Below, one piece after another: positions 1 to 64,000 of a stretch of 64,000 nucleotides of DNA. A program made the position numbers and the translations under genes. Source of the DNA: Symbiodinium sp. CCMP2592 (Eukaryota > Sar > Dinophyceae > Suessiales > Symbiodiniaceae); NCBI GenBank assembly GCA_905221615.1, contig CAJNDT010004557.1, forward strand, positions 1,607,001 through 1,671,000. Direction: 5' to 3'. Within the stretch, counting starts at the first letter, position 1. Each line of letters begins with the position of its first letter. The notes below the pieces were generated by a model. It was not told where the DNA came from, did no database searches, and was given only the letters and a program-made list of their open reading frames with translations.

Positions 1-22
1 TCATGCCTCCCCAAGACCTTAC

Positions 23-157
23 TCAAAGGGGCAAAGGAGGGACCCTTAATTGAGACCCCTACCCTATAATGGGCTACACAATGGGTATAAATAGCTATAC
101 TAAGGGTATATACCTACCTAGGGGTCCTTCTTGAGGGTCCCTCCATTTACCCTTGGA
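23..157. repeat. Family D short TIR element, copy 1
   Basis: The ends are imperfect inverted repeats: TCAAAGGGGCAAAGGAGGGA at the left and the reverse complement of CCAAGGGTAAATGGAGGGAC at the right. The AT-rich core contains ACCCCTACCCTATAATGGG and a run of GGTATA words. Related copies are at 9109-9239 and 31446-31541. It has no coding capacity, so it resembles a non-autonomous MITE or introner-type element. Confidence 0.65.
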
Positions 158-438
158 CTTACGGACCTTGCACAGTAGACCTCGGGGATCCGACTCCCTG
201 AAAAAACGATCCCGATAGTAACAGGAGAACCGCTCAAAACCGAGATCCGGCCTAAACCCCGAACCACCAGGGAAAAAGGCCCTGTAAAGAGAGAAAGCCT
301 GAAGCAAAAAAACGGAGAGTAGCAATGTCAGATGTTCGGAGCCTTACATATGGCAGCCTCCTGAGTGGCCGGGGCATTGAAAAGGACTGCGAATTGTCAT
401 GGGAGCCCATGTCCCGAGGTCTAGCGGTATGGTTATAA

Positions 439-502
439 ATGGTTAGTGTAAGCTTATGTGATATATCAGTTATACATATATATATATATGTATGTATACA
501 CA

Positions 503-554
<52 letters not shown>

Positions 555-559
555 TCACG

Positions 560-614
<55 letters not shown>

Positions 615-661
615 ATATATATATATATATATACACTTAGTTGAACATGTCTCACACACAC

Positions 662-697
<36 letters not shown>

Positions 698-935
698 TCA
701 TATAGGCATATGTGTGTGTTTATACAATCCTACATACCTACACACGTGCATACATACATACACACATGCACACATACACACCGACGGACGGACGGACGGA
801 CCGACCGACCGACAGACAGACAGACAGACAGACAGGCAGGCAAACATGCATATGCACACACATATATATATATATAGACATATGTGTGTGTGTTTATACA
901 CACATATACATATTCTTATATACATAAACATACGC
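439..935. repeat. Compound microsatellite block (TC, AC, AT, ATAC and GAC-type repeats)
   Basis: Consecutive tracts are a long TC run (about 505-553), an AC run, several AT runs (about 578-607, 610-632, 669-697, 864-880), ACAT/ATAC words, and a tetranucleotide tract at 781-842. All predicted open frames here are translations of low-complexity DNA. Confidence 0.9.
781..842. repeat. Tetranucleotide tract with a stepwise changing unit
   Basis: The repeat unit changes along the tract: GGAC units, then CGAC units, then AGAC units, then GGCA units. The 4 bp register is kept throughout. Confidence 0.85.
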
Positions 936-942
936 AAAAAGA

Positions 943-2163
943 TGATAGTGCTGGTTTCTGCTTACAGAATAATTCCTAGTTGACAACCAGTAGGTCAAAA
1001 GGCAAATTCGCCAACACAAATATCAGGCTCTGAAGACCGCCTTTTCGGGTAAGTTTGGCTAGGTAAGTCGTACCGAAACAGAAGTGAGAGTTGTGTAAAT
1101 GTAGATACATCGAGTAGGATAGATACAGAACACGAACACCGACATAAATCACGGAAGAACGATATAAGGACATAACGTCACAACTAACACTAACTAACAG
1201 TAAAGAGCGAACAACAAGATATGGATAGAGAGAGTTGGACAGAGAGACAGACATGATACCCATCCCAGCCCAACTTGAGCAGAGGCAAGGCATGTGGCGC
1301 GACTCTGTGACACGTGTTCCGGCTGCAAGAGCTGCAGATGCAGGGTTTCCTGGTGTGCTTGAATGTTTTGTTGTGAACTCGTGATAAACCGATGCATGTA
1401 GAGCACTGTGCCTGACATCCGGATGTCAAGTGCAGCAGGCTGAGCATGAGGGCAGCTACGCTGCAGCCCCCCTCATCAGAAAGGATGTATAAACGAATCC
1501 CTTTGATCATGCCTTGAAAGGCGGAGACAGAGAGTTTACCGTAGTCTTTCCCCCCAGAGCTTAAGGCTCTAGACTACATCACTCAACTTTACGGAGTATT
1601 GCACAGACTGTTTCCATATATTTCGTGCCGACGTATTGGAACCCAGAGCCTCGAGCTTGCAAAACGTCCTTGCTTTCGGGCTCCCCGACGCGATTACTGA
1701 GCGCCTCGCTACAGTTACAAGGTGCTGAACTCTAGGAGCTGGAAAGATTCATGTCTTCAAGGTCCAGTAGACGTCCGGAACCCCAGAACCCCTAGGCTGA
1801 AAGCTCTCAACCCTACAACCCTAAAGTCTGCCTGCATGTGACTCAGCCTTGAGGTGACGACTGGCGAAAAGCTCCCATTACGACCAAACTCTATAATAAT
1901 ATTACGGACTCTATGTAGTGGCCATAGAAGGATCCGCGATACTAGGCATTATGCTTTAACTTTTATGGTAGACACCATGCTAACCCTTCGCCACTACTCG
2001 TGAGATGAGAGCTGAAACCCCGAGCTTGCCGCCGTGAGTCTTGAAGCCTATGCACCGCTTTGGGCTTAGAGTGTAATTAAGTTTTGAGGTTTAAGTTACT
2101 ATGTGAGAGAGTCTATGAATATGATTACTACGTATTTGGACCTCAGGGTAACAGGGACGTGGG
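943..2163. other. Intergenic DNA, no feature recognised
   Basis: Unique-looking sequence with scattered short open frames on both strands. None shows domain-like composition or an identifiable motif. A few CCCTAAA-like words occur around 1790-1830. Confidence 0.5.
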
Positions 2164-2165
2164 AA

Positions 2166-2276
2166 AGCCTCGAAGCGCATGGTGTTCCCATTTCAAGGAG
2201 GGTGCCGGTACCTCTGCGTCTTGGAGATTTCCTACAACGGCGAGAAGCGCCAACTCACGCTTCTCGATGCCTACAG
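2166..2276 (+). CDS. Exon-like island, product unknown
   Basis: One frame reads as plausible globular protein of about 35 residues (around MVFPFQGGCRYLCVLEISYN, then NGEKRQLTLLDAYS). It is preceded by an AG that could be an acceptor (GGGAAAG before 2166). It stops being protein-like exactly where a family B TIR element begins (2274). The parent gene is not recognised. The other exons and the true boundaries are not visible. I infer that B1 either forms an intron of this gene or interrupts it; no AG acceptor was found close to the right end of B1. Confidence 0.35.
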
Positions 2277-2391
2277 TAGATTCCCAAAAGTTGGAAACCC
2301 CATAGCCTCAATCCTTATAAGAGTAATGTATAGGGAATCCCAGCACTATTTGGCCTTAATTTGGTTTCCAACTTTTATGGGGTTTACTGTA
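2274..2391. repeat. Family B short TIR element, copy 1
   Basis: Left end ACAGTAGATTCCCAAAAGTT followed by GGAAACCCC; right end GGTTTCCAACTTTTATGGGG followed by TTTACTGT. The core holds GGGAATCCCAGCACTATTTG. Close copies are at 12975-13090, 16850-16965 and, inverted, at 28424-28539. Copies of about 116-118 bp without coding capacity indicate a non-autonomous mobile family. Confidence 0.8.
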
Positions 2392-3727
2392 ATGGGTCAT
2401 CTTTGGGATTTCGGTCTTGAGTTTTAAATTAGGGCCGTTTTGTTTGATAACTGCCTCTCTTGAGAGGCGCAAACGGGTCTTGTATGGCCTTGCAAGAGGT
2501 TTGTGTTTAGTCTGTTTAGGCTTTACTGTATGGGGCCGGCAACCTTAGATTCTGTCGGGGCTCCTATTATGCATTTTGTTTTGGTGCTTTTCCAATCAGG
2601 GGTGCTCTAATCAGGTTCCGGCACTGTGTGGTTCTTGAGACCATAAACAGACTAATGGAGTAGCTAATTTGCTGCTGCTTCTGACTTCCCGTAAACTCAA
2701 CACCCCGACAGTGCCCAAATAACGATAAACTTTTGAACTCGCCAGTATAGGGACAAGCAGACGGAGCAACAGTGTAAGTATATGTATTCTTACAATCTCT
2801 GCCCACCGGCAGAACCATCGGCATACAAGAAACCTGAGAGTACTGGGGTTCCCGTCAAAATTTCTCGGGGGCTGTAGGGCTTGAACAAACTCTACGCTCT
2901 GGACCCTTAATTGCAGGTTGCGCATTTTGACAGTTGGGCTACACAAGGTCTTCTTTAAAGAGTTGGTGGTAGAGGCTGGCTTTTCGTCGATGCCTTGTTG
3001 TTGTGCTCTGCTATCAAAGCCCTCACTTCATGGGTTTTGCGTTTTGGTGTTCTGGGATTTGCCAAAACCTAGTGGGTTTCAGGTTCCATTCGGTCTCTGG
3101 CAGTACAGGCGGATCGTAGGGCTGAGGGTGTAGGGAATCTCTCCACCCTCGATTAAATACCAGGGTTGAGGTATAGGCTTCAGGGTTCGGTGTATGGCCA
3201 GTAAGGTTCGGGGTTTAGGGCTCTGGCATCAGGGTTGCTGGTTTGAGGGTATAGGCTTTATAGGGCTCATGTCCTAGGCTTATAGGCTTTCTCGTACGCC
3301 CCGAACACCCCCGATAACTCCACGCATCATTGTAGCTTGGGGTGATGTATAGCTGCTCTTAACATCGACATCGTTCAGGGTTGCAAGATGCAGGGTTCCG
3401 CATGCTGCCTTGTCGGCCAAGGACGAAGCACAAGCCCGAAAAGTACAATACGTACGCGGGCAACGTCCCTCGGCCGACAGTATTCGTCGCCTTACCCATA
3501 GATTACCTTATGGAATTCTAAATACGAATCCCAAAAAGGAATTACTATGGGGCCTATATGGGTAAACCCGTAAAAACCCCAACCCCCAACAAAATCGGCG
3601 GTTTTGTATCTTGAACCCTAAACCCTAATGGCCCTAAGGCCCCAAAACCCCAAACCCCCAAAAGGTGTCGGCGGTTTTGTCTCCTGAACTCTTCAAAAGT
3701 GCTTCGGGGGTGCGGCAGCTTCTGCTA
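2392..3727. other. Intergenic DNA with degenerate telomere-like words
   Basis: No gene recognised. Variants of TTTAGGG (GGTTTGAGGG, TTAGGGCTCT) occur at about 3150-3260, and CCCTAAACCCTAA variants at about 3570-3670. Confidence 0.5.
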
Positions 3728-3819
3728 CCTGGACCCTAAGGAACCTTAGGGTTTGGGGCCCCGCTGATATGATTTCTTTGTTTTAGTCCCTATAAGGTGG
3801 ATTTTTTGGGGCTAAGGTA
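3728..3819. repeat. Family C short repeat, copy 1
   Basis: Starts CTGGACCCTAAGGAACCT and ends TTGGGGCTAAGGTA, with GATTTCTTTGTTTTAGTCC in the core. Related copies are at 14668-14760, 48194-48287, 50803-50896 (inverted) and, diverged, 56772-56843. Confidence 0.65.
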
Positions 3820-4277
3820 TGCTTTAATGAACCGAGCCTTCTGAGAGCGATGGTCTTCCGGGGTCTGGGGCCGAGCTGACGGTAGAATTACATACTAATC
3901 ATAAAGACCCCTCTCACTCCCGCCTAAACCTATCGGAGTCCCTAGGGCCCCGAAATCAGGTTGGTTTTGCAGCGCGTTGGTTTTCCACTTTTAGCCTCGT
4001 GGAGAGCTGGATAATGCATCTTTTTGCCACCCACCTAGACCCCACAATGTAGCTGTTCGTTGCTCCAGTCTCTGATATTCGCCTAACCAAACATATGGGT
4101 TTTTCCAAAAAGACTAAGTGACTAAAAAGGTACTACATTGTAGGTTGTGAAGTTTGGTGTCGGAACATCAGCTTCCACTGTTTGCACCCAAAAGGTCTTA
4201 AGTACAGATAGGGGGTACTTTATTAGAAACGAAACCACTGAAACAATCCACGTTTGTCATAAGGATCCTGAACCATC

Positions 4278-4627
4278 ATGCACCCGATACGCCTTCAAGC
4301 CGTTGCATGCCAACTTTGTGATTGCGCAGCCAGCTTCGCAGAAGAGGAAGTGGAGAAGCTCGCAGCAGATAAGACCACGGAGGAGGTGAAGACGAACTTC
4401 CAACATGTCCCCAGCAGAGAAGAAGCAACTTGCAGAGCGCTTCAATCGCGGAAGCGATTGCCACCCGCCAAGCTGAGATCCAAACACTGCCTCAGAGTAA
4501 TGCGGCAGAATGCTATCGAACGCACGTGCACACTTTCCCTGACGTTGATTGCTGCAAATCCTTCATGCAATCGTGTCCTTGGCAAGTCTCCTTTGGGCTG
4601 ACTGCCAGGACTTCACCATGCTGTCGT
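4278..4627 (+). CDS. Exon-like GC-rich island left of element I1
   Basis: Several frames stay open and read protein-like, including one with AEEEVEKLAADKTTEEVKTN and another with ASIAEAIATRQAEIQTLPQ. No single frame can be followed throughout, so one or more small introns, or decay, are likely. It ends against family I element copy 1 at 4628. Product unknown. I infer it is part of a gene, but exon limits cannot be fixed. Confidence 0.25.
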
Positions 4628-4737
4628 CCCCTAAGGGTCCATGTACTCATATAGTATATACATTGGCCTTAATGTAGTCCCTATATAGGTACTTTGGGGC
4701 TCATGTATCTCTGTATGGGTACATGGACCCTTAGGGG
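4628..4737. repeat. Family I short TIR element, copy 1
   Basis: Near-perfect terminal inverted repeats: CCCCTAAGGGTCCATGTACT at the left, and TGGGTACATGGACCCTTAGG then GG at the right. The insertion is bordered on both sides by TCGT, a possible 4 bp target duplication. Other copies: 32428-32537, 51213-51326, 62458-62570. Confidence 0.75.
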
Positions 4738-4803
4738 TCGTTGCAAGCAGGCCCAGGCCGACAAGACTCTAAGGCCCCCCTTCAAGGAGATGCTTTCTGG
4801 CTT
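4738..4803 (+). CDS. Exon-like fragment right of element I1
   Basis: Immediately after the element, one frame reads RCKQAQADKTLRPPFKEMLS and runs into the telomere-like array at 4802. Amino-acid composition is exon-like. Whether it joins the island at 4278-4627 is an inference. Confidence 0.25.
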
Positions 4804-4903
4804 TAGGGTTTAGGGTTTAGGGTTTAGGGTTTGGGGGTTTGGGGTTTAGGGTTTGGGGTTTAGGGTTTAGGGTTTAGGGTTTGGGGTTTAGGGTTTAGGG
4901 TTT
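4802..4903. repeat. Interstitial telomere-like array
   Basis: About 14 tandem units of TTTAGGG with TTTGGGG variants. This is the heptamer type reported for dinoflagellate and plant telomeres, but the position is internal. Confidence 0.9.
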
Positions 4904-5395
4904 CCCTAGGCTTCCAGGGACCTGATTATTAGGTCCTTAAGGGGTCTAGGGCCCTAACTAAAAGGTCCCTGGAAGCATTGGCTTAAATACTTGTAAATTG
5001 AAGCCTGCTTCGCTGAACTCTGATCCCAACGTCGTAAACCTCAAAGTCCCTTTTGATTCCTCCACCGTAAAGCCTACAGGCCGGGAGTGTAATTACTGGG
5101 AGGATCACCTTCGACTGCGGTGGGTGAACCCGTCATGTAAGCAAAGAAGCTCTGTTTGAGCCGGGTCCAGATGCAAATATGCACACCATGGCACTTTTAC
5201 ATCGTTTGTAGCCCTAAACCTTATGCGCAAAACCGTAACCCGCAAACGCCGTAAACCCTAATCTCTAAACCCTCACCCCTCAACGCTAGACACTGAAACC
5301 CTGCACCGAGGTCGCCGACTTGGTGAGTCGCGAGTTCTCTTTCATGGCTATGGAGCAGATGACGCTCGGCAGCGAGCTTTTGCTGGGGACCTAGG

Positions 5396-5494
5396 GTTGA
5401 TGATATAAATCCTGCATTACCCAGAATAATAGGAATATACCATAATTCCCATAGTTTGGGGTCCTTAAAGTAATGCAGGATTTATATCATCAAC
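5396..5494. repeat. Singleton hairpin element (K1) with 25 bp perfect TIRs
   Basis: GTTGATGATATAAATCCTGC plus ATTAC at the left is perfectly mirrored at the right. The 49 bp core is AT-rich. TAGGG-type words flank both sides. MITE-like. Confidence 0.75.
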
Positions 5495-6764
5495 AGTAGG
5501 GTTTAGGGTTTCGCTTCCAACAAGTTCAGGTGTAAGAAAATGTTGGCATCCATCAAGTCCAGGTGTGAGTGTTCTCGAGTCAGCAGTTTCCATGATGTCG
5601 TGGGCACGAAGAGTCCTAAGCGGGGTTGGCTCTACAGTTGAGTTTGACAGAGTTTTCTGGTCACGGTTCCGACAATCTTGGCTGGTTTTGCGGCAATTAT
5701 CCCACTCCCGTATCGCCGCACACCAGATCTCTCAAAGATCAGTTCAGATTTCGCAGACGCAGATTGCAACTGGGCATGTTCCTACGGGGATACACAACCA
5801 TGCACCCTCAAACTCTAGCAGAAGTGTCGAGGTGGAGGTTGGAGCTCTGTGGTTCCCTTCTTATACGATTTCTAACTACTATAACATCGCCCGAAGAGCC
5901 TTCTCAATTCAAGACCTACACCCCCCTTTGCAACAGAAGCAACCGGACCCCATCAAACATGTAAGAACCGTAAACCACACTCATCATTACAAGCACAAGC
6001 TTTCGCATGCCGAGGGACGAGCAGTCTGTATGGCGGGGAGCAGTGGGAAAGGAAGTCAGCCAGTAAAACATATCGTAGTCACCAGCCAAAAGGTCACCCT
6101 TACCCTAAACCTCCAGGCGCAAATGTTCTAGCCAGTAGTTCTGTCCTGCTTCAATATAACTATAACTGAATGCCACTATGATCATCTCAGAGTATTGAAG
6201 GCACGAGAGCACAATCAGTAATCCCATGGAAGACCATGAAACTACCAACCGTCGAGCCAGTGGACATAGCTTCTAGCAGTGCGAGATGAAAAAACACCTG
6301 AAGCTAGGCTGTTGAGAGTGCAGGACCCTCGACGCAAACGGTTGCTGAGAGCCCAAGAAAGCCGTAATAAGTCATGGCTCAAAACGGCACAATTCAGCTA
6401 GGCTTCGGGGTTTGGAATTCAGGGTTTCGTGTTTAAGGTTTACGGACAATGGCTGTATGCAGCACGTCATACAGGCACGAAAGTTCTCTTAGACTATAGG
6501 TGTCGCTAGAGCCGGTCCTTTGAGTTTGAGGACCCCTTGGTTATACAAGGGGTTCAGGGAGTGGGGTTCAGTTAGGGCTTCGGGCTTTTAGGGTTTACAC
6601 CTTAAGGGTTATTGGGCTCTGTGGGAGTTCCTGAGGCATTGCAGTCGCCACTACGGCAGCCTGAGCAAGGCCAGTTCCCAAACGTGACACTTGAGCTCTG
6701 AAGATCGAAGTTTGAATCTGTTGGTTTGGGATTCAATATTCTGTGTTGTGCTTCGGGATGATTT
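5495..6764. other. Mostly unannotated DNA with a doubtful long open frame
   Basis: A + strand frame is open at 5565-6131 (188 codons). Composition is unremarkable, no domain is visible and no splice context supports it. Telomere-like words occur at 5500-5510 and 6400-6600. No other feature seen. Confidence 0.3.
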
Positions 6765-6850
6765 TTAATTTCCCTTACTGTATCTGTATTTCCTTATAAA
6801 GGGAACCTATTCATAAGTAATTTTAGAAGGGTTTAAAGCACAACCCAATA
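6765..6850. repeat. Family L short repeat, copy 1
   Basis: Shares TTTTTAATTTCCCTTA, then ACCTATTCATAA and an ACAACCC-type end, with 27535-27616. AT-rich, non-coding. Confidence 0.5.
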
Positions 6851-9048
6851 TTTAGGGTGGGTATGCACCATGCATCACCATGCACTTGTGTAAGAAGCTC
6901 AGGGAGGTACTCAGAAGTGGTGAACGCATGGTTGGCGAATGAGCGCTGGGCTTGCTCCACGAGTGTAAGCTCAGAGTCTCTCCCCAAAACGGTTTAGGGT
7001 TTAGGCAGCCAGCAAGCCCGGGTTCAAAAACAAAAATGGGTTTAGGGTTTAGGGGCTTGGGTGTGGGATTACCGGGCGGTGGTAAAGGCCCGATGCAAAA
7101 AGGGGCTTGGGCGTGGAGCCCAAGTTCGAGGGTTTCAGTGCGGATTATTCTGAAACCACGGTTGAACTTCCGGCGCCCTAAGCTTGGAACCTCCAACTTT
7201 ACAATGCTGCAGAACAAACACAAAACGAAGGTGAACCGAAAGCACAAATCGGACGCTTCGACATAGACAAAGTGCTTGGGAAGGCGCCGCGCCGGCTGGG
7301 AGCGTGCGAGGTTTACCTGCTCATGCCGGATGGTGTCTTGGCTGATTAGCACATGTGTTGAGTTTGTTGGGTTGGGTTTAGGTTTGGGGCTTTCATTAGG
7401 ATGCAGCATCGTGGAGGCTTAGGGATATCTTCTTGTACCTGAGCTCTACAAAGCCTGCGTGTTTTGGGTTCCTACAGGTGCTGTCCGTCTTGCGGTTCGC
7501 ATATTAAAGGAGTTTAAGGGTTCTAAGGCTTGTGGAGTATAGTAGGGTTCAGGTGCTGACGGGTCCGGGTTTTCTACCGCTTGAGGTTTAAGGACGACGG
7601 TTTGTAAAGTTAAGGGCGTAGGATTTAGGATGTTGCACTTCATGCTCATGCCAGGTGGCTTCCGGGATACTCCACATAATGCAACGTAATGTTTTCGATG
7701 ATGAGCTAAGCTCTCCATTAGAACGATGGCCGTACTCGTTGTGCTCCTGATTAGCTTGGACTAATGCTATATACTTCCTTCCCCCGCAGTGACATAGTAT
7801 GATATGGTATGCTATGCAGTGCCATGCTACGGTTTGACATGACGTGGCCTGATATGGTTTGATGTGACGTGATGTGATGTGATTGTGTATGACAGGTGTG
7901 CTATGGCACATGGCTTGCCGTATGCAGCCCATGCAGACATCGTTTTGCATACCTGTATGGCCACATACATACATGCATGCATAAATACATACATACATTG
8001 CCTTACATTACGTTTTACGTTTCTGTCATTTACATTATATTTTTGACTAGAGTAGGTTGCAGTAGATGTGTTCCAGTATGCGACATGGCATACACATGTA
8101 TGAGCTGAACTTATAGATGGCAATAGCTGTAAGAATAATGATACTTGTTTTATAACCCCGTGTGATAGTCACAGCATGGAAATTGTGTAGGAGTACTGGT
8201 TTGATAACTGTAGTAACATGATGACGCAAGTGATGATAAGAGTGAACATGGTGATGCTAATGCTGCTGATGGCGATCCGAGCAGCTGAGTACCAGTAGCA
8301 TCTATCCCTCAAGGCTTGGGGATAGAAGTGACGGTTTTCGGTGTAGGGGTAGCTGGAAAGTAAGCCTGCCGCTAGACAGTTCCGGCAGTCATCCAAGTCC
8401 ACACTTCAAAAGGGGGCCGCTGGAATTACAGTTATGACCCAGTCTCGCTTGCTTCTTTGCTGTATAGGTGTGGACAACAGTCAGAGCTGCATGCCCCCTG
8501 GTGCCGACTGCTTTTGGGGCTTGAGGGTGTAGGTTTCGAGTTCGCAATCATAGACATACGAACGAAGACGGTGGGGCTCGTTTGCAAAGATGAGGCGCGG
8601 GGTTCGAGTTTTACAATACTCCGGAGGGCTTGAAGGGCGCTCATCAAGAGTATATGATTATGAACCGGCTTCGATAGGGACTGGCTTCAAGCACATTTCT
8701 AGACGGGCGCTCAAGGGTTTTACTTCTGACACGCAAAGCTATGATTCAGAGTTTTCTTGGGTTCGGGATCAGGGATGTGTCTACGGGTGGGTACTTAATA
8801 CACACATTGAAGCGAACCCTACATGCTAGACTCCGTTAGTCGACCCTGTTCAATCCTAAACCCGAAGCCTTGAATGCCTAAACCCAAAATCCGAGTCAAA
8901 ATACTCCTTAGCCCGAAACTTTCTGGGCCTTATTATCAATGTTTTGATGGCTATCGGTCCTGCTACTACTACTGATTATCTGTTCACTCCGAAGTCCTAG
9001 AAGTGTTTGAAACCCTCACGCGAGCAAGGACGTGTACAGCACGCGCAT
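6851..9048. other. Intergenic DNA with low-complexity stretches
   Basis: No gene recognised. TTTAGGG words occur at 6990-7060. Dinucleotide-biased GATG/ATAC stretches lie at about 7790-8000. Open frames are short and without motifs. Confidence 0.45.
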
Positions 9049-9110
9049 GACCTCCCCGCAAGAAGCACCACCAGACCTGCCACCAACAAGCCGGATGGCG
9101 ACCCAGACTC
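9049..9110 (+). CDS. Exon-like fragment beside family D element
   Basis: One frame begins with ATG and reads MTSPQEAPPDLPPTSRMATQ, a composition unlike the surrounding repeats. It runs directly into family D copy 2 at 9109. To the right of the element a frame reading RWLRQNSDSATKAASRILSC also looks exon-like (about 9243-9319). I could not find splice boundaries that join them cleanly. Confidence 0.25.
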
Positions 9111-9239
9111 AAGGGGAAAAAGGAGGGACCCTTCATGGGGACCCCTACCCTATAATGGGTTATATAATGGGTATATGATGGCTATATTAAGGGTGTATAC
9201 CTAGCGGTCCTTATTGAGGGTCAGTCCTTTTACCCTTGG
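9109..9239. repeat. Family D short TIR element, copy 2
   Basis: Closely matches copy 1: AGGAGGGACCCTTCATGGGG, then CCTATAATGGGTTATATAAT, with right end CTTTTACCCTTGGA. CAGA lies next to both ends, a possible short target duplication. Confidence 0.75.
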
Positions 9240-9329
9240 ACAGATGGTTGCGACAAAACTCTGATTCTGCAACCAAAGCTGCAAGCCGAATCCTAAGTTG
9301 CGAACCAGAGACCACCTAGCAGCAAGAAC

Positions 9330-9670
9330 TTGCTTATCGGAGCTTAAGCCCTTTAGAAGCGGGGTCCTAGAACCCTACACCCCGCAACTCCTAAGCCCCA
9401 AAGCCTTAACCCTAGGAAGCTATAAACTCTAAACCCTGCCAGGGCCCATAGGCTTTGTGCAAAAAAGGGAACCCTAAACCCTAGGCCCCGGGGCTTCGTC
9501 CTTGCCAGGTAGGAGGGTAAAAAAGCCTCTAAACCCAACGAAGCTCCAAACCCTAGATGCTTTGGGGAACCCTAAAAGGGAACCCTAAACCCTAAGCCCC
9601 AAACCTCTAAACCCTAAGAAGCTCTAAACCCTATAGGCTTTAGGGAACCCGAAACCCAGGATTTTTCTGG
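9330..9670. repeat. Degenerate CCCTAAA-rich tract
   Basis: Repeated AAACCCTA and AAGCTCTAAACCC words, loosely spaced, C-rich on the + strand. Confidence 0.6.
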
Positions 9671-10408
9671 GACACTCGAAGTTGACTTCGCTCCAGTGGC
9701 CGCCACGGCCTCGGCTTCGCAAGAGGCCTTGGGAAGCTTTGTACAGTCCTCGGGGCATCGTTGGAACACTTGAGTAACCCCACAGACCCCTCATCAATCC
9801 GTCGACAACGCGTCCACAACTTTCGGAAGATGTGCTCTTGAATCCTTTAGAGCAAGCTCGAGACTAGATCCCTGCAAAAGCCAGCGGCCTGCCCAGAAAA
9901 GCCAGTAGAGCCTGTAAGCACCTGCCATTGCTAGTCCAGAGGCCAAGAGAGACAGAGATAGAGAAAGACAGAATGAGAGGGTGCGTTCAGGGTTTTTGGC
10001 CTTGGGAGTCCCGGGTATGTCGGGCGGTGGGACAACAGAAAGATATAAGAAATGAAAGGCATGAGGAAAGAGAGAGTTAATTCAATACGGTTTCAAGGTA
10101 TATAGGGATTACAGGGGTTCTAAGGAGTGTCGGTGGAGTTAGGGAGTATAGGGGTTTAAGGCATATATAGGAGTTACTTAAATATGGGGAGCATAGGGGT
10201 TGTAGGGATTACGGCGGGTAGAGGGTTTATCGTTTTATGGGGTTTAAGATTGGATTAGGGTTCAGTGTTCAGGAGTTGGCCGGCACTTCAGTCCGTGCTG
10301 AAAAAGTGTGGAGGAGTTCAGGAGTTTCTTTTCACGAATGGAGTAAGATAGCAGCAATCAGCGTGCTACTCACTTGACCTGGACACCCTCCACGGCAATG
10401 CAAGCTAT

Positions 10409-10650
10409 ATGCATCAGTTTCGGATTTGCAGTATGGAAACCCTTCCTAGCCCTTCCCGTCGTCAGCCACAAAGCCGGGTGGCTCAGGAATTGCAGCAATC
10501 TGAAGATGCGCTTCCTGAATGTGCTGCCCAGTATCTTGCCGTTCATTGCGGAGTTTCTGAAGCATAAGCTGAAGCGAATGCAGACCCTGAGTCAGAGGTC
10601 CCTGATAGATTAGCCCCGAGTGTTCGCTCCCGCAGGGCTTGGGGTATATT
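10409..10650 (+). pseudogene. Exon-like stretch with an in-frame stop
   Basis: One frame reads METLPSPSRRQPQSRVAQEL, then QQSEDALPECAAQYLAVHCG, meets TAA at 10565-10567, and continues in the same frame as AEANADPESEVPDRLAPSVR. Protein-like composition on both sides of one stop suggests a decayed exon, or two exons with a very short hidden junction. A second frame (79 codons, 10374-10613) is also open, so the call is uncertain. Product unknown. Confidence 0.25.
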
Positions 10651-11940
10651 TTGGGAACCCTAGGACCAATATCATCTAATTCTTAAGGTTTCCATTTTGC
10701 TTTCAGGACCCTAAACTCCTAAACCCTAGACCACCCCTCCCCAGGTGTTTGGTCCCCCAGAACAAGCATACCGGAAAATCACTGCGCACCCAAACACGCG
10801 AGCAAGCTTTCTGGCTTTTCGGCATGGGATTCGCACCAATCCCCGTTGACTGCCGCACATTTGCGATTTTGGAGATTTTTGGAGTGCGGTTGAATTCTAC
10901 ATTTCGTGCACTGCATCAACTAGGACCTCCATTCTTTGCCAAGTGAACTCTGTTGTTTGGCGGGTCCAAGCCCCTAAACCCCTGAAGCCCCTAACCTCTA
11001 AACTTCTCATCTGCAGACATTACACCGTTAAACCCCCAGACCCTGCACCCTTACCCTAAAACCTGAACCCCTAAACGCTCATATGCAGATATTGTGCGGA
11101 GAGTTCTGGAGCTCCGCTCGCGACTTCGCTGCAGATGAGCCATTTTGGGGAATCGAAAGGCATACTTTAATTTCTTTAAGGGGTTCCAATAGGGTGCATA
11201 AGTGTTCTTAGTCTTATAACAGGTACCCTTGAACCATTTTAGATTTAGGGTCCAGGGGGTTAGGATCTCCAGGTGAGGACTTGAGGGGCTTGGGGTTTGG
11301 CTTTAGGGTTTCAGGGTTATCCCGAAAAAGGCCGTACAGGCTAACTTTTAGTTATCCTAGGGAACCGGGCTTTGGGCTTCAGGGTGTTAGTGCTGTTGAG
11401 GAGTCTTCGCTGGCACACAATCCAAGCCCATGCTGAAAAACGGTTTTTGGGCTTTCGGGCTTAGGGATTTTGGGTGTTAGGATTTAGGGTTCGCAGTGCT
11501 GGAAGTGAGTCATATGGAGGTCGGAAGAAATTACCAACGGTATCCGTTAATGTTAGTTCCCTCAGAGTTATAGCACAATATGTCCCAAAAGCAGTTTGCA
11601 ATCATGAATGTAACAGTAGGACCTTTTACTAACCTTTTAACCTGTTGACCGTACTGTCATCCCAATAAGTTCTTAAGGCTTAGCAGTAAGAACTTTGTTC
11701 CCTTAGGACGCTGCACGACTCAAGAGAGCGAGTAGGTTTTGTTTTATAATTGGAGTTGCGTTACCCTAAACCCAGATCATGAACTCAACCGAAGCCCCAA
11801 ACCCCTACTGCTCCTGACATAAACCCCTAGAGGCCCCTGTAGTCCATAGCGGGGCAGATGTCAGATCAAGGACATACACCTCTAACCACATTCGTATGCA
11901 AACATCTACACACAGAGATGCCTGTGCTGTCGCACTAAGC
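10651..11940. other. Intergenic DNA with telomere-like words
   Basis: CCCTAAAC variants at about 10710-10735 and 10970-11060, TTTAGGG variants at about 11230-11480. No gene or TIR element recognised. Confidence 0.5.
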
Positions 11941-11959
11941 GCGTGCGAGACAAAGAGAG

Positions 11960-12024
11960 CGACAGAAAGAGAGAGAGAGAGAGAGAGAGAGAAAGAAAGA
12001 GCATAGAGAGAGAGAGAGAGAGTA
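11960..12024. repeat. GA microsatellite
   Basis: GA repeats interrupted by GAAAGAAA and CATA. Confidence 0.9.
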
Positions 12025-12224
12025 TCAGGGCTTGGCAAAGCATGGCCTTGGATCCAGCGGTGCAGAACCCGTTTAAGCTAGCTCAAGCCTGCATTCAAGA
12101 GTCGGTCAGCCGCCCCTTGAAACTGGGGCTTAATGCCTGTATGTCGGCGAGCTCTTGAAATTCAGAACCCTTTTGTGATGGTCCGGTGGTGAAGATGCCA
12201 CAGTTCACTTGTCTATCTATATAT

Positions 12225-12225
<1 letters not shown>

Positions 12226-12266
<41 letters not shown>

Positions 12267-12325
12267 GTAGACATATATATATATATATGTATATATATAC
12301 ATATATATATATATATGTCTACGTA
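12226..12325. repeat. AT repeat within a perfect palindrome
   Basis: ACGTAGACATATATAT at about 12264 is mirrored by ATATATATGTCTACGT ending near 12322, around an AT/TATG centre. The preceding 30 bp is a plain AT run. Confidence 0.8.
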
Positions 12326-12940
12326 CATCATTACAGAATTATATCTTGGGACTGCCAACGGCCTGCAGCTGCCATGGTGGAGGGGCCCAAAGATCTCTCA
12401 GCTCCCAGTCCCCTGAGGCACGATTGGAGCGTCCATGAAGGCCAAGCTGTGATGAAGGCAGCCTGCTGCCAGTTCCCTTCATGAGTTTGAGGGTGTTAAG
12501 ATGCTTTGGGTTTGGACTGGTTTAGCGCTTTTGCGGTTTCGACGTTCAGGATTTTCTGGGTTTATCGTGGTTGGATGTGATTTCTGGGGCCGACCTCCTG
12601 TGTGCCCTCTCCCGTATTATCTGCGCATGCAGATGGACATGCCTTTGCCCTAGAGACTCTGACTCGAAAGTAGAATACTCCCCAACCTCAAAACGCTGAC
12701 AGCCTAAGCCGATCACGGGAGCCTGATCACGATCATTTTGATGCCAAATCTTTTCAGCAACGCAAATATTCCATTTTACGGAAGCCGCAAATCCGAAATC
12801 TAAAACCTAACCATCAACCCTCGTGTCAATGTGGTATGCTCGTGTTTGGACCTTTTTGCCGTATCCGTGCCTGCTCGTGTGGGTGTGCGAGTCGGAACCG
12901 AAACGCAAAGCTCTCACTGCTCCCCCTAAACCCTGAACCC

Positions 12941-12970
12941 TGTACCGAGTGTCAGCGCCGAAACCCTAAC
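12941..12970 (+). repeat. Dispersed 'CGAGTGTGAGCGCCGAAAC' motif, copy
   Basis: TACCGAGTGTCAGCGCCGAA followed by ACCCTAAC. It is one of about 15 dispersed copies, all on the + strand and often followed by CCCTAAA words. Confidence 0.6.
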
Positions 12971-12974
12971 CCCT

Positions 12975-13090
12975 ACAGTAGAAGCTAAAAAGTTGGAAAC
13001 CCCACAGCCTCAATCCTTAAAAGCAATGTAAAGGTAATCCCAGCACTATTTGGCCTATATTAGGTTTCCAACTTTATGGGGTTTACTGTA
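12975..13090. repeat. Family B short TIR element, copy 2
   Basis: ACAGTAGAAGCTAAAAAGTT then GGAAACCCC at the left; GGTTTCCAACTTTATGGGGT then TTACTGTA at the right. AACCCCT lies on both sides, compatible with a target duplication, although it is also a telomere-like word. Confidence 0.8.
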
Positions 13091-13144
13091 AACCCCTGTG
13101 ACGAGGTTGTGTCCGAGTTGCGAGAGAGCGTGAGAGCGTAAACA

Positions 13145-13390
13145 GCTATCCCTAAAGCCTAAACCCTAAACCCTAAACAAAAAACCTATCCCTAAAGCAG
13201 GAGGCAGCAGCATGGGGACTTGAGCGCTGGGACGCTTTGGAGGGACTGGCGGCTCCTTGGACTGTCGCTTTCGAGCTTTAAGAGTTGGGGGTTTAGGGCT
13301 TAGGGGTTTAGGTTTCGGCTTTGGGTTTAGGGTTTAGCGGTTTAGGGTTGCGTAGGGTTTAGGGTTTAGGTTTAGGGTTTAGGACCTTAG
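13145..13390. repeat. Telomere-like tracts in both orientations
   Basis: CCCTAAA words at 13150-13190 and TTTAGGG words at 13290-13385, separated by about 90 bp that include an exon-like reading LERWDALEGLAAPW near 13220. Confidence 0.6.
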
Positions 13391-14103
13391 GAGTTGGGCT
13401 GCAGAGTTAAGAGTCAAGGGCTTAATTAATATAGGGATCTCAAGATATTACAGTATCATGTGTTCTGCTACGGGCTCGACACTAAAGCATGCACTTATAC
13501 CTTAAGACACAGCTCCGAGTGTCAGGTTTAGTGCAGACGGCTCTAGAGCTTTGGCAGGCTTCTATGTGGTTTCAGGATGTTTCAGGGCAAGATGTGATGG
13601 TGCACCTCGTATGTTTGGAGAACCGCAGTGACAGGTTTCAACAAAAAGGCAGAGATTGGCGCATCAATCAACAACCAAAGGCAAACCCCGACGCCTCCAT
13701 TCTAATTAGACTTTGCAAAAGTTGCATGTAGAGAAACCACAAGCCGCCGAGTTTTCGGATGGCACTGCAGACCCTAAGGCTATTTGCTTCGTCGGACCCT
13801 ACATCCACACGAACCCATTCCCAAAAGCCTTGTGTGGCAGCAGCGTACAGGCTTCACGGCTTCATATGAATATAGACCGCCGAGCAAGTAGTAATAGTAT
13901 TTCAGGCCCCTACATTATGAGCTTCATCACGCCCACCCAAAACCTTTCCTTTTCTTCAATAGCACAGTGCACCTGCGTCCAACTGAGTTCGTATTCTTGG
14001 CCAGCCGAACTCATGGTCCATTCGGATCTTTACCAACACCCCGTACAACCTACGGAAACTCTCGGCGCTCCACCGTCTAGCTAAGCAGCTAGCCCTGCCC
14101 AAA
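13391..14103. other. Intergenic DNA, no supported gene
   Basis: Two moderately long + strand frames (13489-13731 and 13713-14084) overlap here. Neither shows a motif or convincing composition. Confidence 0.35.
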
Positions 14104-14208
14104 TGGGAGTTTCCGAAAATAGGAGACCCTAATATAGTTCCCGAAATAATAAGATCCGTATTATACGGACCCCCAAAATAAGGTTCCCCTTAATTTGGGA
14201 AACTCCCA
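14104..14208. repeat. Family G short TIR element, copy 1
   Basis: TGGGAGTTTCCGAAAATAGG at the left; TTTGGGAAACTCCCA at the right. The core has CCCTAATATAGTTCC. It shares its TIR with the spliced intron at 52597-52703. Confidence 0.75.
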
Positions 14209-14313
14209 AATGAATCAGGACAAAGTTGATGCCGGCAATCGCGTGCTGGAGTCCGGCCAGTCACGGGGCTGCTGTCGGCCCATGAGATTTTCCCAAATCC
14301 GTGAGTTTTGGGT

Positions 14314-14380
14314 CACCCCAAAGTAGGTAAAATAATGGCCCAAAACGTTAAAACGGCTATTATTTCACATACTTTTGGGG
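14314..14380. repeat. Singleton hairpin element (K2)
   Basis: CCCCAAAGTAGGTAAAATAA then TGGCC is mirrored by GGCTATTATTTCACATACTT then TTGGGG around a 15-20 bp loop. Confidence 0.65.
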
Positions 14381-14667
14381 TCGAGAGAGTTAGGGGTCAT
14401 GCCTGGTGTGTTATGATAGGCTTCTACGGCTTCTAGGTTAGTTGGTGACATGTATGCCCCAAACACGAAACCGCAATATCCTACTACTCTTACCTTAGCC
14501 CTAAACCCTAACACCCTCTAGAATTAATAGCCCTAAGCTCTGCGGTAATAACCCTACTACCCTGAACCCTATAAACCCTAGTTGAAGCTTGCAGGTTCGG
14601 GTATAACTCTGTTGCCTTGCTCTTGGTGATGACATTCGTCGGTTTCGCGTCCAAGGTTCAAGGTCTG

Positions 14668-14760
14668 CCTGGACCCTAAGGAACCTACGTTTTTAGGGTT
14701 CCCTAATATTGTTTCTTTATATAAGTCCTTAAAACGGTAGGTTACTTGGGGGTAAGGTGG
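14668..14760. repeat. Family C short repeat, copy 2
   Basis: CCTGGACCCTAAGGAACCTA at the left; core AATATTGTTTCTTTATATAA; end GGGGGTAAGGT. The sequence just before it (CGTCCAAGGTTCAAGGTCTG) resembles an exon end followed by a GT donor, with an exon-like reading LLLVMTFVGFASKVQ. Confidence 0.6.
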
Positions 14761-14830
14761 TTGTTGAACTATTACAGTTTCAGGCTCCTTGCAAGCAAGC
14801 CTGCAGCAAAAGGGGCGCCAATTGTATTAC

Positions 14831-14970
14831 ATGGAAGTTTCCAAAAATTGGGAGTACCTTATGTTGTCCTTATAATAAGGATCCTACTATGTAGGGTACT
14901 ATGCAAAGGTCCCCTATCTTCGGAAACTTTTAGGGTACTATACTAGGGTCCCCTTTGTCGGAAACTCCCA
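14831..14970. repeat. Family G short TIR element, copy 2 (intergenic relative of a spliced intron)
   Basis: TGGAAGTTTCCAAAAATTGG at the left; TCGGAAACTCCCAT at the right. The core (GAGTACCTTATGTTGTCCTT, then AAGGATCCTACTATGTAGGG, then TACTAT) aligns closely with the intron at 52597-52703. A second GGAAACTTTTAGGGTACTAT near 14921 makes this copy longer than the others. Confidence 0.8.
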
Positions 14971-15054
14971 TCTGGCCCCTGTAAAACAGCGTCCAGCCCA
15001 GGCAAGCCTCGCGAAGTAACGACAAAGATGCGTTGCGTGAGGCCATGTGACGGT

Positions 15055-15130
15055 TTAGGGGCCTATAGGTGTAGGGCTTTAGGGGTTTAGGGGTTAGGGT
15101 TTAAAGGGGTTTAGGGTTCAGGCGCCAGGT
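15055..15130. repeat. Degenerate TTTAGGG tract
   Basis: About eight loosely spaced TTTAGGG-type words, G-rich on the + strand. Confidence 0.6.
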
Positions 15131-15490
15131 GCTTGCTGGTTAACGGCTTGGATGGGAGATGCAACGCAGACGAAATCACTCAACCCCAAAACACTGAACC
15201 CTGAAACCCCCAAGCGTCAAGCCCTGAACAATTGAGCCGAAGTGCTTCAGCCGGTTGTAGCTATTGGGGGCTCGAGGGTTGCATCTTGCATATCCGATGT
15301 TGTTTGGTGCAGTCCTAGAAACACGTTGCTGCTGAAGCACCCCTGACATGTGGACGGTTTAAGTTTCGGGAAGAATCCTGAGTAGTAAGACCCTTATGAT
15401 AAGGATTGTTGGGGTTTAGGGTTTCATGCAGGGTTTAGGGTCTATAGGCTTTAAGGGGAACCCCTCTTCTGAACTTCAGAAGGCCCACAC

Positions 15491-15606
15491 ACCTATAGTC
15501 TCCATTGTAGCTCCTTTTTTTGGTTTAACCAATTATATATTCGGGATCCTAAACCCTAAACCCTAAACCCTAACCCCCAAGAGGAACTACAATGGAGACT
15601 ATAGGC
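15491..15606. mobile_element. Family A MITE-like element, copy 1 (telomere-like core)
   Basis: ACCTATAGTCTCCATTGTAG then CTCC at the left; GGAACTACAATGGAGACTAT then AGG at the right, so about 24 bp TIRs. The core contains three CCCTAAA units where the other copies (30943-31056, 58469-58570, 61426-61536) have GGGATCCTAAAAGG or similar. Confidence 0.85.
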
Positions 15607-15691
15607 AGTCTGCTTTTCGACGAGTTCCGGTCTGGGGAGCCGAGGTTTCCAAGTGGTCCTGCTGCCATAGATAGCCAATGGGGGAACTTTA

Positions 15692-15717
15692 AACATATAT
15701 ATATATATATATATATT
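15692..15717. repeat. AT microsatellite
   Basis: About 12 AT units. Confidence 0.9.
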
Positions 15718-15820
15718 TGGTCTATCTTAGAGAGTTTAAACTTTTTTGGGCCCGGTTATTGAAGGAGAGAGTGCTCATGGCGTGAACTTGGCCGCTCTTC
15801 AACCTTGCTTCCGGGTGTAT

Positions 15821-15927
15821 ACCGGGTCCTAGGTACTGATATGGGGACTACTACCCCAACTCATCATAGTAATTCCTAGTGTAGAAGCACTACATTCTAC
15901 TATATTGGTACTTTGGACCCTTTGGGA
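15821..15927. repeat. Family J short TIR element, copy 1
   Basis: GGGTCCTAGGTACTGATATG at the left; TATTGGTACTTTGGACCC at the right; core CATAGTAATTCCTAGT and CTACATTCTACTATAT. The second copy is at 62603-62706. Confidence 0.7.
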
Positions 15928-16640
15928 TAGTGGGCCTTAGGGATGTGGGTCCATAAGCATGAAGAACGGCAGAGGAGGCAGTGCTGGCAATCATCAAGTC
16001 CGGTTTCAACAGGATCCATGTGCAGATATGGTTTTGGTGCACGAAGAAGATAAAGGCAAACCCACAATGGCTGAAGACACAAACGGTCCAAAATTTAGGG
16101 TTTAGGGTTTGGGGTTTAGAGCAGATTAGGGTTCTGCTGTGAGGCAATACAAGACTGTCACGAGCTACAGCTGGCAGATGAGCTCATCGAAGGCTCGACG
16201 TGGGACAAGGGCTTAAGTATATCATTTCCACGAATACGTGGCCTTCAAGCTGAAAGCCCGGGCATGTACAATCTGGACATGCGCATCCCTCTGGGCCGTC
16301 TCTAGGCAAATGTTTCTCAATGAGTCCGGCATGACCTTAAACCTTGTGTGTATGCAAGCTTCGCACTGGAGCTGCGTGCTGGGCTCATGACATGGTCGCC
16401 GTTATCCAAAGCTCCGAAGAGGTTTCCCGAACACTGCACCAAACCTTCGACTGACATGCCATGCTACGTCCGGAGATCTCACCATCGTCGTCCCTACAAG
16501 AAAGTCGGCTTAAGGAGTTCAGGTGGAGCCCGTCTCTCTCGAAGTATAGTCTTCAATCCCTAGCCTAAGCCTCAAGCCCAAGCCCTGAAAGCCAGGCTGA
16601 AAACCCAAAGTGCCTCAAAACCCCTGGTCCGAAACTCTTT
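15928..16640. other. Unannotated DNA
   Basis: No supported gene. A TTTAGGG-like tract lies at 16095-16130. The open frame at 16348-16563 has no recognisable features. Confidence 0.35.
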
Positions 16641-16823
16641 AAGGTAACCCTATATTATGTACTATAGATTCCCATTATGGCATCTTAAACGGCTTAAGTT
16701 ACCTTAATAAGGTAACCCTATATTATGTACTATAGATTCCCATTATGGCATCTTAAACGGCTTAAGTTACCTTAATAAGGTAACCCTATTATGTACTATA
16801 GATTCCTAGTATGGCATCTTAAA
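16641..16823. repeat. 68 bp tandem repeat, about 2.7 units
   Basis: Units start AAGGTAACCCTATATTATGT at 16641 and 16709 and AAGGTAACCCTATTATGTAC at 16777. Units 1 and 2 are virtually identical; unit 3 has lost a few bases. The unit has complementary ends (AAGGTAAC and GTTACCTT), so it may be a tandemly copied short hairpin element. Confidence 0.85.
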
Positions 16824-16849
16824 CCAAATCCCTTAAGCCAGAACCCAGT

Positions 16850-16965
16850 ACAGTAGAAGCCCAAAAGTTGGAAACCCCATAGCCTCAATCCTTATGAGCA
16901 ATGTATAGGGAATCCCAGCACTATTTGGCCTTCATCAGGTTTCCAACTTTCTGGGGTTTACTATA
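16850..16965. repeat. Family B short TIR element, copy 3
   Basis: ACAGTAGAAGCCCAAAAGTT then GGAAACCCC at the left; GGTTTCCAACTTTCTGGGGT then TTACTATA at the right. Confidence 0.8.
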
Positions 16966-18030
16966 AAGCCTCAGTCCCCCGAAACCTTCAATCCAAGACC
17001 CTGAACCTGACTACACCCAGACTGTGGCTGTCTAGACACACTACCTAGATATCGTCGTGACCATCTAAACAGACAGAGTGGCAAGGCGGGTCGCTTGCAC
17101 CATCTGGCTTCGGGGCTATGTCGATCAACCCTTAAAAGGCTTGTGTATTTACGGTGCTTGTTGAGTTATGCCTGTACTCAGGTGAGGGGTGCATGTGTGT
17201 GTGTGCATATGTGCATGTGCTCGTGGCGTGTGGAGGCTTTGACAGACGCACTGCGAGTTTTTGTGCCCAAGAAGCCACGGAGCTTCAAACCCGCTGTTGC
17301 CTTCCCTTGTAGTCCCCAACATCAGACGATGGTCTACTCCAAGACCGTATTGCAACTAATTATGAAGGTCCCTACTGCATCTTGGATGCTGTCAGGCTGG
17401 ATGGATGAGCTGAAGCAGAAGAACATGTCCGTGTTCAACTTGAAGCCGCGCGCTTGCTTCAGGGTTTAGGGGTCGTGTGCCCAAATGTAATTTAACTGAG
17501 TTGGCGACTAGACACCCGAGGCCGTTAAGTTTGCGCTCTTGCTTTGTCAAGCATGTTTGGCGGATGGTCATCTTAGAGAGCTTCAGATGAAGACTGCCAT
17601 AATTGCCATCACAGTATAGCTCGTCATCGTAAGGTATGCCCAAAACCCGATTCCAATTGTACACGGTCTTATATGTTGATCAGCTGTCTTATCGCATATC
17701 ATATCCTGAGCCTTCAGCTGATTCGTTCCGATTCCCTCATCCCGAGTCCTCTGCTTCTTCGTTCCTAAAGCCGGGCTGGAATCCGGAAAAGGCTGAGGTT
17801 TGGAGCATTGCTCGGAGATCGCAAGAGGTTAGGGCTTCGGGCTTTCTAAGTTGAGGGTGTAGGGTTTGTAGGACTTCTATGTAGGATTTAGGGCTTCTGT
17901 TCAGGTCAGCTATGGTAGAAGTATTTTTGCAATATGAGATGATGCATTGCGGCGAAGAGAAAATCGACAAACTGCTGACTTCGAGCACCGTGCAGAGGCA
18001 TTTTCAACACTTGCAAACCTTACACCCTCA
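16966..18030. other. Unannotated DNA with one weak exon-like island
   Basis: Around 17725-17828 one frame reads SASSFLKPGWNPEKAEVWSI then ARRSQE and is followed by AGAGGTTAGG, a possible donor. Nothing else recognised. Confidence 0.2.
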
Positions 18031-18033
18031 GGC

Positions 18034-18090
18034 ATGTCCGAGTTGCGACAGCGTAAACCACTGGATTGTCCGAGTGTGAGCGCCGAAACC
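18034..18090 (+). repeat. Two adjacent copies of the dispersed CGAGTGTGAGCGCCGAAAC motif
   Basis: GTCCGAGTTGCGACAGCGTA then AACC at 18036, and GTCCGAGTGTGAGCGCCGAA then ACC at 18068. Both are in the same orientation. The first has the 'GTTGCGA' variant also seen at 13111 and 50757. Confidence 0.7.
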
Positions 18091-18137
18091 AGAATCCCGA
18101 CCCTAAGCAATGAGAACCCGGGGTCCTAAGACGTCTA

Positions 18138-18377
18138 CTATAGGGGCCCTGAGCAATTAATACTATTCGGGGGTGGTTCCTTTGGTATAGCTACAGTATA
18201 GGGGGCCTCAAGACGCTAGTCGAATTATTAAGGCCCCTAAATACTAAATCCGTAGAATCGCCCTTATTGTAGCTCTGATATACCCCTTCAAAGGAACCCT
18301 ATTCTAATGATTAAGGCCCCAGAACCGATATGAAACCCTTAAAAGGAACCCTACTCTAATTATTACGGCCCCTATAC
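18138..18377. repeat. Cluster of family E TIR fragments
   Basis: Repeated ends such as GGGGCCCTGAGCAATTAATA, AATTATTAAGGCCCC, CTAATGATTAAGGCCCC and CTAATTATTACGGCCCC, with AAAGGAACCCTATTC spacers. This looks like nested or tandem family E elements (compare 31255-31374 and 33288-33494). Confidence 0.55.
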
Positions 18378-18469
18378 TACCGGCTCATTGAGGTCCCAGG
18401 CGAAGCGCTTTCAACGCAACGCTGCTTTTTCGGCCGCCGTGCGGGCCGGATCAAGGGCCATTTCGACGT

Positions 18470-18700
18470 TGGGGGGTGTAGGGTTTAGGGCTTGGGGTTC
18501 AGTGGTTTAGAGGCTTAGAGTTTTAGCTTTAAGCATTGGGGTTTAGGGGTTTAGTTAGGGTTTAGGGGGATTGAGCGGTTCATCAGTCCCGACCGGTGGG
18601 AGAAGTCGAGGCCTTGTCTCCCAGAACATGCTTGCGTCGAGGGACTCCAGGAAAACGACTCCTACACGGTTTAGGGTTTAGGGTTGGGTTTAGGGTTTAG
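18470..18700. repeat. Degenerate TTTAGGG tracts
   Basis: Clusters at 18475-18570 and 18668-18705. Confidence 0.6.
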
Positions 18701-20083
18701 GTTGTAGGACTCCTAGAGTCCAACACCAAGGATTCTAGCCAAGATTAGTCACGGTAGATTCCTTGCCGACGGGTTGCGGCGCTTTCCGCGTCCCTTGAAC
18801 CCCTATAGACCTTACAGCAACCCTAAATGGAAAACTTGGAGCCAAAGTGTAGCTCTTTCTTCTCGAATTCCAGAGCCCCCAAGTTGCCTGAAGCCTGGAG
18901 ACGCCGATGCATGCCCGAAACCAGTTTCTTCGGGCCTTAGGCTGCGGCATCCCCGCATTTAATCGACGCCCATCCGTTCTTCTTCAGTTCGACACGGAAC
19001 GCTTCAAAAAAAACAGAGCACGAAGTGTAGGCCGGAGGCCCTGAGACATCTTTCCAACATCTCCAACCCGCCCGAAAGCCCTACTTTCTAAACCCAAACA
19101 CTTAAACCGTGAAATACCAAGCCAACATCGCTAGCTAACTGTCTTTGGGTTCCCAAGTACAATCAAACGATACCAGAATGTACCCGAAACAACCCACACG
19201 GTCCGGGAGGTGTTGAATGCAGCTGTCGTGCCGCCTTTGCGGCTGGCATCGCTGCAGCGTGCATTGCTGAAGGCTCTTGGGGCTCTTTGAAACGGTCATC
19301 ATCGTTTCGTATATCCAAAAACCCTTTGCTGTATGCCAGAACTGTGGTCCGACACCAGTCGCGAAATGCATCTCTCTGGCTTCATCGTGCTGCAGCCCTG
19401 TGTTCCAGTCATCCACAAGTCGTGGTCCTTCACACTCTTGAGCTTTGGCTTCTGCGCCCTTCGGGGTTGACACAGCTGCATATGCAGGCGTACGGGTGTC
19501 CGATGAAGACAAAACAAAGAAGAAACCAGGGAAGGGGTTAAGAAAGGAAGGAAGGAAAGAGTGGTGTGGGCTTCATCTGAACGCTTGGCAGTGCAGGTTT
19601 AGGGTGTTTCCCCAAGCCCAGTTGCAAACAAGTCGATTTGAGATGACTTGTGCTGCGGCGATTTGCGCAGAAGCCGCTTTATAACTCCAAGGTGCCGAGA
19701 TTGGTATGAGCAAAGACGCCACCAGCAAGCCTAAATACTTACCGACACTAGTTGTGGGGTATTACAACTACAATGAACAATATCTCCAAAACGACACTTT
19801 CTAATTATTCAGGCCCCTATACTATAGATCCGGGAAGAAGTCGGACACGGCAGCAGACGAAGGGACCAAGCCATGGTTTTCGAGCTCGTCCAGGTGGTGA
19901 GAGTGATTTAATAAAGGTTTTGGAGGTTCAGGGTTTAGGCTGAGTATTGGAGACTGCAGCTACGGTTTGGGCTACGGGTCTAGGAAATCCCAAACAGAAA
20001 CTACTGTCGCATGATGTCGCAGGCCTTTCGAAACACATAGTCCCTCTTGGAGCCTCTTGTTTGCTCGAATCCGAAGCCAGGGG
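18701..20083. other. Upstream region of the phosphorylase gene, no supported gene
   Basis: Several overlapping frames of 60-125 codons on both strands at 18.7-19.7 kb have no motif. A family E-like fragment (CTAATTATTCAGGCCCCTAT) lies at 19800-19825. No TATA-type promoter is evident, which is usual for dinoflagellates. Confidence 0.35.
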
Positions 20084-20105
20084 GCTGTAGCCAGTTTGGC
20101 CCAAC
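20084..20105 (+). other. Probable relic of the dinoflagellate spliced leader
   Basis: GTAGCCAGTTTGGCCCAAC at 20087 aligns with GTAGCCATTTTGGCTCAAG of the conserved dinoflagellate spliced leader. About 18 of 22 positions match over the full leader. It ends 54 bases before the start codon of the phosphorylase gene, where a leader would sit in a trans-spliced mRNA. Genomic leader relics are known in dinoflagellates as traces of mRNA retroposition. The match is imperfect, as expected for an old relic. I recalled the leader sequence rather than searching for it. Confidence 0.55.
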
Positions 20106-20158
20106 GAATTTTGGTGCATTATCCTCGCCCGTTTTCCCTAACTCCGCTCCCTGCGATC

Positions 20159-23100
20159 ATGACCACCGCCGGTGTGTGGGATCCCAACCAACATGGCATT
20201 GACATGAAGCGCAACTGGGTTCTTTTTAACGGGTCTATTTTCAGTCACCATAATAGGGATCTATGGTAAATAATATGGTGTCCGTATTATGGTAGCCTAA
20301 AGTAAATCCCTTCACAAGAACCCAGGCAAGTCCTCCTTCTCGCTGCTGGACCAGATCAAGCGGCCCATGGACGGTGCAGACGAGAATCCCGACCAGAAGG
20401 AAAAGATGGAGACTAGGTAGGCATTTAGGACATGTGCCTCTTTCCTTTTTGAACTTAAGACGATCTTGTTAAAGATGGAGACTAGGTAGGCCTGTGGTAT
20501 ATTTTCCTTTTCCCTTATTAACTTGCTGGGCTGAAGAAGATCTTCTTTATGCGAATCTTTTGAGAGGCTTTGTAAAGTGGGCCAGCCGAGGAGAAGCTTT
20601 GGAAGCTGATGGAGACCTATGAGCCGAACGATCCAGAGTCCATCCAGAAGTCTTTCGCGAGGCATTTGGAGTACTCCTTGGCCTGCACGCGCTTCAACTT
20701 CACCATGCAGGATGCCTACACCCCAAACCCTAAACCCTATAAACCCTAAACCTTAAACCCTAAACCCTATAAACCCTAAACCTTATAAACCTTAAACCTA
20801 AACCTGAAACCCCAAACCCTCTACCCTATGTAAACTCTAAACCTTACACCCTATAAACCCTACATCTCAAAATCCTAAACCCTATAAACCCTGAACCTTA
20901 ATTAAACCCTAACTCCTATAAGTCCTCAACCTGAAACCCTAAGCCCGAAAAAATCCTAAACCTTCGCCCCATGCAGGATGCCTACCGAGCAGCTGGTTTG
21001 GTGCTCCGGGATCGACTCTTGGAGTCGTTGAACGATACCAATGCCTACTACAGGAAGATGGATGTGAAGCGGGGATACTTGGCTCTTGTTAAGGAGTTAA
21101 GTCTAAGTTACTATGATAGGGGATCTATAGGGGAAAAATGTGGTTTTCCTTCTTATGGTAACTCAAAATGAATTCCTTAACAAGAGCCCAGGATACTACC
21201 TGTCTGCCGAATACCTGATCGGAAGACACATGCAGAATGCGATTGCGAACCTCGATCTGGAGCAGCCCTTCAAGGAGGCCTTTCACGCACTCGGCATGCA
21301 GCTGGAGGACCTTTTCCACGAGGAGGTGGACCCGGCGCTGGGCAACGGTGGCTTGGGCCGTCTTGCCGCATGCTTCCTCGACTCCATGGCAACTTTGTCG
21401 CTGCCTTGCTGGGGCTACGGCATCCGATACAGCTATGGCATGTTCAAGCAGGACATCCAGAATGGCCGTCAGGTGGAGATGCCCGATTTCTGGATTGGCG
21501 ATGGCTGCCCCTTCGAGATTCCTCGGCCGGACATCACCTACCCAGTGCGGCTTTATGGCGAAGTTCAGGAGGGCCTTAATGCCAGCGGTGAGTGGTGCTT
21601 GAACTGGGTTGGTGGCGATATCGTCCAGGCCATGGCATACGACAATCCCATTCCTGGCTTCGACACCTACAACACCAACAATCTCCGATTGTGGCGCGCT
21701 TGCCCTTCGAAGGAGTTCGATCTTGACCAGTACAGCGCGGCGAACTTCACCGATGCCGTGGAGGCACGCCGAAAGGCAGAGGACCTGTCTGCTGTCCTCT
21801 ACCCGAACGACGCGAGCTACGAGGGCAGGGAGCTCCGCTTGAGGCAGCAGTACTTCTTCGTAAGTGCTTCGCTGCAGGATTTGCTGCGCGAGTTCATCAA
21901 GCGTCCCAACTACAAGTGGTCGGAACTGCCGGAGAAGGTGGCGGTGCAGATGAATGACACCCACCCGACCATTGCTGTGGCGGAGTTCATGCGCTTGCTG
22001 GTTGATGTGATGCATGTGCCTTGGGATGAGGCCTGGGATCTGACCACGAAGTGCCTGAACTACACCAACCACACCGTGATGCCCGAGGCGCTGGAGAAGT
22101 GGCCGGTCGAGATGATGACCCGCATGCTGCCCCGTCATGTCCAGATCATTGGCGAGCTGAACCTCCGATGGATTAATGGTCTGGTGAAGAAGTACGGCGA
22201 CGGGCCCATCATCGCAGCTTTGAGCATTTTTGAAGAGGGCGATGTCAAGAAGATCCGCATGGGCAACCTCGCCATCATGGGGTCCAACAAGGTGAACGGC
22301 GTCGCCGCGCTTCACACAGAGATCATTAAGAAGGAGACCTTCCCTGACTTCTACAAGTACTGCTGCGATACCGGCGTCCCGGACAAGATCGTGAACATGA
22401 CCAACGGTGTGACGCCCCGGCGTTGGGTGCACTGCGCCAACCCGGCCTTAAGTGCCATCTTCACCAAGTATCTTGGCTCCCACGAGTGGCTGACGGACAT
22501 GACGAAGCTGAAGGGCATGCTGAAGTTCAAGGAGGATCCGAAGCTGCACTCCGAGTGGATGGAGATGAAGAAGACCGCCAAGAAGAAGCTTGCAGGCTTC
22601 TTGAAGGAGGCGCTGGACCTGGACATCGACCAGGATGCACTTATCGACATCCAAATCAAGCGCATCCACGAGTACAAGCGGCAGTTTATGAACTGCCTCT
22701 ATGTCATCCACCGTTACCAGCAGCTGAAGAAGATGTCGCCCGCTGAGCGTGAGAAGGTGCAGAAGCGCGTGGTTCTGATCGGTGGCAAGGCAGCATCCGC
22801 CTACGTGAATGCAAAGCTCATCATCAAGCTGATCAACAACGTGGGCAAGGTCATCAACAACGATCCAGACACTGGCAAACTCCTGAAGCTTGCTTTTGTG
22901 CCGAACTACCGTGTGTCTGCAGCCGAAGTCCTGATCCCAGCTTCGGACATCTCGGAGCACATTTCTACTGCAGGCACGGAGGCAAGCGGAACCTCCAACA
23001 TGAAGTTTGTCATGAACGGTGGCCTGATTGTTGGTACCATGGATGGTGCCAACATTGAAATTCGTGAGGAGTGTGGTGAAGACACCATGTTCATCTTTGG

Positions 23101-23503
23101 CTGTTTGGAGCATGAGGTTGCCGGCATTGCAGCAAAGGCGAAGGAGGGTCACTACCCGATCGACAGCCGACTGCAAGCCGTTTTCCAGGCAATTCGCAAC
23201 GGTGAGTTCTCCAAGGGTGAGCCAGAGGCGCATGCCGAGTTTTGCTCGCTGGTTGACAAGCTCTGCAACACGCACGGTGCAGGCACCTGGGATGGTGACA
23301 GGTACCTGGTTGTCCATGACTTTCCCTCGTTCGTGGAGGCTCAGGCAAAAGTGGACGCAACCTACGCGGATAAAGCCAAGTGGTGCAAGCTCAGCATCCA
23401 GGCGGCCTCCTCCATGGCGAAGTTCTCCACTGATCGAACTATCTCGGAGTATGCCGACGTGATCTGGGGCGTCAAGCCTGCACCGCGTCCCATGGAGATG
23501 TGA
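20159..23503 (+). CDS. Alpha-glucan (glycogen/starch) phosphorylase, five exons
   Basis: GT35-family phosphorylase: releases glucose-1-phosphate from storage alpha-glucan, using pyridoxal phosphate. Exons inferred from frame and splice logic: 20159-20210, 20326-20416, 20578-20710, 20977-21073 and 21192-23503. Their sum is 2685 nt, exactly 894 codons plus stop, close to family length. The start ATG at 20159 is the first in frame after the spliced-leader relic. Exon 3 carries ESIQKSFARHLEYSLACTRF, exon 4 RAAGLVLRDRLLE, and exon 5 begins with YYLSAEYLIGRHMQNAIANL. Diagnostic blocks follow: EEVDPALGNGGLGRLAACF, YGIRYSYGMFKQ, MNDTHPTIAVAEF, NMTNGVTPRRW, QIKRIHEYKRQF, and EASGTSNMKFVMNGG with the PLP lysine in NMK. 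The protein ends VKPAPRPMEM. All introns lie in the first 1.1 kb; the last exon is 2312 nt. Introns 1, 3 and 4 use GC or GA donors. The exon 2/3 junction is the least certain. No regulatory phosphorylation site is evident. Probably a retrocopy that regained introns. Confidence 0.93.
20211..20325 (+). mobile_element. Phosphorylase intron 1, TIR introner (family H)
   Basis: 115 bp intron of GC-AG type. Inside it are inverted ends TGGGTTCTTTTTAACGGGT and CCCTTCACAAGAACCCA. They are bordered by GCAAC at the left and GCAAG at the right, a probable target duplication. Cutting so that one copy of the duplication stays in the exon restores the reading frame. The internal sequence CACCATAATAGGGATCTATG and the end TTATGGTAGCC are shared with intron 4. 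Confidence 0.75.
20417..20577 (+). other. Phosphorylase intron 2 (boundaries tentative)
   Basis: GT donor after GAGACTAG at 20416; acceptor proposed at GTAAAG/TGGGCC, which keeps frame and fits the total length. The block AAAGATGGAGACTAGGTAGG occurs at 20402 and again at 20471, so the exon end and donor are duplicated 69 bp apart. No clear TIRs. Confidence 0.5.
20711..20976 (+). repeat. Phosphorylase intron 3, made of a CCCTAAA array
   Basis: 266 bp intron. About 245 bp of it is degenerate CCCTAAA, CCCTATAAA and CCTTAAA repeats. A 17 bp direct repeat CCATGCAGGATGCCTAC lies at 20703-20719 and again at 20969-20985. Splicing at CAG/GATGCC in both copies removes the array and one repeat copy and restores the frame, giving a GA donor and an AG acceptor. 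The array orientation is C-rich on the coding strand. Confidence 0.8.
21074..21191 (+). mobile_element. Phosphorylase intron 4, TIR introner (family H)
   Basis: 118 bp intron of GA-AG type. TIRs are TGGCTCTTGTTAAGGA and TCCTTAACAAGAGCCCA. The 7 bp target duplication GGATACT is at 21073-21079 and 21191-21197. Splicing at CAG/GATACT restores RGYYLSAEYL. The core matches intron 1 (TACTATGATAGGGGATCTAT and TTATGGTAACTC). Confidence 0.85.
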
Positions 23504-24894
23504 GGTGCCTGGTACCGCATATTTTTGGGCTGCGGGGGTGGCGACCGGTCAAGGGGAGATCCTGTGGCTCGCCGTCTTAACCCGAAAAGAAGGCCCGATC
23601 TCATTTTAATCACCGAACTCTTTGCTCCAGGCACAGATCAATGATCAATGGCTAGTTAGTGTGCAGTAGCAATCAGTGTCCCAGTGAGACAACCCAGAAC
23701 TTGCTTGTTGTTTTGTATCGCCTTACCACCCGTGCCCGGTTGCAGCATCGGCAGCCAACCGAAACAGGTAAGCAGAAGCCTGCTCAGGTCGCTGTCGTAT
23801 TGATTTCCGTTCTCAGACACACCAACTCTTTAGAAACCTTTCTGCTCGCGACGGAGTCCGAGTAGGAGTCGTTCCGAGCTCAGCAGGCTAGCCTGTTCTC
23901 GCATCCCGCGTGGTGAAGAGCCATCAAAAACCTTTGGGGGGTTGTTTTCCTTTGCTTTGCTGTTCATTGCATATAGGTTAAATTGCGCTAGGTACCCCGT
24001 TGATGCTGGCTTGTAGGCTTCTAGCTTCTCCTGAAGTACGAACTCTCACAGTGACACCTCGTCTGGCTTGTCCGACTTGCGAGAGCGTCAACCGCTGCGG
24101 CTAGGTAGGAGGCAGCAAGCCCCAAAACCCTGAAGCCATAAACCCCAAACCACTTAAGCTGTGAAGCTCGTAAGCCTCGAAGCCAAAAACTAGGTGGAGC
24201 ATTGGGACACTTCTTTCATGTCCGGAATTTTCTTACGATCCTATGGAGCTTTTGGCATGTTTTGGGGGGGCCCTTTAAAATAGAACCCATTATAATCACA
24301 TAATTAAAAAAACCGACCTACGACTTGACCTACCTAAAACTGCCATGACCCACCGTTTTGCAGAATCCTTTTGCTTCACTGCCTTGGATTCTGTGAAACA
24401 GTATTTCGGGATCGGTTTAGGGTTTAGGGTTTCCTCATCATTGACGTCATTTTCTAAGGCCTTAAGGTAGGTGGTTGTAGGTCAAGAAAAGCCTACGCCA
24501 ACTGAACCCTAAACATTTGGGGGTCTTGTCAAAACAACGCACATCCTTTGTTCTTCCAGCCTACTGCCTCCGCTAGGGACCCCTGGAGACAAAGCAAAGC
24601 TTCAACCCTGCCGTGCCTTACATCAGCTATGAGTTCCAAGGATTGCCCCTGAACTACAAAACCTGACTCCTGTTGAAGAGGGCCCAAACCCGAAACCCTA
24701 AACCCGTAAACCTTTAAACCCTAATAACCAAGTCAAACCCTAAACCCGTGAACCTGTAAACCCTAATAGCCAAGTCAAACCCGAAACCCCTAACCCTTAA
24801 GCCCTAAACCCTAAACTCTAAAACAAAACCCTTAAGCCCTAAAAACCAAGTCAAACACGCAACCCGAAACCCTGGACCGACCCGTAGTTGGCAG
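23504..24894. other. Downstream region of the phosphorylase gene, no supported gene
   Basis: Unique-looking sequence to about 24.05 kb, perhaps 3' UTR at its start. One copy of the dispersed CGAG motif (GTCCGACTTGCGAGAGCGTC) is at 24070. Degenerate CCCTAAA words fill about 24680-24880. Confidence 0.5.
24311..24488. repeat. Long imperfect hairpin (K5) with telomere-like core
   Basis: CCGACCTACGACTTGACCTA then CCT at the left is mirrored by AGGTAGGTGGTTGTAGGTCA at the right. GGTTTAGGGTTTAGGG lies inside, near 24415-24432. Confidence 0.5.
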
Positions 24895-24990
24895 GCGCAG
24901 CAAGCAGAGCTTCCAGAGGGCGATATCGCCGAGGCTGCGGATCTTCAATCCCGCGGCCCGGTTGCAGAAGCTGAGATGGTTGAGGGTTGA
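24895..24990 (+). CDS. Exon-like island, acidic, product unknown
   Basis: After TTGGCAG, an acceptor-like AG/G, the frame reads AQQAELPEGDIAEAADLQSR then GPVAEAEM, with ATGGTTGAGG as a possible donor at about 24979 and TGA at 24988. Composition is strongly protein-like and unlike the flanks. I infer an exon of a gene that continues toward 25.5 kb and beyond. Confidence 0.4.
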   Translation, partial: AQQAELPEGDIAEAADLQSRGPVAEAEMVEG

Positions 24991-25515
24991 GGGCCGAGTT
25001 TTAGGTACTGCAAGGTTTACTGAGGCTTGAGCATATAGATGTATCGGGGTTTTGGCTGGGGTTGTGGGCTTTCCATAAGTTCAAGGGTTTTGGGGTTCAC
25101 TGGCTCAGGGTTCATGTAGGGCTTCGAGTTTGTAGGGGGGGGGGCTGAGTTTGGAGTGGATACGAGTGTGCTCCCCAAAGAGTTTCTTCCAGGGAGGGGA
25201 CCTGAGTCAGTAGACTGGGTTTAGGGTGTCGGGCGAGGTTCCAAAGCGCCGGTTGAAGCCACCAACCAGGTAGTGCCAGGCAGCCACCAGAAAGTCATGA
25301 TCGTACTGAAGATCTCAATATTGCCATTACTAGCAGCAGCAAAATCTAAGTTTGTCTTTCCTGTTGGTTTTTCAGGATGTTCAAAGAATCTAAGAACAAC
25401 TTTGACATAGCGGTAAGTTGGTAAGGATGCCAAGTAAGAGTGATCGTCTTCCTGGTTCGCTACCGCATTTATAGTGCAAAGCGCTGCCAATCAGTTTTGC
25501 TGTCTGTTTACGCAG

Positions 25516-25651
25516 GCTTCGAAAGTACCTGCAGCGAGGTGTCGAAGACACCGTCCACAATTTGCGCGATGCCATGGAGACTCGAGATCTTTTCGAGGTG
25601 GCGAAGGGCATCGATGTACCTCGGCCTGATTCAAAGTGCCTGTGTTTATAG
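25516..25651 (+). CDS. Exon-like island, helical and charged, product unknown
   Basis: After TTACGCAG (acceptor AG/G) the frame reads LRKYLQRGVEDTVHNLRDAM then ETRDLFEVAKGIDVPRPDSK, with TAG at 25649. Amphipathic and charged; it looks like a real exon, probably ending before the stop. It follows the island at 24895 on the same strand. No family recognised. Confidence 0.4.
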
Positions 25652-25860
25652 GGTCTATAGGGTCTGCATTATGATTGATACGACTTCGCCCTGTGGTTAC
25701 TGGGTTCCAAACGCAGGTTTCTGCACTTTGGGCTTAAAGTGTCTTTTTGTGGCAATTTATGGGATCCACTGACAAAACAAGGCTGAGGGGTTGCAGTAGC
25801 TCTCCAAGCACCAGGCCTTCGTGATTCACCCCTGACATTACTGGAAGTATGACGACATGC

Positions 25861-26037
25861 TACAACAAAAGCAACAACAGCAACAACAACAACAACAGCA
25901 GCTTCTTTTTCTTTTTCCACAACAACAACAACAGCAGCAGCAGCAACAATAACAACAACAACACCAACACCACCACCACCACCACCACCACCACCAACAA
26001 CACCACCATCACCACCACCAACAACAACAACAATAAT

Positions 26038-26089
<52 letters not shown>

Positions 26090-26118
26090 TCAACAGCAAC
26101 AACAGCAACACCACCACC

Positions 26119-26166
<48 letters not shown>

Positions 26167-26350
26167 AACAACAACAACAACAGCAACAGCAACACCAACA
26201 CCAACAACACCAACAGCAACAACAACAACAACAGTAACAACGAGATCAACAACCACAACAACAACAACCACAGCAACCTCAACCGCAACCAAAACAACAC
26301 AAGCTGCAGCTACAACAGCAAAAAACAACAGCAACAGCAGCAGCAACAAC
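25861..26350. repeat. Long CAA/AAC trinucleotide microsatellite with CAC and CAG variants
   Basis: About 490 bp of CAA units with CAC, CAG, AAT and a short CTT patch. The + strand translates as Asn/Thr, Gln or Thr runs and the - strand as Val/Leu runs, which explains the long open frames on both strands here. The glutamine frame has internal TAA codons. Confidence 0.9.
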
Positions 26351-26599
26351 GACAACACACCGACAACGACGACGACAATGCCGCTACCACCGCCTGCGCC
26401 AATGCCACTGCCAATCCCACGCCAACGACGACGACAACGAAAACCTGCACAACCACAACCACAACAACAGCAACAACGTGTACTGCACAATCCTCCACAA
26501 GCCGATTCTTGATGTTACCGTGCCAAGGGTCGACTTAGTCTTTCCGTCTCGACTTCATGTTTGTTTAGCTCTGGGCTTTGCTGCGCTGACTGCTGGCAG

Positions 26600-26641
26600 G
26601 AGATGAAGGCGATGGAGGTCGAGGAGCGATTTGGGCTTAGA
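26600..26641 (+). CDS. Small exon-like island
   Basis: After GCTGGCAG the frame reads EMKAMEVEERFGL, followed by TTAGACAGGCTAGC. Only 14 codons, so support is weak, but it lies in line with other + strand islands. Confidence 0.2.
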
Positions 26642-27070
26642 CAGGCTAGCATAGGGTTGAGTATTTTAGGGTCTTTTTGTCTTGAGGGTTTAGGGCTGTT
26701 TAGGGCTCGCATGGGGCTTAGGCTTTGTTGGGTTTCGGATTTACGGTTCAGGCGTTCAGGGTGGACCTAGTGGTTTTCGGTTGGCCCTGTTGATGTAGGC
26801 CAGCCCCCAATAGGCATGCACGGACAAGGGGGATTATGACCAAGTAAACCCTACTCACTGCCGGCACTGATCCTTGTCCCACACGCCTGGCCCGTCATTA
26901 TACGAGCCACGTCGTAAATGTCCCATCATCATGACTCATGACCATCCAAACCGACAATAAAACCAGAATTGCGAGGGCCTGAAAGTCCGAGGTCCCCAAA
27001 TTCCCAAAATTCTGCCAGATTTCTCAGCCCCAGAAAATCCCTGAGCCCTGAGACTCCCAAATTTTTTCAG

Positions 27071-27186
27071 CCTGTCCACTGCGAGGATGACCTCCTCGAG
27101 TCGTCGGAGGTTGGGGGCGTTCGAGCGAACGGGAGGGGGGGAGTGGGGCGACGGCATTCTTCAGTGCATATGCTTTCTGCTTCTTC
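27071..27186 (+). CDS. Exon-like island ending at family F element
   Basis: A pyrimidine-rich acceptor (AAATTTTTTCAG) precedes a frame reading PVHCEDDLLESSEVGGVRAN then GRGGVGRRHSSVHMLSASSN. The frame is interrupted by family F copy 1. Beyond the element, a frame at about 27285-27330 reads LASLFVQASVDLSFGW and then stops, suggesting the element lies between two exons. Product unknown. Confidence 0.4.
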
Positions 27187-27284
27187 TAACCATTGATATT
27201 GGGGGAGCTAAGGAGCCAGGGATCATGATAGTTCCTGTTAAATACGGAGCTACAGAGCCAAGGGAACCCCCACCACCACTGGCG
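27187..27284. repeat. Family F short TIR element, copy 1
   Basis: AACCATTGATATTGGGGGAG then CTAAGGAGCCAGGGAT at the left; AGCCAAGGGAACCCCCACCA at the right. Copies at 56264-56353 (inverted) and 57349-57450. Confidence 0.7.
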
Positions 27285-27534
27285 AGTCTGTTTGTTCAAG
27301 CCAGTGTTGATCTTTCATTTGGTTGGTGAACCTCGGAGCAGATATGCCGTGGGTTTATGGTTTTCGTTTTAAGAGCCTCAGGACTTCTTAGGGTATTTGG
27401 CTTAGGGTGATAGGGTTCTAGAGTTTTGCGGATGGGGAAGTAGAAATTGATTTCTAGGAGCTTAGGGGGGCTCCCTATAATGCCTTGGTGTGGGCAACCG
27501 TAGAATGAGCTATCCAGAACTAGGTGGCAATTTA

Positions 27535-27616
27535 GGAGGCTTTTTAATTTCCCTTATGGTTCCTATAGAGGTACCTATTCATAAACACTTTTCAGAACCT
27601 CAAAACTACAACCCAG
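27535..27616. repeat. Family L short repeat, copy 2
   Basis: GCTTTTTAATTTCCCTTATG, then ACCTATTCATAA, ending CAAAACTACAACCC, as at 6765-6850. Confidence 0.5.
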
Positions 27617-27756
27617 AGAAACAAAAGTATCACATAGTCGATCTGGGTGGTCGTGCACAAACCTCGCTTCTCGTCTCTCCACGACGTTCGACATGCCGTT
27701 AAGGAAGCCGCAGGCCTCTGAAGCCCACGAACCAACCCGAAAGCTAATTAAGGACA

Positions 27757-27757
27757 A

Positions 27758-27795
<38 letters not shown>
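27757..27795. repeat. AT microsatellite
   Basis: About 18 AT units, followed by ATG/TAC-rich sequence. Confidence 0.9.
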
Positions 27796-27928
27796 GTAGA
27801 TGTACATGTACATACATGCCTAATGTATACCTTCTGCTAGAGTATGCCGCCCTAACCCTACTGTATACATATACTAGACCCTTATGTTACACGTAGCAGA
27901 CCCCTATGTTACACCCTTCTAGTGCCAG

Positions 27929-28012
27929 GCGGAGATTGCCAACCTGGCAAACCGTGTTGACCGTGCTGCTGCTGCCAAAGACCTCGTTCGGGACCCGGTT
28001 TATCGGTCATAG
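27929..28012 (+). CDS. Exon-like island, coiled-coil-like
   Basis: After CTAGTGCCAG (AG/G) the frame reads AEIANLANRVDRAAAAKDLV then RDPVYRS and TAG. It has a hydrophobic heptad-like pattern. I infer an internal or terminal exon of an unknown + strand gene. Confidence 0.4.
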   Translation, partial: AEIANLANRVDRAAAAKDLVRDPVYRS

Positions 28013-28423
28013 TTTAGGACTGCAGTCCCTAAACCCTAAACCCTAAAGCCAGGGTTCATGTTTGTTGGGTTTGAAGGGCTTCTGAAGTTTTTAGGTTCGG
28101 AGGCTTTGCGCTTTGAGGCATTCGTGTCTTCGGCTTGGCTGTGGTGGGTGGACAGCCCGGACATCGTCAGCAGGGATGGACCCTCTGGAGTTCTAGCGTT
28201 TCAGGATCTGGCCTCGACTAACCCAGCTCCAAAAGCATGCATGGCAAAGTGGAGCTGCGTTCTAAGCATTTGCTCGTTGTGTTTGGAACACAAATGACAC
28301 AAATCTCGTGTTTGATCCCCATGGAGAGCCGATAACGTTGGTTTCTGTGGGTGCGGTTCGTACGCAAGTTTAGATGTTGCAAATTGCTTGCAGGCACTGT
28401 TTTTGGAATCCAACCCGTGTACA
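28013..28423. other. Unannotated DNA
   Basis: CCCTAAA words at 28027-28047; the rest is unique with no supported gene. Confidence 0.35.
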
Positions 28424-28539
28424 GCAGTCTACCCCATAAAGTTGGAAACTGGGTCAAGGCCAAATAGTGCTGGGATTCCCTATACATTACTCTTAAGGAT
28501 GGAGGCTCTGGGGTTTCCACCTTTTGGGCTTCTACTGTA
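28424..28539. repeat. Family B short TIR element, copy 4 (inverted)
   Basis: ACCCCATAAAGTTGGAAACT at the left and GGGTTTCCACCTTTTGGGCT then TCTACTGTA at the right, with GCTGGGATTCCC inside: the reverse orientation of copies 1-3. Confidence 0.75.
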
Positions 28540-29140
28540 GGAACTCTTGTAGGAACCCTGCTAGGAAACCTTCACTTAAAGCCCGGAAGCCGCGAAAGCC
28601 AATCTAGAAGCCGAAATCAATACCACTATTCACGACTCGGCACTCCTAAGTATAAGTATAATATATTTGTATATGTATATACAACATCGAGCCGTTTCTA
28701 ACTATTGCGGTATGAATCCCTGAACCCCAACCGCTATGAAACCCCAAGAATTACTTCCCTGCAACTATTTACACCTCACGAAACCTCTTCAACCACATTG
28801 AACCTTATTGAACCTTAAGCTGCTCCTCAACTCCCTCAGAGCTTAGCACCCTAAACCCTAAACCCATACCTGAATTGTCCGAGTGTGAGAGCCGAAACCC
28901 ATACCTGGAGTCCGAGTGTGAGCGCCGAAGCTCATGAGTTTCTAGACCTTTCGACCCTAAACCCCTTAATTCTTAAACGCCTCGCACTACACCCATGACA
29001 GGTCGAGCTGGAAGATGCCCTAGGCGGGCTTTTTAGGGTTTAGGCGGGTTGAAGGTTTGTAGGGTTTACGGGGAGTACCAGGCAAACGTCTCCGGGCGAA
29101 GTGCGAAGCTTGTTGTAAAAACAAGGGGGAGTACCAGAGA
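28540..29140. other. Intergenic DNA with telomere-like words and dispersed motif copies
   Basis: Contains two copies of the dispersed motif at 28875-28930. No gene recognised. Confidence 0.45.
28875..28930 (+). repeat. Two copies of the dispersed CGAGTGTGAGCGCCGAAAC motif
   Basis: TTGTCCGAGTGTGAGAGCCG then AAACCC, and TCCGAGTGTGAGCGCCGAAG, 35 bp apart in the same orientation, with ACCCATACCTG after or before each. Confidence 0.75.
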
Positions 29141-29146
29141 CAAAGA

Positions 29147-29201
29147 GCGAGAGAGAGAGAGAGAGAGAGAGAGACGGAGAGATAGAGAGAGAGAGAGAGG
29201 C
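29147..29201. repeat. GA microsatellite
   Basis: GA repeats with single interruptions. Confidence 0.9.
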
Positions 29202-29618
29202 GGGCTGAGGGCGGCTTGACGAAAGTTTACAGGGATCTCATGATGAGGTATGAATCGGCAGTGTATGTCGCGGACATTGTGATTTTGGTGGTACAAGACA
29301 CAATGATATGAACTTCTAGAGTCCGCCTAAGGTTGATGCATTCCCAATTGCTTTATATCCTAATTACTATGTTTGTCGTACGAAGCTTGGCATTCGATTG
29401 GTGTTGCGGTAGGCTGACCAGGAAGATTCGTTAAATGAGTGTTTTGGTGCCACGATTTTTTCATCGAGCAGGATCTTACTCGGCGCAGCCATCTTTTGCG
29501 AACCGGCACCTAGGTTTGGCGGCGGCAAGATAGCCCTGCAGATCTCAACACGTCACCAGGCCTCCAGGACCATGGGTTGTCGACAGAGGAAAAACGGATG
29601 TAAACAAGCAATGATATA
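29202..29618. other. Unannotated DNA
   Basis: Nothing recognised. Confidence 0.35.
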
Positions 29619-29702
29619 TGCATTATATATATATATATATATATGTATAATATTATATACGAATGTGTATATGCGTAGATAGATAGGTAGATAGATAGAC
29701 AT
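29619..29702. repeat. AT tract followed by GATA tract
   Basis: About 14 AT units, a palindromic ATAATATTATAT, then AGATAGATAGGTAGATAGAT. Confidence 0.85.
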
Positions 29703-29810
29703 GAAACGAGGGGGCTGGAAGCCACGGTCCACCGAACAAAATCCTGCCTTTTCAGATCCCGAAGGTATTTGGACCCTTATCCTACAGGCTAAACCTCGAC
29801 CACTAGGCCT

Positions 29811-29936
29811 CTGGAAGCACCTTAATGTCCCTACTATAGAGGCCTAACTAGCTGCTAAAAACTATGCCTAGGGTTCCTTATTATGAGAATAGCATAGTAT
29901 GCCCCAAAAACCCTGTTCCAACGATTGAGGCCCCTC
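29811..29936. repeat. Diverged family E element
   Basis: ACCTTAATGTCCCTACTATA at the left; CCAACGATTGAGGCCCC at the right; core has ATTATGAGAATAGCATAGTA. TIRs are recognisable but degraded. Confidence 0.4.
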
Positions 29937-30348
29937 TGTTAAATCCTTATAATAGCCCTTATACTAGCCCTTATATGTAGTAGTGCTTATAGTGTTGGAA
30001 ACCCTCCGGACCTTGGGGTTGTGAGGCGCTTGGTTCGTCCGGGACACGGACGCTCCGGATGCGACGGGCACGGCTGGAAGCCGGGCCGTCAGGGAGAGTC
30101 CATGGAAAGGTTTGGGCTTGCTTGACTTGAAAAGCAGAATCACAAGAAGCCCTATGCTCTTTAGGTTTGGGTTTGCTGGACTTGAAAGACAGAGCCAAAA
30201 AGCAGAACCACAGTAAGCCCTAAACTCTTGTCCAGCGACCTTGAACAGCTGCCGGAGGCCGGCCTCCGGACTTTCTTGCACTCGCATCGCCACAGCCGAT
30301 ACCGACAGATATGCAAGATTACAGCCTGAGGTCTACATATGTACATGC
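29937..30348. other. Unannotated DNA
   Basis: Minus-strand frames (29964-30293 and overlapping ones) are open, but overlap each other in different frames and show no motif. Confidence 0.3.
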
Positions 30349-30509
30349 TTTCCCTCTATCTACTTTTTCGGTTTGTTTATCTATCTATCTACCTATCTAA
30401 CTTGTGTATAGGGCACAGGTGCTTCATGTCTTTATAACATGTGCAAATGTATGTTAGTATGTATGCATGCTTGTATGTATATATACGGATATGCACATAC
30501 ACACACATC

Positions 30510-30548
<39 letters not shown>

Positions 30549-30745
30549 GTACTTATCTGTGTTTATGCGAGAGAGTGTTTTCTTGCATGCATGCATACAT
30601 GCATTCACGCATACGTACATACACACGTGTGTGTGTGTGTGCGTGTTGTGTGCGCATGCAAATACACCCATACAGGGTATACGTCCGTACAGACATGCAT
30701 GCACATATACATTGCAGTACATACATGCGCGAATACATGCTACAT
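30349..30745. repeat. Low-complexity ATAC/ATGC/AC/AT block
   Basis: Mixed ATCT, ATGC, ACAC, AT (30524-30549), GT and ATAC words. The open frames on both strands are repeat translations. Confidence 0.85.
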
Positions 30746-30748
30746 AGG

Positions 30749-30838
30749 AGCCTTGCCTGCCTCGTGCGAGTGTGAGCGTCGAAACGCGAAGCCCTAAGCC
30801 CTGGATTGTCCGAGTGTGAGCGCCGAAACCCTAAACCC
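30749..30838 (+). repeat. Two copies of the dispersed CGAGTGTGAGCGCCGAAAC motif
   Basis: GTGCGAGTGTGAGCGTCGAA then ACG, and GTCCGAGTGTGAGCGCCGAA then ACCCTAAACCC. The second is the clearest example of the motif joined directly to telomere-like words. Confidence 0.8.
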
Positions 30839-30942
30839 TATAAAGCCCAGCTCCAGCTGAACGCAGCGGAGGTGCGCACTTCCAAACGATTTTGCAGGCG
30901 GAGAAGGCCAGGTCTCTACTCCACGGGTCTCTTTCAGGGTTT

Positions 30943-31056
30943 ACCTATAGTCTCCATTGTAGTTCGATTTTTTGGTTACCCAATTTTATGGTTAGGATCC
31001 TACAATATAGAGATTCTGGTTAACCAAAAAAAGGAACTACAATGGATACTATAGGT
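30943..31056. mobile_element. Family A MITE-like element, copy 2
   Basis: ACCTATAGTCTCCATTGTAG then TTCG at the left; GGAACTACAATGGATACTAT then AGGT at the right. Inner TTTTTTGGTTACC and GGTTAACCAAAAAAA extend the inverted repeat. AGGGTTT lies on both sides. Confidence 0.85.
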
Positions 31057-31143
31057 AGGGTTTGAGGGTTTAGGGGCAGAGGCTTGGCAGGCTGGATGCA
31101 AAAGGGTTTAGGGGTTTCGACCAGGCCTGACGCTTCGAGTGCC

Positions 31144-31209
<66 letters not shown>

Positions 31210-31210
31210 T
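31144..31210. repeat. GA microsatellite
   Basis: GA repeats with CAGA interruptions. Confidence 0.9.
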
Positions 31211-31254
31211 GAGGGTGTAAGGTTGGGGGGTTCAGATCCCAAGTCTAGAATGAA

Positions 31255-31374
31255 GGGGCCTTAAATCATTAGAGTAGGGTTTGGGGTTTGTTATATTAGA
31301 CTAGGTTTTGGGGGTATGTTATACTGTAAGTATAATAAGGAACTCAAAAACCTTATTCTAATGATTAAGGCTCG
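31255..31374. repeat. Family E TIR element
   Basis: GGGGCCTTAAATCATTAGAG then TAGGG at the left; CCTTATTCTAATGATTAAGG then CT at the right. The core carries TATGTTATACTGTAAGTATA. Confidence 0.7.
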
Positions 31375-31445
31375 TTAGACGTCTTAAAGTTCCCCGAAAG
31401 TACGGAGTTGGCTGTGGGGTTGGGGTGACTTGGGTTTAGTGATGC

Positions 31446-31541
31446 TGGGACCCTTAATGGGGACCCCTACCCAATAATGGGGCTATATAATGGGTATATA
31501 ATAGCTAATTAAGGGTATATACCCAGGGGTGCCTTTGGGTC
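31446..31541. repeat. Family D short TIR element, copy 3
   Basis: GGGACCCTTAATGGGGACCC then CTACCCAATAATGGGG at the left, then GGGTATATAATAGCTA and AAGGGTATATACCCAGGGGT. Shorter than copies 1 and 2 and without the outermost AAGGGG ends. Confidence 0.7.
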
Positions 31542-31721
31542 CTAGTTTGATTTGAGGCTCGGATTATTATGTAGCGTTCCCGAATACCGGAGCCAGGTGA
31601 ACACCAGGCTTGAGCTGAAACCCCGAGGTCAGGAAGCACCCAACGAGTACTGAACCGATGCAACCTGGCAGGGGTTCTCAACTCTGACAAACGGAGCCTT
31701 TTTAAAACAGACTTCGCTCGC

Positions 31722-31730
31722 GGCTCTCCC

Positions 31731-31817
<87 letters not shown>
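31722..31817. repeat. TC microsatellite
   Basis: More than 40 uninterrupted TC units, ending in a short AT run. Confidence 0.95.
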
Positions 31818-31819
<2 letters not shown>

Positions 31820-32135
31820 ATATATATATATGTATATAAATACATATATATAAGTATGCATAACAAGTATAACATCATCACACAAGCTTTACTGATATCT
31901 TCCAAATCCGCGTAAATGTCCGTGGCCGTAAAGTAAAGAACCCCATTGCTGCCGTTATCAAAACCCCAATAGAAGCCTTGATCAAGCCCCCTAAGCTTCC
32001 TTATCAGCCCCAAACGCTAGCGCTTAAGCCCCACCCGAAGCCCTAAACTCTAAACTCTTAAAGCATCCTAAAGCTCTAAACTCAAAATCCGCAAAACTCC
32101 AAGCTCTAAACTCTACGCTCCTGACTTTGCCGAAG

Positions 32136-32309
32136 GTTCGCATCAGTCTCACGAAACAGGTGGAGGAGGCCGAGAAGCGCTACAAGGCAAAGCAGCTGAC
32201 CCGTACTCCAGGGGCCTTGTTGGCGGTTGTTCAGTTTAAACCAGAAGACCATGCCAAATCGTGCCGGTATTTGTGGGTTTCGTGTCAAATGTGGATCCTC
32301 GCAAGATAA
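32136..32309 (+). CDS. Exon-like island, coiled-coil-like
   Basis: After TTGCCGAAG (possible acceptor AG/G) the frame reads VRISLTKQVEEAEKRYKAKQ then LTRTPGALLAVVQ and stays open to 32309. The charged, heptad-like first half looks like genuine protein; the tail after about 32238 is less convincing and may be intron. Product unknown; possibly part of the same + strand gene as the islands at 24.9-28.0 kb. Confidence 0.4.
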   Translation, partial: VRISLTKQVEEAEKRYKAKQLTRTPGALLAVVQFKPEDHAKSCRYLWVSCQMWILAR

Positions 32310-32427
32310 GCCTTGTTCCTTAAGGACAGTCTTATCCTACTTGATAGACGAGGGTTCATGAGTCAGGCGCTCAATATCGGAGACTGCATAGTCGAATCAT
32401 CATCAACTTGATTCCTGAGTGTTCCCT

Positions 32428-32537
32428 CCCCTAAGGGTCCAAAGCACCCAACAATAAGGTACTAAGGTTTCGGATAGTAGTTATGTAGGTTACTATTTGG
32501 GAGAGTATATGATTATTAGGTACTTGGACCCTTGGGG
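32428..32537. repeat. Family I short TIR element, copy 3 (diverged)
   Basis: CCCCTAAGGGTCCAAAGCAC at the left; TAGGTACTTGGACCCTTGGG then G at the right. Confidence 0.6.
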
Positions 32538-32659
32538 CTCGAGAATGCGCCAACAGAATATGAGCCGCGGCTCGCCAGCATGATCGGCATTTGCAATTGG
32601 AGCTTCTGAGCATGGGAGGGGTATGAAGGGCGTATAGGGCCACTCAAAAGTCCCCTGTA

Positions 32660-33065
32660 GTCAGCTGGGGAGGTGGCAAGAATAAACCTTATATAAGCCC
32701 TATCAACCCTAAACTGGAAAACCCTAAAACTTATAAGCCCTAAAACCTTTAAACCTTAACCCCTCTATGTGGAGCCTTGCCTGCCTGTGCGCGTGCGAGC
32801 GTCGAAAACCTATAAACCCTAAAAACCTTTTTACCCTAAACCTTAACCCCTAAAACCCTGTAAACCTATAAACCCTAAACCTTGGGTGCGGCCCCCACTC
32901 AGTAATAGTTGAATAATATTCATAATATAGATATACTAGGACCTTAATAGTAGCCCTATCATAGACTCTTACTGTATGGGGGCAGTGCCGAACGTTAAAC
33001 CCGAAACCCGAAACCCTAAACCCCAAAACCCTAAACCCTAAACCCTAAACCCCAAACCCTACCTG
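32660..33065. repeat. CCCTAAA-rich tract with one dispersed-motif copy
   Basis: Degenerate CCCTAAA/CCTATAAA words throughout, densest at 32690-32890 and 32998-33062. The motif variant GTGCGCGTGCGAGCGTCGAA is at about 32788. Confidence 0.75.
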
Positions 33066-33287
33066 CCTGTTTGCCTTTCTGAAGCTTCGAGGCTCAGCGC
33101 TGGGATGCTCTGAAAAGCGCAATGGACAGGTGCCCGAGGGCGCCCTTAGGAGCTATTTCAGGGGCCTAATAATTATGGGGTTCCTTCAAAGGGATTTGGG
33201 GTTTATGGTTTAGGGTCTATTTCAGCCCGGAGCGAGTCAGCTGTCCTGGCGTGACGGTGCAAGCCAGTTGCAAACGGGCTTATTTCA

Positions 33288-33494
33288 GGGCCTTAATAAT
33301 TATAGGGTTCCTTTCAAGGGAGCCTTAAAGGGTTCCTTTAAAGGGAGCCTTAAAGGGTTCTATGAGGGATCTATAATACGATTCTATCATACAAGGGCCA
33401 TAGTACTTACCTGTAGTATTTTGGGCGGTTCTTTATTACAACTAGTTGTTATAGTATAAAGAGCCCCAAAACCCTATTGTAATTATTAAGGCCA
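33288..33494. repeat. Family E TIR element (LINE insertion at its right end)
   Basis: GGGCCTTAATAATTATAGGG then TTCC at the left; AACCCTATTGTAATTATTAA then GGCC at the right. The core has two AAAGGGAGCCTTAAAGGGTT units. The LINE's target duplication begins inside its terminal AAGGCC. Confidence 0.65.
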
Positions 33495-33501
33495 CTACAG
33501 A
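33488..33501. repeat. Left target-site duplication of the LINE
   Basis: AAGGCCACTACAGA, identical to 46937-46950 at the other end of the element. Confidence 0.85.
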
Positions 33502-33726
33502 GGGTTCAAATTGCCCAGCAGCGGAGCTGTAGGGAACATTGTGACCCCAGCACCAACAGTGTGCGCTATCATACTGGCTTCACCGTCGTGGCACCGCAGG
33601 CTGCGAAAACGTCGTTCACAAGCTCGAGCCTGTCTTCGACAAGGCCTACACCTTTCAAGAGGACGACGTGCCCGGCTAGCCAGGCACCACGCCACCGGGC
33701 CTTTACAAAGACAGAAGCTTGCAGAC

Positions 33727-34932
33727 ATGGGGAAGGCAGGAAAGTATCCCAGGCATTCCGGATATTATCACGACCAAGATTGGTCCGAACAGCCGTGGTC
33801 TGCTTCACCCTCGCAACCCTTGTGGCCGGGTGCTCGTCGCACTTGGGAGAATCGACAACCACAGCGACCCGAAGGTTACCGATTTCCGGCCTACGATGCC
33901 GGCACACAGCCTCAGAAGCCAGAACACATTTCAGTTGTGGAGGAGAAGCACTATCCGACCTCCACCCGACCCACACTTGTCGCCGTAGTGCAGAAGGCCG
34001 TGAATGCGGCACGCAAAGTCGATGCCAAAGTGGAGCGTCTCAAGAAAGATCAGCGGGACAAACAAGGAAAGTGGAATCATTTCGAGTTGGAAATGAAGAA
34101 GGCTTTCACAAAAGAGCGTCGCCGTTTCGAGAAGGAGCAAGACAGGCTCGCCGACGAATTGGCCGCAGCCCTGGTGGAACAGGAGGACTCTCAGCGCTTA
34201 ATGCAGCATGCTGCGGCAAGCTTGGCGGACAGGACGTCGACTGCTGCTATGGAAGTCGACGAAGCCCTATGGGACGATCTCTTCAAGGACACTCCGGCTC
34301 CAGCACCCACCGAGATCGCCCGACTCGCTCAAGAGCTTCGAGAAGTGATCGATGGGCGTGCAGCAGCGGCTGGTGCCGCAGCCAGGCCGACGACCCCTAT
34401 GAGATCTACCACTACTACCCCGAGGACTCCCCCAGGAGGCGATCACAGGCGTGTCAAAGAACCGACCATTGCAGAGCCTACTCTGATAGGGCCTTCGGTT
34501 CCGCGGGACAACCAAGCCCCTGCAGATACTACCAGACAGGACGAGCCATCTCCGAAGACGACATCGACCGGCCGCCCCGAGGCAGCCGAGACAGGCGAGG
34601 CCAGAGCTCCCAGACACAAGGCTGCCCGCACCCAGGACGAAGGTCACCTGGGACCTCGACAGCCGGTCAAAGCCTTACCCAAGGGCGTGGTTCACACCCC
34701 CTCACCACATCGCTCGACATTCGCAGACAAGGTGGAAGCCAAGCGTGCCAGATTGCTAGAACAGACCCGCCGTACTCATGCAGATGGCGATGCACATCCG
34801 ACAGGTGGCGATGTGGGCCCTACAAATGTGGCCGGAGCCCGCCCGCCACATTTTGTCAGCGACGACGAGGACAATCACGACTCCTCCGGGAGCCAGGAGC
34901 CGGCCGATTCACATCTTGCTGGCATGGAGTAG
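33727..34932 (+). CDS. LINE ORF1, coiled-coil protein
   Basis: 401 codons if translated from the ATG at 33727 (MGKAGKYPRHSGYYHDQDW); the frame is open from an ATG at 33511, but the first 72 codons are Arg-rich and look like leader. Residues about 95-162 are strongly charged and helical (KVDAKVERLKKDQRDKQGKW, then KKAFTKERRRFEKEQDRLAD), a likely coiled coil. The C-terminal half is rich in Pro, Thr, Ala and charged residues and looks disordered. No CCHC zinc knuckle or RRM is visible. By analogy with LINE ORF1 proteins it may bind the element RNA; that is inference. It ends GSQEPADSHLAGME, 12 nt upstream of no obvious ORF2 start, so the ORF2 expression mechanism is unresolved. Confidence 0.75.
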   Translation: MGKAGKYPRHSGYYHDQDWSEQPWSASPSQPLWPGARRTWENRQPQRPEGYRFPAYDAGTQPQKPEHISVVEEKHYPTSTRPTLVAVVQKAVNAARKVDAKVERLKKDQRDKQGKWNHFELEMKKAFTKERRRFEKEQDRLADELAAALVEQEDSQRLMQHAAASLADRTSTAAMEVDEALWDDLFKDTPAPAPTEIARLAQELREVIDGRAAAAGAAARPTTPMRSTTTTPRTPPGGDHRRVKEPTIAEPTLIGPSVPRDNQAPADTTRQDEPSPKTTSTGRPEAAETGEARAPRHKAARTQDEGHLGPRQPVKALPKGVVHTPSPHRSTFADKVEAKRARLLEQTRRTHADGDAHPTGGDVGPTNVAGARPPHFVSDDEDNHDSSGSQEPADSHLAGME

Positions 34933-35246
34933 AGACTACCAAGCGGGGCGGCAATGTTTCTACTGGATCGCCTCGCACGACGCCCTTGTGGCCTCAGATT
35001 CCAACAACATGGGACTCTGACGTGGCTGTGCTGATCATTGATCACTGTTCCGAAGTTCCTCTGTGGTCAGGTGTGAGTAGCAGGTTCAAGCGGCCTTCAG
35101 CCACAGGGACAGCCTCGATTGGGTGTCGATGGTTCTCCCTTGGTTGTCAGTACTGCTGGGATCAATGCACCACACCCTTCCCAGAGGGTACTTGGAACGG
35201 TGAACATCGTCAGTACGAGCTTGTGATTGAGAGGCTGGTGAGGCCA

Positions 35247-38200
35247 ATGAGCCTAGTTTCCTCCTGTACAGGTTGCTGTCCGTTCGAGGAGCCCCTACCA
35301 GACACCCCTTCTTTCATAGGAGCTTTTGCCTGGAGGCCATCCTGGGATTGGTATGGTCCTGTAGGCATTTGCTCCTTTTCTTCCTCGCGAGTGCCTTCGC
35401 AGCAATGGGCTTTTGCTGTCGAGGGACCTCCTTCGCCTCATGGAGCTTGCTCTGGCTCTGCTCCATTCTTTTCCGCAACCTCCTTGTGTCGAGTGCCTAA
35501 CAGACGTATCGGTGGCTCAGGGACGTCAACCGACACTGAGGTTTTTGTGTACGATTCGCCAACCATACCAGAAGCCATACTTAGCCTCCTCACTGCCTTG
35601 GTGTGCCCTCTTGGGCGCACCTTCTGTGTTGTCATTGCCTGTATGCTGTGCCAGCTTCTTTCTGCAGGGGCCTCGCGTCGACGGTCCGCGGCTTTCACTG
35701 TGCACGCATATGACACATGTGCGAATCCGGGTCTGATCGTTTCTGCTCTTGCCAATGTGGCTTCATTGCATTCTCCCTGTCTGCGATGGACTTCCACCTC
35801 CAGGCACCGCCATTTCAGACTTGATAGACGTAAGCCTTCGGTCATCCCTGGCCATCTCAGGTTTTGGCTTCGGTTGCTTGCTGTATTCAGCATGCCTCAC
35901 CAACTTTGGGCCGCTCCACCCCACGTCCATAGGGTTTTGTTAGAAGCTCAACAGGTTGAGGACCGCCAACCAGATGACCTTGCCGGCTGTGCCAGTGCTT
36001 CTTCGCATAGCCGCCTCCTTGTTGAGACTGATGAGGACATCCTTCCGGTTGCGTCTCTGGACTTTCAGCGCGAGCACTATGATCTGCTTGACTGGATTGG
36101 GATATATGTTCATGTCCCTCATTACTGCTCATACAGTTTTGGTGTCAGACACCCGCCGTCTCAAGGCCTCGTTGGTCTTGTCTGCAAAATCCGACGGCAC
36201 ATAATGACGGAGCTTCCGTGGGCCACTGCACTGTTTCCAGTTTCTCCCCCACGTCATCTCGGCTACCCAGAGTTTGTCGCATGTTCGACATACCTGACAG
36301 ATCGAGGCATCGTGCCTGTGATAGTTGACTTGACGCATGTCGGGGGGAATTATTTCTCCGATGTCTGGAATCCAGCTGACACATCTGAGACCCTCTTACA
36401 ATACTATGCGGGTGAGTTCAACTGCGATCTTGATCAGGTCCGTGTCTACATTGGAGCCTCCCGTGCCCCATTATCTTCGCAGGATGAGTTGCAGGTTCAC
36501 CCTGGGGACACTGTTCTTGTTTTGCGAATGGATGTTCCAGCTCCAGTTTCCCCTCAAGCTGTCGAGCCCGCCTCTGCAGCAGGCTTTCGCGGTGATTTGG
36601 ACGATATGCCTGCCCTTCCCACTATGCCTTCCACGGCAGTTTGGTTTCGCCAACACATGCATGCCTTTTGTCATGCATATCATCCGGGTCCAGACATTTG
36701 GGGGGCCCTGAGTGAACGCTTTGGGCTGCATGATGCATCTGACCATCTACTCAGCACTCATGCCATCCGGTGCCTCAACTTGTATGGTTTGCACTGTGCC
36801 TCGGTCTGTGCTGTCTTTGAGTCCAATGTTCGGCCACACCTGGAGGAACAAGCTCCCCTGCCACCAGTCGCATGGCATTGCTTGTGCGACCTTAGACCCT
36901 TAGGATTGCTTCCTACGGTTCTTAGTCTACCTCTGCATGCCTGTGACTTGCCACAGCTTGTGCACCTTCTGGACCTCCCTTCTGCTGAAGGCTGGTCTTT
37001 TGAGATCACCGACACTGGCCAGCCAGCAGATGGTGCACTGCAGCTGCCGGTCCTTGTCGTCATCCCACGCCAAAGTGATCAACACTCCACTGTTATCACC
37101 AGCCATCAAGGCCCTGCCGCCGTCTTGCAACACGGCTCTGCATTCTTTGCTCCTGCTTGTGTCAGCACCCCAGCTACTCCTCAGATGTTGCGCCGGCCAG
37201 ACACTGGCGATTCTTCCGAGGCACAGTCTTCTGATGCCGACACCAGTGAAAACGAACGTCAACAAAACCTCATCGAGGCTCAGGTTTTAGTTCTCGGCTT
37301 AGATAAGACCCCTCAGGTTGTTGATGTGGAACTTGAAGCTCCAGCCACCGTGTCAGCACTTGTCCGAGCTGTTGAGGAAGAACTTCCAGGCGATTACTAT
37401 CTGCAATATCCTAACCTCGTTGAGGTTCTGCACCAGCCCTCCGACCAATGGGCCACACTTATCGCGCTGCCGTGCTGGACCCAAGCTGCCTCACTCGTGC
37501 TTTTTGACTTGCAAGGTATTGATGGACGGCTCTTCTTGATCGAATGCCCAGCCGCCGTCTCTGCGGCCCGTCTTTGCGAACTCGCAGGCCTGCCTGCAAA
37601 TGGTGGGATCTCTATCTACGCAAATGGTAGCCGGCAGCCCATGACACCACATTGTGTCTTGCAAGTCGTTTCGCATGACTGTGTTACATTCGTGCCAGTC
37701 ACGGCGCCCATTCCCCGAACTCACCAGCTCGCTGACATGCTTACGACCCCACATCGTTGGTATATGGACGTCACTGTTCCACGGGGGCCGGGTGGGATTC
37801 GAGGCCCGTACATTTGCATTGTACTCGAAGCTGGCAGTAGACTGTACCATATTAGCTCCCGCACCAACAGACATTATCTCGAAGATCTTGCTGCGGAGTA
37901 CGAGACACCCCTGCACTGGACTACCGTACAAATCGTCCAACCGCAGGTCTGCGATGCCTGCTGTCAAGGTTTCCGGTGCCGAGGGGTCGTGCTACTTAGT
38001 ACTGAATTGCCCAATGTGCCTGTACCACCTGGTGTGCCTAATCCTGGTACTTTTGTCGTGGCCTTGGATTGCCGGCCCATTTTCCAAGGGTGGCAACAGC
38101 ACCTTGCACAAAATTGGAGGTGTTCCCATGTTCACCTGGTGCAGCTCTACAGTACTTTTGCCCCTGACCAATTTCAGGTCCAAATAGATGGCGCGCCCCT

Positions 38201-41200
38201 CTCCGATGATGGTGCCGACCTTATCGTTGAGAAGGGGCAGGTTCTGTTGATTCAGTGGGTTCCAGTCACGCCAGCTTCACACCTTGGTCCAGATGATTTG
38301 CTACCGGAGGTTAGACTCACACCCACTTCTTCCGGCGACCATCACTCTCGACCAAGAGGTGATGAGGATTCTGGTTCGGACCCTGATGCCAGTCGCAGCA
38401 GATCTCCACGTGGGAGTCGAGCCACCCACAGTCTCTCTGGAGACCGCAACCCTCGCCGGCAGGCTGATGACGAAGCGGAGGCAGCACTTGATGTCAGCCA
38501 CAGCAGGTCACATAGGGGGAACGGCGCTACCCACTGTAGCGGCCCTTCTGTCAGCAACCTTGCTGGTGTTGTTGCACTTGCATTGCCAGGGCCAGCTGCT
38601 GCCTGTTCCGTAACTCACAGCTGTCAGTTATCCATCTCTGGGAGCGACTTTTGGTTGTTTGGAATCACCTGCCTAGTGACCCTTGGGACCCTCGCTATCG
38701 CTTTCCAACTGTTCAGGGCGGTCGGTTATTATGTTGACCCAGGGCGAGTCACCCCTCGAGCAGTCTGCAAGCGTCTTTCCAACTTTCCTCGGCCGCCATG
38801 CCTTACCTCCAAGCTACTTACAGAACCCACCAGTTCTGACTTCCGTGATCGTGAGGCACTTCGTTCACTTAGGCAAGCCTTTGCCAATTTGGATCAGCCT
38901 TGGCGATATTTCTCCAATGACGGTGAACCCTCACCTCACTTGGACGGTTCATCTGATGGACGTCCTTCAGATGCAGAATCCATTGCATGGGCGACGGCAT
39001 TGGTTCTGGCACCAGGATATTCGCCGGAAGTCTTAACTGTTGCATTACAGTTTCCTTTGACACTGCCTGAGGCCGAGGTGCTCTTTCAGCAGGATCGTGC
39101 ACCAGCACAGGCTGCTGCCTTCCCATATCTGTGTCCAGCCACGCCGCAAACCGTTGATGGTGCCGGGGTTTACACTGCAATGCCTCATTGGGATCCAGAC
39201 CTCAGAGTTGTAGCGATCGATGCCACTCGCTATGACGGCCGTCTGTTTTCCACAGTTGCGCCGGCCTATCTAGACCTGCAGACGGCCTTGCACCTCCTCA
39301 GTCTTACGCCTGCCGACGAGGTTGACATCTACCTATCTGACTCTCCTGCTCCACTGAGGCAGGGATTTCCAGCCCATGTCGTCGCAGGTCATACGCTGCT
39401 CGTAGTGCCTGCTGTGGTTCGTCCTCAGCTCCACCGACAGCTTGGCCTCATGCTACAACAACCCAGCGCTTGGGCACAGGACTTTTTGCTGCCTCCGGCC
39501 GAACAAGATACTTACTGTGTGGTTGCACAACATCAACTGGTGCTTCATCAATTCACCGGTAATGACCCTACACGGTTTCGACAGCAGCTTTCTGCTGCCT
39601 TGCAAATCAGGGCCCGTGACCTTGCCCTTTTCCCTGCTAGGCCTCGTGTGACTAATGCTGTTATAGATGGTTTTGTCTGCCGAGCGGTTGTTGCTGCCGC
39701 TGAAGTCAGCATCCATAATCGCAGCGAGCAGGCTTTCACCATCTTGCTTGATTGTCGACCGCTTTTGCAAGGCTGGCGGACTTATGATGTCCTCGACGGC
39801 CACCTGCCTCTTGAGCATCTCCGTACATCTGTGGAACATCTTGCCCCACCAGGCCGCCGACTCTTTTTCCCAGATTTCGTTGAGGAGCGTCCTTTTGTTC
39901 GCATTCCTCAAGGCACAGTTCTGACGATTGCTGTTGCTCTCGATAGGATACCCGACGTTGAACAGCCAACTGCACTCCCGACTGTGTTGCCAGCTTTTGT
40001 CCTTGCTCCGCGTCAGGGCACAGCTGTTCCATCAGAGGCGCTCACAGGACACGCGCCCAGCACAGGAACCTCCGCTGGACTTGCTGTCGGTACTGACCCG
40101 GCACTCGGCAGTGGTTCGTCCGCAAGTTCTTCTGAACCGATAGCTGGCGCACCAGCAGACGAAGGCGGTCCTTCCGTCAGTCCCCCCTCATATGTAACGG
40201 GCGCTTTCTATTTGCTTGCAGTTGATCGGGTTCCTGAGCTACATGTGGTCCGATTTTCTCCGCCACAAACTGTCCATCAGGCCCTGGCCAGGGTATCTGC
40301 CATGCGCTTGCCTCTTGCGCGTCGACGCTATCCAAGGCTGATTCCAGTCTGCCCACAGCCGAGGACCGGGTACGCCACTCTTCTTGTTGCACCTGTATGG
40401 AATGCTCCAAACGTTGTTGTGTGCGTTGACTCTCGCGTCGATGACAGGCTTTTTGCGATTGATCTGCCGCCTCACATCAGCCGACACACACTGCTTCGCA
40501 TAGCCGGATTCGCGGATGATGCCCCTCTCCAAATCTTTTTCCGCGACGTGCCATGGCCACTTGCTGATGGGGTCAATGTCACCGCCCAATTTGGTGATCT
40601 GTTTCGCATTTTGCCTCGGGCTAGTGATCCGCCGCCTCCCCTTTCCCTCGCCCGCATGCTTGAGGGAACCCAGGGCTGGTCTTCCGACTCTGTTTTCCCC
40701 AACCCGATCCTCGATATCGTATGGGTGCTTTCGGATCTCAGAGCCTTCTCATACCAAGTCCTTCCTGACCGGCACCACTACATTCGCCAAGATTTGTCTG
40801 TGGTGTTGCAGTGTCCACCGGCAACTCTGATGTTGCGACCTGCCACGCCCACTATCATCGATCACGCACACCGCGGCACCACCACACGTGCCGTCTTGGT
40901 TGCACACTGCCTTGATGCTGGGCTCCACCTTCAGACCCCTAGGCCCCCCTATGTGGTTCTAGATCTTCGGCCCCTCCTACTTGGGTTTGATTGGACTGAA
41001 GCGCCAGATGGCATGCTCGATGCCCGCACCCTTCGCCAACGGTTTGGCGTGAGATGCCCAGTTGGCTTTGTGCTTGGGTATACCGCCGCAGCAGGAGTTT
41101 CTCTTCCGCTTGTTGATTCATTTGCGGTACAGGATGGCGATGTCGTTTCCTTGGAATATCTCACTCACGCCGAAGCACGCGAGGCTGCGCACCATCCAAC

Positions 41201-44200
41201 TGCCAGTGTACAACAAGATGCTCAAACACCAGGCAATACCGATGCTTTTGCTGCCCTCGGTGACAGTCCCTCTTTACCGGGACCATCTGATGCTGGTACA
41301 GGCGGCACAAGCCTGCCGCAACAGGGGCGACAGCGCACCCTTGCACCGTATGGGCGTCCAGCAACAGCATCAAAGGCGTCTGCAGGTCTTGCATTCAGTA
41401 GAGTAGTCATGTGGCAGATCGCCCTTTGCGGACGATTTCTCACCTCTGTCCTCCTGTGCTATGGCCTGTCCTTGCTGGCACCTTTTGCCGTCTATGCATA
41501 CTGTGCCCTTCACCTGCCTCATGTTTTCAGGCGCTACGGCCGACGGTTTGTACCTCTTCTGGTGCTGTGCTTGAGCCTTTGGATTTTCAGTTGGCCTACC
41601 CTTGCTCAGGCTACCACCACTTGCGAGGATGTACATGTTACTTCCTATGCTGATGGACTCCAGGCCGTCTGTACCGTTGTGCCTGCAGCTATCAGAGCAG
41701 TCGCCACTCCCTGTAGACGACGAGACATCGATTCATCTACTCGAGAGTCTGAGGATTTTGGTCTTCAAACGTCTACTGCTGGACCCACGCTTCTCGAGGA
41801 TAGCTTGATCACCTTTGGCGATCGGCCATTCCTGGACGCAGTCGCACTGCTTGAGACTCTGCAAGAACATTTTGACGAGGGCACTGGCCAACCTGCAGCC
41901 TCGTCTTCGCCAGCACGCCCCATCACCAACCTTTCTCTCGTCACTGCCATCCCACTGACCAGTTATCAGGCCTCAGTTGAGTCTCTGCGTGCTCTTGTGC
42001 CTGCCCCGGCGTCTTCAGGTGAAGCAGATTGGTTAGATAACGATCTCTCTGCCTTGATGCACTCTGACCTACTGTCTGTTCGCCTCCAAAACCAACTTCA
42101 GACCGTACCTCGTTGGCATGATGCCGACCGTACCTCGATTGCTATACAGGAGGTCATGGTTTTCACGGATGGCTCTGCTTCCACGAGTCCAGATGACATT
42201 TTGCCATGTTCTTGGGCTTGCACAGTGTGGATTGCGACTGCACAGGGTCTGTTCTTCTATGGCGGCGCTGCCGGCCAGGCCGCACCTCCTGACACGCCAT
42301 ACTTTGTTGGCGAGACTGGTGACCACGCAGTTACAGCTGAACTTCTGGCCCTCTTTTGGAGCATTATTTGGGCCTCGGAATATGGTCCTGCTTTTGCCGC
42401 GCCAGTCGCTTTTTACTTTGATGCTGAGTCTGTCGGTCGAAGTGTTTTTGGCGAGTGGCGTCAACTTACATACCCAGCTTTACCTGGTCGGCCATCTCTG
42501 CTTTGCCTAACCATTGCAGCCAGGCAGTACCTTGCTCGCCTCTGCCAACTTCGGTATGATCATGTCAAGGGGCATTCCGGCGCCCTTGGCAATGAAGTTA
42601 CTGATGCTGTCGCCAAAACTGCCCGTCGACTGCCAGGCGACTTCTGGTGCCGATGTCTTCCCGAGTGGCCCGCGCATTGGGCCACACACCCTCTTGCGTT
42701 GTGGATTTGGCTCTTGCCAGGGGCTGCTGCCGACTTGCCCACGTTATTTGCCTTTGAGAGTGAGGCTAGAAGGTTGCGGGCACTACCACCGCTTGCACAT
42801 GGGCCCCCGTCCATGGGCACCCGCCTTGTTCAACCGACCGGCAAATATGTCCAGTACGACATTACGGCCATATCTTTCAATGTCCTTACTCTCCGCGACA
42901 AAACCACAGCCAATGGCACGATATCCGTGCCAGCCGGACTCCGGTTCCTGGGTCGACGGGCACTCCTGCAGCGTGAACTCACACCACTACGGCCCTTGCT
43001 GGTCGGGTACCAGGAGACTCGCCTTCCTGAGTCAGCCATGTCACCTGACCAGCACTACTTTATCCTTCAGGCTTCGGCCACAGCAGAAGGTTCTGGTGGA
43101 TGCGCCTTGTGGATCGGCCGGCATGTGCCCTATGCGACTGTTGACAGCCGACCGCAGTTCCTGCAGGAGCAGCATTTTGTCGTCACAGGCCACTCGGATC
43201 GGCATCTCAATGTCTCCATTGTCGCGCCGCACTTATCCCTTTTCGTCGTTGTTGCGCATTGTCCATCACTTGCCAATCACCCTCCAGCTGTTGTGGAGGC
43301 CTTCTGGCAGGCACGCCACAGCGAGATTGTCAAACGTCCTGCAGGCGCCGATTTCATCATTTTAGTCGATGCCAATGCTCAAGTCGGAGGGTACGAGACC
43401 GAGCATGTCGCTTCACATCAGGCTGCTCCAGAGAACGCAGCCGGGACCTTGTTCCATGACTTCCTCGTTGGAATCTCGGCATTCTTGCCGAGTACCTTTC
43501 CCGGTATTCATACGGGACCTGGCCACACTTGGTGTTCGGCCCGCGGCTATCGACACAGGCTCGATTACATAGTGTTACCGCTTGCTTGGCGCGAGTTTCA
43601 TCTCGAGTCACGCACTCTCCCTGGTTTCGAAGCCATGCAGCTTCGCGAAGACCACACCCCTGTTCTTCTGAAGGCCAGATTTTGCAGGCCAGTCAGCGAC
43701 GCGCCTTATGTTGACTGCCGCCGTCGTCCTGTACGCCCGCAGCCAGCCACTTCCGCGGCTGTCCAGCAGGATCGTTGTCGCTTGCTGTCTTCCTTGCCTG
43801 GGTGTCCCTGGCATGCTGATGTTGACCAGCATTTTGCGTGCTTTGTTCAACAATGGACCACGGCTGGCCAATGCATGCGTGACACTCAGCCTGCTACCCC
43901 TCACCAGTCGTTTATTTCTGACAATACGTTGGAGATTGTCCGTTGGTGCAAAGCCTTGCGAGGGTATCTTCACACCGAAGGCCAAGAGCGGCGCAGGCGA
44001 TGGTGTTTGCTCGTGTTTGCCGCTTTCCGTTTGGCCACCCTGAACCGCGACTTCACCACGGACGCCCTAGGACGAGCCGACCACTGGTTCCGTGAGTTGG
44101 ACTTCAGTGAAGCCACCGCCGTGTCTCTTTTGCATTCCTTTGTCAAAAGACTTCGCCGGGGCATCACCCATGACCGCGTTGCTTACCTTCAAGACCTTGT

Positions 44201-46895
44201 CAGACACGTCAGCCTCCAGGATCTCCGTGACCCTGCTTCCTTGTACAAATCCCTACGGCGAGCGTTTCCGACAGCCCGTTCTTCTAGACGTAGTGGATTG
44301 CGACCGTTGCCCGCAGTGCTTGATAGTGCAGGTCACCTTGCCGATACTCCAGAAGCCAAGGCTGAGTGTTGGCGACAGCACTTTTCCAACCAAGAAGCAG
44401 GCCGGCCAGTGTCCGGAGATGACTACCTCCAGGCTTTTGCGGCCACCTCCGTTGATGAAGCACCGTTTGACATTGCAAGTGTGCCCACGTTGTGTGCACT
44501 TGAAGGTATCATTTTGCAACTGAAGCCTCGCAAAGCATGCGGCCCTGATGGCATTTCGCCCGATCTCCTTCGGGTTTGTCCCACTGCCACTGCGCGCTCC
44601 TTTGCACCGATTGCCCTCAAAACCACCCTTGGGCTCCGTGAGCCGATCGAGTTCCGGGGAGGTACGCTCACATGTCTTGCAAAGAAAATAGGGACTTCAC
44701 TTCAGTGTAGTCACTACCGTTCCATCCTCATCTCTTCGGTTCCAGCGAAAATTATGCACAGGCACATCCGGAATCTCTTGGTTCCTGTGCATGCCGCAAA
44801 CAAGCCAGCCTTGCAACTTGGAGCCCTTGGCGGTATAGGTATAGAAGCAGTCGCATTGGTCGCTCGAAGTTTCCAACTGTACTGCCACACCAAACGGTTG
44901 CCATGGAGCCTCCTGTTTGTGGATGTCCAAGCCGCCTTCTATCGTGTTGTCCGACAATCGTTGACCCCACACTACGATGATGACACTGAACTCTTGCGGA
45001 TCTTTCACCGCATGGGCTTACCTCCGGAGGCCATTGTGGCTTTGCGTCAGCAGCTGCAAAGCTTGGCTATTCTTCCCTCTCTTGATACCCCTGCCCAGGT
45101 TGTTGCCTTGGTCCAAGACATGATGCGTGCTACATGGTTTCGCATAGATAACCATGCCATCATTACCATGACGGCGTGTGGTACCAGGCCTGGTGATCCA
45201 GCGGCAGACATGCTGTTTGCTCTGGCTTTTGGTGAGTTCCTCAAGTCTCTCGACTCCACCTTAGGCCATGAAGGGCTTCTTCCAGTGCTGCCAGCAGCTG
45301 ATTACCTTCCTGCCTGGGCTCAGCTACCTTCCCCAGCCACCTTGGGTTCTCCTGCGTGGGCCGATGATTTCTTTTTGCCACAAACTGCTGACTCCTTCTC
45401 CACCCTCATTTCCCGCACTCGTCGTACGGTCGAGCATACTACTGCCCGTGCTACTTCGCTTGGCATGAAGCTTACGTTTGCTCCCACGAAGACTGCCGCC
45501 TTACTCCCCGCCGGGCATGACTGGGCTCGCCTCTCCCCCGATGTGCTTGCCGAGGATGCCCATCTCAGCATTGCTTTTGTTGATCCGATAACCCGGGAGC
45601 AGCATATGCTGCCAATTGTTCATTCTTATCGGCATCTCGGGGGCATTCTGACCTCAACGGCTACCCCCAAGCCGGACTTGCTGTTGCGACAGTCACAAGC
45701 CTTGAGCTATGTGAAGCCCTTACGCAAGCAGCTGTTCGCCAACAAAGACATTCCGCTGAAGGTTAGGGCCACAGTGCTTCAAGCCCTGTCTGGGTCGCGG
45801 TTAGTGCACTCTGCCGCGGCACTCGTCCTTCCTGCCAACATACATCAACGCATGTGGGACAGGGCCTATCTCCAAGTGCTGAGAGCCCTTGCCCCTCGGC
45901 ATTCAGCCGACAAGCAGCTTCACAGTGCCGATGTACTGCGCTTGGCCCAGGCACCTTCGCCGCCACTTGCGCTTGCTAAGGCCAGGGCTGCCTTTCTCAA
46001 GCAGCTTACCATCCACGGACCAGCCATCCTTCGCCATACCCTGTACCGGTATTGGGTCGGACACCCCCGCACTTCCTGGATGCAGCAGCTTGCTGAGGAC
46101 ATCAGGCTGGTCACTGCCTATGTACCATCCTCAGCGCATTTCTTTCATGGACGGTCACATATTGACGTACTCCTAGACAGCCTCGTCGATGATGCAGGCT
46201 GGTGGCTGCGTCAAGTTAAGCAGGCGCAAACTGCTTTTCTCAAGGACCTTGACCGTAATAAAGATTTGCCCAAACCACGCGTTGATGCCGGGGTGCCTCC
46301 TCCAGTGGAAGTGCCAAGGACCTTTGTGTGCCACCTCTGCCACTCGGCCTTTCCACTCAGGAAGCATTTGGCGGCACACCAGGCACGCAGCCACCAAATT
46401 TGGAGCCCTGCCCGACATTTTGCATTTGGCCCCTTTTGCTTAGCATGCCATAAGTGGACAGGTGATGTACGGTCCATCCAGATCCACTTGAAGCGTACGG
46501 ATGCATGTCTCCGTCGTATGTGCTTCTTGGTACCGCCCATGACCACCGCACAGATACGCGAAGTCGAGTTCGATGTTGTACAGAGAGAACGTCAACTTCG
46601 GCGTGGTCAATGGACTTCCTTCAAAGGCCGTGCCCAGCCCACTGTTGCCCTCGGACCACGGATTCCGACCGCCGATGAACGTCTTGCCGGTCTGGACTTT
46701 TTGTCCGAGGACGTGACTTTGGATGTCTTTCGGCCCATCTACAGACCGACACCTTCTATGGTTGACTGGGTGGAGTCCTACCTTGCTGCCAGGTCTGTTG
46801 AAGGACCACAACCGACCTCCAGGTCTTACTGGCATAGGGGCCCTTCTTGCATGTTTCACCAGAATTCAAACAGTTTTGGGATGCGCCGCGAATAG
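35247..46895 (+). CDS. LINE ORF2 polyprotein: repeated N-terminal modules, RNase H, AP endonuclease, reverse transcriptase, zinc finger
   Basis: The frame is open from 33561; 35247 is the first in-frame ATG after the ORF1 stop, giving 3882 residues. Residues about 690-990, 1270-1560 and 1640-1960 are three related modules, each with a DGRLF or DDRLF block and later an LD[CL]RPxxxG[WF] block. Hydrophobic segments lie near 1095-1160 and 2053-2125. RNase H, about 2300-2470: FTDGSAS, AELLALFW, FYFDAES, HVKGHSGALGNEVTD. AP-type endonuclease, about 2540-2815: SFNVLTL, YQETRL, LVDANAQ, REDHTPV. Reverse transcriptase, about 3090-3440: FVDVQAAF (motif A, D3226), TRPGDPAADMLF, WADDFF (motif C, ADD in place of YxDD), GMKLTFAPTKT. 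A C2H2-type finger starts near 3695 (CHLCHSAFPLRKHLAAHQAR). In most LINE clades RNase H follows reverse transcriptase; here it comes first. The start is uncertain: 34.93-35.25 kb may also be translated. Confidence 0.85.
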   Translation: MSLVSSCTGCCPFEEPLPDTPSFIGAFAWRPSWDWYGPVGICSFSSSRVPSQQWAFAVEGPPSPHGACSGSAPFFSATSLCRVPNRRIGGSGTSTDTEVFVYDSPTIPEAILSLLTALVCPLGRTFCVVIACMLCQLLSAGASRRRSAAFTVHAYDTCANPGLIVSALANVASLHSPCLRWTSTSRHRHFRLDRRKPSVIPGHLRFWLRLLAVFSMPHQLWAAPPHVHRVLLEAQQVEDRQPDDLAGCASASSHSRLLVETDEDILPVASLDFQREHYDLLDWIGIYVHVPHYCSYSFGVRHPPSQGLVGLVCKIRRHIMTELPWATALFPVSPPRHLGYPEFVACSTYLTDRGIVPVIVDLTHVGGNYFSDVWNPADTSETLLQYYAGEFNCDLDQVRVYIGASRAPLSSQDELQVHPGDTVLVLRMDVPAPVSPQAVEPASAAGFRGDLDDMPALPTMPSTAVWFRQHMHAFCHAYHPGPDIWGALSERFGLHDASDHLLSTHAIRCLNLYGLHCASVCAVFESNVRPHLEEQAPLPPVAWHCLCDLRPLGLLPTVLSLPLHACDLPQLVHLLDLPSAEGWSFEITDTGQPADGALQLPVLVVIPRQSDQHSTVITSHQGPAAVLQHGSAFFAPACVSTPATPQMLRRPDTGDSSEAQSSDADTSENERQQNLIEAQVLVLGLDKTPQVVDVELEAPATVSALVRAVEEELPGDYYLQYPNLVEVLHQPSDQWATLIALPCWTQAASLVLFDLQGIDGRLFLIECPAAVSAARLCELAGLPANGGISIYANGSRQPMTPHCVLQVVSHDCVTFVPVTAPIPRTHQLADMLTTPHRWYMDVTVPRGPGGIRGPYICIVLEAGSRLYHISSRTNRHYLEDLAAEYETPLHWTTVQIVQPQVCDACCQGFRCRGVVLLSTELPNVPVPPGVPNPGTFVVALDCRPIFQGWQQHLAQNWRCSHVHLVQLYSTFAPDQFQVQIDGAPLSDDGADLIVEKGQVLLIQWVPVTPASHLGPDDLLPEVRLTPTSSGDHHSRPRGDEDSGSDPDASRSRSPRGSRATHSLSGDRNPRRQADDEAEAALDVSHSRSHRGNGATHCSGPSVSNLAGVVALALPGPAAACSVTHSCQLSISGSDFWLFGITCLVTLGTLAIAFQLFRAVGYYVDPGRVTPRAVCKRLSNFPRPPCLTSKLLTEPTSSDFRDREALRSLRQAFANLDQPWRYFSNDGEPSPHLDGSSDGRPSDAESIAWATALVLAPGYSPEVLTVALQFPLTLPEAEVLFQQDRAPAQAAAFPYLCPATPQTVDGAGVYTAMPHWDPDLRVVAIDATRYDGRLFSTVAPAYLDLQTALHLLSLTPADEVDIYLSDSPAPLRQGFPAHVVAGHTLLVVPAVVRPQLHRQLGLMLQQPSAWAQDFLLPPAEQDTYCVVAQHQLVLHQFTGNDPTRFRQQLSAALQIRARDLALFPARPRVTNAVIDGFVCRAVVAAAEVSIHNRSEQAFTILLDCRPLLQGWRTYDVLDGHLPLEHLRTSVEHLAPPGRRLFFPDFVEERPFVRIPQGTVLTIAVALDRIPDVEQPTALPTVLPAFVLAPRQGTAVPSEALTGHAPSTGTSAGLAVGTDPALGSGSSASSSEPIAGAPADEGGPSVSPPSYVTGAFYLLAVDRVPELHVVRFSPPQTVHQALARVSAMRLPLARRRYPRLIPVCPQPRTGYATLLVAPVWNAPNVVVCVDSRVDDRLFAIDLPPHISRHTLLRIAGFADDAPLQIFFRDVPWPLADGVNVTAQFGDLFRILPRASDPPPPLSLARMLEGTQGWSSDSVFPNPILDIVWVLSDLRAFSYQVLPDRHHYIRQDLSVVLQCPPATLMLRPATPTIIDHAHRGTTTRAVLVAHCLDAGLHLQTPRPPYVVLDLRPLLLGFDWTEAPDGMLDARTLRQRFGVRCPVGFVLGYTAAAGVSLPLVDSFAVQDGDVVSLEYLTHAEAREAAHHPTASVQQDAQTPGNTDAFAALGDSPSLPGPSDAGTGGTSLPQQGRQRTLAPYGRPATASKASAGLAFSRVVMWQIALCGRFLTSVLLCYGLSLLAPFAVYAYCALHLPHVFRRYGRRFVPLLVLCLSLWIFSWPTLAQATTTCEDVHVTSYADGLQAVCTVVPAAIRAVATPCRRRDIDSSTRESEDFGLQTSTAGPTLLEDSLITFGDRPFLDAVALLETLQEHFDEGTGQPAASSSPARPITNLSLVTAIPLTSYQASVESLRALVPAPASSGEADWLDNDLSALMHSDLLSVRLQNQLQTVPRWHDADRTSIAIQEVMVFTDGSASTSPDDILPCSWACTVWIATAQGLFFYGGAAGQAAPPDTPYFVGETGDHAVTAELLALFWSIIWASEYGPAFAAPVAFYFDAESVGRSVFGEWRQLTYPALPGRPSLLCLTIAARQYLARLCQLRYDHVKGHSGALGNEVTDAVAKTARRLPGDFWCRCLPEWPAHWATHPLALWIWLLPGAAADLPTLFAFESEARRLRALPPLAHGPPSMGTRLVQPTGKYVQYDITAISFNVLTLRDKTTANGTISVPAGLRFLGRRALLQRELTPLRPLLVGYQETRLPESAMSPDQHYFILQASATAEGSGGCALWIGRHVPYATVDSRPQFLQEQHFVVTGHSDRHLNVSIVAPHLSLFVVVAHCPSLANHPPAVVEAFWQARHSEIVKRPAGADFIILVDANAQVGGYETEHVASHQAAPENAAGTLFHDFLVGISAFLPSTFPGIHTGPGHTWCSARGYRHRLDYIVLPLAWREFHLESRTLPGFEAMQLREDHTPVLLKARFCRPVSDAPYVDCRRRPVRPQPATSAAVQQDRCRLLSSLPGCPWHADVDQHFACFVQQWTTAGQCMRDTQPATPHQSFISDNTLEIVRWCKALRGYLHTEGQERRRRWCLLVFAAFRLATLNRDFTTDALGRADHWFRELDFSEATAVSLLHSFVKRLRRGITHDRVAYLQDLVRHVSLQDLRDPASLYKSLRRAFPTARSSRRSGLRPLPAVLDSAGHLADTPEAKAECWRQHFSNQEAGRPVSGDDYLQAFAATSVDEAPFDIASVPTLCALEGIILQLKPRKACGPDGISPDLLRVCPTATARSFAPIALKTTLGLREPIEFRGGTLTCLAKKIGTSLQCSHYRSILISSVPAKIMHRHIRNLLVPVHAANKPALQLGALGGIGIEAVALVARSFQLYCHTKRLPWSLLFVDVQAAFYRVVRQSLTPHYDDDTELLRIFHRMGLPPEAIVALRQQLQSLAILPSLDTPAQVVALVQDMMRATWFRIDNHAIITMTACGTRPGDPAADMLFALAFGEFLKSLDSTLGHEGLLPVLPAADYLPAWAQLPSPATLGSPAWADDFFLPQTADSFSTLISRTRRTVEHTTARATSLGMKLTFAPTKTAALLPAGHDWARLSPDVLAEDAHLSIAFVDPITREQHMLPIVHSYRHLGGILTSTATPKPDLLLRQSQALSYVKPLRKQLFANKDIPLKVRATVLQALSGSRLVHSAAALVLPANIHQRMWDRAYLQVLRALAPRHSADKQLHSADVLRLAQAPSPPLALAKARAAFLKQLTIHGPAILRHTLYRYWVGHPRTSWMQQLAEDIRLVTAYVPSSAHFFHGRSHIDVLLDSLVDDAGWWLRQVKQAQTAFLKDLDRNKDLPKPRVDAGVPPPVEVPRTFVCHLCHSAFPLRKHLAAHQARSHQIWSPARHFAFGPFCLACHKWTGDVRSIQIHLKRTDACLRRMCFLVPPMTTAQIREVEFDVVQRERQLRRGQWTSFKGRAQPTVALGPRIPTADERLAGLDFLSEDVTLDVFRPIYRPTPSMVDWVESYLAARSVEGPQPTSRSYWHRGPSCMFHQNSNSFGMRRE

Positions 46896-46914
46896 TGGCA
46901 CGACGGATCCGCTC

Positions 46915-46939
46915 ACAAGACAAGACAAGACAAGACAAG
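46915..46939 (+). repeat. LINE 3' tail, (ACAAG)5
   Basis: Five ACAAG units run directly into the right target duplication. Pentanucleotide tails replace poly(A) in some LINE lineages. Confidence 0.85.
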
Positions 46940-46950
46940 GCCACTACAGA
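46937..46950. repeat. Right target-site duplication of the LINE
   Basis: AAGGCCACTACAGA, identical to 33488-33501. The first three bases overlap the ACAAG tail, so the true duplication may be 11-14 bp. Confidence 0.85.
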
Positions 46951-47076
46951 AGGGAGCTTTTTAGAGTTGCCTTAATTAACGGGCTCTGTAGCGATTCCTA
47001 GGGTTGCTTTGATTGAAAACCTAGCGTTCTTTAGGGACTGATGGGGCTTACGTTCAAGGGCTCTCTAAAGATTTAT

Positions 47077-47177
47077 GGGTGGTTATCAAAATTAGGGCCC
47101 CTTTTTGGGTCCTAAGTATAATACGGCACCTAATATTTAGGGTTCCCAAAAAGGGACCCTTATTTTGAGAACCACCC
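47077..47177. repeat. Singleton hairpin element (K3)
   Basis: GGGTGGTTATCAAAATTAGG then GCCCCTTTTTGGG at the left; CCCAAAAAGGGACCCTTATT then TTGAGAACCACCC at the right. About 33 bp imperfect TIRs around an AT-rich core. Confidence 0.75.
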
Positions 47178-48193
47178 TTATGTGGTTGCAGTTGCTCTCA
47201 GCACCGGTCTAAAAGGCTTCTATAGGGACTTATAAGTTGCCTTAAGTCTACCGTAACCTACCAAACCCTACTTCTTGTAGGGTCTCTAGAAATCCCATGT
47301 TAGGGTTTACAATAAGAGCCCACAAAAAGCAGGGTTTTGTAGGTTAACTCTAGAGTTGTGGTAGGGTGCCCTTAAAGGCTCAGGGCTTTGGGTTGACAAG
47401 CAGTTTAGAGCTGCTGGGTGTTGTTTAGAGTTGAGGGTTTCTGGCTTTGTTTCGGCGGTTTAGGGTTTATTGTTTAGAGTTTCGATTGGGGTTTAATGTT
47501 TAGGGCCGTGTTGACGGATTTTGGGTGCCGGATGCTACAGGGGGTTTAGGATTTACGAGGCTCTTCTCGCTACAGGCTCTAACTGGAACCTATAGAGGCT
47601 GCCTCCGGGCGAGCTCACAGACCAAGGCACGCAGGTCCCTGAACCCTTAAAGACCTAACGCTCACTATGCCCAGTTTGGAAAACCGCTTCCCGGATCTTG
47701 CGCGACGGAGGGGGTGTCCTTCAAGAAAAGCAAAATAAATTGTAGGTTCCGGGTCCTTTGAGACTTGAGTCGAGGCGGCGCAATAGAGTTTCGGATTGAG
47801 TGTCCGCAACAGCATCTCAAACCCTTGTTGCCCTGCTCAAGTTCCCAAAACAGCCCATACTAATCTGAATCCCTGCTTGCTGATTTTGGTTCATCATCGT
47901 GAGTAGCGGGAATTGGGCTGACGGCTGCTGCGGACCAGTGGTGAACCGCAAAAAGACCGCACCAGCAGTCACAAGCACCATGGCGCTCCGAACCCTAAAC
48001 GCCCAACCCCAAGCGCTGCAACCGCAAAGCTCAGACCCCCACCACGCAAAAACCCTAAACGCGACAGTCCTCTAGCCCTAAACCCCAGAGGCCTTCAAAC
48101 CCTAAAGCCGGATCCGAAAACATAGACCCAATTTTGTCTTGGCAGGTTGAAAGATGTCCAGATGCAGGAGACGGTTGAATAGCTTCAGGGTTT
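47178..48193. other. Intergenic DNA
   Basis: TTTAGGG words at 47400-47560, CCCTAAAC words at 47990-48115. At 48146-48179 a mini frame after TTGGCAG reads LKDVQMQETVE and stops just before family C copy 3; possibly a tiny exon. Confidence 0.4.
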
Positions 48194-48287
48194 CCCTGGA
48201 CCCTAAAGAACCTGCCTTTTTTGGGTTCCTTATTATGATTTCCTTATAAAAGTCCTTGAAAAGGTAGGCTATTCGGGGCTAAGGTAG
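48194..48287. repeat. Family C short repeat, copy 3
   Basis: CCCTGGACCCTAAAGAACCT at the left; core TTATTATGATTTCCTTATAA; end CGGGGCTAAGGTAG. Confidence 0.65.
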
Positions 48288-48567
48288 GGATTCGGGCTTC
48301 GGGCTTAGATGTTTCGAGGCCCGGAGGGCTTGGGGTTCAGGGGTTGAATTTTACATGGTTGGCTAGGAAGTAGCAGAAGTTATTGTTCAAAGAGCATGAA
48401 AGGTCACGGCTGTCCTCTAAGGCTGAAGATCTTGCAGGGCCATTACAGGGGATTTAGGCTGTTAGGGTTTGGGGTTCGTGCATGGTGTGGTGCGTTCTCG
48501 TTGGTACTTCTGCAGGTGCAGTCGGTCTAGTTGCATTTTCTGACAGTGTCGTACTGGGATCTATTGC

Positions 48568-49303
48568 TGGAGTCGTGTGCTCACATTGCACGGTTTGTTC
48601 CCGGAGCATGGAAAGTTTGGTGTAAAGTTGCCCGGTAGATGCTCAACTTGTTTCGACATCGGTGGGACCCTAGCACTGTGACTGTTCACGAGCTCGGTGC
48701 TTGCATCCGCAGCCCTTTGGCCAGCGATGCTCCGGCGCGGTTTCGTAGTACACATGAGGAAGACCTGGTAATTCGACAGCAAGGCGTCTTGGCCTGCATG
48801 TCGGTGCTCGTTGAGCATGCAGCTGACTCTCCGTGGCGGTCGATGCTTAGGGGTACTTAGAAATGTTTTTTTTTAATTTTTGGTTATTCAAATCCCGAAG
48901 AAACAGCTAAAACTATAGTTTTTGCTAGGGTTCTAAGTTCAATATAGGATGGAGCACATGGTCCGCGTGATTCTCTCTGGTCGAGGGCAGTCCGAAGCGG
49001 TGCTGCGGCTGCATGAAATACAAGGGCTTAAATATATTAACTGATTACCTCTACCAATGATCAAGGGGCTCCGTATTAGAATTACAATTTACCACCCCCC
49101 AAAAAAAACATAGTTTAATTATTAAAGCCGCCTGTAGTAGTATGTTGGGACATCTCCTTCGATTTGTGGCCCTTTCTCGATCTATAGCACCCGGAACAGT
49201 CAGACTAGTAGCGAGGAAGGAGCGGACCATTCCCTCAAATCGACGGCATCCTAAGTTTATTTACTTAGACCCTCAGCACGAAGCGACCTTGGCGAGGAAG
49301 TAG
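48568..49303 (+). CDS. Small multi-exon gene or gene end, product unknown
   Basis: Four protein-like segments on the + strand: about 48568-48632 (LLLESCAHIARFVPGAWKVW), 48639-48850 (MLNLFRHRWDPSTVTVHELG, then HEEDLVIRQQGVLACMSVLV), about 48952-49018 (MEHMVRVILSGRGQSEAVLR) and 49135-49303 (MLGHLLRFVALSRSIAPGTV, then FIYLDPQHEATLARK and TAG at 49301). The first two share a frame, separated by TAG at 48633. The gap at 48851-48951 has CTTAGAA/TTCTAAG inverted ends. The gap at 49020-49134 has family E-like ends (GGGCTTAAATATATTAA and TTTAATTATTAAAGCCG). Both behave like TIR introns, but exact splice sites were not resolved for the first gap. No family recognised. Confidence 0.4.
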
Positions 49304-50100
49304 ATATGAAATATGCCGGTCCCTGTCTGGTCACACGTATGTAAAAGGCCGCGTGGGTTTTCGCAAGCAGCATATTATTCGAATGTGTTTTTAACCCACG
49401 CCTGCCAGCAAATGTGAGCAATTTGCATGTAGGCTTCTTGAAGTGACTATGTAGGATCATACTGCCTTGAAACTTAGGACGTCGCACTTTTTCTCAGCAA
49501 ACCTTCCCTGGCTGCTTTCGACAGTCGCAGTCGATCTTCAGCTGGGACCGCCAAGCAAAACTCTAAAGTAAAGGTATATAAGGACGCGGGGATTGACTCC
49601 GGCATCCTTTTTGCTGTAGATTGTTGCAGGCATGTACCGGTCAAGGGTTTGCGAAAACCTATCCACGCATTGAGTTTCAGCGAGGAGCACACCTCCACGT
49701 TTGCGTGACACCTTTCGCACAAACTCGTGTTTGTTGTGTGAGACGTGGTACGCTCTCACACGTTTGCGGTGCAACTGCTTCACAAGCTTCGGCCAGGCAG
49801 GTGCACCGTCGCTGTGCAGTGTTCCTATTGGGCGCCACATGCTGGAACAAGGAAGTGTCCATGATCTCGTGGTAGCCTTCAGGCTTTGGAGCACTGCAGG
49901 GTGGCTGCAGTTTGATGGGTAACATTGCCACTACACCCATGCCGTCTCGCTGCTTTAGCCCCACGACTCGCACGTGACCCAATAGTGTGGCGCTTCTTCC
50001 GCGGCGGGATGCAAAGGTCTATGAGCCCCTGGAACTTCTGGTACCAAGCCATCGTCAAAACTGCGGTTGCAAAGAAAGTTGCTGGCATCGGTACGAAAGC
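49304..50100. other. Unannotated DNA, no supported gene
   Basis: Several frames of 60-150 codons overlap on both strands at 49.5-50.1 kb without motifs. Nothing else is recognised. Confidence 0.3.
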
Positions 50101-50345
50101 ACCCCTCCCAATGCATACATGGGCACACGCATACCGACGTACATTCGTACATACCAGTACTTACATGCCCACCGACACACACACACACACACACACACAC
50201 GCAGACGTACATGCATGCAGCATGCATACATCCATGCATACATCCGTGTTCGTGCCCATGCATATGCCCATTCAGAGCGTGCATGTGTCCATCCATCCCG
50301 CCGGCCAGCCAGCCAGTCAGCCAGCCCGCCCGTCCGCCCTCCCCA
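50101..50345. repeat. Low-complexity block: ACAT, AC, CATG and CCGC words
   Basis: AC run at 50176-50200, CATGCATA-type words, then GCCA/GCCC/GTCC tetranucleotide words at 50300-50340. Confidence 0.85.
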
Positions 50346-50540
50346 AAGAATGCCCTGAGCTAGAGAAAGCCCCAAACTCTTGGCAATGAACCGTGCGAGA
50401 AAGAAAGAAGCCCCCCTGAAACCCAAAGCCCTAAGTCCTCAGTCCTTAAACTCTAAACCCAAAACCTCTTATTCTGAACTAAACAATCTTGTGATGCACT
50501 GTTGCTCCTATGTCCCCGTAGCAAGCTGTACTCTCTTCAA

Positions 50541-50580
50541 GCCGTGCCTGCCTTGTCCGAGTGTGCGTGTCGAAACCCTT
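50541..50580 (+). repeat. Dispersed CGAGTGTGAGCGCCGAAAC motif, copy
   Basis: TTGTCCGAGTGTGCGTGTCG then AAACCCTTAACCC. Confidence 0.7.
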
Positions 50581-50627
50581 AACCCTTACACCCTAAACCC
50601 GAATCAATAGTGATGAACTAGTAGAGC

Positions 50628-50628
<1 letters not shown>

Positions 50629-50698
<70 letters not shown>

Positions 50699-50714
50699 AG
50701 CAGTAGTAGAGCAG
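50629..50714. repeat. AGT trinucleotide microsatellite
   Basis: About 26 AGT units, ending with AGCAGTAGTAGAGC variants. Confidence 0.95.
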
Positions 50715-50751
50715 TAGTAGAGTTGTTGTGCACCCGAACACATAGACCTCC

Positions 50752-50782
50752 TGCGAGTCCGAGTTGCGAGAGCGCAAACACT
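50752..50782 (+). repeat. Dispersed motif, GTTGCGA variant
   Basis: GTCCGAGTTGCGAGAGCGCA then AACAC, close to the copies at 13111 and 18036. Confidence 0.65.
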
Positions 50783-50802
50783 AGTCTCTCCAACTCTAAA
50801 CC

Positions 50803-50896
50803 CTACCTTAACCCCAGAAACCTACCTTTCTAAGGACGTATATAAAGAAATCATAATGAGAGAACCCTAAAAAGGTAGGTTCCTCAGGGCCCAGGT
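50803..50896. repeat. Family C short repeat, copy 4 (inverted)
   Basis: Reverse complement of the family: CTACCTTAACCCCAGAAACC at the left, GGTTCCTCAGGGCCCAGGTA at the right. Confidence 0.6.
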
Positions 50897-51004
50897 AAAC
50901 CTTAGCAAAAACAAACCCTTAGATTCCAAGTCAGGCCTTGCTCTACGGAGCACCTGGAGGGTCCAGCACAACTGCCCAAGCTCGGCAGGAGGTTCCGCGG
51001 TTGC

Positions 51005-51100
51005 AAGTCTTATAGGGTTTAAAGGGTTTGGGAGTTTAGTAGTTTAGGGTTTTGGAGTTTAGGGTTTAGGGTTGGGACGTAGGGTGTTATAGGGTTTAGA
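51005..51100. repeat. TTTAGGG-rich tract
   Basis: Degenerate heptamers including TTTAGGGTTTAGGGTTGGG. Confidence 0.8.
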
Positions 51101-51212
51101 TTGCAAACCCAGAAAGTACCCAGCTAGCAGGGATGTAGCTCTCAACTTCCATACTTCGAAGGGTTTGGGGTACCTAAAAAGTCCTGTGACTAGTTTTTGG
51201 TACTGGGATCCG

Positions 51213-51326
51213 TAACCCTAAGGCTCCATGTACCCATATAGTAGGTACTTAGGCCTTCAAGGGGTCCCTATATGGTTACTTTAAGGCCTAAGTACCTGCT
51301 ATATGGGTACATGGAGCCTTTGGGTA
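51213..51326. repeat. Family I short TIR element, copy 2
   Basis: ACCCTAAGGCTCCATGTACC then CATATAG at the left; CTATATGGGTACATGGAGCC then TTTGGGT at the right. The core AAGGCCTAAGTACCTGCTAT makes it almost one long hairpin. Confidence 0.8.
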
Positions 51327-51429
51327 AGAAAACATGTCGGAGTGTAGGTTTCCTCAAGGGATCTTCAGGCTCCGCTTTGCAGGGTTTTCACAGGGGCTGC
51401 CAAACTTTCAATGTGTGAGTTTAGAGTTT

Positions 51430-51540
51430 GGGGCTCCGGCGGTTGCTGAAGTGTAGAGTTTAGGGGTTTAGGGTTTATAGGGTTTAAGTGTTTAGGGGTT
51501 TAGGGTTTAGGGGTTTAGTGGGGTTTAGAAGTGTAGGGCA
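51430..51540. repeat. TTTAGGG-rich tract
   Basis: About ten loosely spaced TTTAGGG-type words. Confidence 0.8.
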
Positions 51541-51666
51541 GTGGATCAACAAGGTGACACCGCTGCTGCTACTCGTGCGCCGCCAAAGATGCTAGTACGA
51601 GTAAAAACAATATCAACCTGGGTTTTTCAATATCATACGATACGTAACTCTCTCTCTCTCTCTATG

Positions 51667-51697
<31 letters not shown>

Positions 51698-51759
51698 GTA
51701 CACATATTATACACATAATTTTGCATATGCGGATATATAATTTTTGAAGTCAGAACCAG

Positions 51760-53421
51760 GCCGACGACCACCGACATCAGGGAGGCTCACGATCTCGGGA
51801 TAGCAGTGCCAGGAAATCTCCTTCGCCGCATTTGCCCGCACGGCAGTCCATTCGAGAAATCTCGACATCCCGAGGTGGGAGCATTGGCTTCAGGGTTTAG
51901 CATCTGGGGTTCGGGTGGAAGTGGCCAACTGTGGTGTAGGTGTTATGGTGGGGTGTATGAGACTTTATCAGGTATAGACTTATTGTTTGCGGATCATTTG
52001 CATGGCGCCTTTCGTAAAAGTCCGTGCCGAGGCGGCAACCTTGTGTCCAGCAGATGTCAGACGCCGTCACGGGAAGCATTCTTGGGAGGAGGCGGTGGTG
52101 AAAGCAGTAGAATGAGCTCCATGGGCACACCTCGACGAGCCAGGCGATTTCCAGACGAGCGCATAACACCAATGAGTTGCAACGACCACTTTCGTGAACG
52201 TTTGAACCGGGACGTAACCGGATTCGTGGCAAGCAGACCCCACACGCCTCGCGAGGCTTACCGGGGAGGAGGCGACTCTGATGTCGGGGCAGGCTTCAAG
52301 AGCACACCTCGCTCAGTGTCGCCATCCCGAGACGGCAGCACCAAGCACATTCATTTGCATGGCCATTTTCGTGACAGTTTGAATGAAGGCGGGACCTTCA
52401 TGTCAAGCAGGCCCCAGACGCCATCACGAGAGGCGTATCTTGGAGGAGCATCAGAGGTCCAGGGCACACCTCGCTTTCGGGGGCATCGTGGCGGCGCCTT
52501 CGCGGCAGCTCATGTACAAAGACCCCAGCTTCCCGGACAGCTGCAAAGCGACGAGCGGAGTGTAGAGCTGATGCGAGATTTGCTGTACACCTTCAGGCTG
52601 GGAGTTTCCGAACATTAGGGGTACCTTCTTTTGGGATCCTTATACGAAGGATCTTGCTATTTAGGGTACTATATTTGGAGACCTTATATTCGGAAGCTCC
52701 CAGGTCTTTCAGATCGGGGGATCATAGCTCCAGAAGCTCGCAGCCGTCTTCTTCACCTCGGCGCCCACCAAGCCGAGATGAGGGAACCAGGCACCCTGTC
52801 GTCTATGGCCCTTTTCGTTCAAGCTTGAACGAAGGCAGCACCTTTGCGTCAAGTAGATGCCAAACGCCGTCGCGGGACGCATACCTGGGTGGAGGCGATA
52901 ATCCTGGAACCGTAGACTTCAAGGATATACTTCGCCCTGACATCCATCGAGGTGGCACGTTTGTGGGATCGAGTGGGCAGAGGGCCGAATTGCAAGGATA
53001 CTTGTCCGCTTGCGATACTGAAGAAAAGCCGTTGTTCGACACACTTCGTGAAAGTATGAGGCAGGGACCTACCGTCTGGTCGAGCAGCCGATCGACGAAG
53101 CCGGACTACGCGTTTTTGCAGGCCAGCGAGGATGCAGTCCATGACTGGAAAGATGTGCTTCGCCCGGAGTTGCGCAGAGGTGGAACATTCATCTCTGCAA
53201 GACACGGCAGAGAGAAGTCCAGCGACTTTTTGTCGGAGTCTGGCGAAGGGCCGCTGCACTTTGAAGACACTCTGCGCGAAAACCTCCGGCAGGGAGGTAC
53301 ATTTGTGTCCTCTAGATCTGACGTGATTCCCTTCGACCATTCGCGACCTTTCTTCAGAAGTCCAATGTCAGCCAGAGACTCGCCAAGGCGAGAGTGGAAC
53401 AGAGACTTAGCTCTCCAATAA
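51760..53421 (+). CDS. Tandem-repeat protein gene, product unknown (5' end not seen)
   Basis: Exons inferred: about 51760-51886 (RSRDSSARKSPSPHLPARQS), 51972-52596 and 52704-53421, ending TAA. The second junction (GC-AG) restores the frame exactly; the first is a GC-AG option that also keeps frame but is less certain. The protein is built from about eight divergent units of the type FRDSLNEGGTFMSSRPQTPS followed by REAYLGG. Later units read DVLRPELRRGGTFISARHG and DTLRENLRQGGTFVSSRS. Units are spaced roughly 35-55 residues apart and rich in Ser, Arg, Gly and Pro. No signal peptide or membrane segment is visible in the part seen. I do not recognise the family. Such a chain is probably extended and may be a phosphorylated structural or scaffold protein; this is inference. 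Upstream exons lie beyond the low-complexity DNA at 51650-51740. Confidence 0.7.
52597..52703 (+). mobile_element. Introner in the repeat-protein gene (family G)
   Basis: 107 bp intron, GC donor (TTCAG/GCTGGG) and AG acceptor (CTCCCAG/GTC). TIRs are TGGGAGTTTCCGAA and TTCGGAAGCTCCCA. Removing it joins the two long frames of the gene in phase. The core (GGTACCTTCTTTTGGGATCC, then TATTTAGGGTACTAT) closely matches the intergenic element at 14831-14970. Confidence 0.88.
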
Positions 53422-54354
53422 GAAGCTTGCGTTGTGTTTCTTTCAGTTAGACGCTGACAAGTGGGAGCCAAAAGTTTCTTTCAGTTTAAAGCCTTTTGAG
53501 GTGTTTTGTTTTAGAGTGTTTAGGGTTTTAGGGTTTAGGAGTTGTCTTATCACTCGGCTTCCCCACCGAGAAAGTGTTGACTTGTCTTGTCGGGTGCATA
53601 TGAGTCAGTTAGGTTCCGAAAGTAGTAGCTGCTGTTTCGTCGGATCTTTTAGGGGGATTCCCAATAGCCGCGAAGACCAGCATAGCAGCACATGTGCATC
53701 AACCCCTCGTTCGTGCCAGACTAAACAGGGAAACGGATTTCCTAGTGACCACCAGCTTAAGGGGTGTACTAGGTGAGGCGCCGGACCCACCCATAATGAC
53801 TCAATGAAAACAAAACCGTTTCTGGTTTCATGCCATACGACCGCCAAATATAAGGACCGGACCAAGTGACCCGCGAAAAACATGGGAACGGCAAAAGATA
53901 TGGGACTCTACGTTTTGTAGTATAAACAGTGAACTACGGCCCGTTTGAGGGCTCATTTTGTCCTTGCGGCGTAGACCTGAAACCCTTAGCCCTTAACCAT
54001 TATATATATTTTACAGAAACCCTGAAGCCGAAATCTAGCTTGAAAACCCTGGCAAAGGCTCCTTCAAAGTAAAACCCTGGCGAAATCCTTTTTTAAAACT
54101 AGGCCCCAAACCGACGTAAGGTGTCTGCGATTTCGGCTATCGGAGCCTCAGAGATGACATGCCACCTCGCGGCTTCTGAGCATACTTTTGGGGAGGTGCA
54201 GAACGAGTCAGCAACACACGTTATTATTTTTATGGCTTGGGGGGCTTATTATGGGGGTTAAGTCGCAGAGACGTAGAGTCGTAGAATTTGTTTACACATC
54301 GTTGGTGGTTTGAATAGGGGTCGGAGTGCATAGTGTGAGGACAAAAGCATGTTA
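53422..54354. other. Downstream of the repeat-protein gene, no supported gene
   Basis: Possible 3' UTR at the start; TTTAGGG words at 53515-53545. Nothing else recognised. Confidence 0.4.
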
Positions 54355-54445
54355 CTTACCTTTGGTTAGTAAGGAATGGAAGAATGGTAGTAATAGTAGG
54401 TATAATTGTACCCCATTCCTCCATTCCCTACTAACCAAAGGTAAG
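54355..54445. repeat. Singleton hairpin element (K4)
   Basis: CTTACCTTTGGTTAGTAAGG then AATGGA at the left; TCCATTCCCTACTAACCAAA then GGTAAG at the right; core of TAGTAATAGTAGG. Confidence 0.8.
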
Positions 54446-54504
54446 GTTAGGGCTTGGAGTTTCGGGTTCAGTGTTTCCGGTGTCAGACTGCAGGGTGTTT
54501 AGGG

Positions 54505-54575
54505 CTATGGGTTAACGGTTTAGGGTTTTAGGGTTTTAGGGTTTAGGGTTTAGGGTTTAGGGTTATGGGTTAAGT
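54505..54575. repeat. TTTAGGG array
   Basis: About eight near-tandem heptamers, some with an extra T. Confidence 0.85.
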
Positions 54576-54887
54576 TATTATACATAAATGGTCTGAACTC
54601 GTATGTAGTCCTTGTATAACCATTTGGAACCCCTAGTGCATATAGAATCTATGCTCGCAAGAGCCAGGTTCAACAACGTTGTTGCCTACCTGCTTCGTGC
54701 TATGTTTGGTCGGTTGCGAACTGCTTGCACAATTGTTCCGGTCTCTTCATGTTTTGTGGTTCAGCCTGCATGGGTAAGGCTATATGGCATGTGTATATAC
54801 ATATATGCTTAAACATATACATAGACATGCGTACACACATACATACACACACGCAATCAACGAGCAACAGTGCTGTGGCAAGGGCCA

Positions 54888-55015
54888 CCGAAGGTGGCAA
54901 GCGCAGCCAGCGGAATCGTCAGTCTTGCTTGCTTAGCAGCAAGTCTCTGCATCCGTTTCTTGCAAAACTCAGCGCTGCCAAAGGCACAGCGGCCGCTGTC
55001 AAAATCACTGGTACC
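54888..55015 (+). CDS. Exon-like island, basic, product unknown
   Basis: After GGCAAGG the frame reads ATEGGKRSQRNRQSCLLSSK then SLHPFLAKLSAAKGTAAAVK and ITG, followed by CACTGGTACCC, a possible GT donor. Lys- and Ala-rich, protein-like, with no recognisable domain. Confidence 0.3.
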
Positions 55016-55277
55016 CAGACTTGTTGTATAACGGGGTTCTCAAGGATTAGGGCCCACTCACAGTTCCTATAAGATCATAGCTATGCATTGACTATCCCAG
55101 CTTAGACCACTGAGCAGTGACAAGATGAGCAATGAAGACGACGATGACGACATCGTGCGACGACCGCGACCGCGACGACAAAGACAACCATCAACCCTCA
55201 CCCCTTAAGCCTGTATATCCTCGGCTAAACCCTAAATCACCACTAACGACACCAGCCTTATAGACCAATTGGGAATG

Positions 55278-55308
55278 GAGAGTCCGAATGTGCGCGCCGA
55301 GACATGAA
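55278..55308 (+). repeat. Dispersed CGAGTGTGAGCGCCGAAAC motif, diverged copy
   Basis: AGTCCGAATGTGCGCGCCGA followed by GACATGAAG. Confidence 0.5.
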
Positions 55309-55378
55309 GGCCTTAACCTGCAAACCTAAAATGACTCCTCAGACTCTTAGAGCCGGATTACGATTGCAGGTGCCCCGA

Positions 55379-55411
55379 TATACATATATATATATATATA
55401 TGTGTGTGTAA

Positions 55412-55443
<32 letters not shown>

Positions 55444-55566
55444 TTATTTATTTATTTATACATATGTATATATATATATATATATGCTGTATATATGCTG
55501 TATATATGCTGTATGTATGTATATATATATATATATATAGATAGATAGATAGATAGATAGATAGAG
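55379..55566. repeat. AT, TTTA, TATGCTG and GATA repeats
   Basis: AT runs, TTTA at about 55442-55458, three ATATATGCTGT units at about 55484-55513, and a GATA run at 55537-55564. Confidence 0.9.
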
Positions 55567-55765
55567 GACTGAGGAACCCAGGTTTTCTGGCAGCATCCCG
55601 CTGTGTAAACTACACTCTTTCCTAGGTCGCTTATAAAGAGTCCTATAGTTGCCTGGAGCCCACGTACTGGGCTCCTCTGGAAGCCATCTTCGTATGGAGT
55701 GCAGGTAGTCATTGAGACGTGCACTCGCTTGATGTAATCCACTACGCAGCAAGAAGCGTAACCTC

Positions 55766-55935
55766 GCCTGGCATGTCAGGGTGTGAGCGCTCAAACCCAT
55801 ACACCCCGCAACCCTAAACCCTTAAACCCTTAAACCCTAAACCCTTAAACCCTTAAACCCTAAACCCTTAAACCCTTAAACCCTAAACCCTTAAACCCTT
55901 AAACCCTAAACCCTTCAACCCTAAACCCACAACCC
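55766..55935. repeat. Dispersed motif followed by a CCCTTAAACCC/CCCTAAACCC array
   Basis: GTCAGGGTGTGAGCGCTCAA then ACCC, followed by about 120 bp in which CCCTTAAAC and CCCTAAAC units alternate in a 23 bp higher-order period (two CCCTTAAA-type units, then one CCCTAAA). Confidence 0.8.
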
Positions 55936-56263
55936 TAAGCCCTCTAAGCTCTGAGCTTTGCCCCCAGCCCTAAGTCCCAAATGAATCTAAACGAACCATC
56001 CACCAGCAAGCCCAAAGCCCCGAGCCGCCCTCTGAAACCCTACACCCTCTAATCCCTGAACCCCCCCCCCCCCTATAGACCCTGAAATGGAGCCCCAAAG
56101 GATCCCTTAAAGCCTAAACCCTTAAGCCACTGAGCACTGATAATTGGCTGCTTGAACATCTTGTATATCAGCAGCTGTTGCCCCGACTGTTCTTCTGAGA
56201 CACCCTGCAATGCGGGCTTTGTCCTTGCTAGGTAGGAGGGAAAAAACCCTTAAGCCTTGAACT
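55936..56263. other. Intergenic DNA with CCCTAAA words and a poly-C run
   Basis: Run of 14 C at about 56061-56074. No gene recognised. Confidence 0.5.
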
Positions 56264-56353
56264 TTAACCAACCAGTGGTTTTGGGGGTTCCCTTGGCTCT
56301 TTAGCCCCTTACTTATCATCTCCTTAGCTCCCCCAATATCAATGGTTAGTTAA
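56264..56353. repeat. Family F short TIR element, copy 2 (inverted)
   Basis: TTAACCAACCAGTGGTTTTG then GGGGTTCCC at the left; CCTTAGCTCCCCCAATATCA then ATGGTTAGTTAA at the right. Confidence 0.75.
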
Positions 56354-56591
56354 ACCCTGAAAGCCCTAAAGCCCTGAGAGCCTTAAACCCTCCGAGCCCT
56401 GAAACCCTTCTTGATCCTTCTTCTGCCTCTCTTAACCGGGACCTTATGGGGAGGATCCGTATCCCCCAGGGTCCCCCTAATCCTCACTCCCAATCCCATC
56501 CCCATTATGGAACCCTTTTGGATCCCTTTAAGGCAACCCTTTACAGGAACCTTGCTATATCCCCAAGGGTCCCTGCAATCCTAATTCCTAC

Positions 56592-56690
56592 TGAAAAGGA
56601 CGAGCTCTGGGAGAGATGGAAGAACGCCTTGGAGCGCGAGCAGCGCTGGACGGTGCCCCCTCCTGGGGGGGTCTCTTCGAAGCTTCGGTT
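56592..56690 (+). CDS. Exon-like island, product unknown
   Basis: The frame reads EKDELWERWKNALEREQRWT then VPPPGGVSSKLR and runs into TTTAGGG-like words. The charged and aromatic composition is typical of coding sequence. The upstream 150 bp (CCCCAGGGTCCCCCTAATCC and CCCCAAGGGTCCCTGCAATC) looks like a TIR or direct-repeat element. Confidence 0.35.
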
Positions 56691-56771
56691 TAGGGGTTTC
56701 GGGTTTAGAGTTTAGGGTTTCGGGTCCAGGGTTTCGGTTTAGGGTTTAGGGGTTGAGGGCTTGGGGAGTGA

Positions 56772-56843
56772 CCTGGACCCTGCAGTTCCATCGACTTCCT
56801 TATGTAAGTCCTGAAAACGGTAGGTCATTCATGGTCCAGGCAG
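56772..56843. repeat. Family C short repeat, copy 5 (diverged)
   Basis: ACCTGGACCCTGCAGTTCCA at the left; CTTCCTTATGTAAGTCCTGA in the core; GGTCCAGGCAGG at the right. Confidence 0.45.
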
Positions 56844-57079
56844 GGGTCGATGGGATCCGGGGTTTATAGGGTTGCTGGCTTATGGGTTTAGCGTTCGCAT
56901 ATGAATATGCATAACCCAGGTGTCGAAGAGGTTTAGGGTTCATACGGTTCAGGGTTTAGGACTTTGAGGATTTGGGGTGCAGGGGCTTCTTTTGGGGACG
57001 TAGGGCGCGTTGGGCTACTTCAGGCATTGCAAGCAGTAAGTCTTCGGATTTAAGTTTAAATTTGCCCGGACCCCACCAC

Positions 57080-57165
57080 TACCCTTATTAAAACATATTT
57101 ATGTATATATACATATATGTACATATTATATATGTATATATGTTAATCTGTATGTTTGTATTTAT
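57080..57165. repeat. AT-rich ATGT/ATAC low-complexity stretch
   Basis: Short TATATGTA words, degenerate. Confidence 0.7.
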
Positions 57166-57348
57166 TTTGTGATATGGGTGTGTGATGCTGCAGGGCCTTA
57201 GGATTAGCTGCGCTGCCCCTGCAATGGGAAAGCTTTCGCCGGTGTTCTTGAGCTCTTAAGGCCTCCGTCTTCGTCTTGTGCTTCGTAGGCTTGCTAAAGT
57301 ATGGGCTCCTGGACCTCAAATTCCTAGGCTCCCGGACCCCAAAAATCT

Positions 57349-57450
57349 TTAAAGTGATATTGGGGGAGCTAAGGAGCCAGGGATGAGGATCACCCCTATC
57401 AAACAAGGAGCTAACGAGCCCAGGGACCCCCAAAACCACTGGTTAGTTAG
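57349..57450. repeat. Family F short TIR element, copy 3
   Basis: TTTAAAGTGATATTGGGGGA then GCTAAGGAGCCAGGGAT at the left; CAGGGACCCCCAAAACCACT then GGTTAGTTA at the right. Confidence 0.75.
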
Positions 57451-58468
57451 TGTTTAGGGTTTATGGTTTTTGACCGGTGTGTAGCTGCGTGCGCTCTGAG
57501 GTCAAGGTGTCGGAGGTTATTCAAGGGGGTTTCGGGTTTAGGGTTTCCGAATGCAAAAAGGGTTTAAGGTGTAGGGGTACGAGAAAGCTCTGCTGTTGAG
57601 GGGTGTTTGCCGGCACGCAATCCAAGCCGATGCTGTCAGGGGGTTTGGTGGTCAGTGGTTAGGGCTGCACTAGGACATCACACGTTTTGCGCTGAGAGTG
57701 ATCCACGAAGCGTGCCATGTCGGTCAAGCCCTGAAGCATGCTAGCCCTAAAGAACCAACAGCTACTTTCCTAAACCCCATAGCCGCGACTCCTGGATCCT
57801 GAAACATCCTGAAGCTGTAAAGCCCCGCAACCCTGAACTCTACCTCAAAGAAACATGTGGCTGCGACTGTTGATTCGATGGTCGGTCGCCCTTTTTTGCT
57901 TCGGGTGTTTGGGTTTTAGAGGTTGTAAGGTTTTAGTGTTGTGCATGTGAAAATTTAGGTTTCAGGGTCGTAGGGGTTAGGCTTTATGGCTTCGGGTTTT
58001 GGTGCTAGGCTTTGGGGTTCACCTTTTCCTTTTTGTGGTCTTGAGTTCCTAATACCGAAACGCTAAACCCTAGACCCTAAACCCTACCCGATACCGAAAC
58101 GAGAGCCCTTCTCTTCCGATACTACCGGTCGAATCCTCGTTTTATCTTCAGGTGCTCCATGCTGTCAGCGGTGTTGCTGTGGAGCTGAAGAGGCCAGGGC
58201 TTATTGCTTTGGGGTTTAGGGCCTTCCGGTTTGGGGTCGGCAGATTATAGGGGTTTGCAGAGTCTAGGGTTTTGGGTTTGGTTTTAGGGGTTTAGAGAAA
58301 GGGTTTGGGGAGCGGTCATGAGTTCGCGATGGACTTTGCAGGCCTGTCGTGACGAAGGGATTGTTTTTTGTGCTACTGGTTCAAGTCTGGCAGTGCTGCT
58401 CGCTGATCCCCCCGGTTCTTAGTAGAAGTCTTGTCCAATGACAGCATACATTCCCCAACTTATATTAT
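57451..58468. other. Intergenic DNA with degenerate TTTAGGG words
   Basis: Words cluster at 57455-57560, 57900-58020 and 58210-58310. No gene recognised. Confidence 0.45.
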
Positions 58469-58570
58469 ACCTATAGTCTCCATTGTAGTTCCTTTTTTGG
58501 GTTTAACCAATTCTATATTAGGGATCCTAAAAGGTACCCCCCCAAAAAGGAACTACAATGGAGACTATAG
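58469..58570. mobile_element. Family A MITE-like element, copy 3
   Basis: ACCTATAGTCTCCATTGTAG then TTCC at the left; GGAACTACAATGGAGACTAT then AG at the right. TATATTA lies on both sides, a likely target duplication. Confidence 0.88.
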
Positions 58571-60170
58571 ATATATTATATTGGCGATTTGAACCCTGGG
58601 TTTCGAATCACCCCTCCTGTGCTTTGTCTCGATCCTCTCGAGCCTTGACCCGCATTGAGAAGCGAATCTTCGGGCACTGATCCCACTCAGCTGTAACTAC
58701 GGTTTAGGGTTTAGGGCTTTGGGTTTAGGGTAGTAACTGTAGCAGTAGAAGCCCTACACTTCTACGTCCTAAATTCCTAAAACCCGCCACCCGGAGCCCG
58801 GAGCACAAGCACTGCAGACTAGGGTTTTGCCTGCCGAGCAAACTCATTCCGGCAATGCGGGAGACAGCGAATTACAAAGAAGACACCCGAAACTTAGCAG
58901 TCAAAGCCGCGGCTTGCTCGGTTGCTGCTGACCTACACGATGCTGGAGAGCCCAGCGTGCCCGACTAAAAGTCACCGAAATCGTGGCTTGAGCCAATCCG
59001 AAAAGGCGAAAGTACCTACACAGTAGCAACTTCGTAGTTATTTGGGCTTGACCCCAATAGTATGTACTATGCCCGAACTTGGACCCTTTGGGCAATAGCC
59101 CGCCTAGCGAGGATGCCTGTTGCTTACCCGTACCCGGTGCGTTGATGCACGTTGTGCCGTGCAGCGACTGCTCCTCCATTTGGCGGTCTGCATCTTTGCG
59201 CAGATACGACCAAACGTCAGTAACAGTTTGTTTGTCTGTAAATGTCTAGACACATGTGCATAATTGCCTGCATCAATGTCGTGCAAAATCTGGGCCTGGA
59301 ACATCGCATGCCGGGCACGATCGTATGTCACGCTTTTGTAGCAACGTTGTCCGACAAAGTATACGTCATGATCTCGCATGGTCGGTGTAATGGCGTGTAT
59401 ATATGTGCTTTTCGTCAGGTGAGCGGTTGATGCAGTCGCACATTCTCCGAATATCTGAAGCATCTAAGTGGGTGGACACGTACACAAACTTGACACACTG
59501 CACTGTGTAGGTGTTCAGGCTCCTGCGTGTAGCGTTGAGATACAGGTGGCTAACAATCACTGCTTGATTCGAGCATTGAATCAGAATTCTCTACCCTACA
59601 TTCTCTGCCGTTCATTAGTCTCAGTACCTATAAATGTGAGCGCCGAAACCGTAGCCCTTGCAAAGAAAAAGGGTGCTTAAAGACAAACCTTAACCCCTAA
59701 ACCCCTTAACAGTACCCTGCTCATCAGAACATCCCAGATAGAACCCATAGCTTCCGAACAGACGTGTGGTGCTTGTTCCGTCTTTGAGAGTTAATCGCAA
59801 AATGGAAGTCGGAAGTACCCCACAGCAACATGGAGTTCTGACTGCTGAGACGCTCAGAAGATCCGCTTAGGGCATGTGGCTGCGGTTAAGGATTTCGATT
59901 TGCGTTTGGGGTTCAGGATTTGCTAAGGGTTAATCAGGAACTGGGGAACTCCGGATTTCGGTTTCGTGGTTCATGATTTTGGATAGTGGGAAACGTGGCC
60001 GTGGCCAGGCAGCTTTATGCCCGCCGGCTGGTGCTTCTGACTGCAGTTGGATGGTACTGTTCCTTGTAGCCATCTTCAACTTGTGCTTAATTGTCGTGCC
60101 TGCACAAGCTCTATACTCGCGCGTTTCATGAAGACGTCCTAACCTGCGTGTTGTAGGGTCCGTGTGATTT
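58571..60170. other. Unannotated DNA, no supported gene
   Basis: One copy of the dispersed motif (AAATGTGAGCGCCGAAACCG) at about 59633. Open frames at 59.1-59.6 kb on both strands are unsupported. A diverged J- or I-like fragment (TGCCCGAACTTGGACCCTTT) lies near 59070. Confidence 0.35.
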
Positions 60171-60171
60171 C

Positions 60172-60207
<36 letters not shown>
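60171..60207. repeat. GA microsatellite
   Basis: About 16 GA units. Confidence 0.95.
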
Positions 60208-60209
<2 letters not shown>

Positions 60210-60885
60210 CCGAGCAAGAGGGCCGTCGGTACTGCAACACTGTCATGCGAAAGTGGCGGGGGATTGTCGTATTATTCGGTTCTATATATGGCCCATTTGT
60301 AACGTGAATCTCTCGCCATTTTCTCAGGATAGCTACCTTTGCTTGTCAAATCAGATTTGTCGTGCCTGCAGCTCAGTGACCTTTGTTGAGTCGTGTTCTA
60401 GATGTGTATGTCGTTGTTGCGTAGTAACTCTGCAGGGCGTCGTCATGACAGGCTTCCCCCCAAACAACCATGTCGGCATACATTTGTTAACTGATATTAC
60501 GCGGTCTTTTGCCGGGGGAGCCCAAATGAAGTCTGGGAAAAGCGGGAGTACAAGTACTGTTCTATCTTTTCGTGTCTTTCTGCTAGATTCAATGCTCCCG
60601 TGATTCCTGTAATTCGCTGCTGCGTATGACACCGGTGGGGGACTGAACAAAGAGGTGACCCCTTGTGAAGTTATTATTTACCTAGACGGTTGTTGGTCTT
60701 CCAAATGGGGGAAGCTCAGATGTATGCATTTTTCTGATGAAAATGTACGACCCTGGCGATTCTGTTATCGTAGACTAGAAGGCTTTAGCCAATGCCGGGG
60801 TCTACATTTGTCTTTCACCCCCCGACAAGCCCGATATCACATCGGGTGGGCACGATGCCCGGAGGTCCTAACCGACCCTCATGCC
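60208..60885. other. Unannotated DNA
   Basis: The + strand frame 60253-60603 and - strand frame 60351-60650 overlap. Neither has clear support. Confidence 0.3.
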
Positions 60886-60887
60886 CG

Positions 60888-61044
60888 AGAGAGAGAGAGA
60901 GAGAGATAGGTAGTAAAGCGCCAAAGCAGCTCGTGAGTCAACCAAAGCCCGTTTCACACTGGACACAGACTACAGGCGTTGCGCTCGCGCGCGGGGGTTG
61001 TGGGGTCCTACCCCATGCCCCAAACGCCCTGCAAGCAAGCAAGC

Positions 61045-61076
<32 letters not shown>

Positions 61077-61090
61077 CAGAGAGAGAGAAT
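60888..61090. repeat. Two GA microsatellites with unique spacer
   Basis: GA runs at 60889-60906 and 61030-61090. The second is preceded by four GCAA units. Confidence 0.9.
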
Positions 61091-61286
61091 TTGCATCAAG
61101 ACCCACGGACCGTCACAGAAACTGCACAAAAGTTGGCGGCTCTGATCATTCAAGGTGCGCCGCTTTCTTTGTCGTAAACCCTGAGTCCAGCATCGTCCAC
61201 GGAGAGGGTTTAGGCAGCTTGAGATTGAAAACTTGCAAAAGACCTTGACTCCCAGAACATGCCACGGATCTTATGTACATACATAC

Positions 61287-61287
61287 A

Positions 61288-61330
<43 letters not shown>
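61287..61330. repeat. AT microsatellite
   Basis: About 20 AT units. Confidence 0.95.
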
Positions 61331-61331
<1 letters not shown>

Positions 61332-61425
61332 AGATATACCACATCTAGACCAGCTTAATACACTATGACATTTTACCATATACTACAAACTGCTTAGACA
61401 ACTATAACAAATTTCACTAGACTAT

Positions 61426-61536
61426 ACCTATAGTCTCCATTGTAGTTCCTTTTTTGGTTAACCAGTTTTATGGTTAAGGTCCTATAATAGAGATTTTGGT
61501 TAACCAAAAAAAGGAACTACAATGGAGACTATAGGT
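61426..61536. mobile_element. Family A MITE-like element, copy 4
   Basis: ACCTATAGTCTCCATTGTAG then TTCCTTTTTTGGTTAACC at the left, perfectly mirrored at the right (GGTTAACCAAAAAAAGGAAC, then TACAATGGAGACTATAGGT). The sequence AACTATAACAAATTTCA lies on both sides, at about 61400 and 61550. Confidence 0.9.
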
Positions 61537-62457
61537 AGGGTTTAGGAAAACTATAACAAATTTCAATAGATTATTATATTTTGCGGTGATGTATCTTCGG
61601 ACTTGGGCCCAACTTAGACCCTTGGTTTGGGGACCAACCCAGTTCGGCAGAGTGGAGTAAGAAACCCTCATCCTTTGAAGGTTTATGGGGGAATCTATAA
61701 AGGGAACTCCAGAAAGTTGGAATATGGAATAATGGTAGGATATACATTTCAGTATATTGTAAGTTAGTATACTAGGACCCAGAGTAGGCCCTTATTCCCT
61801 TTTTAAGGGTTTAGGTTCCCTTATACCCCCCTTTAAACCAAAAAGGACACCCTTGTTATTCCTAGGTTACTCTTGGGTCTAGAATTAGTAGACATTACAG
61901 TATGTTGTCGTATATTACGGTATATATTACAGTACATTGTAGTATAATTCGAGAACCGACGATTCCCACCACCAGACAATACCCGCACATTGAAGGGACA
62001 TGGCGAGATGAGACAAGACTGCTTGTCTGACTACCTGACTGCAACACGATCATGGCCGGCCTGCTTTCGACTAAACCCGCAACCTCAAACCCTAAGCCAC
62101 TAGCTTCGAAATACGGAACATGCTGAAACAGCGGCATCCCTGAGATTCGTCGACCCTGACCCCTGTCCGTACACTTCATATATCCTAAACCTAAGCCGGA
62201 AGAGCCGTATTTCATGAAACTCTCTCTCGATGGGGCTTCGTGTTCCATGTGAATTTGGTTTGTGTGTGTGTGTAGGAGTGCTGCGTTTAGGGCTTCAAGC
62301 TTCAGGGTTTAAGTGAGAAATAAGGAACGAAGCTTCAGGAAATTAGAGATTCGGGGTTTGGTTTTGTGTTTTCGGCTGCGGGTTTGAGGTTGAGGGTTCA
62401 GGGTTCAGCTTTAACTTGCTGTTTCCGTGTTCTCTTCTTCCTCGGTTTGGCTTTCGG
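61537..62457. other. Unannotated AT-rich and telomere-word DNA
   Basis: A stretch at about 61680-61880 is rich in CCCTT/AAGGG and TAGTATACT words and may hold a degraded TIR element. No gene recognised. Confidence 0.35.
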
Positions 62458-62570
62458 CGCCCAGAGGGTCCATATACAGTATCATTATGGAATTAGGTCC
62501 CCAAAACCATAACCGGGATGGTCTGTTGGGACCTAATCCCATAATAGTATTATATATGGACCCTCTGGGG
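62458..62570. repeat. Family I short TIR element, copy 4
   Basis: CCCAGAGGGTCCATATACAG at the left; TATATGGACCCTCTGGGG at the right; core has GGAATTAGGTCCCCAAAACC mirrored by GGGACCTAATCC. Confidence 0.75.
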
Positions 62571-62602
62571 CCTTGTTCTTTACCCGAAGCACGTCAAGAA
62601 TT
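62571..62602 (+). other. Possible tiny exon between two TIR elements
   Basis: The 32 bp between elements I4 and J2 read LVLYPKHVKN in one frame. Too short to call alone. Confidence 0.15.
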
Positions 62603-62706
62603 CAAAGGGTCCTAGGTGCTGTTATGGGGGATACTTCCCTGGATCATAATAGTAATTCCTAATATGGAAACCCTACATTCTACTATATAGGTACATAGGA
62701 CCCTGT
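62603..62706. repeat. Family J short TIR element, copy 2
   Basis: AAAGGGTCCTAGGTGCTGTT at the left; CTATATAGGTACATAGGACC then CTG at the right; core CATAATAGTAATTCCTAATA as in copy 1. Confidence 0.75.
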
Positions 62707-62784
62707 CAAGATGAATACTTCGAGGCCGGGACTGGACCCCTTCCCGAAATCCTAAGCTCTGAGACATGGGGTTTACCAACAATC

Positions 62785-62868
62785 AGAGAGCCTAATATAG
62801 TACCCTAAATAGTAGGATCCTGAAGGACTCCAGAAATAAAGCACCCCTAATTTCCGATACTCCCACAT
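62785..62868. repeat. Diverged family G element
   Basis: GAGCCTAATATAGTACCCTA then AATAGTAGGATCC, ending CCCCTAATTTCCGATACTCC. The left TIR is degraded. Confidence 0.45.
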
Positions 62869-63713
62869 GTAATGTAGTAACCTCTTTAGTTGGGTTCCTT
62901 CTATGAACCCTAATATATTTGGGGGGATATAGGGCCAGGGTTTCTTAATCAGGTCCCTACATTATTCATAATTTTGGTGTTGGTTCGTGTTTGGGGCCGG
63001 CAGGTTTCGGTTGTGCCAGGGAGTCAGTGTATGGTTTAGGGTCGGTTCTAGATATACGGTATATAGTATAGGATGAGAATCGCTCGGTCTATGGCGAGTG
63101 CTCCAGCCTTTCCAGACATTCCGTCTGCAGGTTTGGCACAAAAGTTTCGGGTTTAGACAGGAGTGTCGCTGACACGCCTAGCCTATGCACTCTTTGAGTT
63201 TTGCGCGTCGAAATTTAGGCCTCAGGTCATAGTGATTGAATGTTCTTGAAACGTCCTTTCTGTTGACGTACGTTAGATTTTGGACTTTTCTCAGAAGGCG
63301 GAAGCCCTCGTGATCATGGCATGGCTGGTGCAGTCTGGGATTTCTGAGACTGTACGTTGCTATAGATGTACATGATCCTGTTGGAGGGGTTTTGCAAATA
63401 CGGATCCTGTGATTTTTATTTAGGAGACCTTCTTTTCTGAAACTCCTTTCTGGGAATCCTGACGAGATGTAGACTAGGTCCCACTTGTGCGGTTTGGGTT
63501 TTCGGGCTTTCAGAAAGCCATGCACTGCAATACTGTAGCCTGCACAGTTCTGCTAGCATCACTTCCATCCTTATTAGTTCTGCACATGCTCATGCCTTTG
63601 GAACCCACACTTCTCCACAGATAATCTGTGTGCCACCGAAACTTATGGGGTGACATGCAGGTCCTGTTTGAAGATGGCATCGGGCCAACAACCAGCGCGA
63701 AATCACATGGGAC
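62869..63713. other. Unannotated DNA
   Basis: No supported gene. The minus-strand frame at 63178-63525 (115 codons) has no visible motif. Confidence 0.35.
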
Positions 63714-63928
63714 TGTATGATATCAGGGGCGATGCTGTCTGGAGTTGCGCAACCTTCAGATTCATCTTCCAGCATACGAGCACGGCCGTTTGCAGTTTGC
63801 AGTCGGACCGAGGACTCAGCGCTGAAGGCCCAGGAGATTTCCTTGACGCAGCGCCTTGCTTTGGATGAGTTTCCTTTATTCTCCAACATGCCTGATCAAA
63901 AAACCGCGAGTTCTACGGTTCGATGATC
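63714..63928 (+). CDS. Exon-like 3' segment, product unknown
   Basis: The frame reads MISGAMLSGVAQPSDSSSSI, then EDSALKAQEISLTQRLALDE, then FPLFSNMPDQKTASSTVR and TGA at 63924-63926. Composition and third-position bias look coding. Just upstream, a different frame reads MQVLFEDGIGPTTSAKSHG (63653-63712), which may be another exon or a frameshifted part. Opposite-strand frames are also open, so the call is tentative. Confidence 0.3.
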
Positions 63929-64000
63929 CGTCATGCAAACCTTTTGGGCATCCTTCGTAGCCCTGATCATTAAGACATCATGGAAATTTTGGCGAGCTCT

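Follow-up and report, generated by a model that had tools for sequence, protein, structure and literature searches.

The origin of new introns is a long-standing question. One described route is break-repair intron gain, in which a new intron is bounded by short direct duplications containing its splice sites. A second set of systems concerns telomeric DNA away from chromosome ends: interstitial telomeric sequences of horse and human are reported to arise by insertion of telomeric repeats at staggered double-strand breaks, 3 of 66 horse loci being pure duplications (PMC7215372). In dinoflagellates, which are reported to gain introns quickly, TTTAGGG is the telomere repeat and GC-AG and GA-AG introns are used in Symbiodiniaceae (PMC11453091); the Introners of Symbiodinium microadriaticum have a 4-bp target duplication, terminal inverted repeats, and a 5′ splice site provided by the duplication (PMC9860276). 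Dinoflagellate retrogenes with a relict spliced leader have also been described, and the introns of some of them are novel or inherited (PMC6050394, PMC12014239). Because an intronless copy is a clean target, an intron in a retrogene was either newly gained or carried over.

We analyzed a 64,000-nucleotide stretch of the Symbiodinium sp. CCMP2592 genome (C4556:1607001-1671000, hereafter the window) that holds a glycogen phosphorylase gene with four introns in total (Table 1; this copy is labelled C4556). Joining 20710 to 20977 and removing the three other introns gives an intact frame of 887 residues and a stop; the product matches 46 PDB sequences at E up to 1e-50, and the alignment with the best of these, 4bqe_A, covers residues 55-884 and is ungapped at MQDAY, i.e., across the focal junction. 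The position, frame, and junction that a first-pass annotation had proposed for this intron are, at the level of sequence, borne out by the restored frame and the ungapped alignment. The insert is 266 bp long (2 mod 3), has stop codons in all three frames, and is predicted to be removed exactly as an intron; its GA donor, AG acceptor, and AG|G context fit dinoflagellate spliceosomal intron ends. At both ends lies CCATGCAGGATGCCTAC, an exact direct repeat that contains CAG|GA, thus carrying the splice sites, and that does not extend by a single base on either side. With up to three mismatches this word occurs at 3 places in the window (mean = 0.23 in 100 shuffles), and with up to one mismatch at 12 places across the 1.098-Gb genome, the exact occurrences being only the two that flank the focal intron. 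The sequence between the repeats is as telomere-like as had been claimed, with 78% identity to perfect (CCCTAAA)n (196 matches, 32 mismatches, 22 indels; mean of 20 shuffles = 58%), and, like interstitial telomeric sequences, it is a telomeric-type repeat internal to a chromosome.

Table 1 Positions of the features discussed, numbered from the first letter of the window
Feature	Position	Strand	Details
Relict dinoflagellate spliced leader	20085..20105	+	17/21 bases; 53 nt before ATG
Similarity to C1447 copy, from leader junction to end of 3′ UTR	20098..23923	+	
Glycogen phosphorylase gene	20159..23503	+	5 exons: 20159-20210, 20326-20408, 20591-20710, 20977-21073, 21192-23503; from frame, homologue alignment
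Intron 1	20211..20325	+	GC-AG; 4-bp repeat GCAA; inverted arms; exact uninterrupted site in C1447 copy
Intron 2	20409..20590	+	GA-AG; repeat GGAGA; uninterrupted site in C3746 copy, AAGATGGAGAAGCT
Focal intron (predicted)	20711..20976	+	Codon 85, phase 0; GA-AG; cut CAG|GATGCC ... CAG|GATGCC; from frame restoration, homologue alignment, splice-aware alignment
Left copy of 17-bp direct repeat	20703..20719	+	8 nt exon + 9 nt intron
Degenerate CCCTAAA array	20725..20964	+	From TRF, cyclic alignment
Right copy of 17-bp direct repeat	20969..20985	+	8 nt intron + 9 nt exon
Intron 4	21074..21191	+	GA-AG; 7-bp repeat GGATACT; inverted arms; uninterrupted site in C3746 copy, AAGCGTGGATACTAC
Tightly flanked array	58063 (58052-58101)		11-bp non-telomeric repeat
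Tightly flanked array	51458 (51448-51536)		9-bp non-telomeric repeat
Tightly flanked array	18668 (18657-18715)		8-bp non-telomeric repeat
Tightly flanked array	13289 (13282-13398)		8-bp non-telomeric repeat

The focal intron is like the products of break-repair intron gain in having flanking duplications with splice sites, and unlike them in the length of its repeat, its telomere-like filler, and a position that is also used in paralogues. The first-pass annotation, which knew of no standard intron class of this kind, put this too strongly, since break-repair intron gain is a described route. Telomeric-repeat insertion at breaks is likewise described (PMC7215372), although the array here is much decayed relative to the horse and human sequences and no empty site exists among the five gene copies found; moreover, it lies within a coding region and appears to behave as an intron, whereas PMC7215372 reports no human case in an exon and notes that stops would be expected there in both orientations. 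With dinoflagellate Introners (PMC9860276) the focal intron shares a donor derived from the duplication, but it has no terminal inverted repeats, a far longer repeat, and telomere-like content. Like published dinoflagellate retrogenes (PMC6050394, PMC12014239), the gene has a leader relict shortly before its ATG and is intron-poor beside intron-rich paralogues; it differs in its telomere-like intron content, the available text of those two papers containing nothing on such introns. Among the matches listed from a search of open-licence literature, no title concerned telomere-repeat introns in dinoflagellates.

A protein search gave 21 matches, which represent five phosphorylase copies (C4556, C1447, C3746, C5369, and C5079). 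Splice-aware protein alignment read 88 introns in them, 4 each in C4556 and C1447, and 27, 27, and 26 in C3746, C5369, and C5079, which were read to codons 505, 645, and 460, respectively. These intron-rich copies (L060, L061, L062) have about one intron per 18–24 codons in the parts read. Donors were GC in 42 introns, GA in 32, and GT in 14, with AG|G in 84 of 88, figures that are not independent of the alignment, which permitted only GT, GC, or GA donors and AG acceptors. The second intron base equalled the corresponding base of the next exon at a frequency of 0.53 (0.31 in swapped pairs), and the third at 0.39 (0.25 in swapped pairs), further positions differing little. Direct repeats of at least 5 bp were found at 21 of the 88 introns (9.9 in swapped pairs), and repeats of at least 8 bp at only two (0.48 in swapped pairs), i.e., the focal intron (17 bp) and its C1447 counterpart (12 bp); the remaining 86 reach 7 bp at most, and swapped pairs yield 0.06 repeats of at least 12 bp per 88 introns. 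The repeat is accordingly as unusual in length as the first-pass annotation had it. The length of the repeat does not decide the matter by itself, because direct repeats of 4–30 bp, mismatches allowed, are reported near every border in a surveyed set of 213 introns (PMC11782384).

The C4556 gene is a retrocopy, because it has a relict leader and lacks seven of eight old introns. The relict matches the spliced leader better than any of 500 shuffled leaders did (best = 15/21); the leader with up to three mismatches is absent from the window, the relict having four, and with up to one mismatch it has 318 + 318 = 636 matches genome-wide, the reversed word having none, which marks the genome as that of a dinoflagellate. 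C1447 carries a weaker relict that ends at the same point (score reached by 28 of 1000 shuffles), and the intron-rich, parent-like C3746 has AG followed by CAAATTTTG at the place matching the leader junction. In the parts read, C3746 and C5369 have introns in common at codons 85, 145, 156, 291, 346, 366, 416, and 498, and the C4556/C1447 pair keeps only the one at codon 85; the whole C4556 gene has 4 introns vs. 27 in the part of C3746 that was read. Since the gene is a retrocopy, an intronless target at codon 85 plausibly once existed. The 17-bp repeat spans the exon-exon junction, and only in a copy made from spliced RNA would its target be uninterrupted DNA.

C4556 and C1447 share introns at codons 45, 85, and 117. 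Outside the stretch of similarity given in Table 1, their matches of at least 60 nt are simple repeats only (4.8 kb upstream and 4.0 kb downstream in C1447, compared with window positions 10001-32000). The likeness between transcript ends and the common introns (window 20098-23923 and L059/L071/L072) may reflect retroposition of a trans-spliced, cis-unspliced RNA, or a DNA copy whose ends match by chance. Over codons 60-460, dS is 0.14 between C4556 and C1447, 0.64 between C4556 and C3746, 0.59 between C1447 and C3746, and above 1.4 in the seven other pairs (2.08 from C4556 to C5369, 1.48 to C5079). Both C4556 and C1447 look constrained, because dN between them is 0.007.

An intron after codon 85, in phase 0, is present in all five copies found, with lengths of 266 bp (C4556), 88 bp (C1447), and 63, 106, and 270 bp in the other three; neither a copy without it nor an empty site was found among the five. 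Telomere-like words occur in this intron in C4556 and C1447 only. The position is old, because all five copies have an intron there and three of these introns are without telomere repeats. Break-repair gain is recognized by a position that is novel relative to relatives, whereas codon 85 is common to all copies; a re-gain after retroposition would be an exception to this rule.

We favor, at a probability of about 0.5, a gain of the focal intron after retroposition, by an insertion that duplicated its target. Reverse transcription and integration of a phosphorylase mRNA that had been trans-spliced and, at least for the most part, cis-spliced would first have produced a copy lacking the family's old introns; the leader relict and the missing introns are observed, and the codon-85 intron would have been lost at the same step. 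Degenerate telomere-like DNA would later have been placed in the restored exon, its target being duplicated, in a process comparable to the filling-in of a staggered double-strand break around inserted DNA; we infer both the break repair and this order of events. Both splice sites would come from the duplicated CAG|GA under the relaxed GA-AG rule of dinoflagellates, allowing precise excision of the insert as an intron, as the frame suggests. In the sense orientation, the CCCTAAA repeat may also contribute pyrimidines and CTAAA words that resemble branch points. Intron length would then have diverged between the two copies to the values observed. Landing on an old position would be no large coincidence, because the first 450 coding bases contain six AG|G[ACT] sites, of which two are old intron sites (85 and 145). 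In favor of insertion count the restriction of repeats of at least 8 bp to 2 of 88 introns, the excess of flanked telomere-like arrays in the window (4 of 46, against 0.50 expected; see below), and the uninterrupted sites of introns 1, 2, and 4; against it count the C3746-like tail of the focal intron (P = 0.0015), the codon-85 intron in five of five copies, four differences in C1447 among the 17 intronic repeat positions, the known intron-retaining retrogenes (PMC6050394), and an excess of flanked arrays that is only slight outside the window (4 of 119, against 1.29 expected). The first-pass annotation had equated the insertion with the birth of the intron. The retrocopy status strengthens this claim in one respect, the junction having probably once been continuous DNA; proof is withheld by the intron in all five copies, the lack of telomere words in three of them, and the C3746-like 3′ end.

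Inheritance of the intron is the main competitor, and we give it somewhat less than an even chance. The retroposed RNA would have kept the codon-85 intron, whose 5′ part was later replaced by an invading or expanding telomere-like array, and the 17-bp repeat would combine an inherited partial match, chance, and a CCTAC variant unit of the array. Besides being common to all five copies, codon 85 comes first, counted from the 5′ end, among the eight positions common to C3746 and C5369, and the introns shared by C4556 and C1447 at codons 45, 85, and 117, within similarity that stops at the transcript ends, look as if an intron-holding RNA had been retroposed. Retained introns are reported in dinoflagellate retrogenes (PMC6050394). 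The 3′ end of the focal intron matches that of the C3746 intron, CCTTCGCCC (alignment P = 0.0015, 2747 control pairs; nearer 0.01 by our estimate when corrected for several comparisons), with a longest common run of 9, where 363 pairs of an earlier control reach 7 at most. The C3746 intron starts with GACGCC, one base from GATGCC, and the C5079 intron ends with ATGCAAG; because both already resemble the 17-bp repeat, part of it could be inherited. The starts of the C3746 and C5079 introns are themselves alike (P = 0.015). Inheritance is, however, weakened by the C1447 tail, which fits that of C3746 less well (P = 0.073), and by the 5′ ends, which are not similar to C3746 in either C4556 (P = 0.98) or C1447 (P = 0.38). 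It also calls for matches at about 12 unconstrained bases across the junction, a length reached at a rate of only 0.06 per 88 introns in swapped pairs, and a CCTAC unit, which is scarce in arrays (24 of 846 CCTAN words). On a rough reckoning, the coincidences needed by re-gain and by inheritance are of similar size. If the intron was inherited, the case cautions against taking a long flanking direct repeat as proof of recent gain before relatives have been compared.

We regard it as improbable that the repeat is a target duplication dating from when the intron first arose, ahead of the diversification of the family, and kept by splice-site constraint. Intron ends resembling ATGCAG|GAYGCC in several copies agree with such an origin, but the codon-85 repeat, 12 bp in C1447, is 6 bp in C5369 and 4 bp in C5079, at dS values from C4556 of 2.08 and 1.48, respectively, and the other 86 introns are without any repeat longer than 7 bp. 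That the focal intron is an ordinary transposon-type Introner with terminal inverted repeats is very improbable, despite the inverted arms of introns 1 and 4 in the same gene (45 and 47 nt, with repeats of 4 and 7 bp), given that no inverted repeat of at least 9 nt exists within 20695-20990 and that the array ends cannot pair because the array is C-rich along its full length. Ordinary tandem exon duplication was rejected, because the exon sequence in the insert is limited to the 17 bp.

Introns 1, 2, and 4 of the gene resemble duplication-flanked insertions; their repeats and uninterrupted counterparts in other copies are observed, and they were probably gained. At intron 1, the joined 30 bases of the site are present exactly in C1447, and intron 4 has a C1447 counterpart of 117 bp. 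The arms of introns 1 and 4 are 76% and 77% complementary, and these two introns look like the Introner of Symbiodinium microadriaticum (PMC9860276). Intron 2 of C4556 has a 69-bp extra stretch in 20402-20491, with a 21-bp direct repeat (20402-20422 and 20471-20491, 48 bp between) that spans the exon end and the donor and is present once in the C1447 copy. The stretch may represent another insertion with a long repeat in this gene, or, its filler being weakly like the following intron sequence, a decayed tandem duplication.

Telomere-like sequence is abundant around the gene and beyond. The window contains 163 exact CCCTAAA/TTTAGGG words, compared with about 11 in simulation, and a 28-base word from the focal array has 3002 places in the genome with up to one mismatch, the reversed word having none. 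Non-telomeric flanking repeats of at least 8 bp are found at 4 of 46 window arrays (Table 1), compared with 0.50 expected from swapped flanks; the automatically set array ends miss the focal repeat, so that the focal case is outside these four. With hand-set ends and the focal case counted, 6 of 36 arrays are flanked (0.71 expected). Elsewhere the excess is slight, 4 of 119 arrays against 1.29 expected, and some of the repeats look telomeric themselves: 1 of 28 in 60 kb from six places (0.30 expected) and 3 of 91 in 27 further loci (0.99 expected), of which 21 were picked by an array word and six (L003-L008) because they nearly match the 17-bp word. An earlier swapped-flank count owed part of its excess outside the window to a tandem satellite (L010) and to telomere-like repeats. 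The counts given here exclude this satellite and the paralogue loci L059-L062 and use a stricter filter for telomere-like repeats; overlapping loci (L011, L016-L018, L033, L035, L037, L038) are absent from the earlier count as well as from these. Swapped flanks served as the control instead of a loose-window repeat scan, in which 2000 random controls gave repeats of up to 46 bp. Searches for empty sites of the arrays at 51458 and 18668 with joined flanks matched both flanks at the window's own locus only, the other 25 matches in one of these searches covering about 30–40 bases of one flank.

Because only 4 of 46 window arrays and 4 of 119 elsewhere have flanking repeats of at least 8 bp, duplication-flanked insertion can account for no more than a minority of arrays, and the proposal of the first-pass annotation that it explains the scattered telomere-like words is weak. 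As a general reading, which we put forward tentatively, telomere-like fragments would enter staggered breaks and leave target duplications of roughly 8–17 bp, and an insert at any exon AG|G would be spliced out at once because the spliceosome accepts GA, GC, or GT donors; introns could thus arise without transposons, and intronless retrogenes could be re-intronized at old sites. Should telomere-like patches be able to turn into introns, the gain of introns would be linked directly with the repair of chromosome breaks and with the genome's thousands of telomere-like arrays, and species comparison would allow it to be counted.

Two other parts of the window contain long or repetitive reading frames, with no Pfam match at E up to 0.01 for the frame at 33483 or for the 52387-53418 part of the second region. 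The first, on the + strand (33483-46895), runs for 4470 codons without a stop, and the motifs in some stretches resemble those of an endonuclease and a reverse transcriptase. The second (51719-53421) has frames with repeated TPSREAYLGGG-like motifs.
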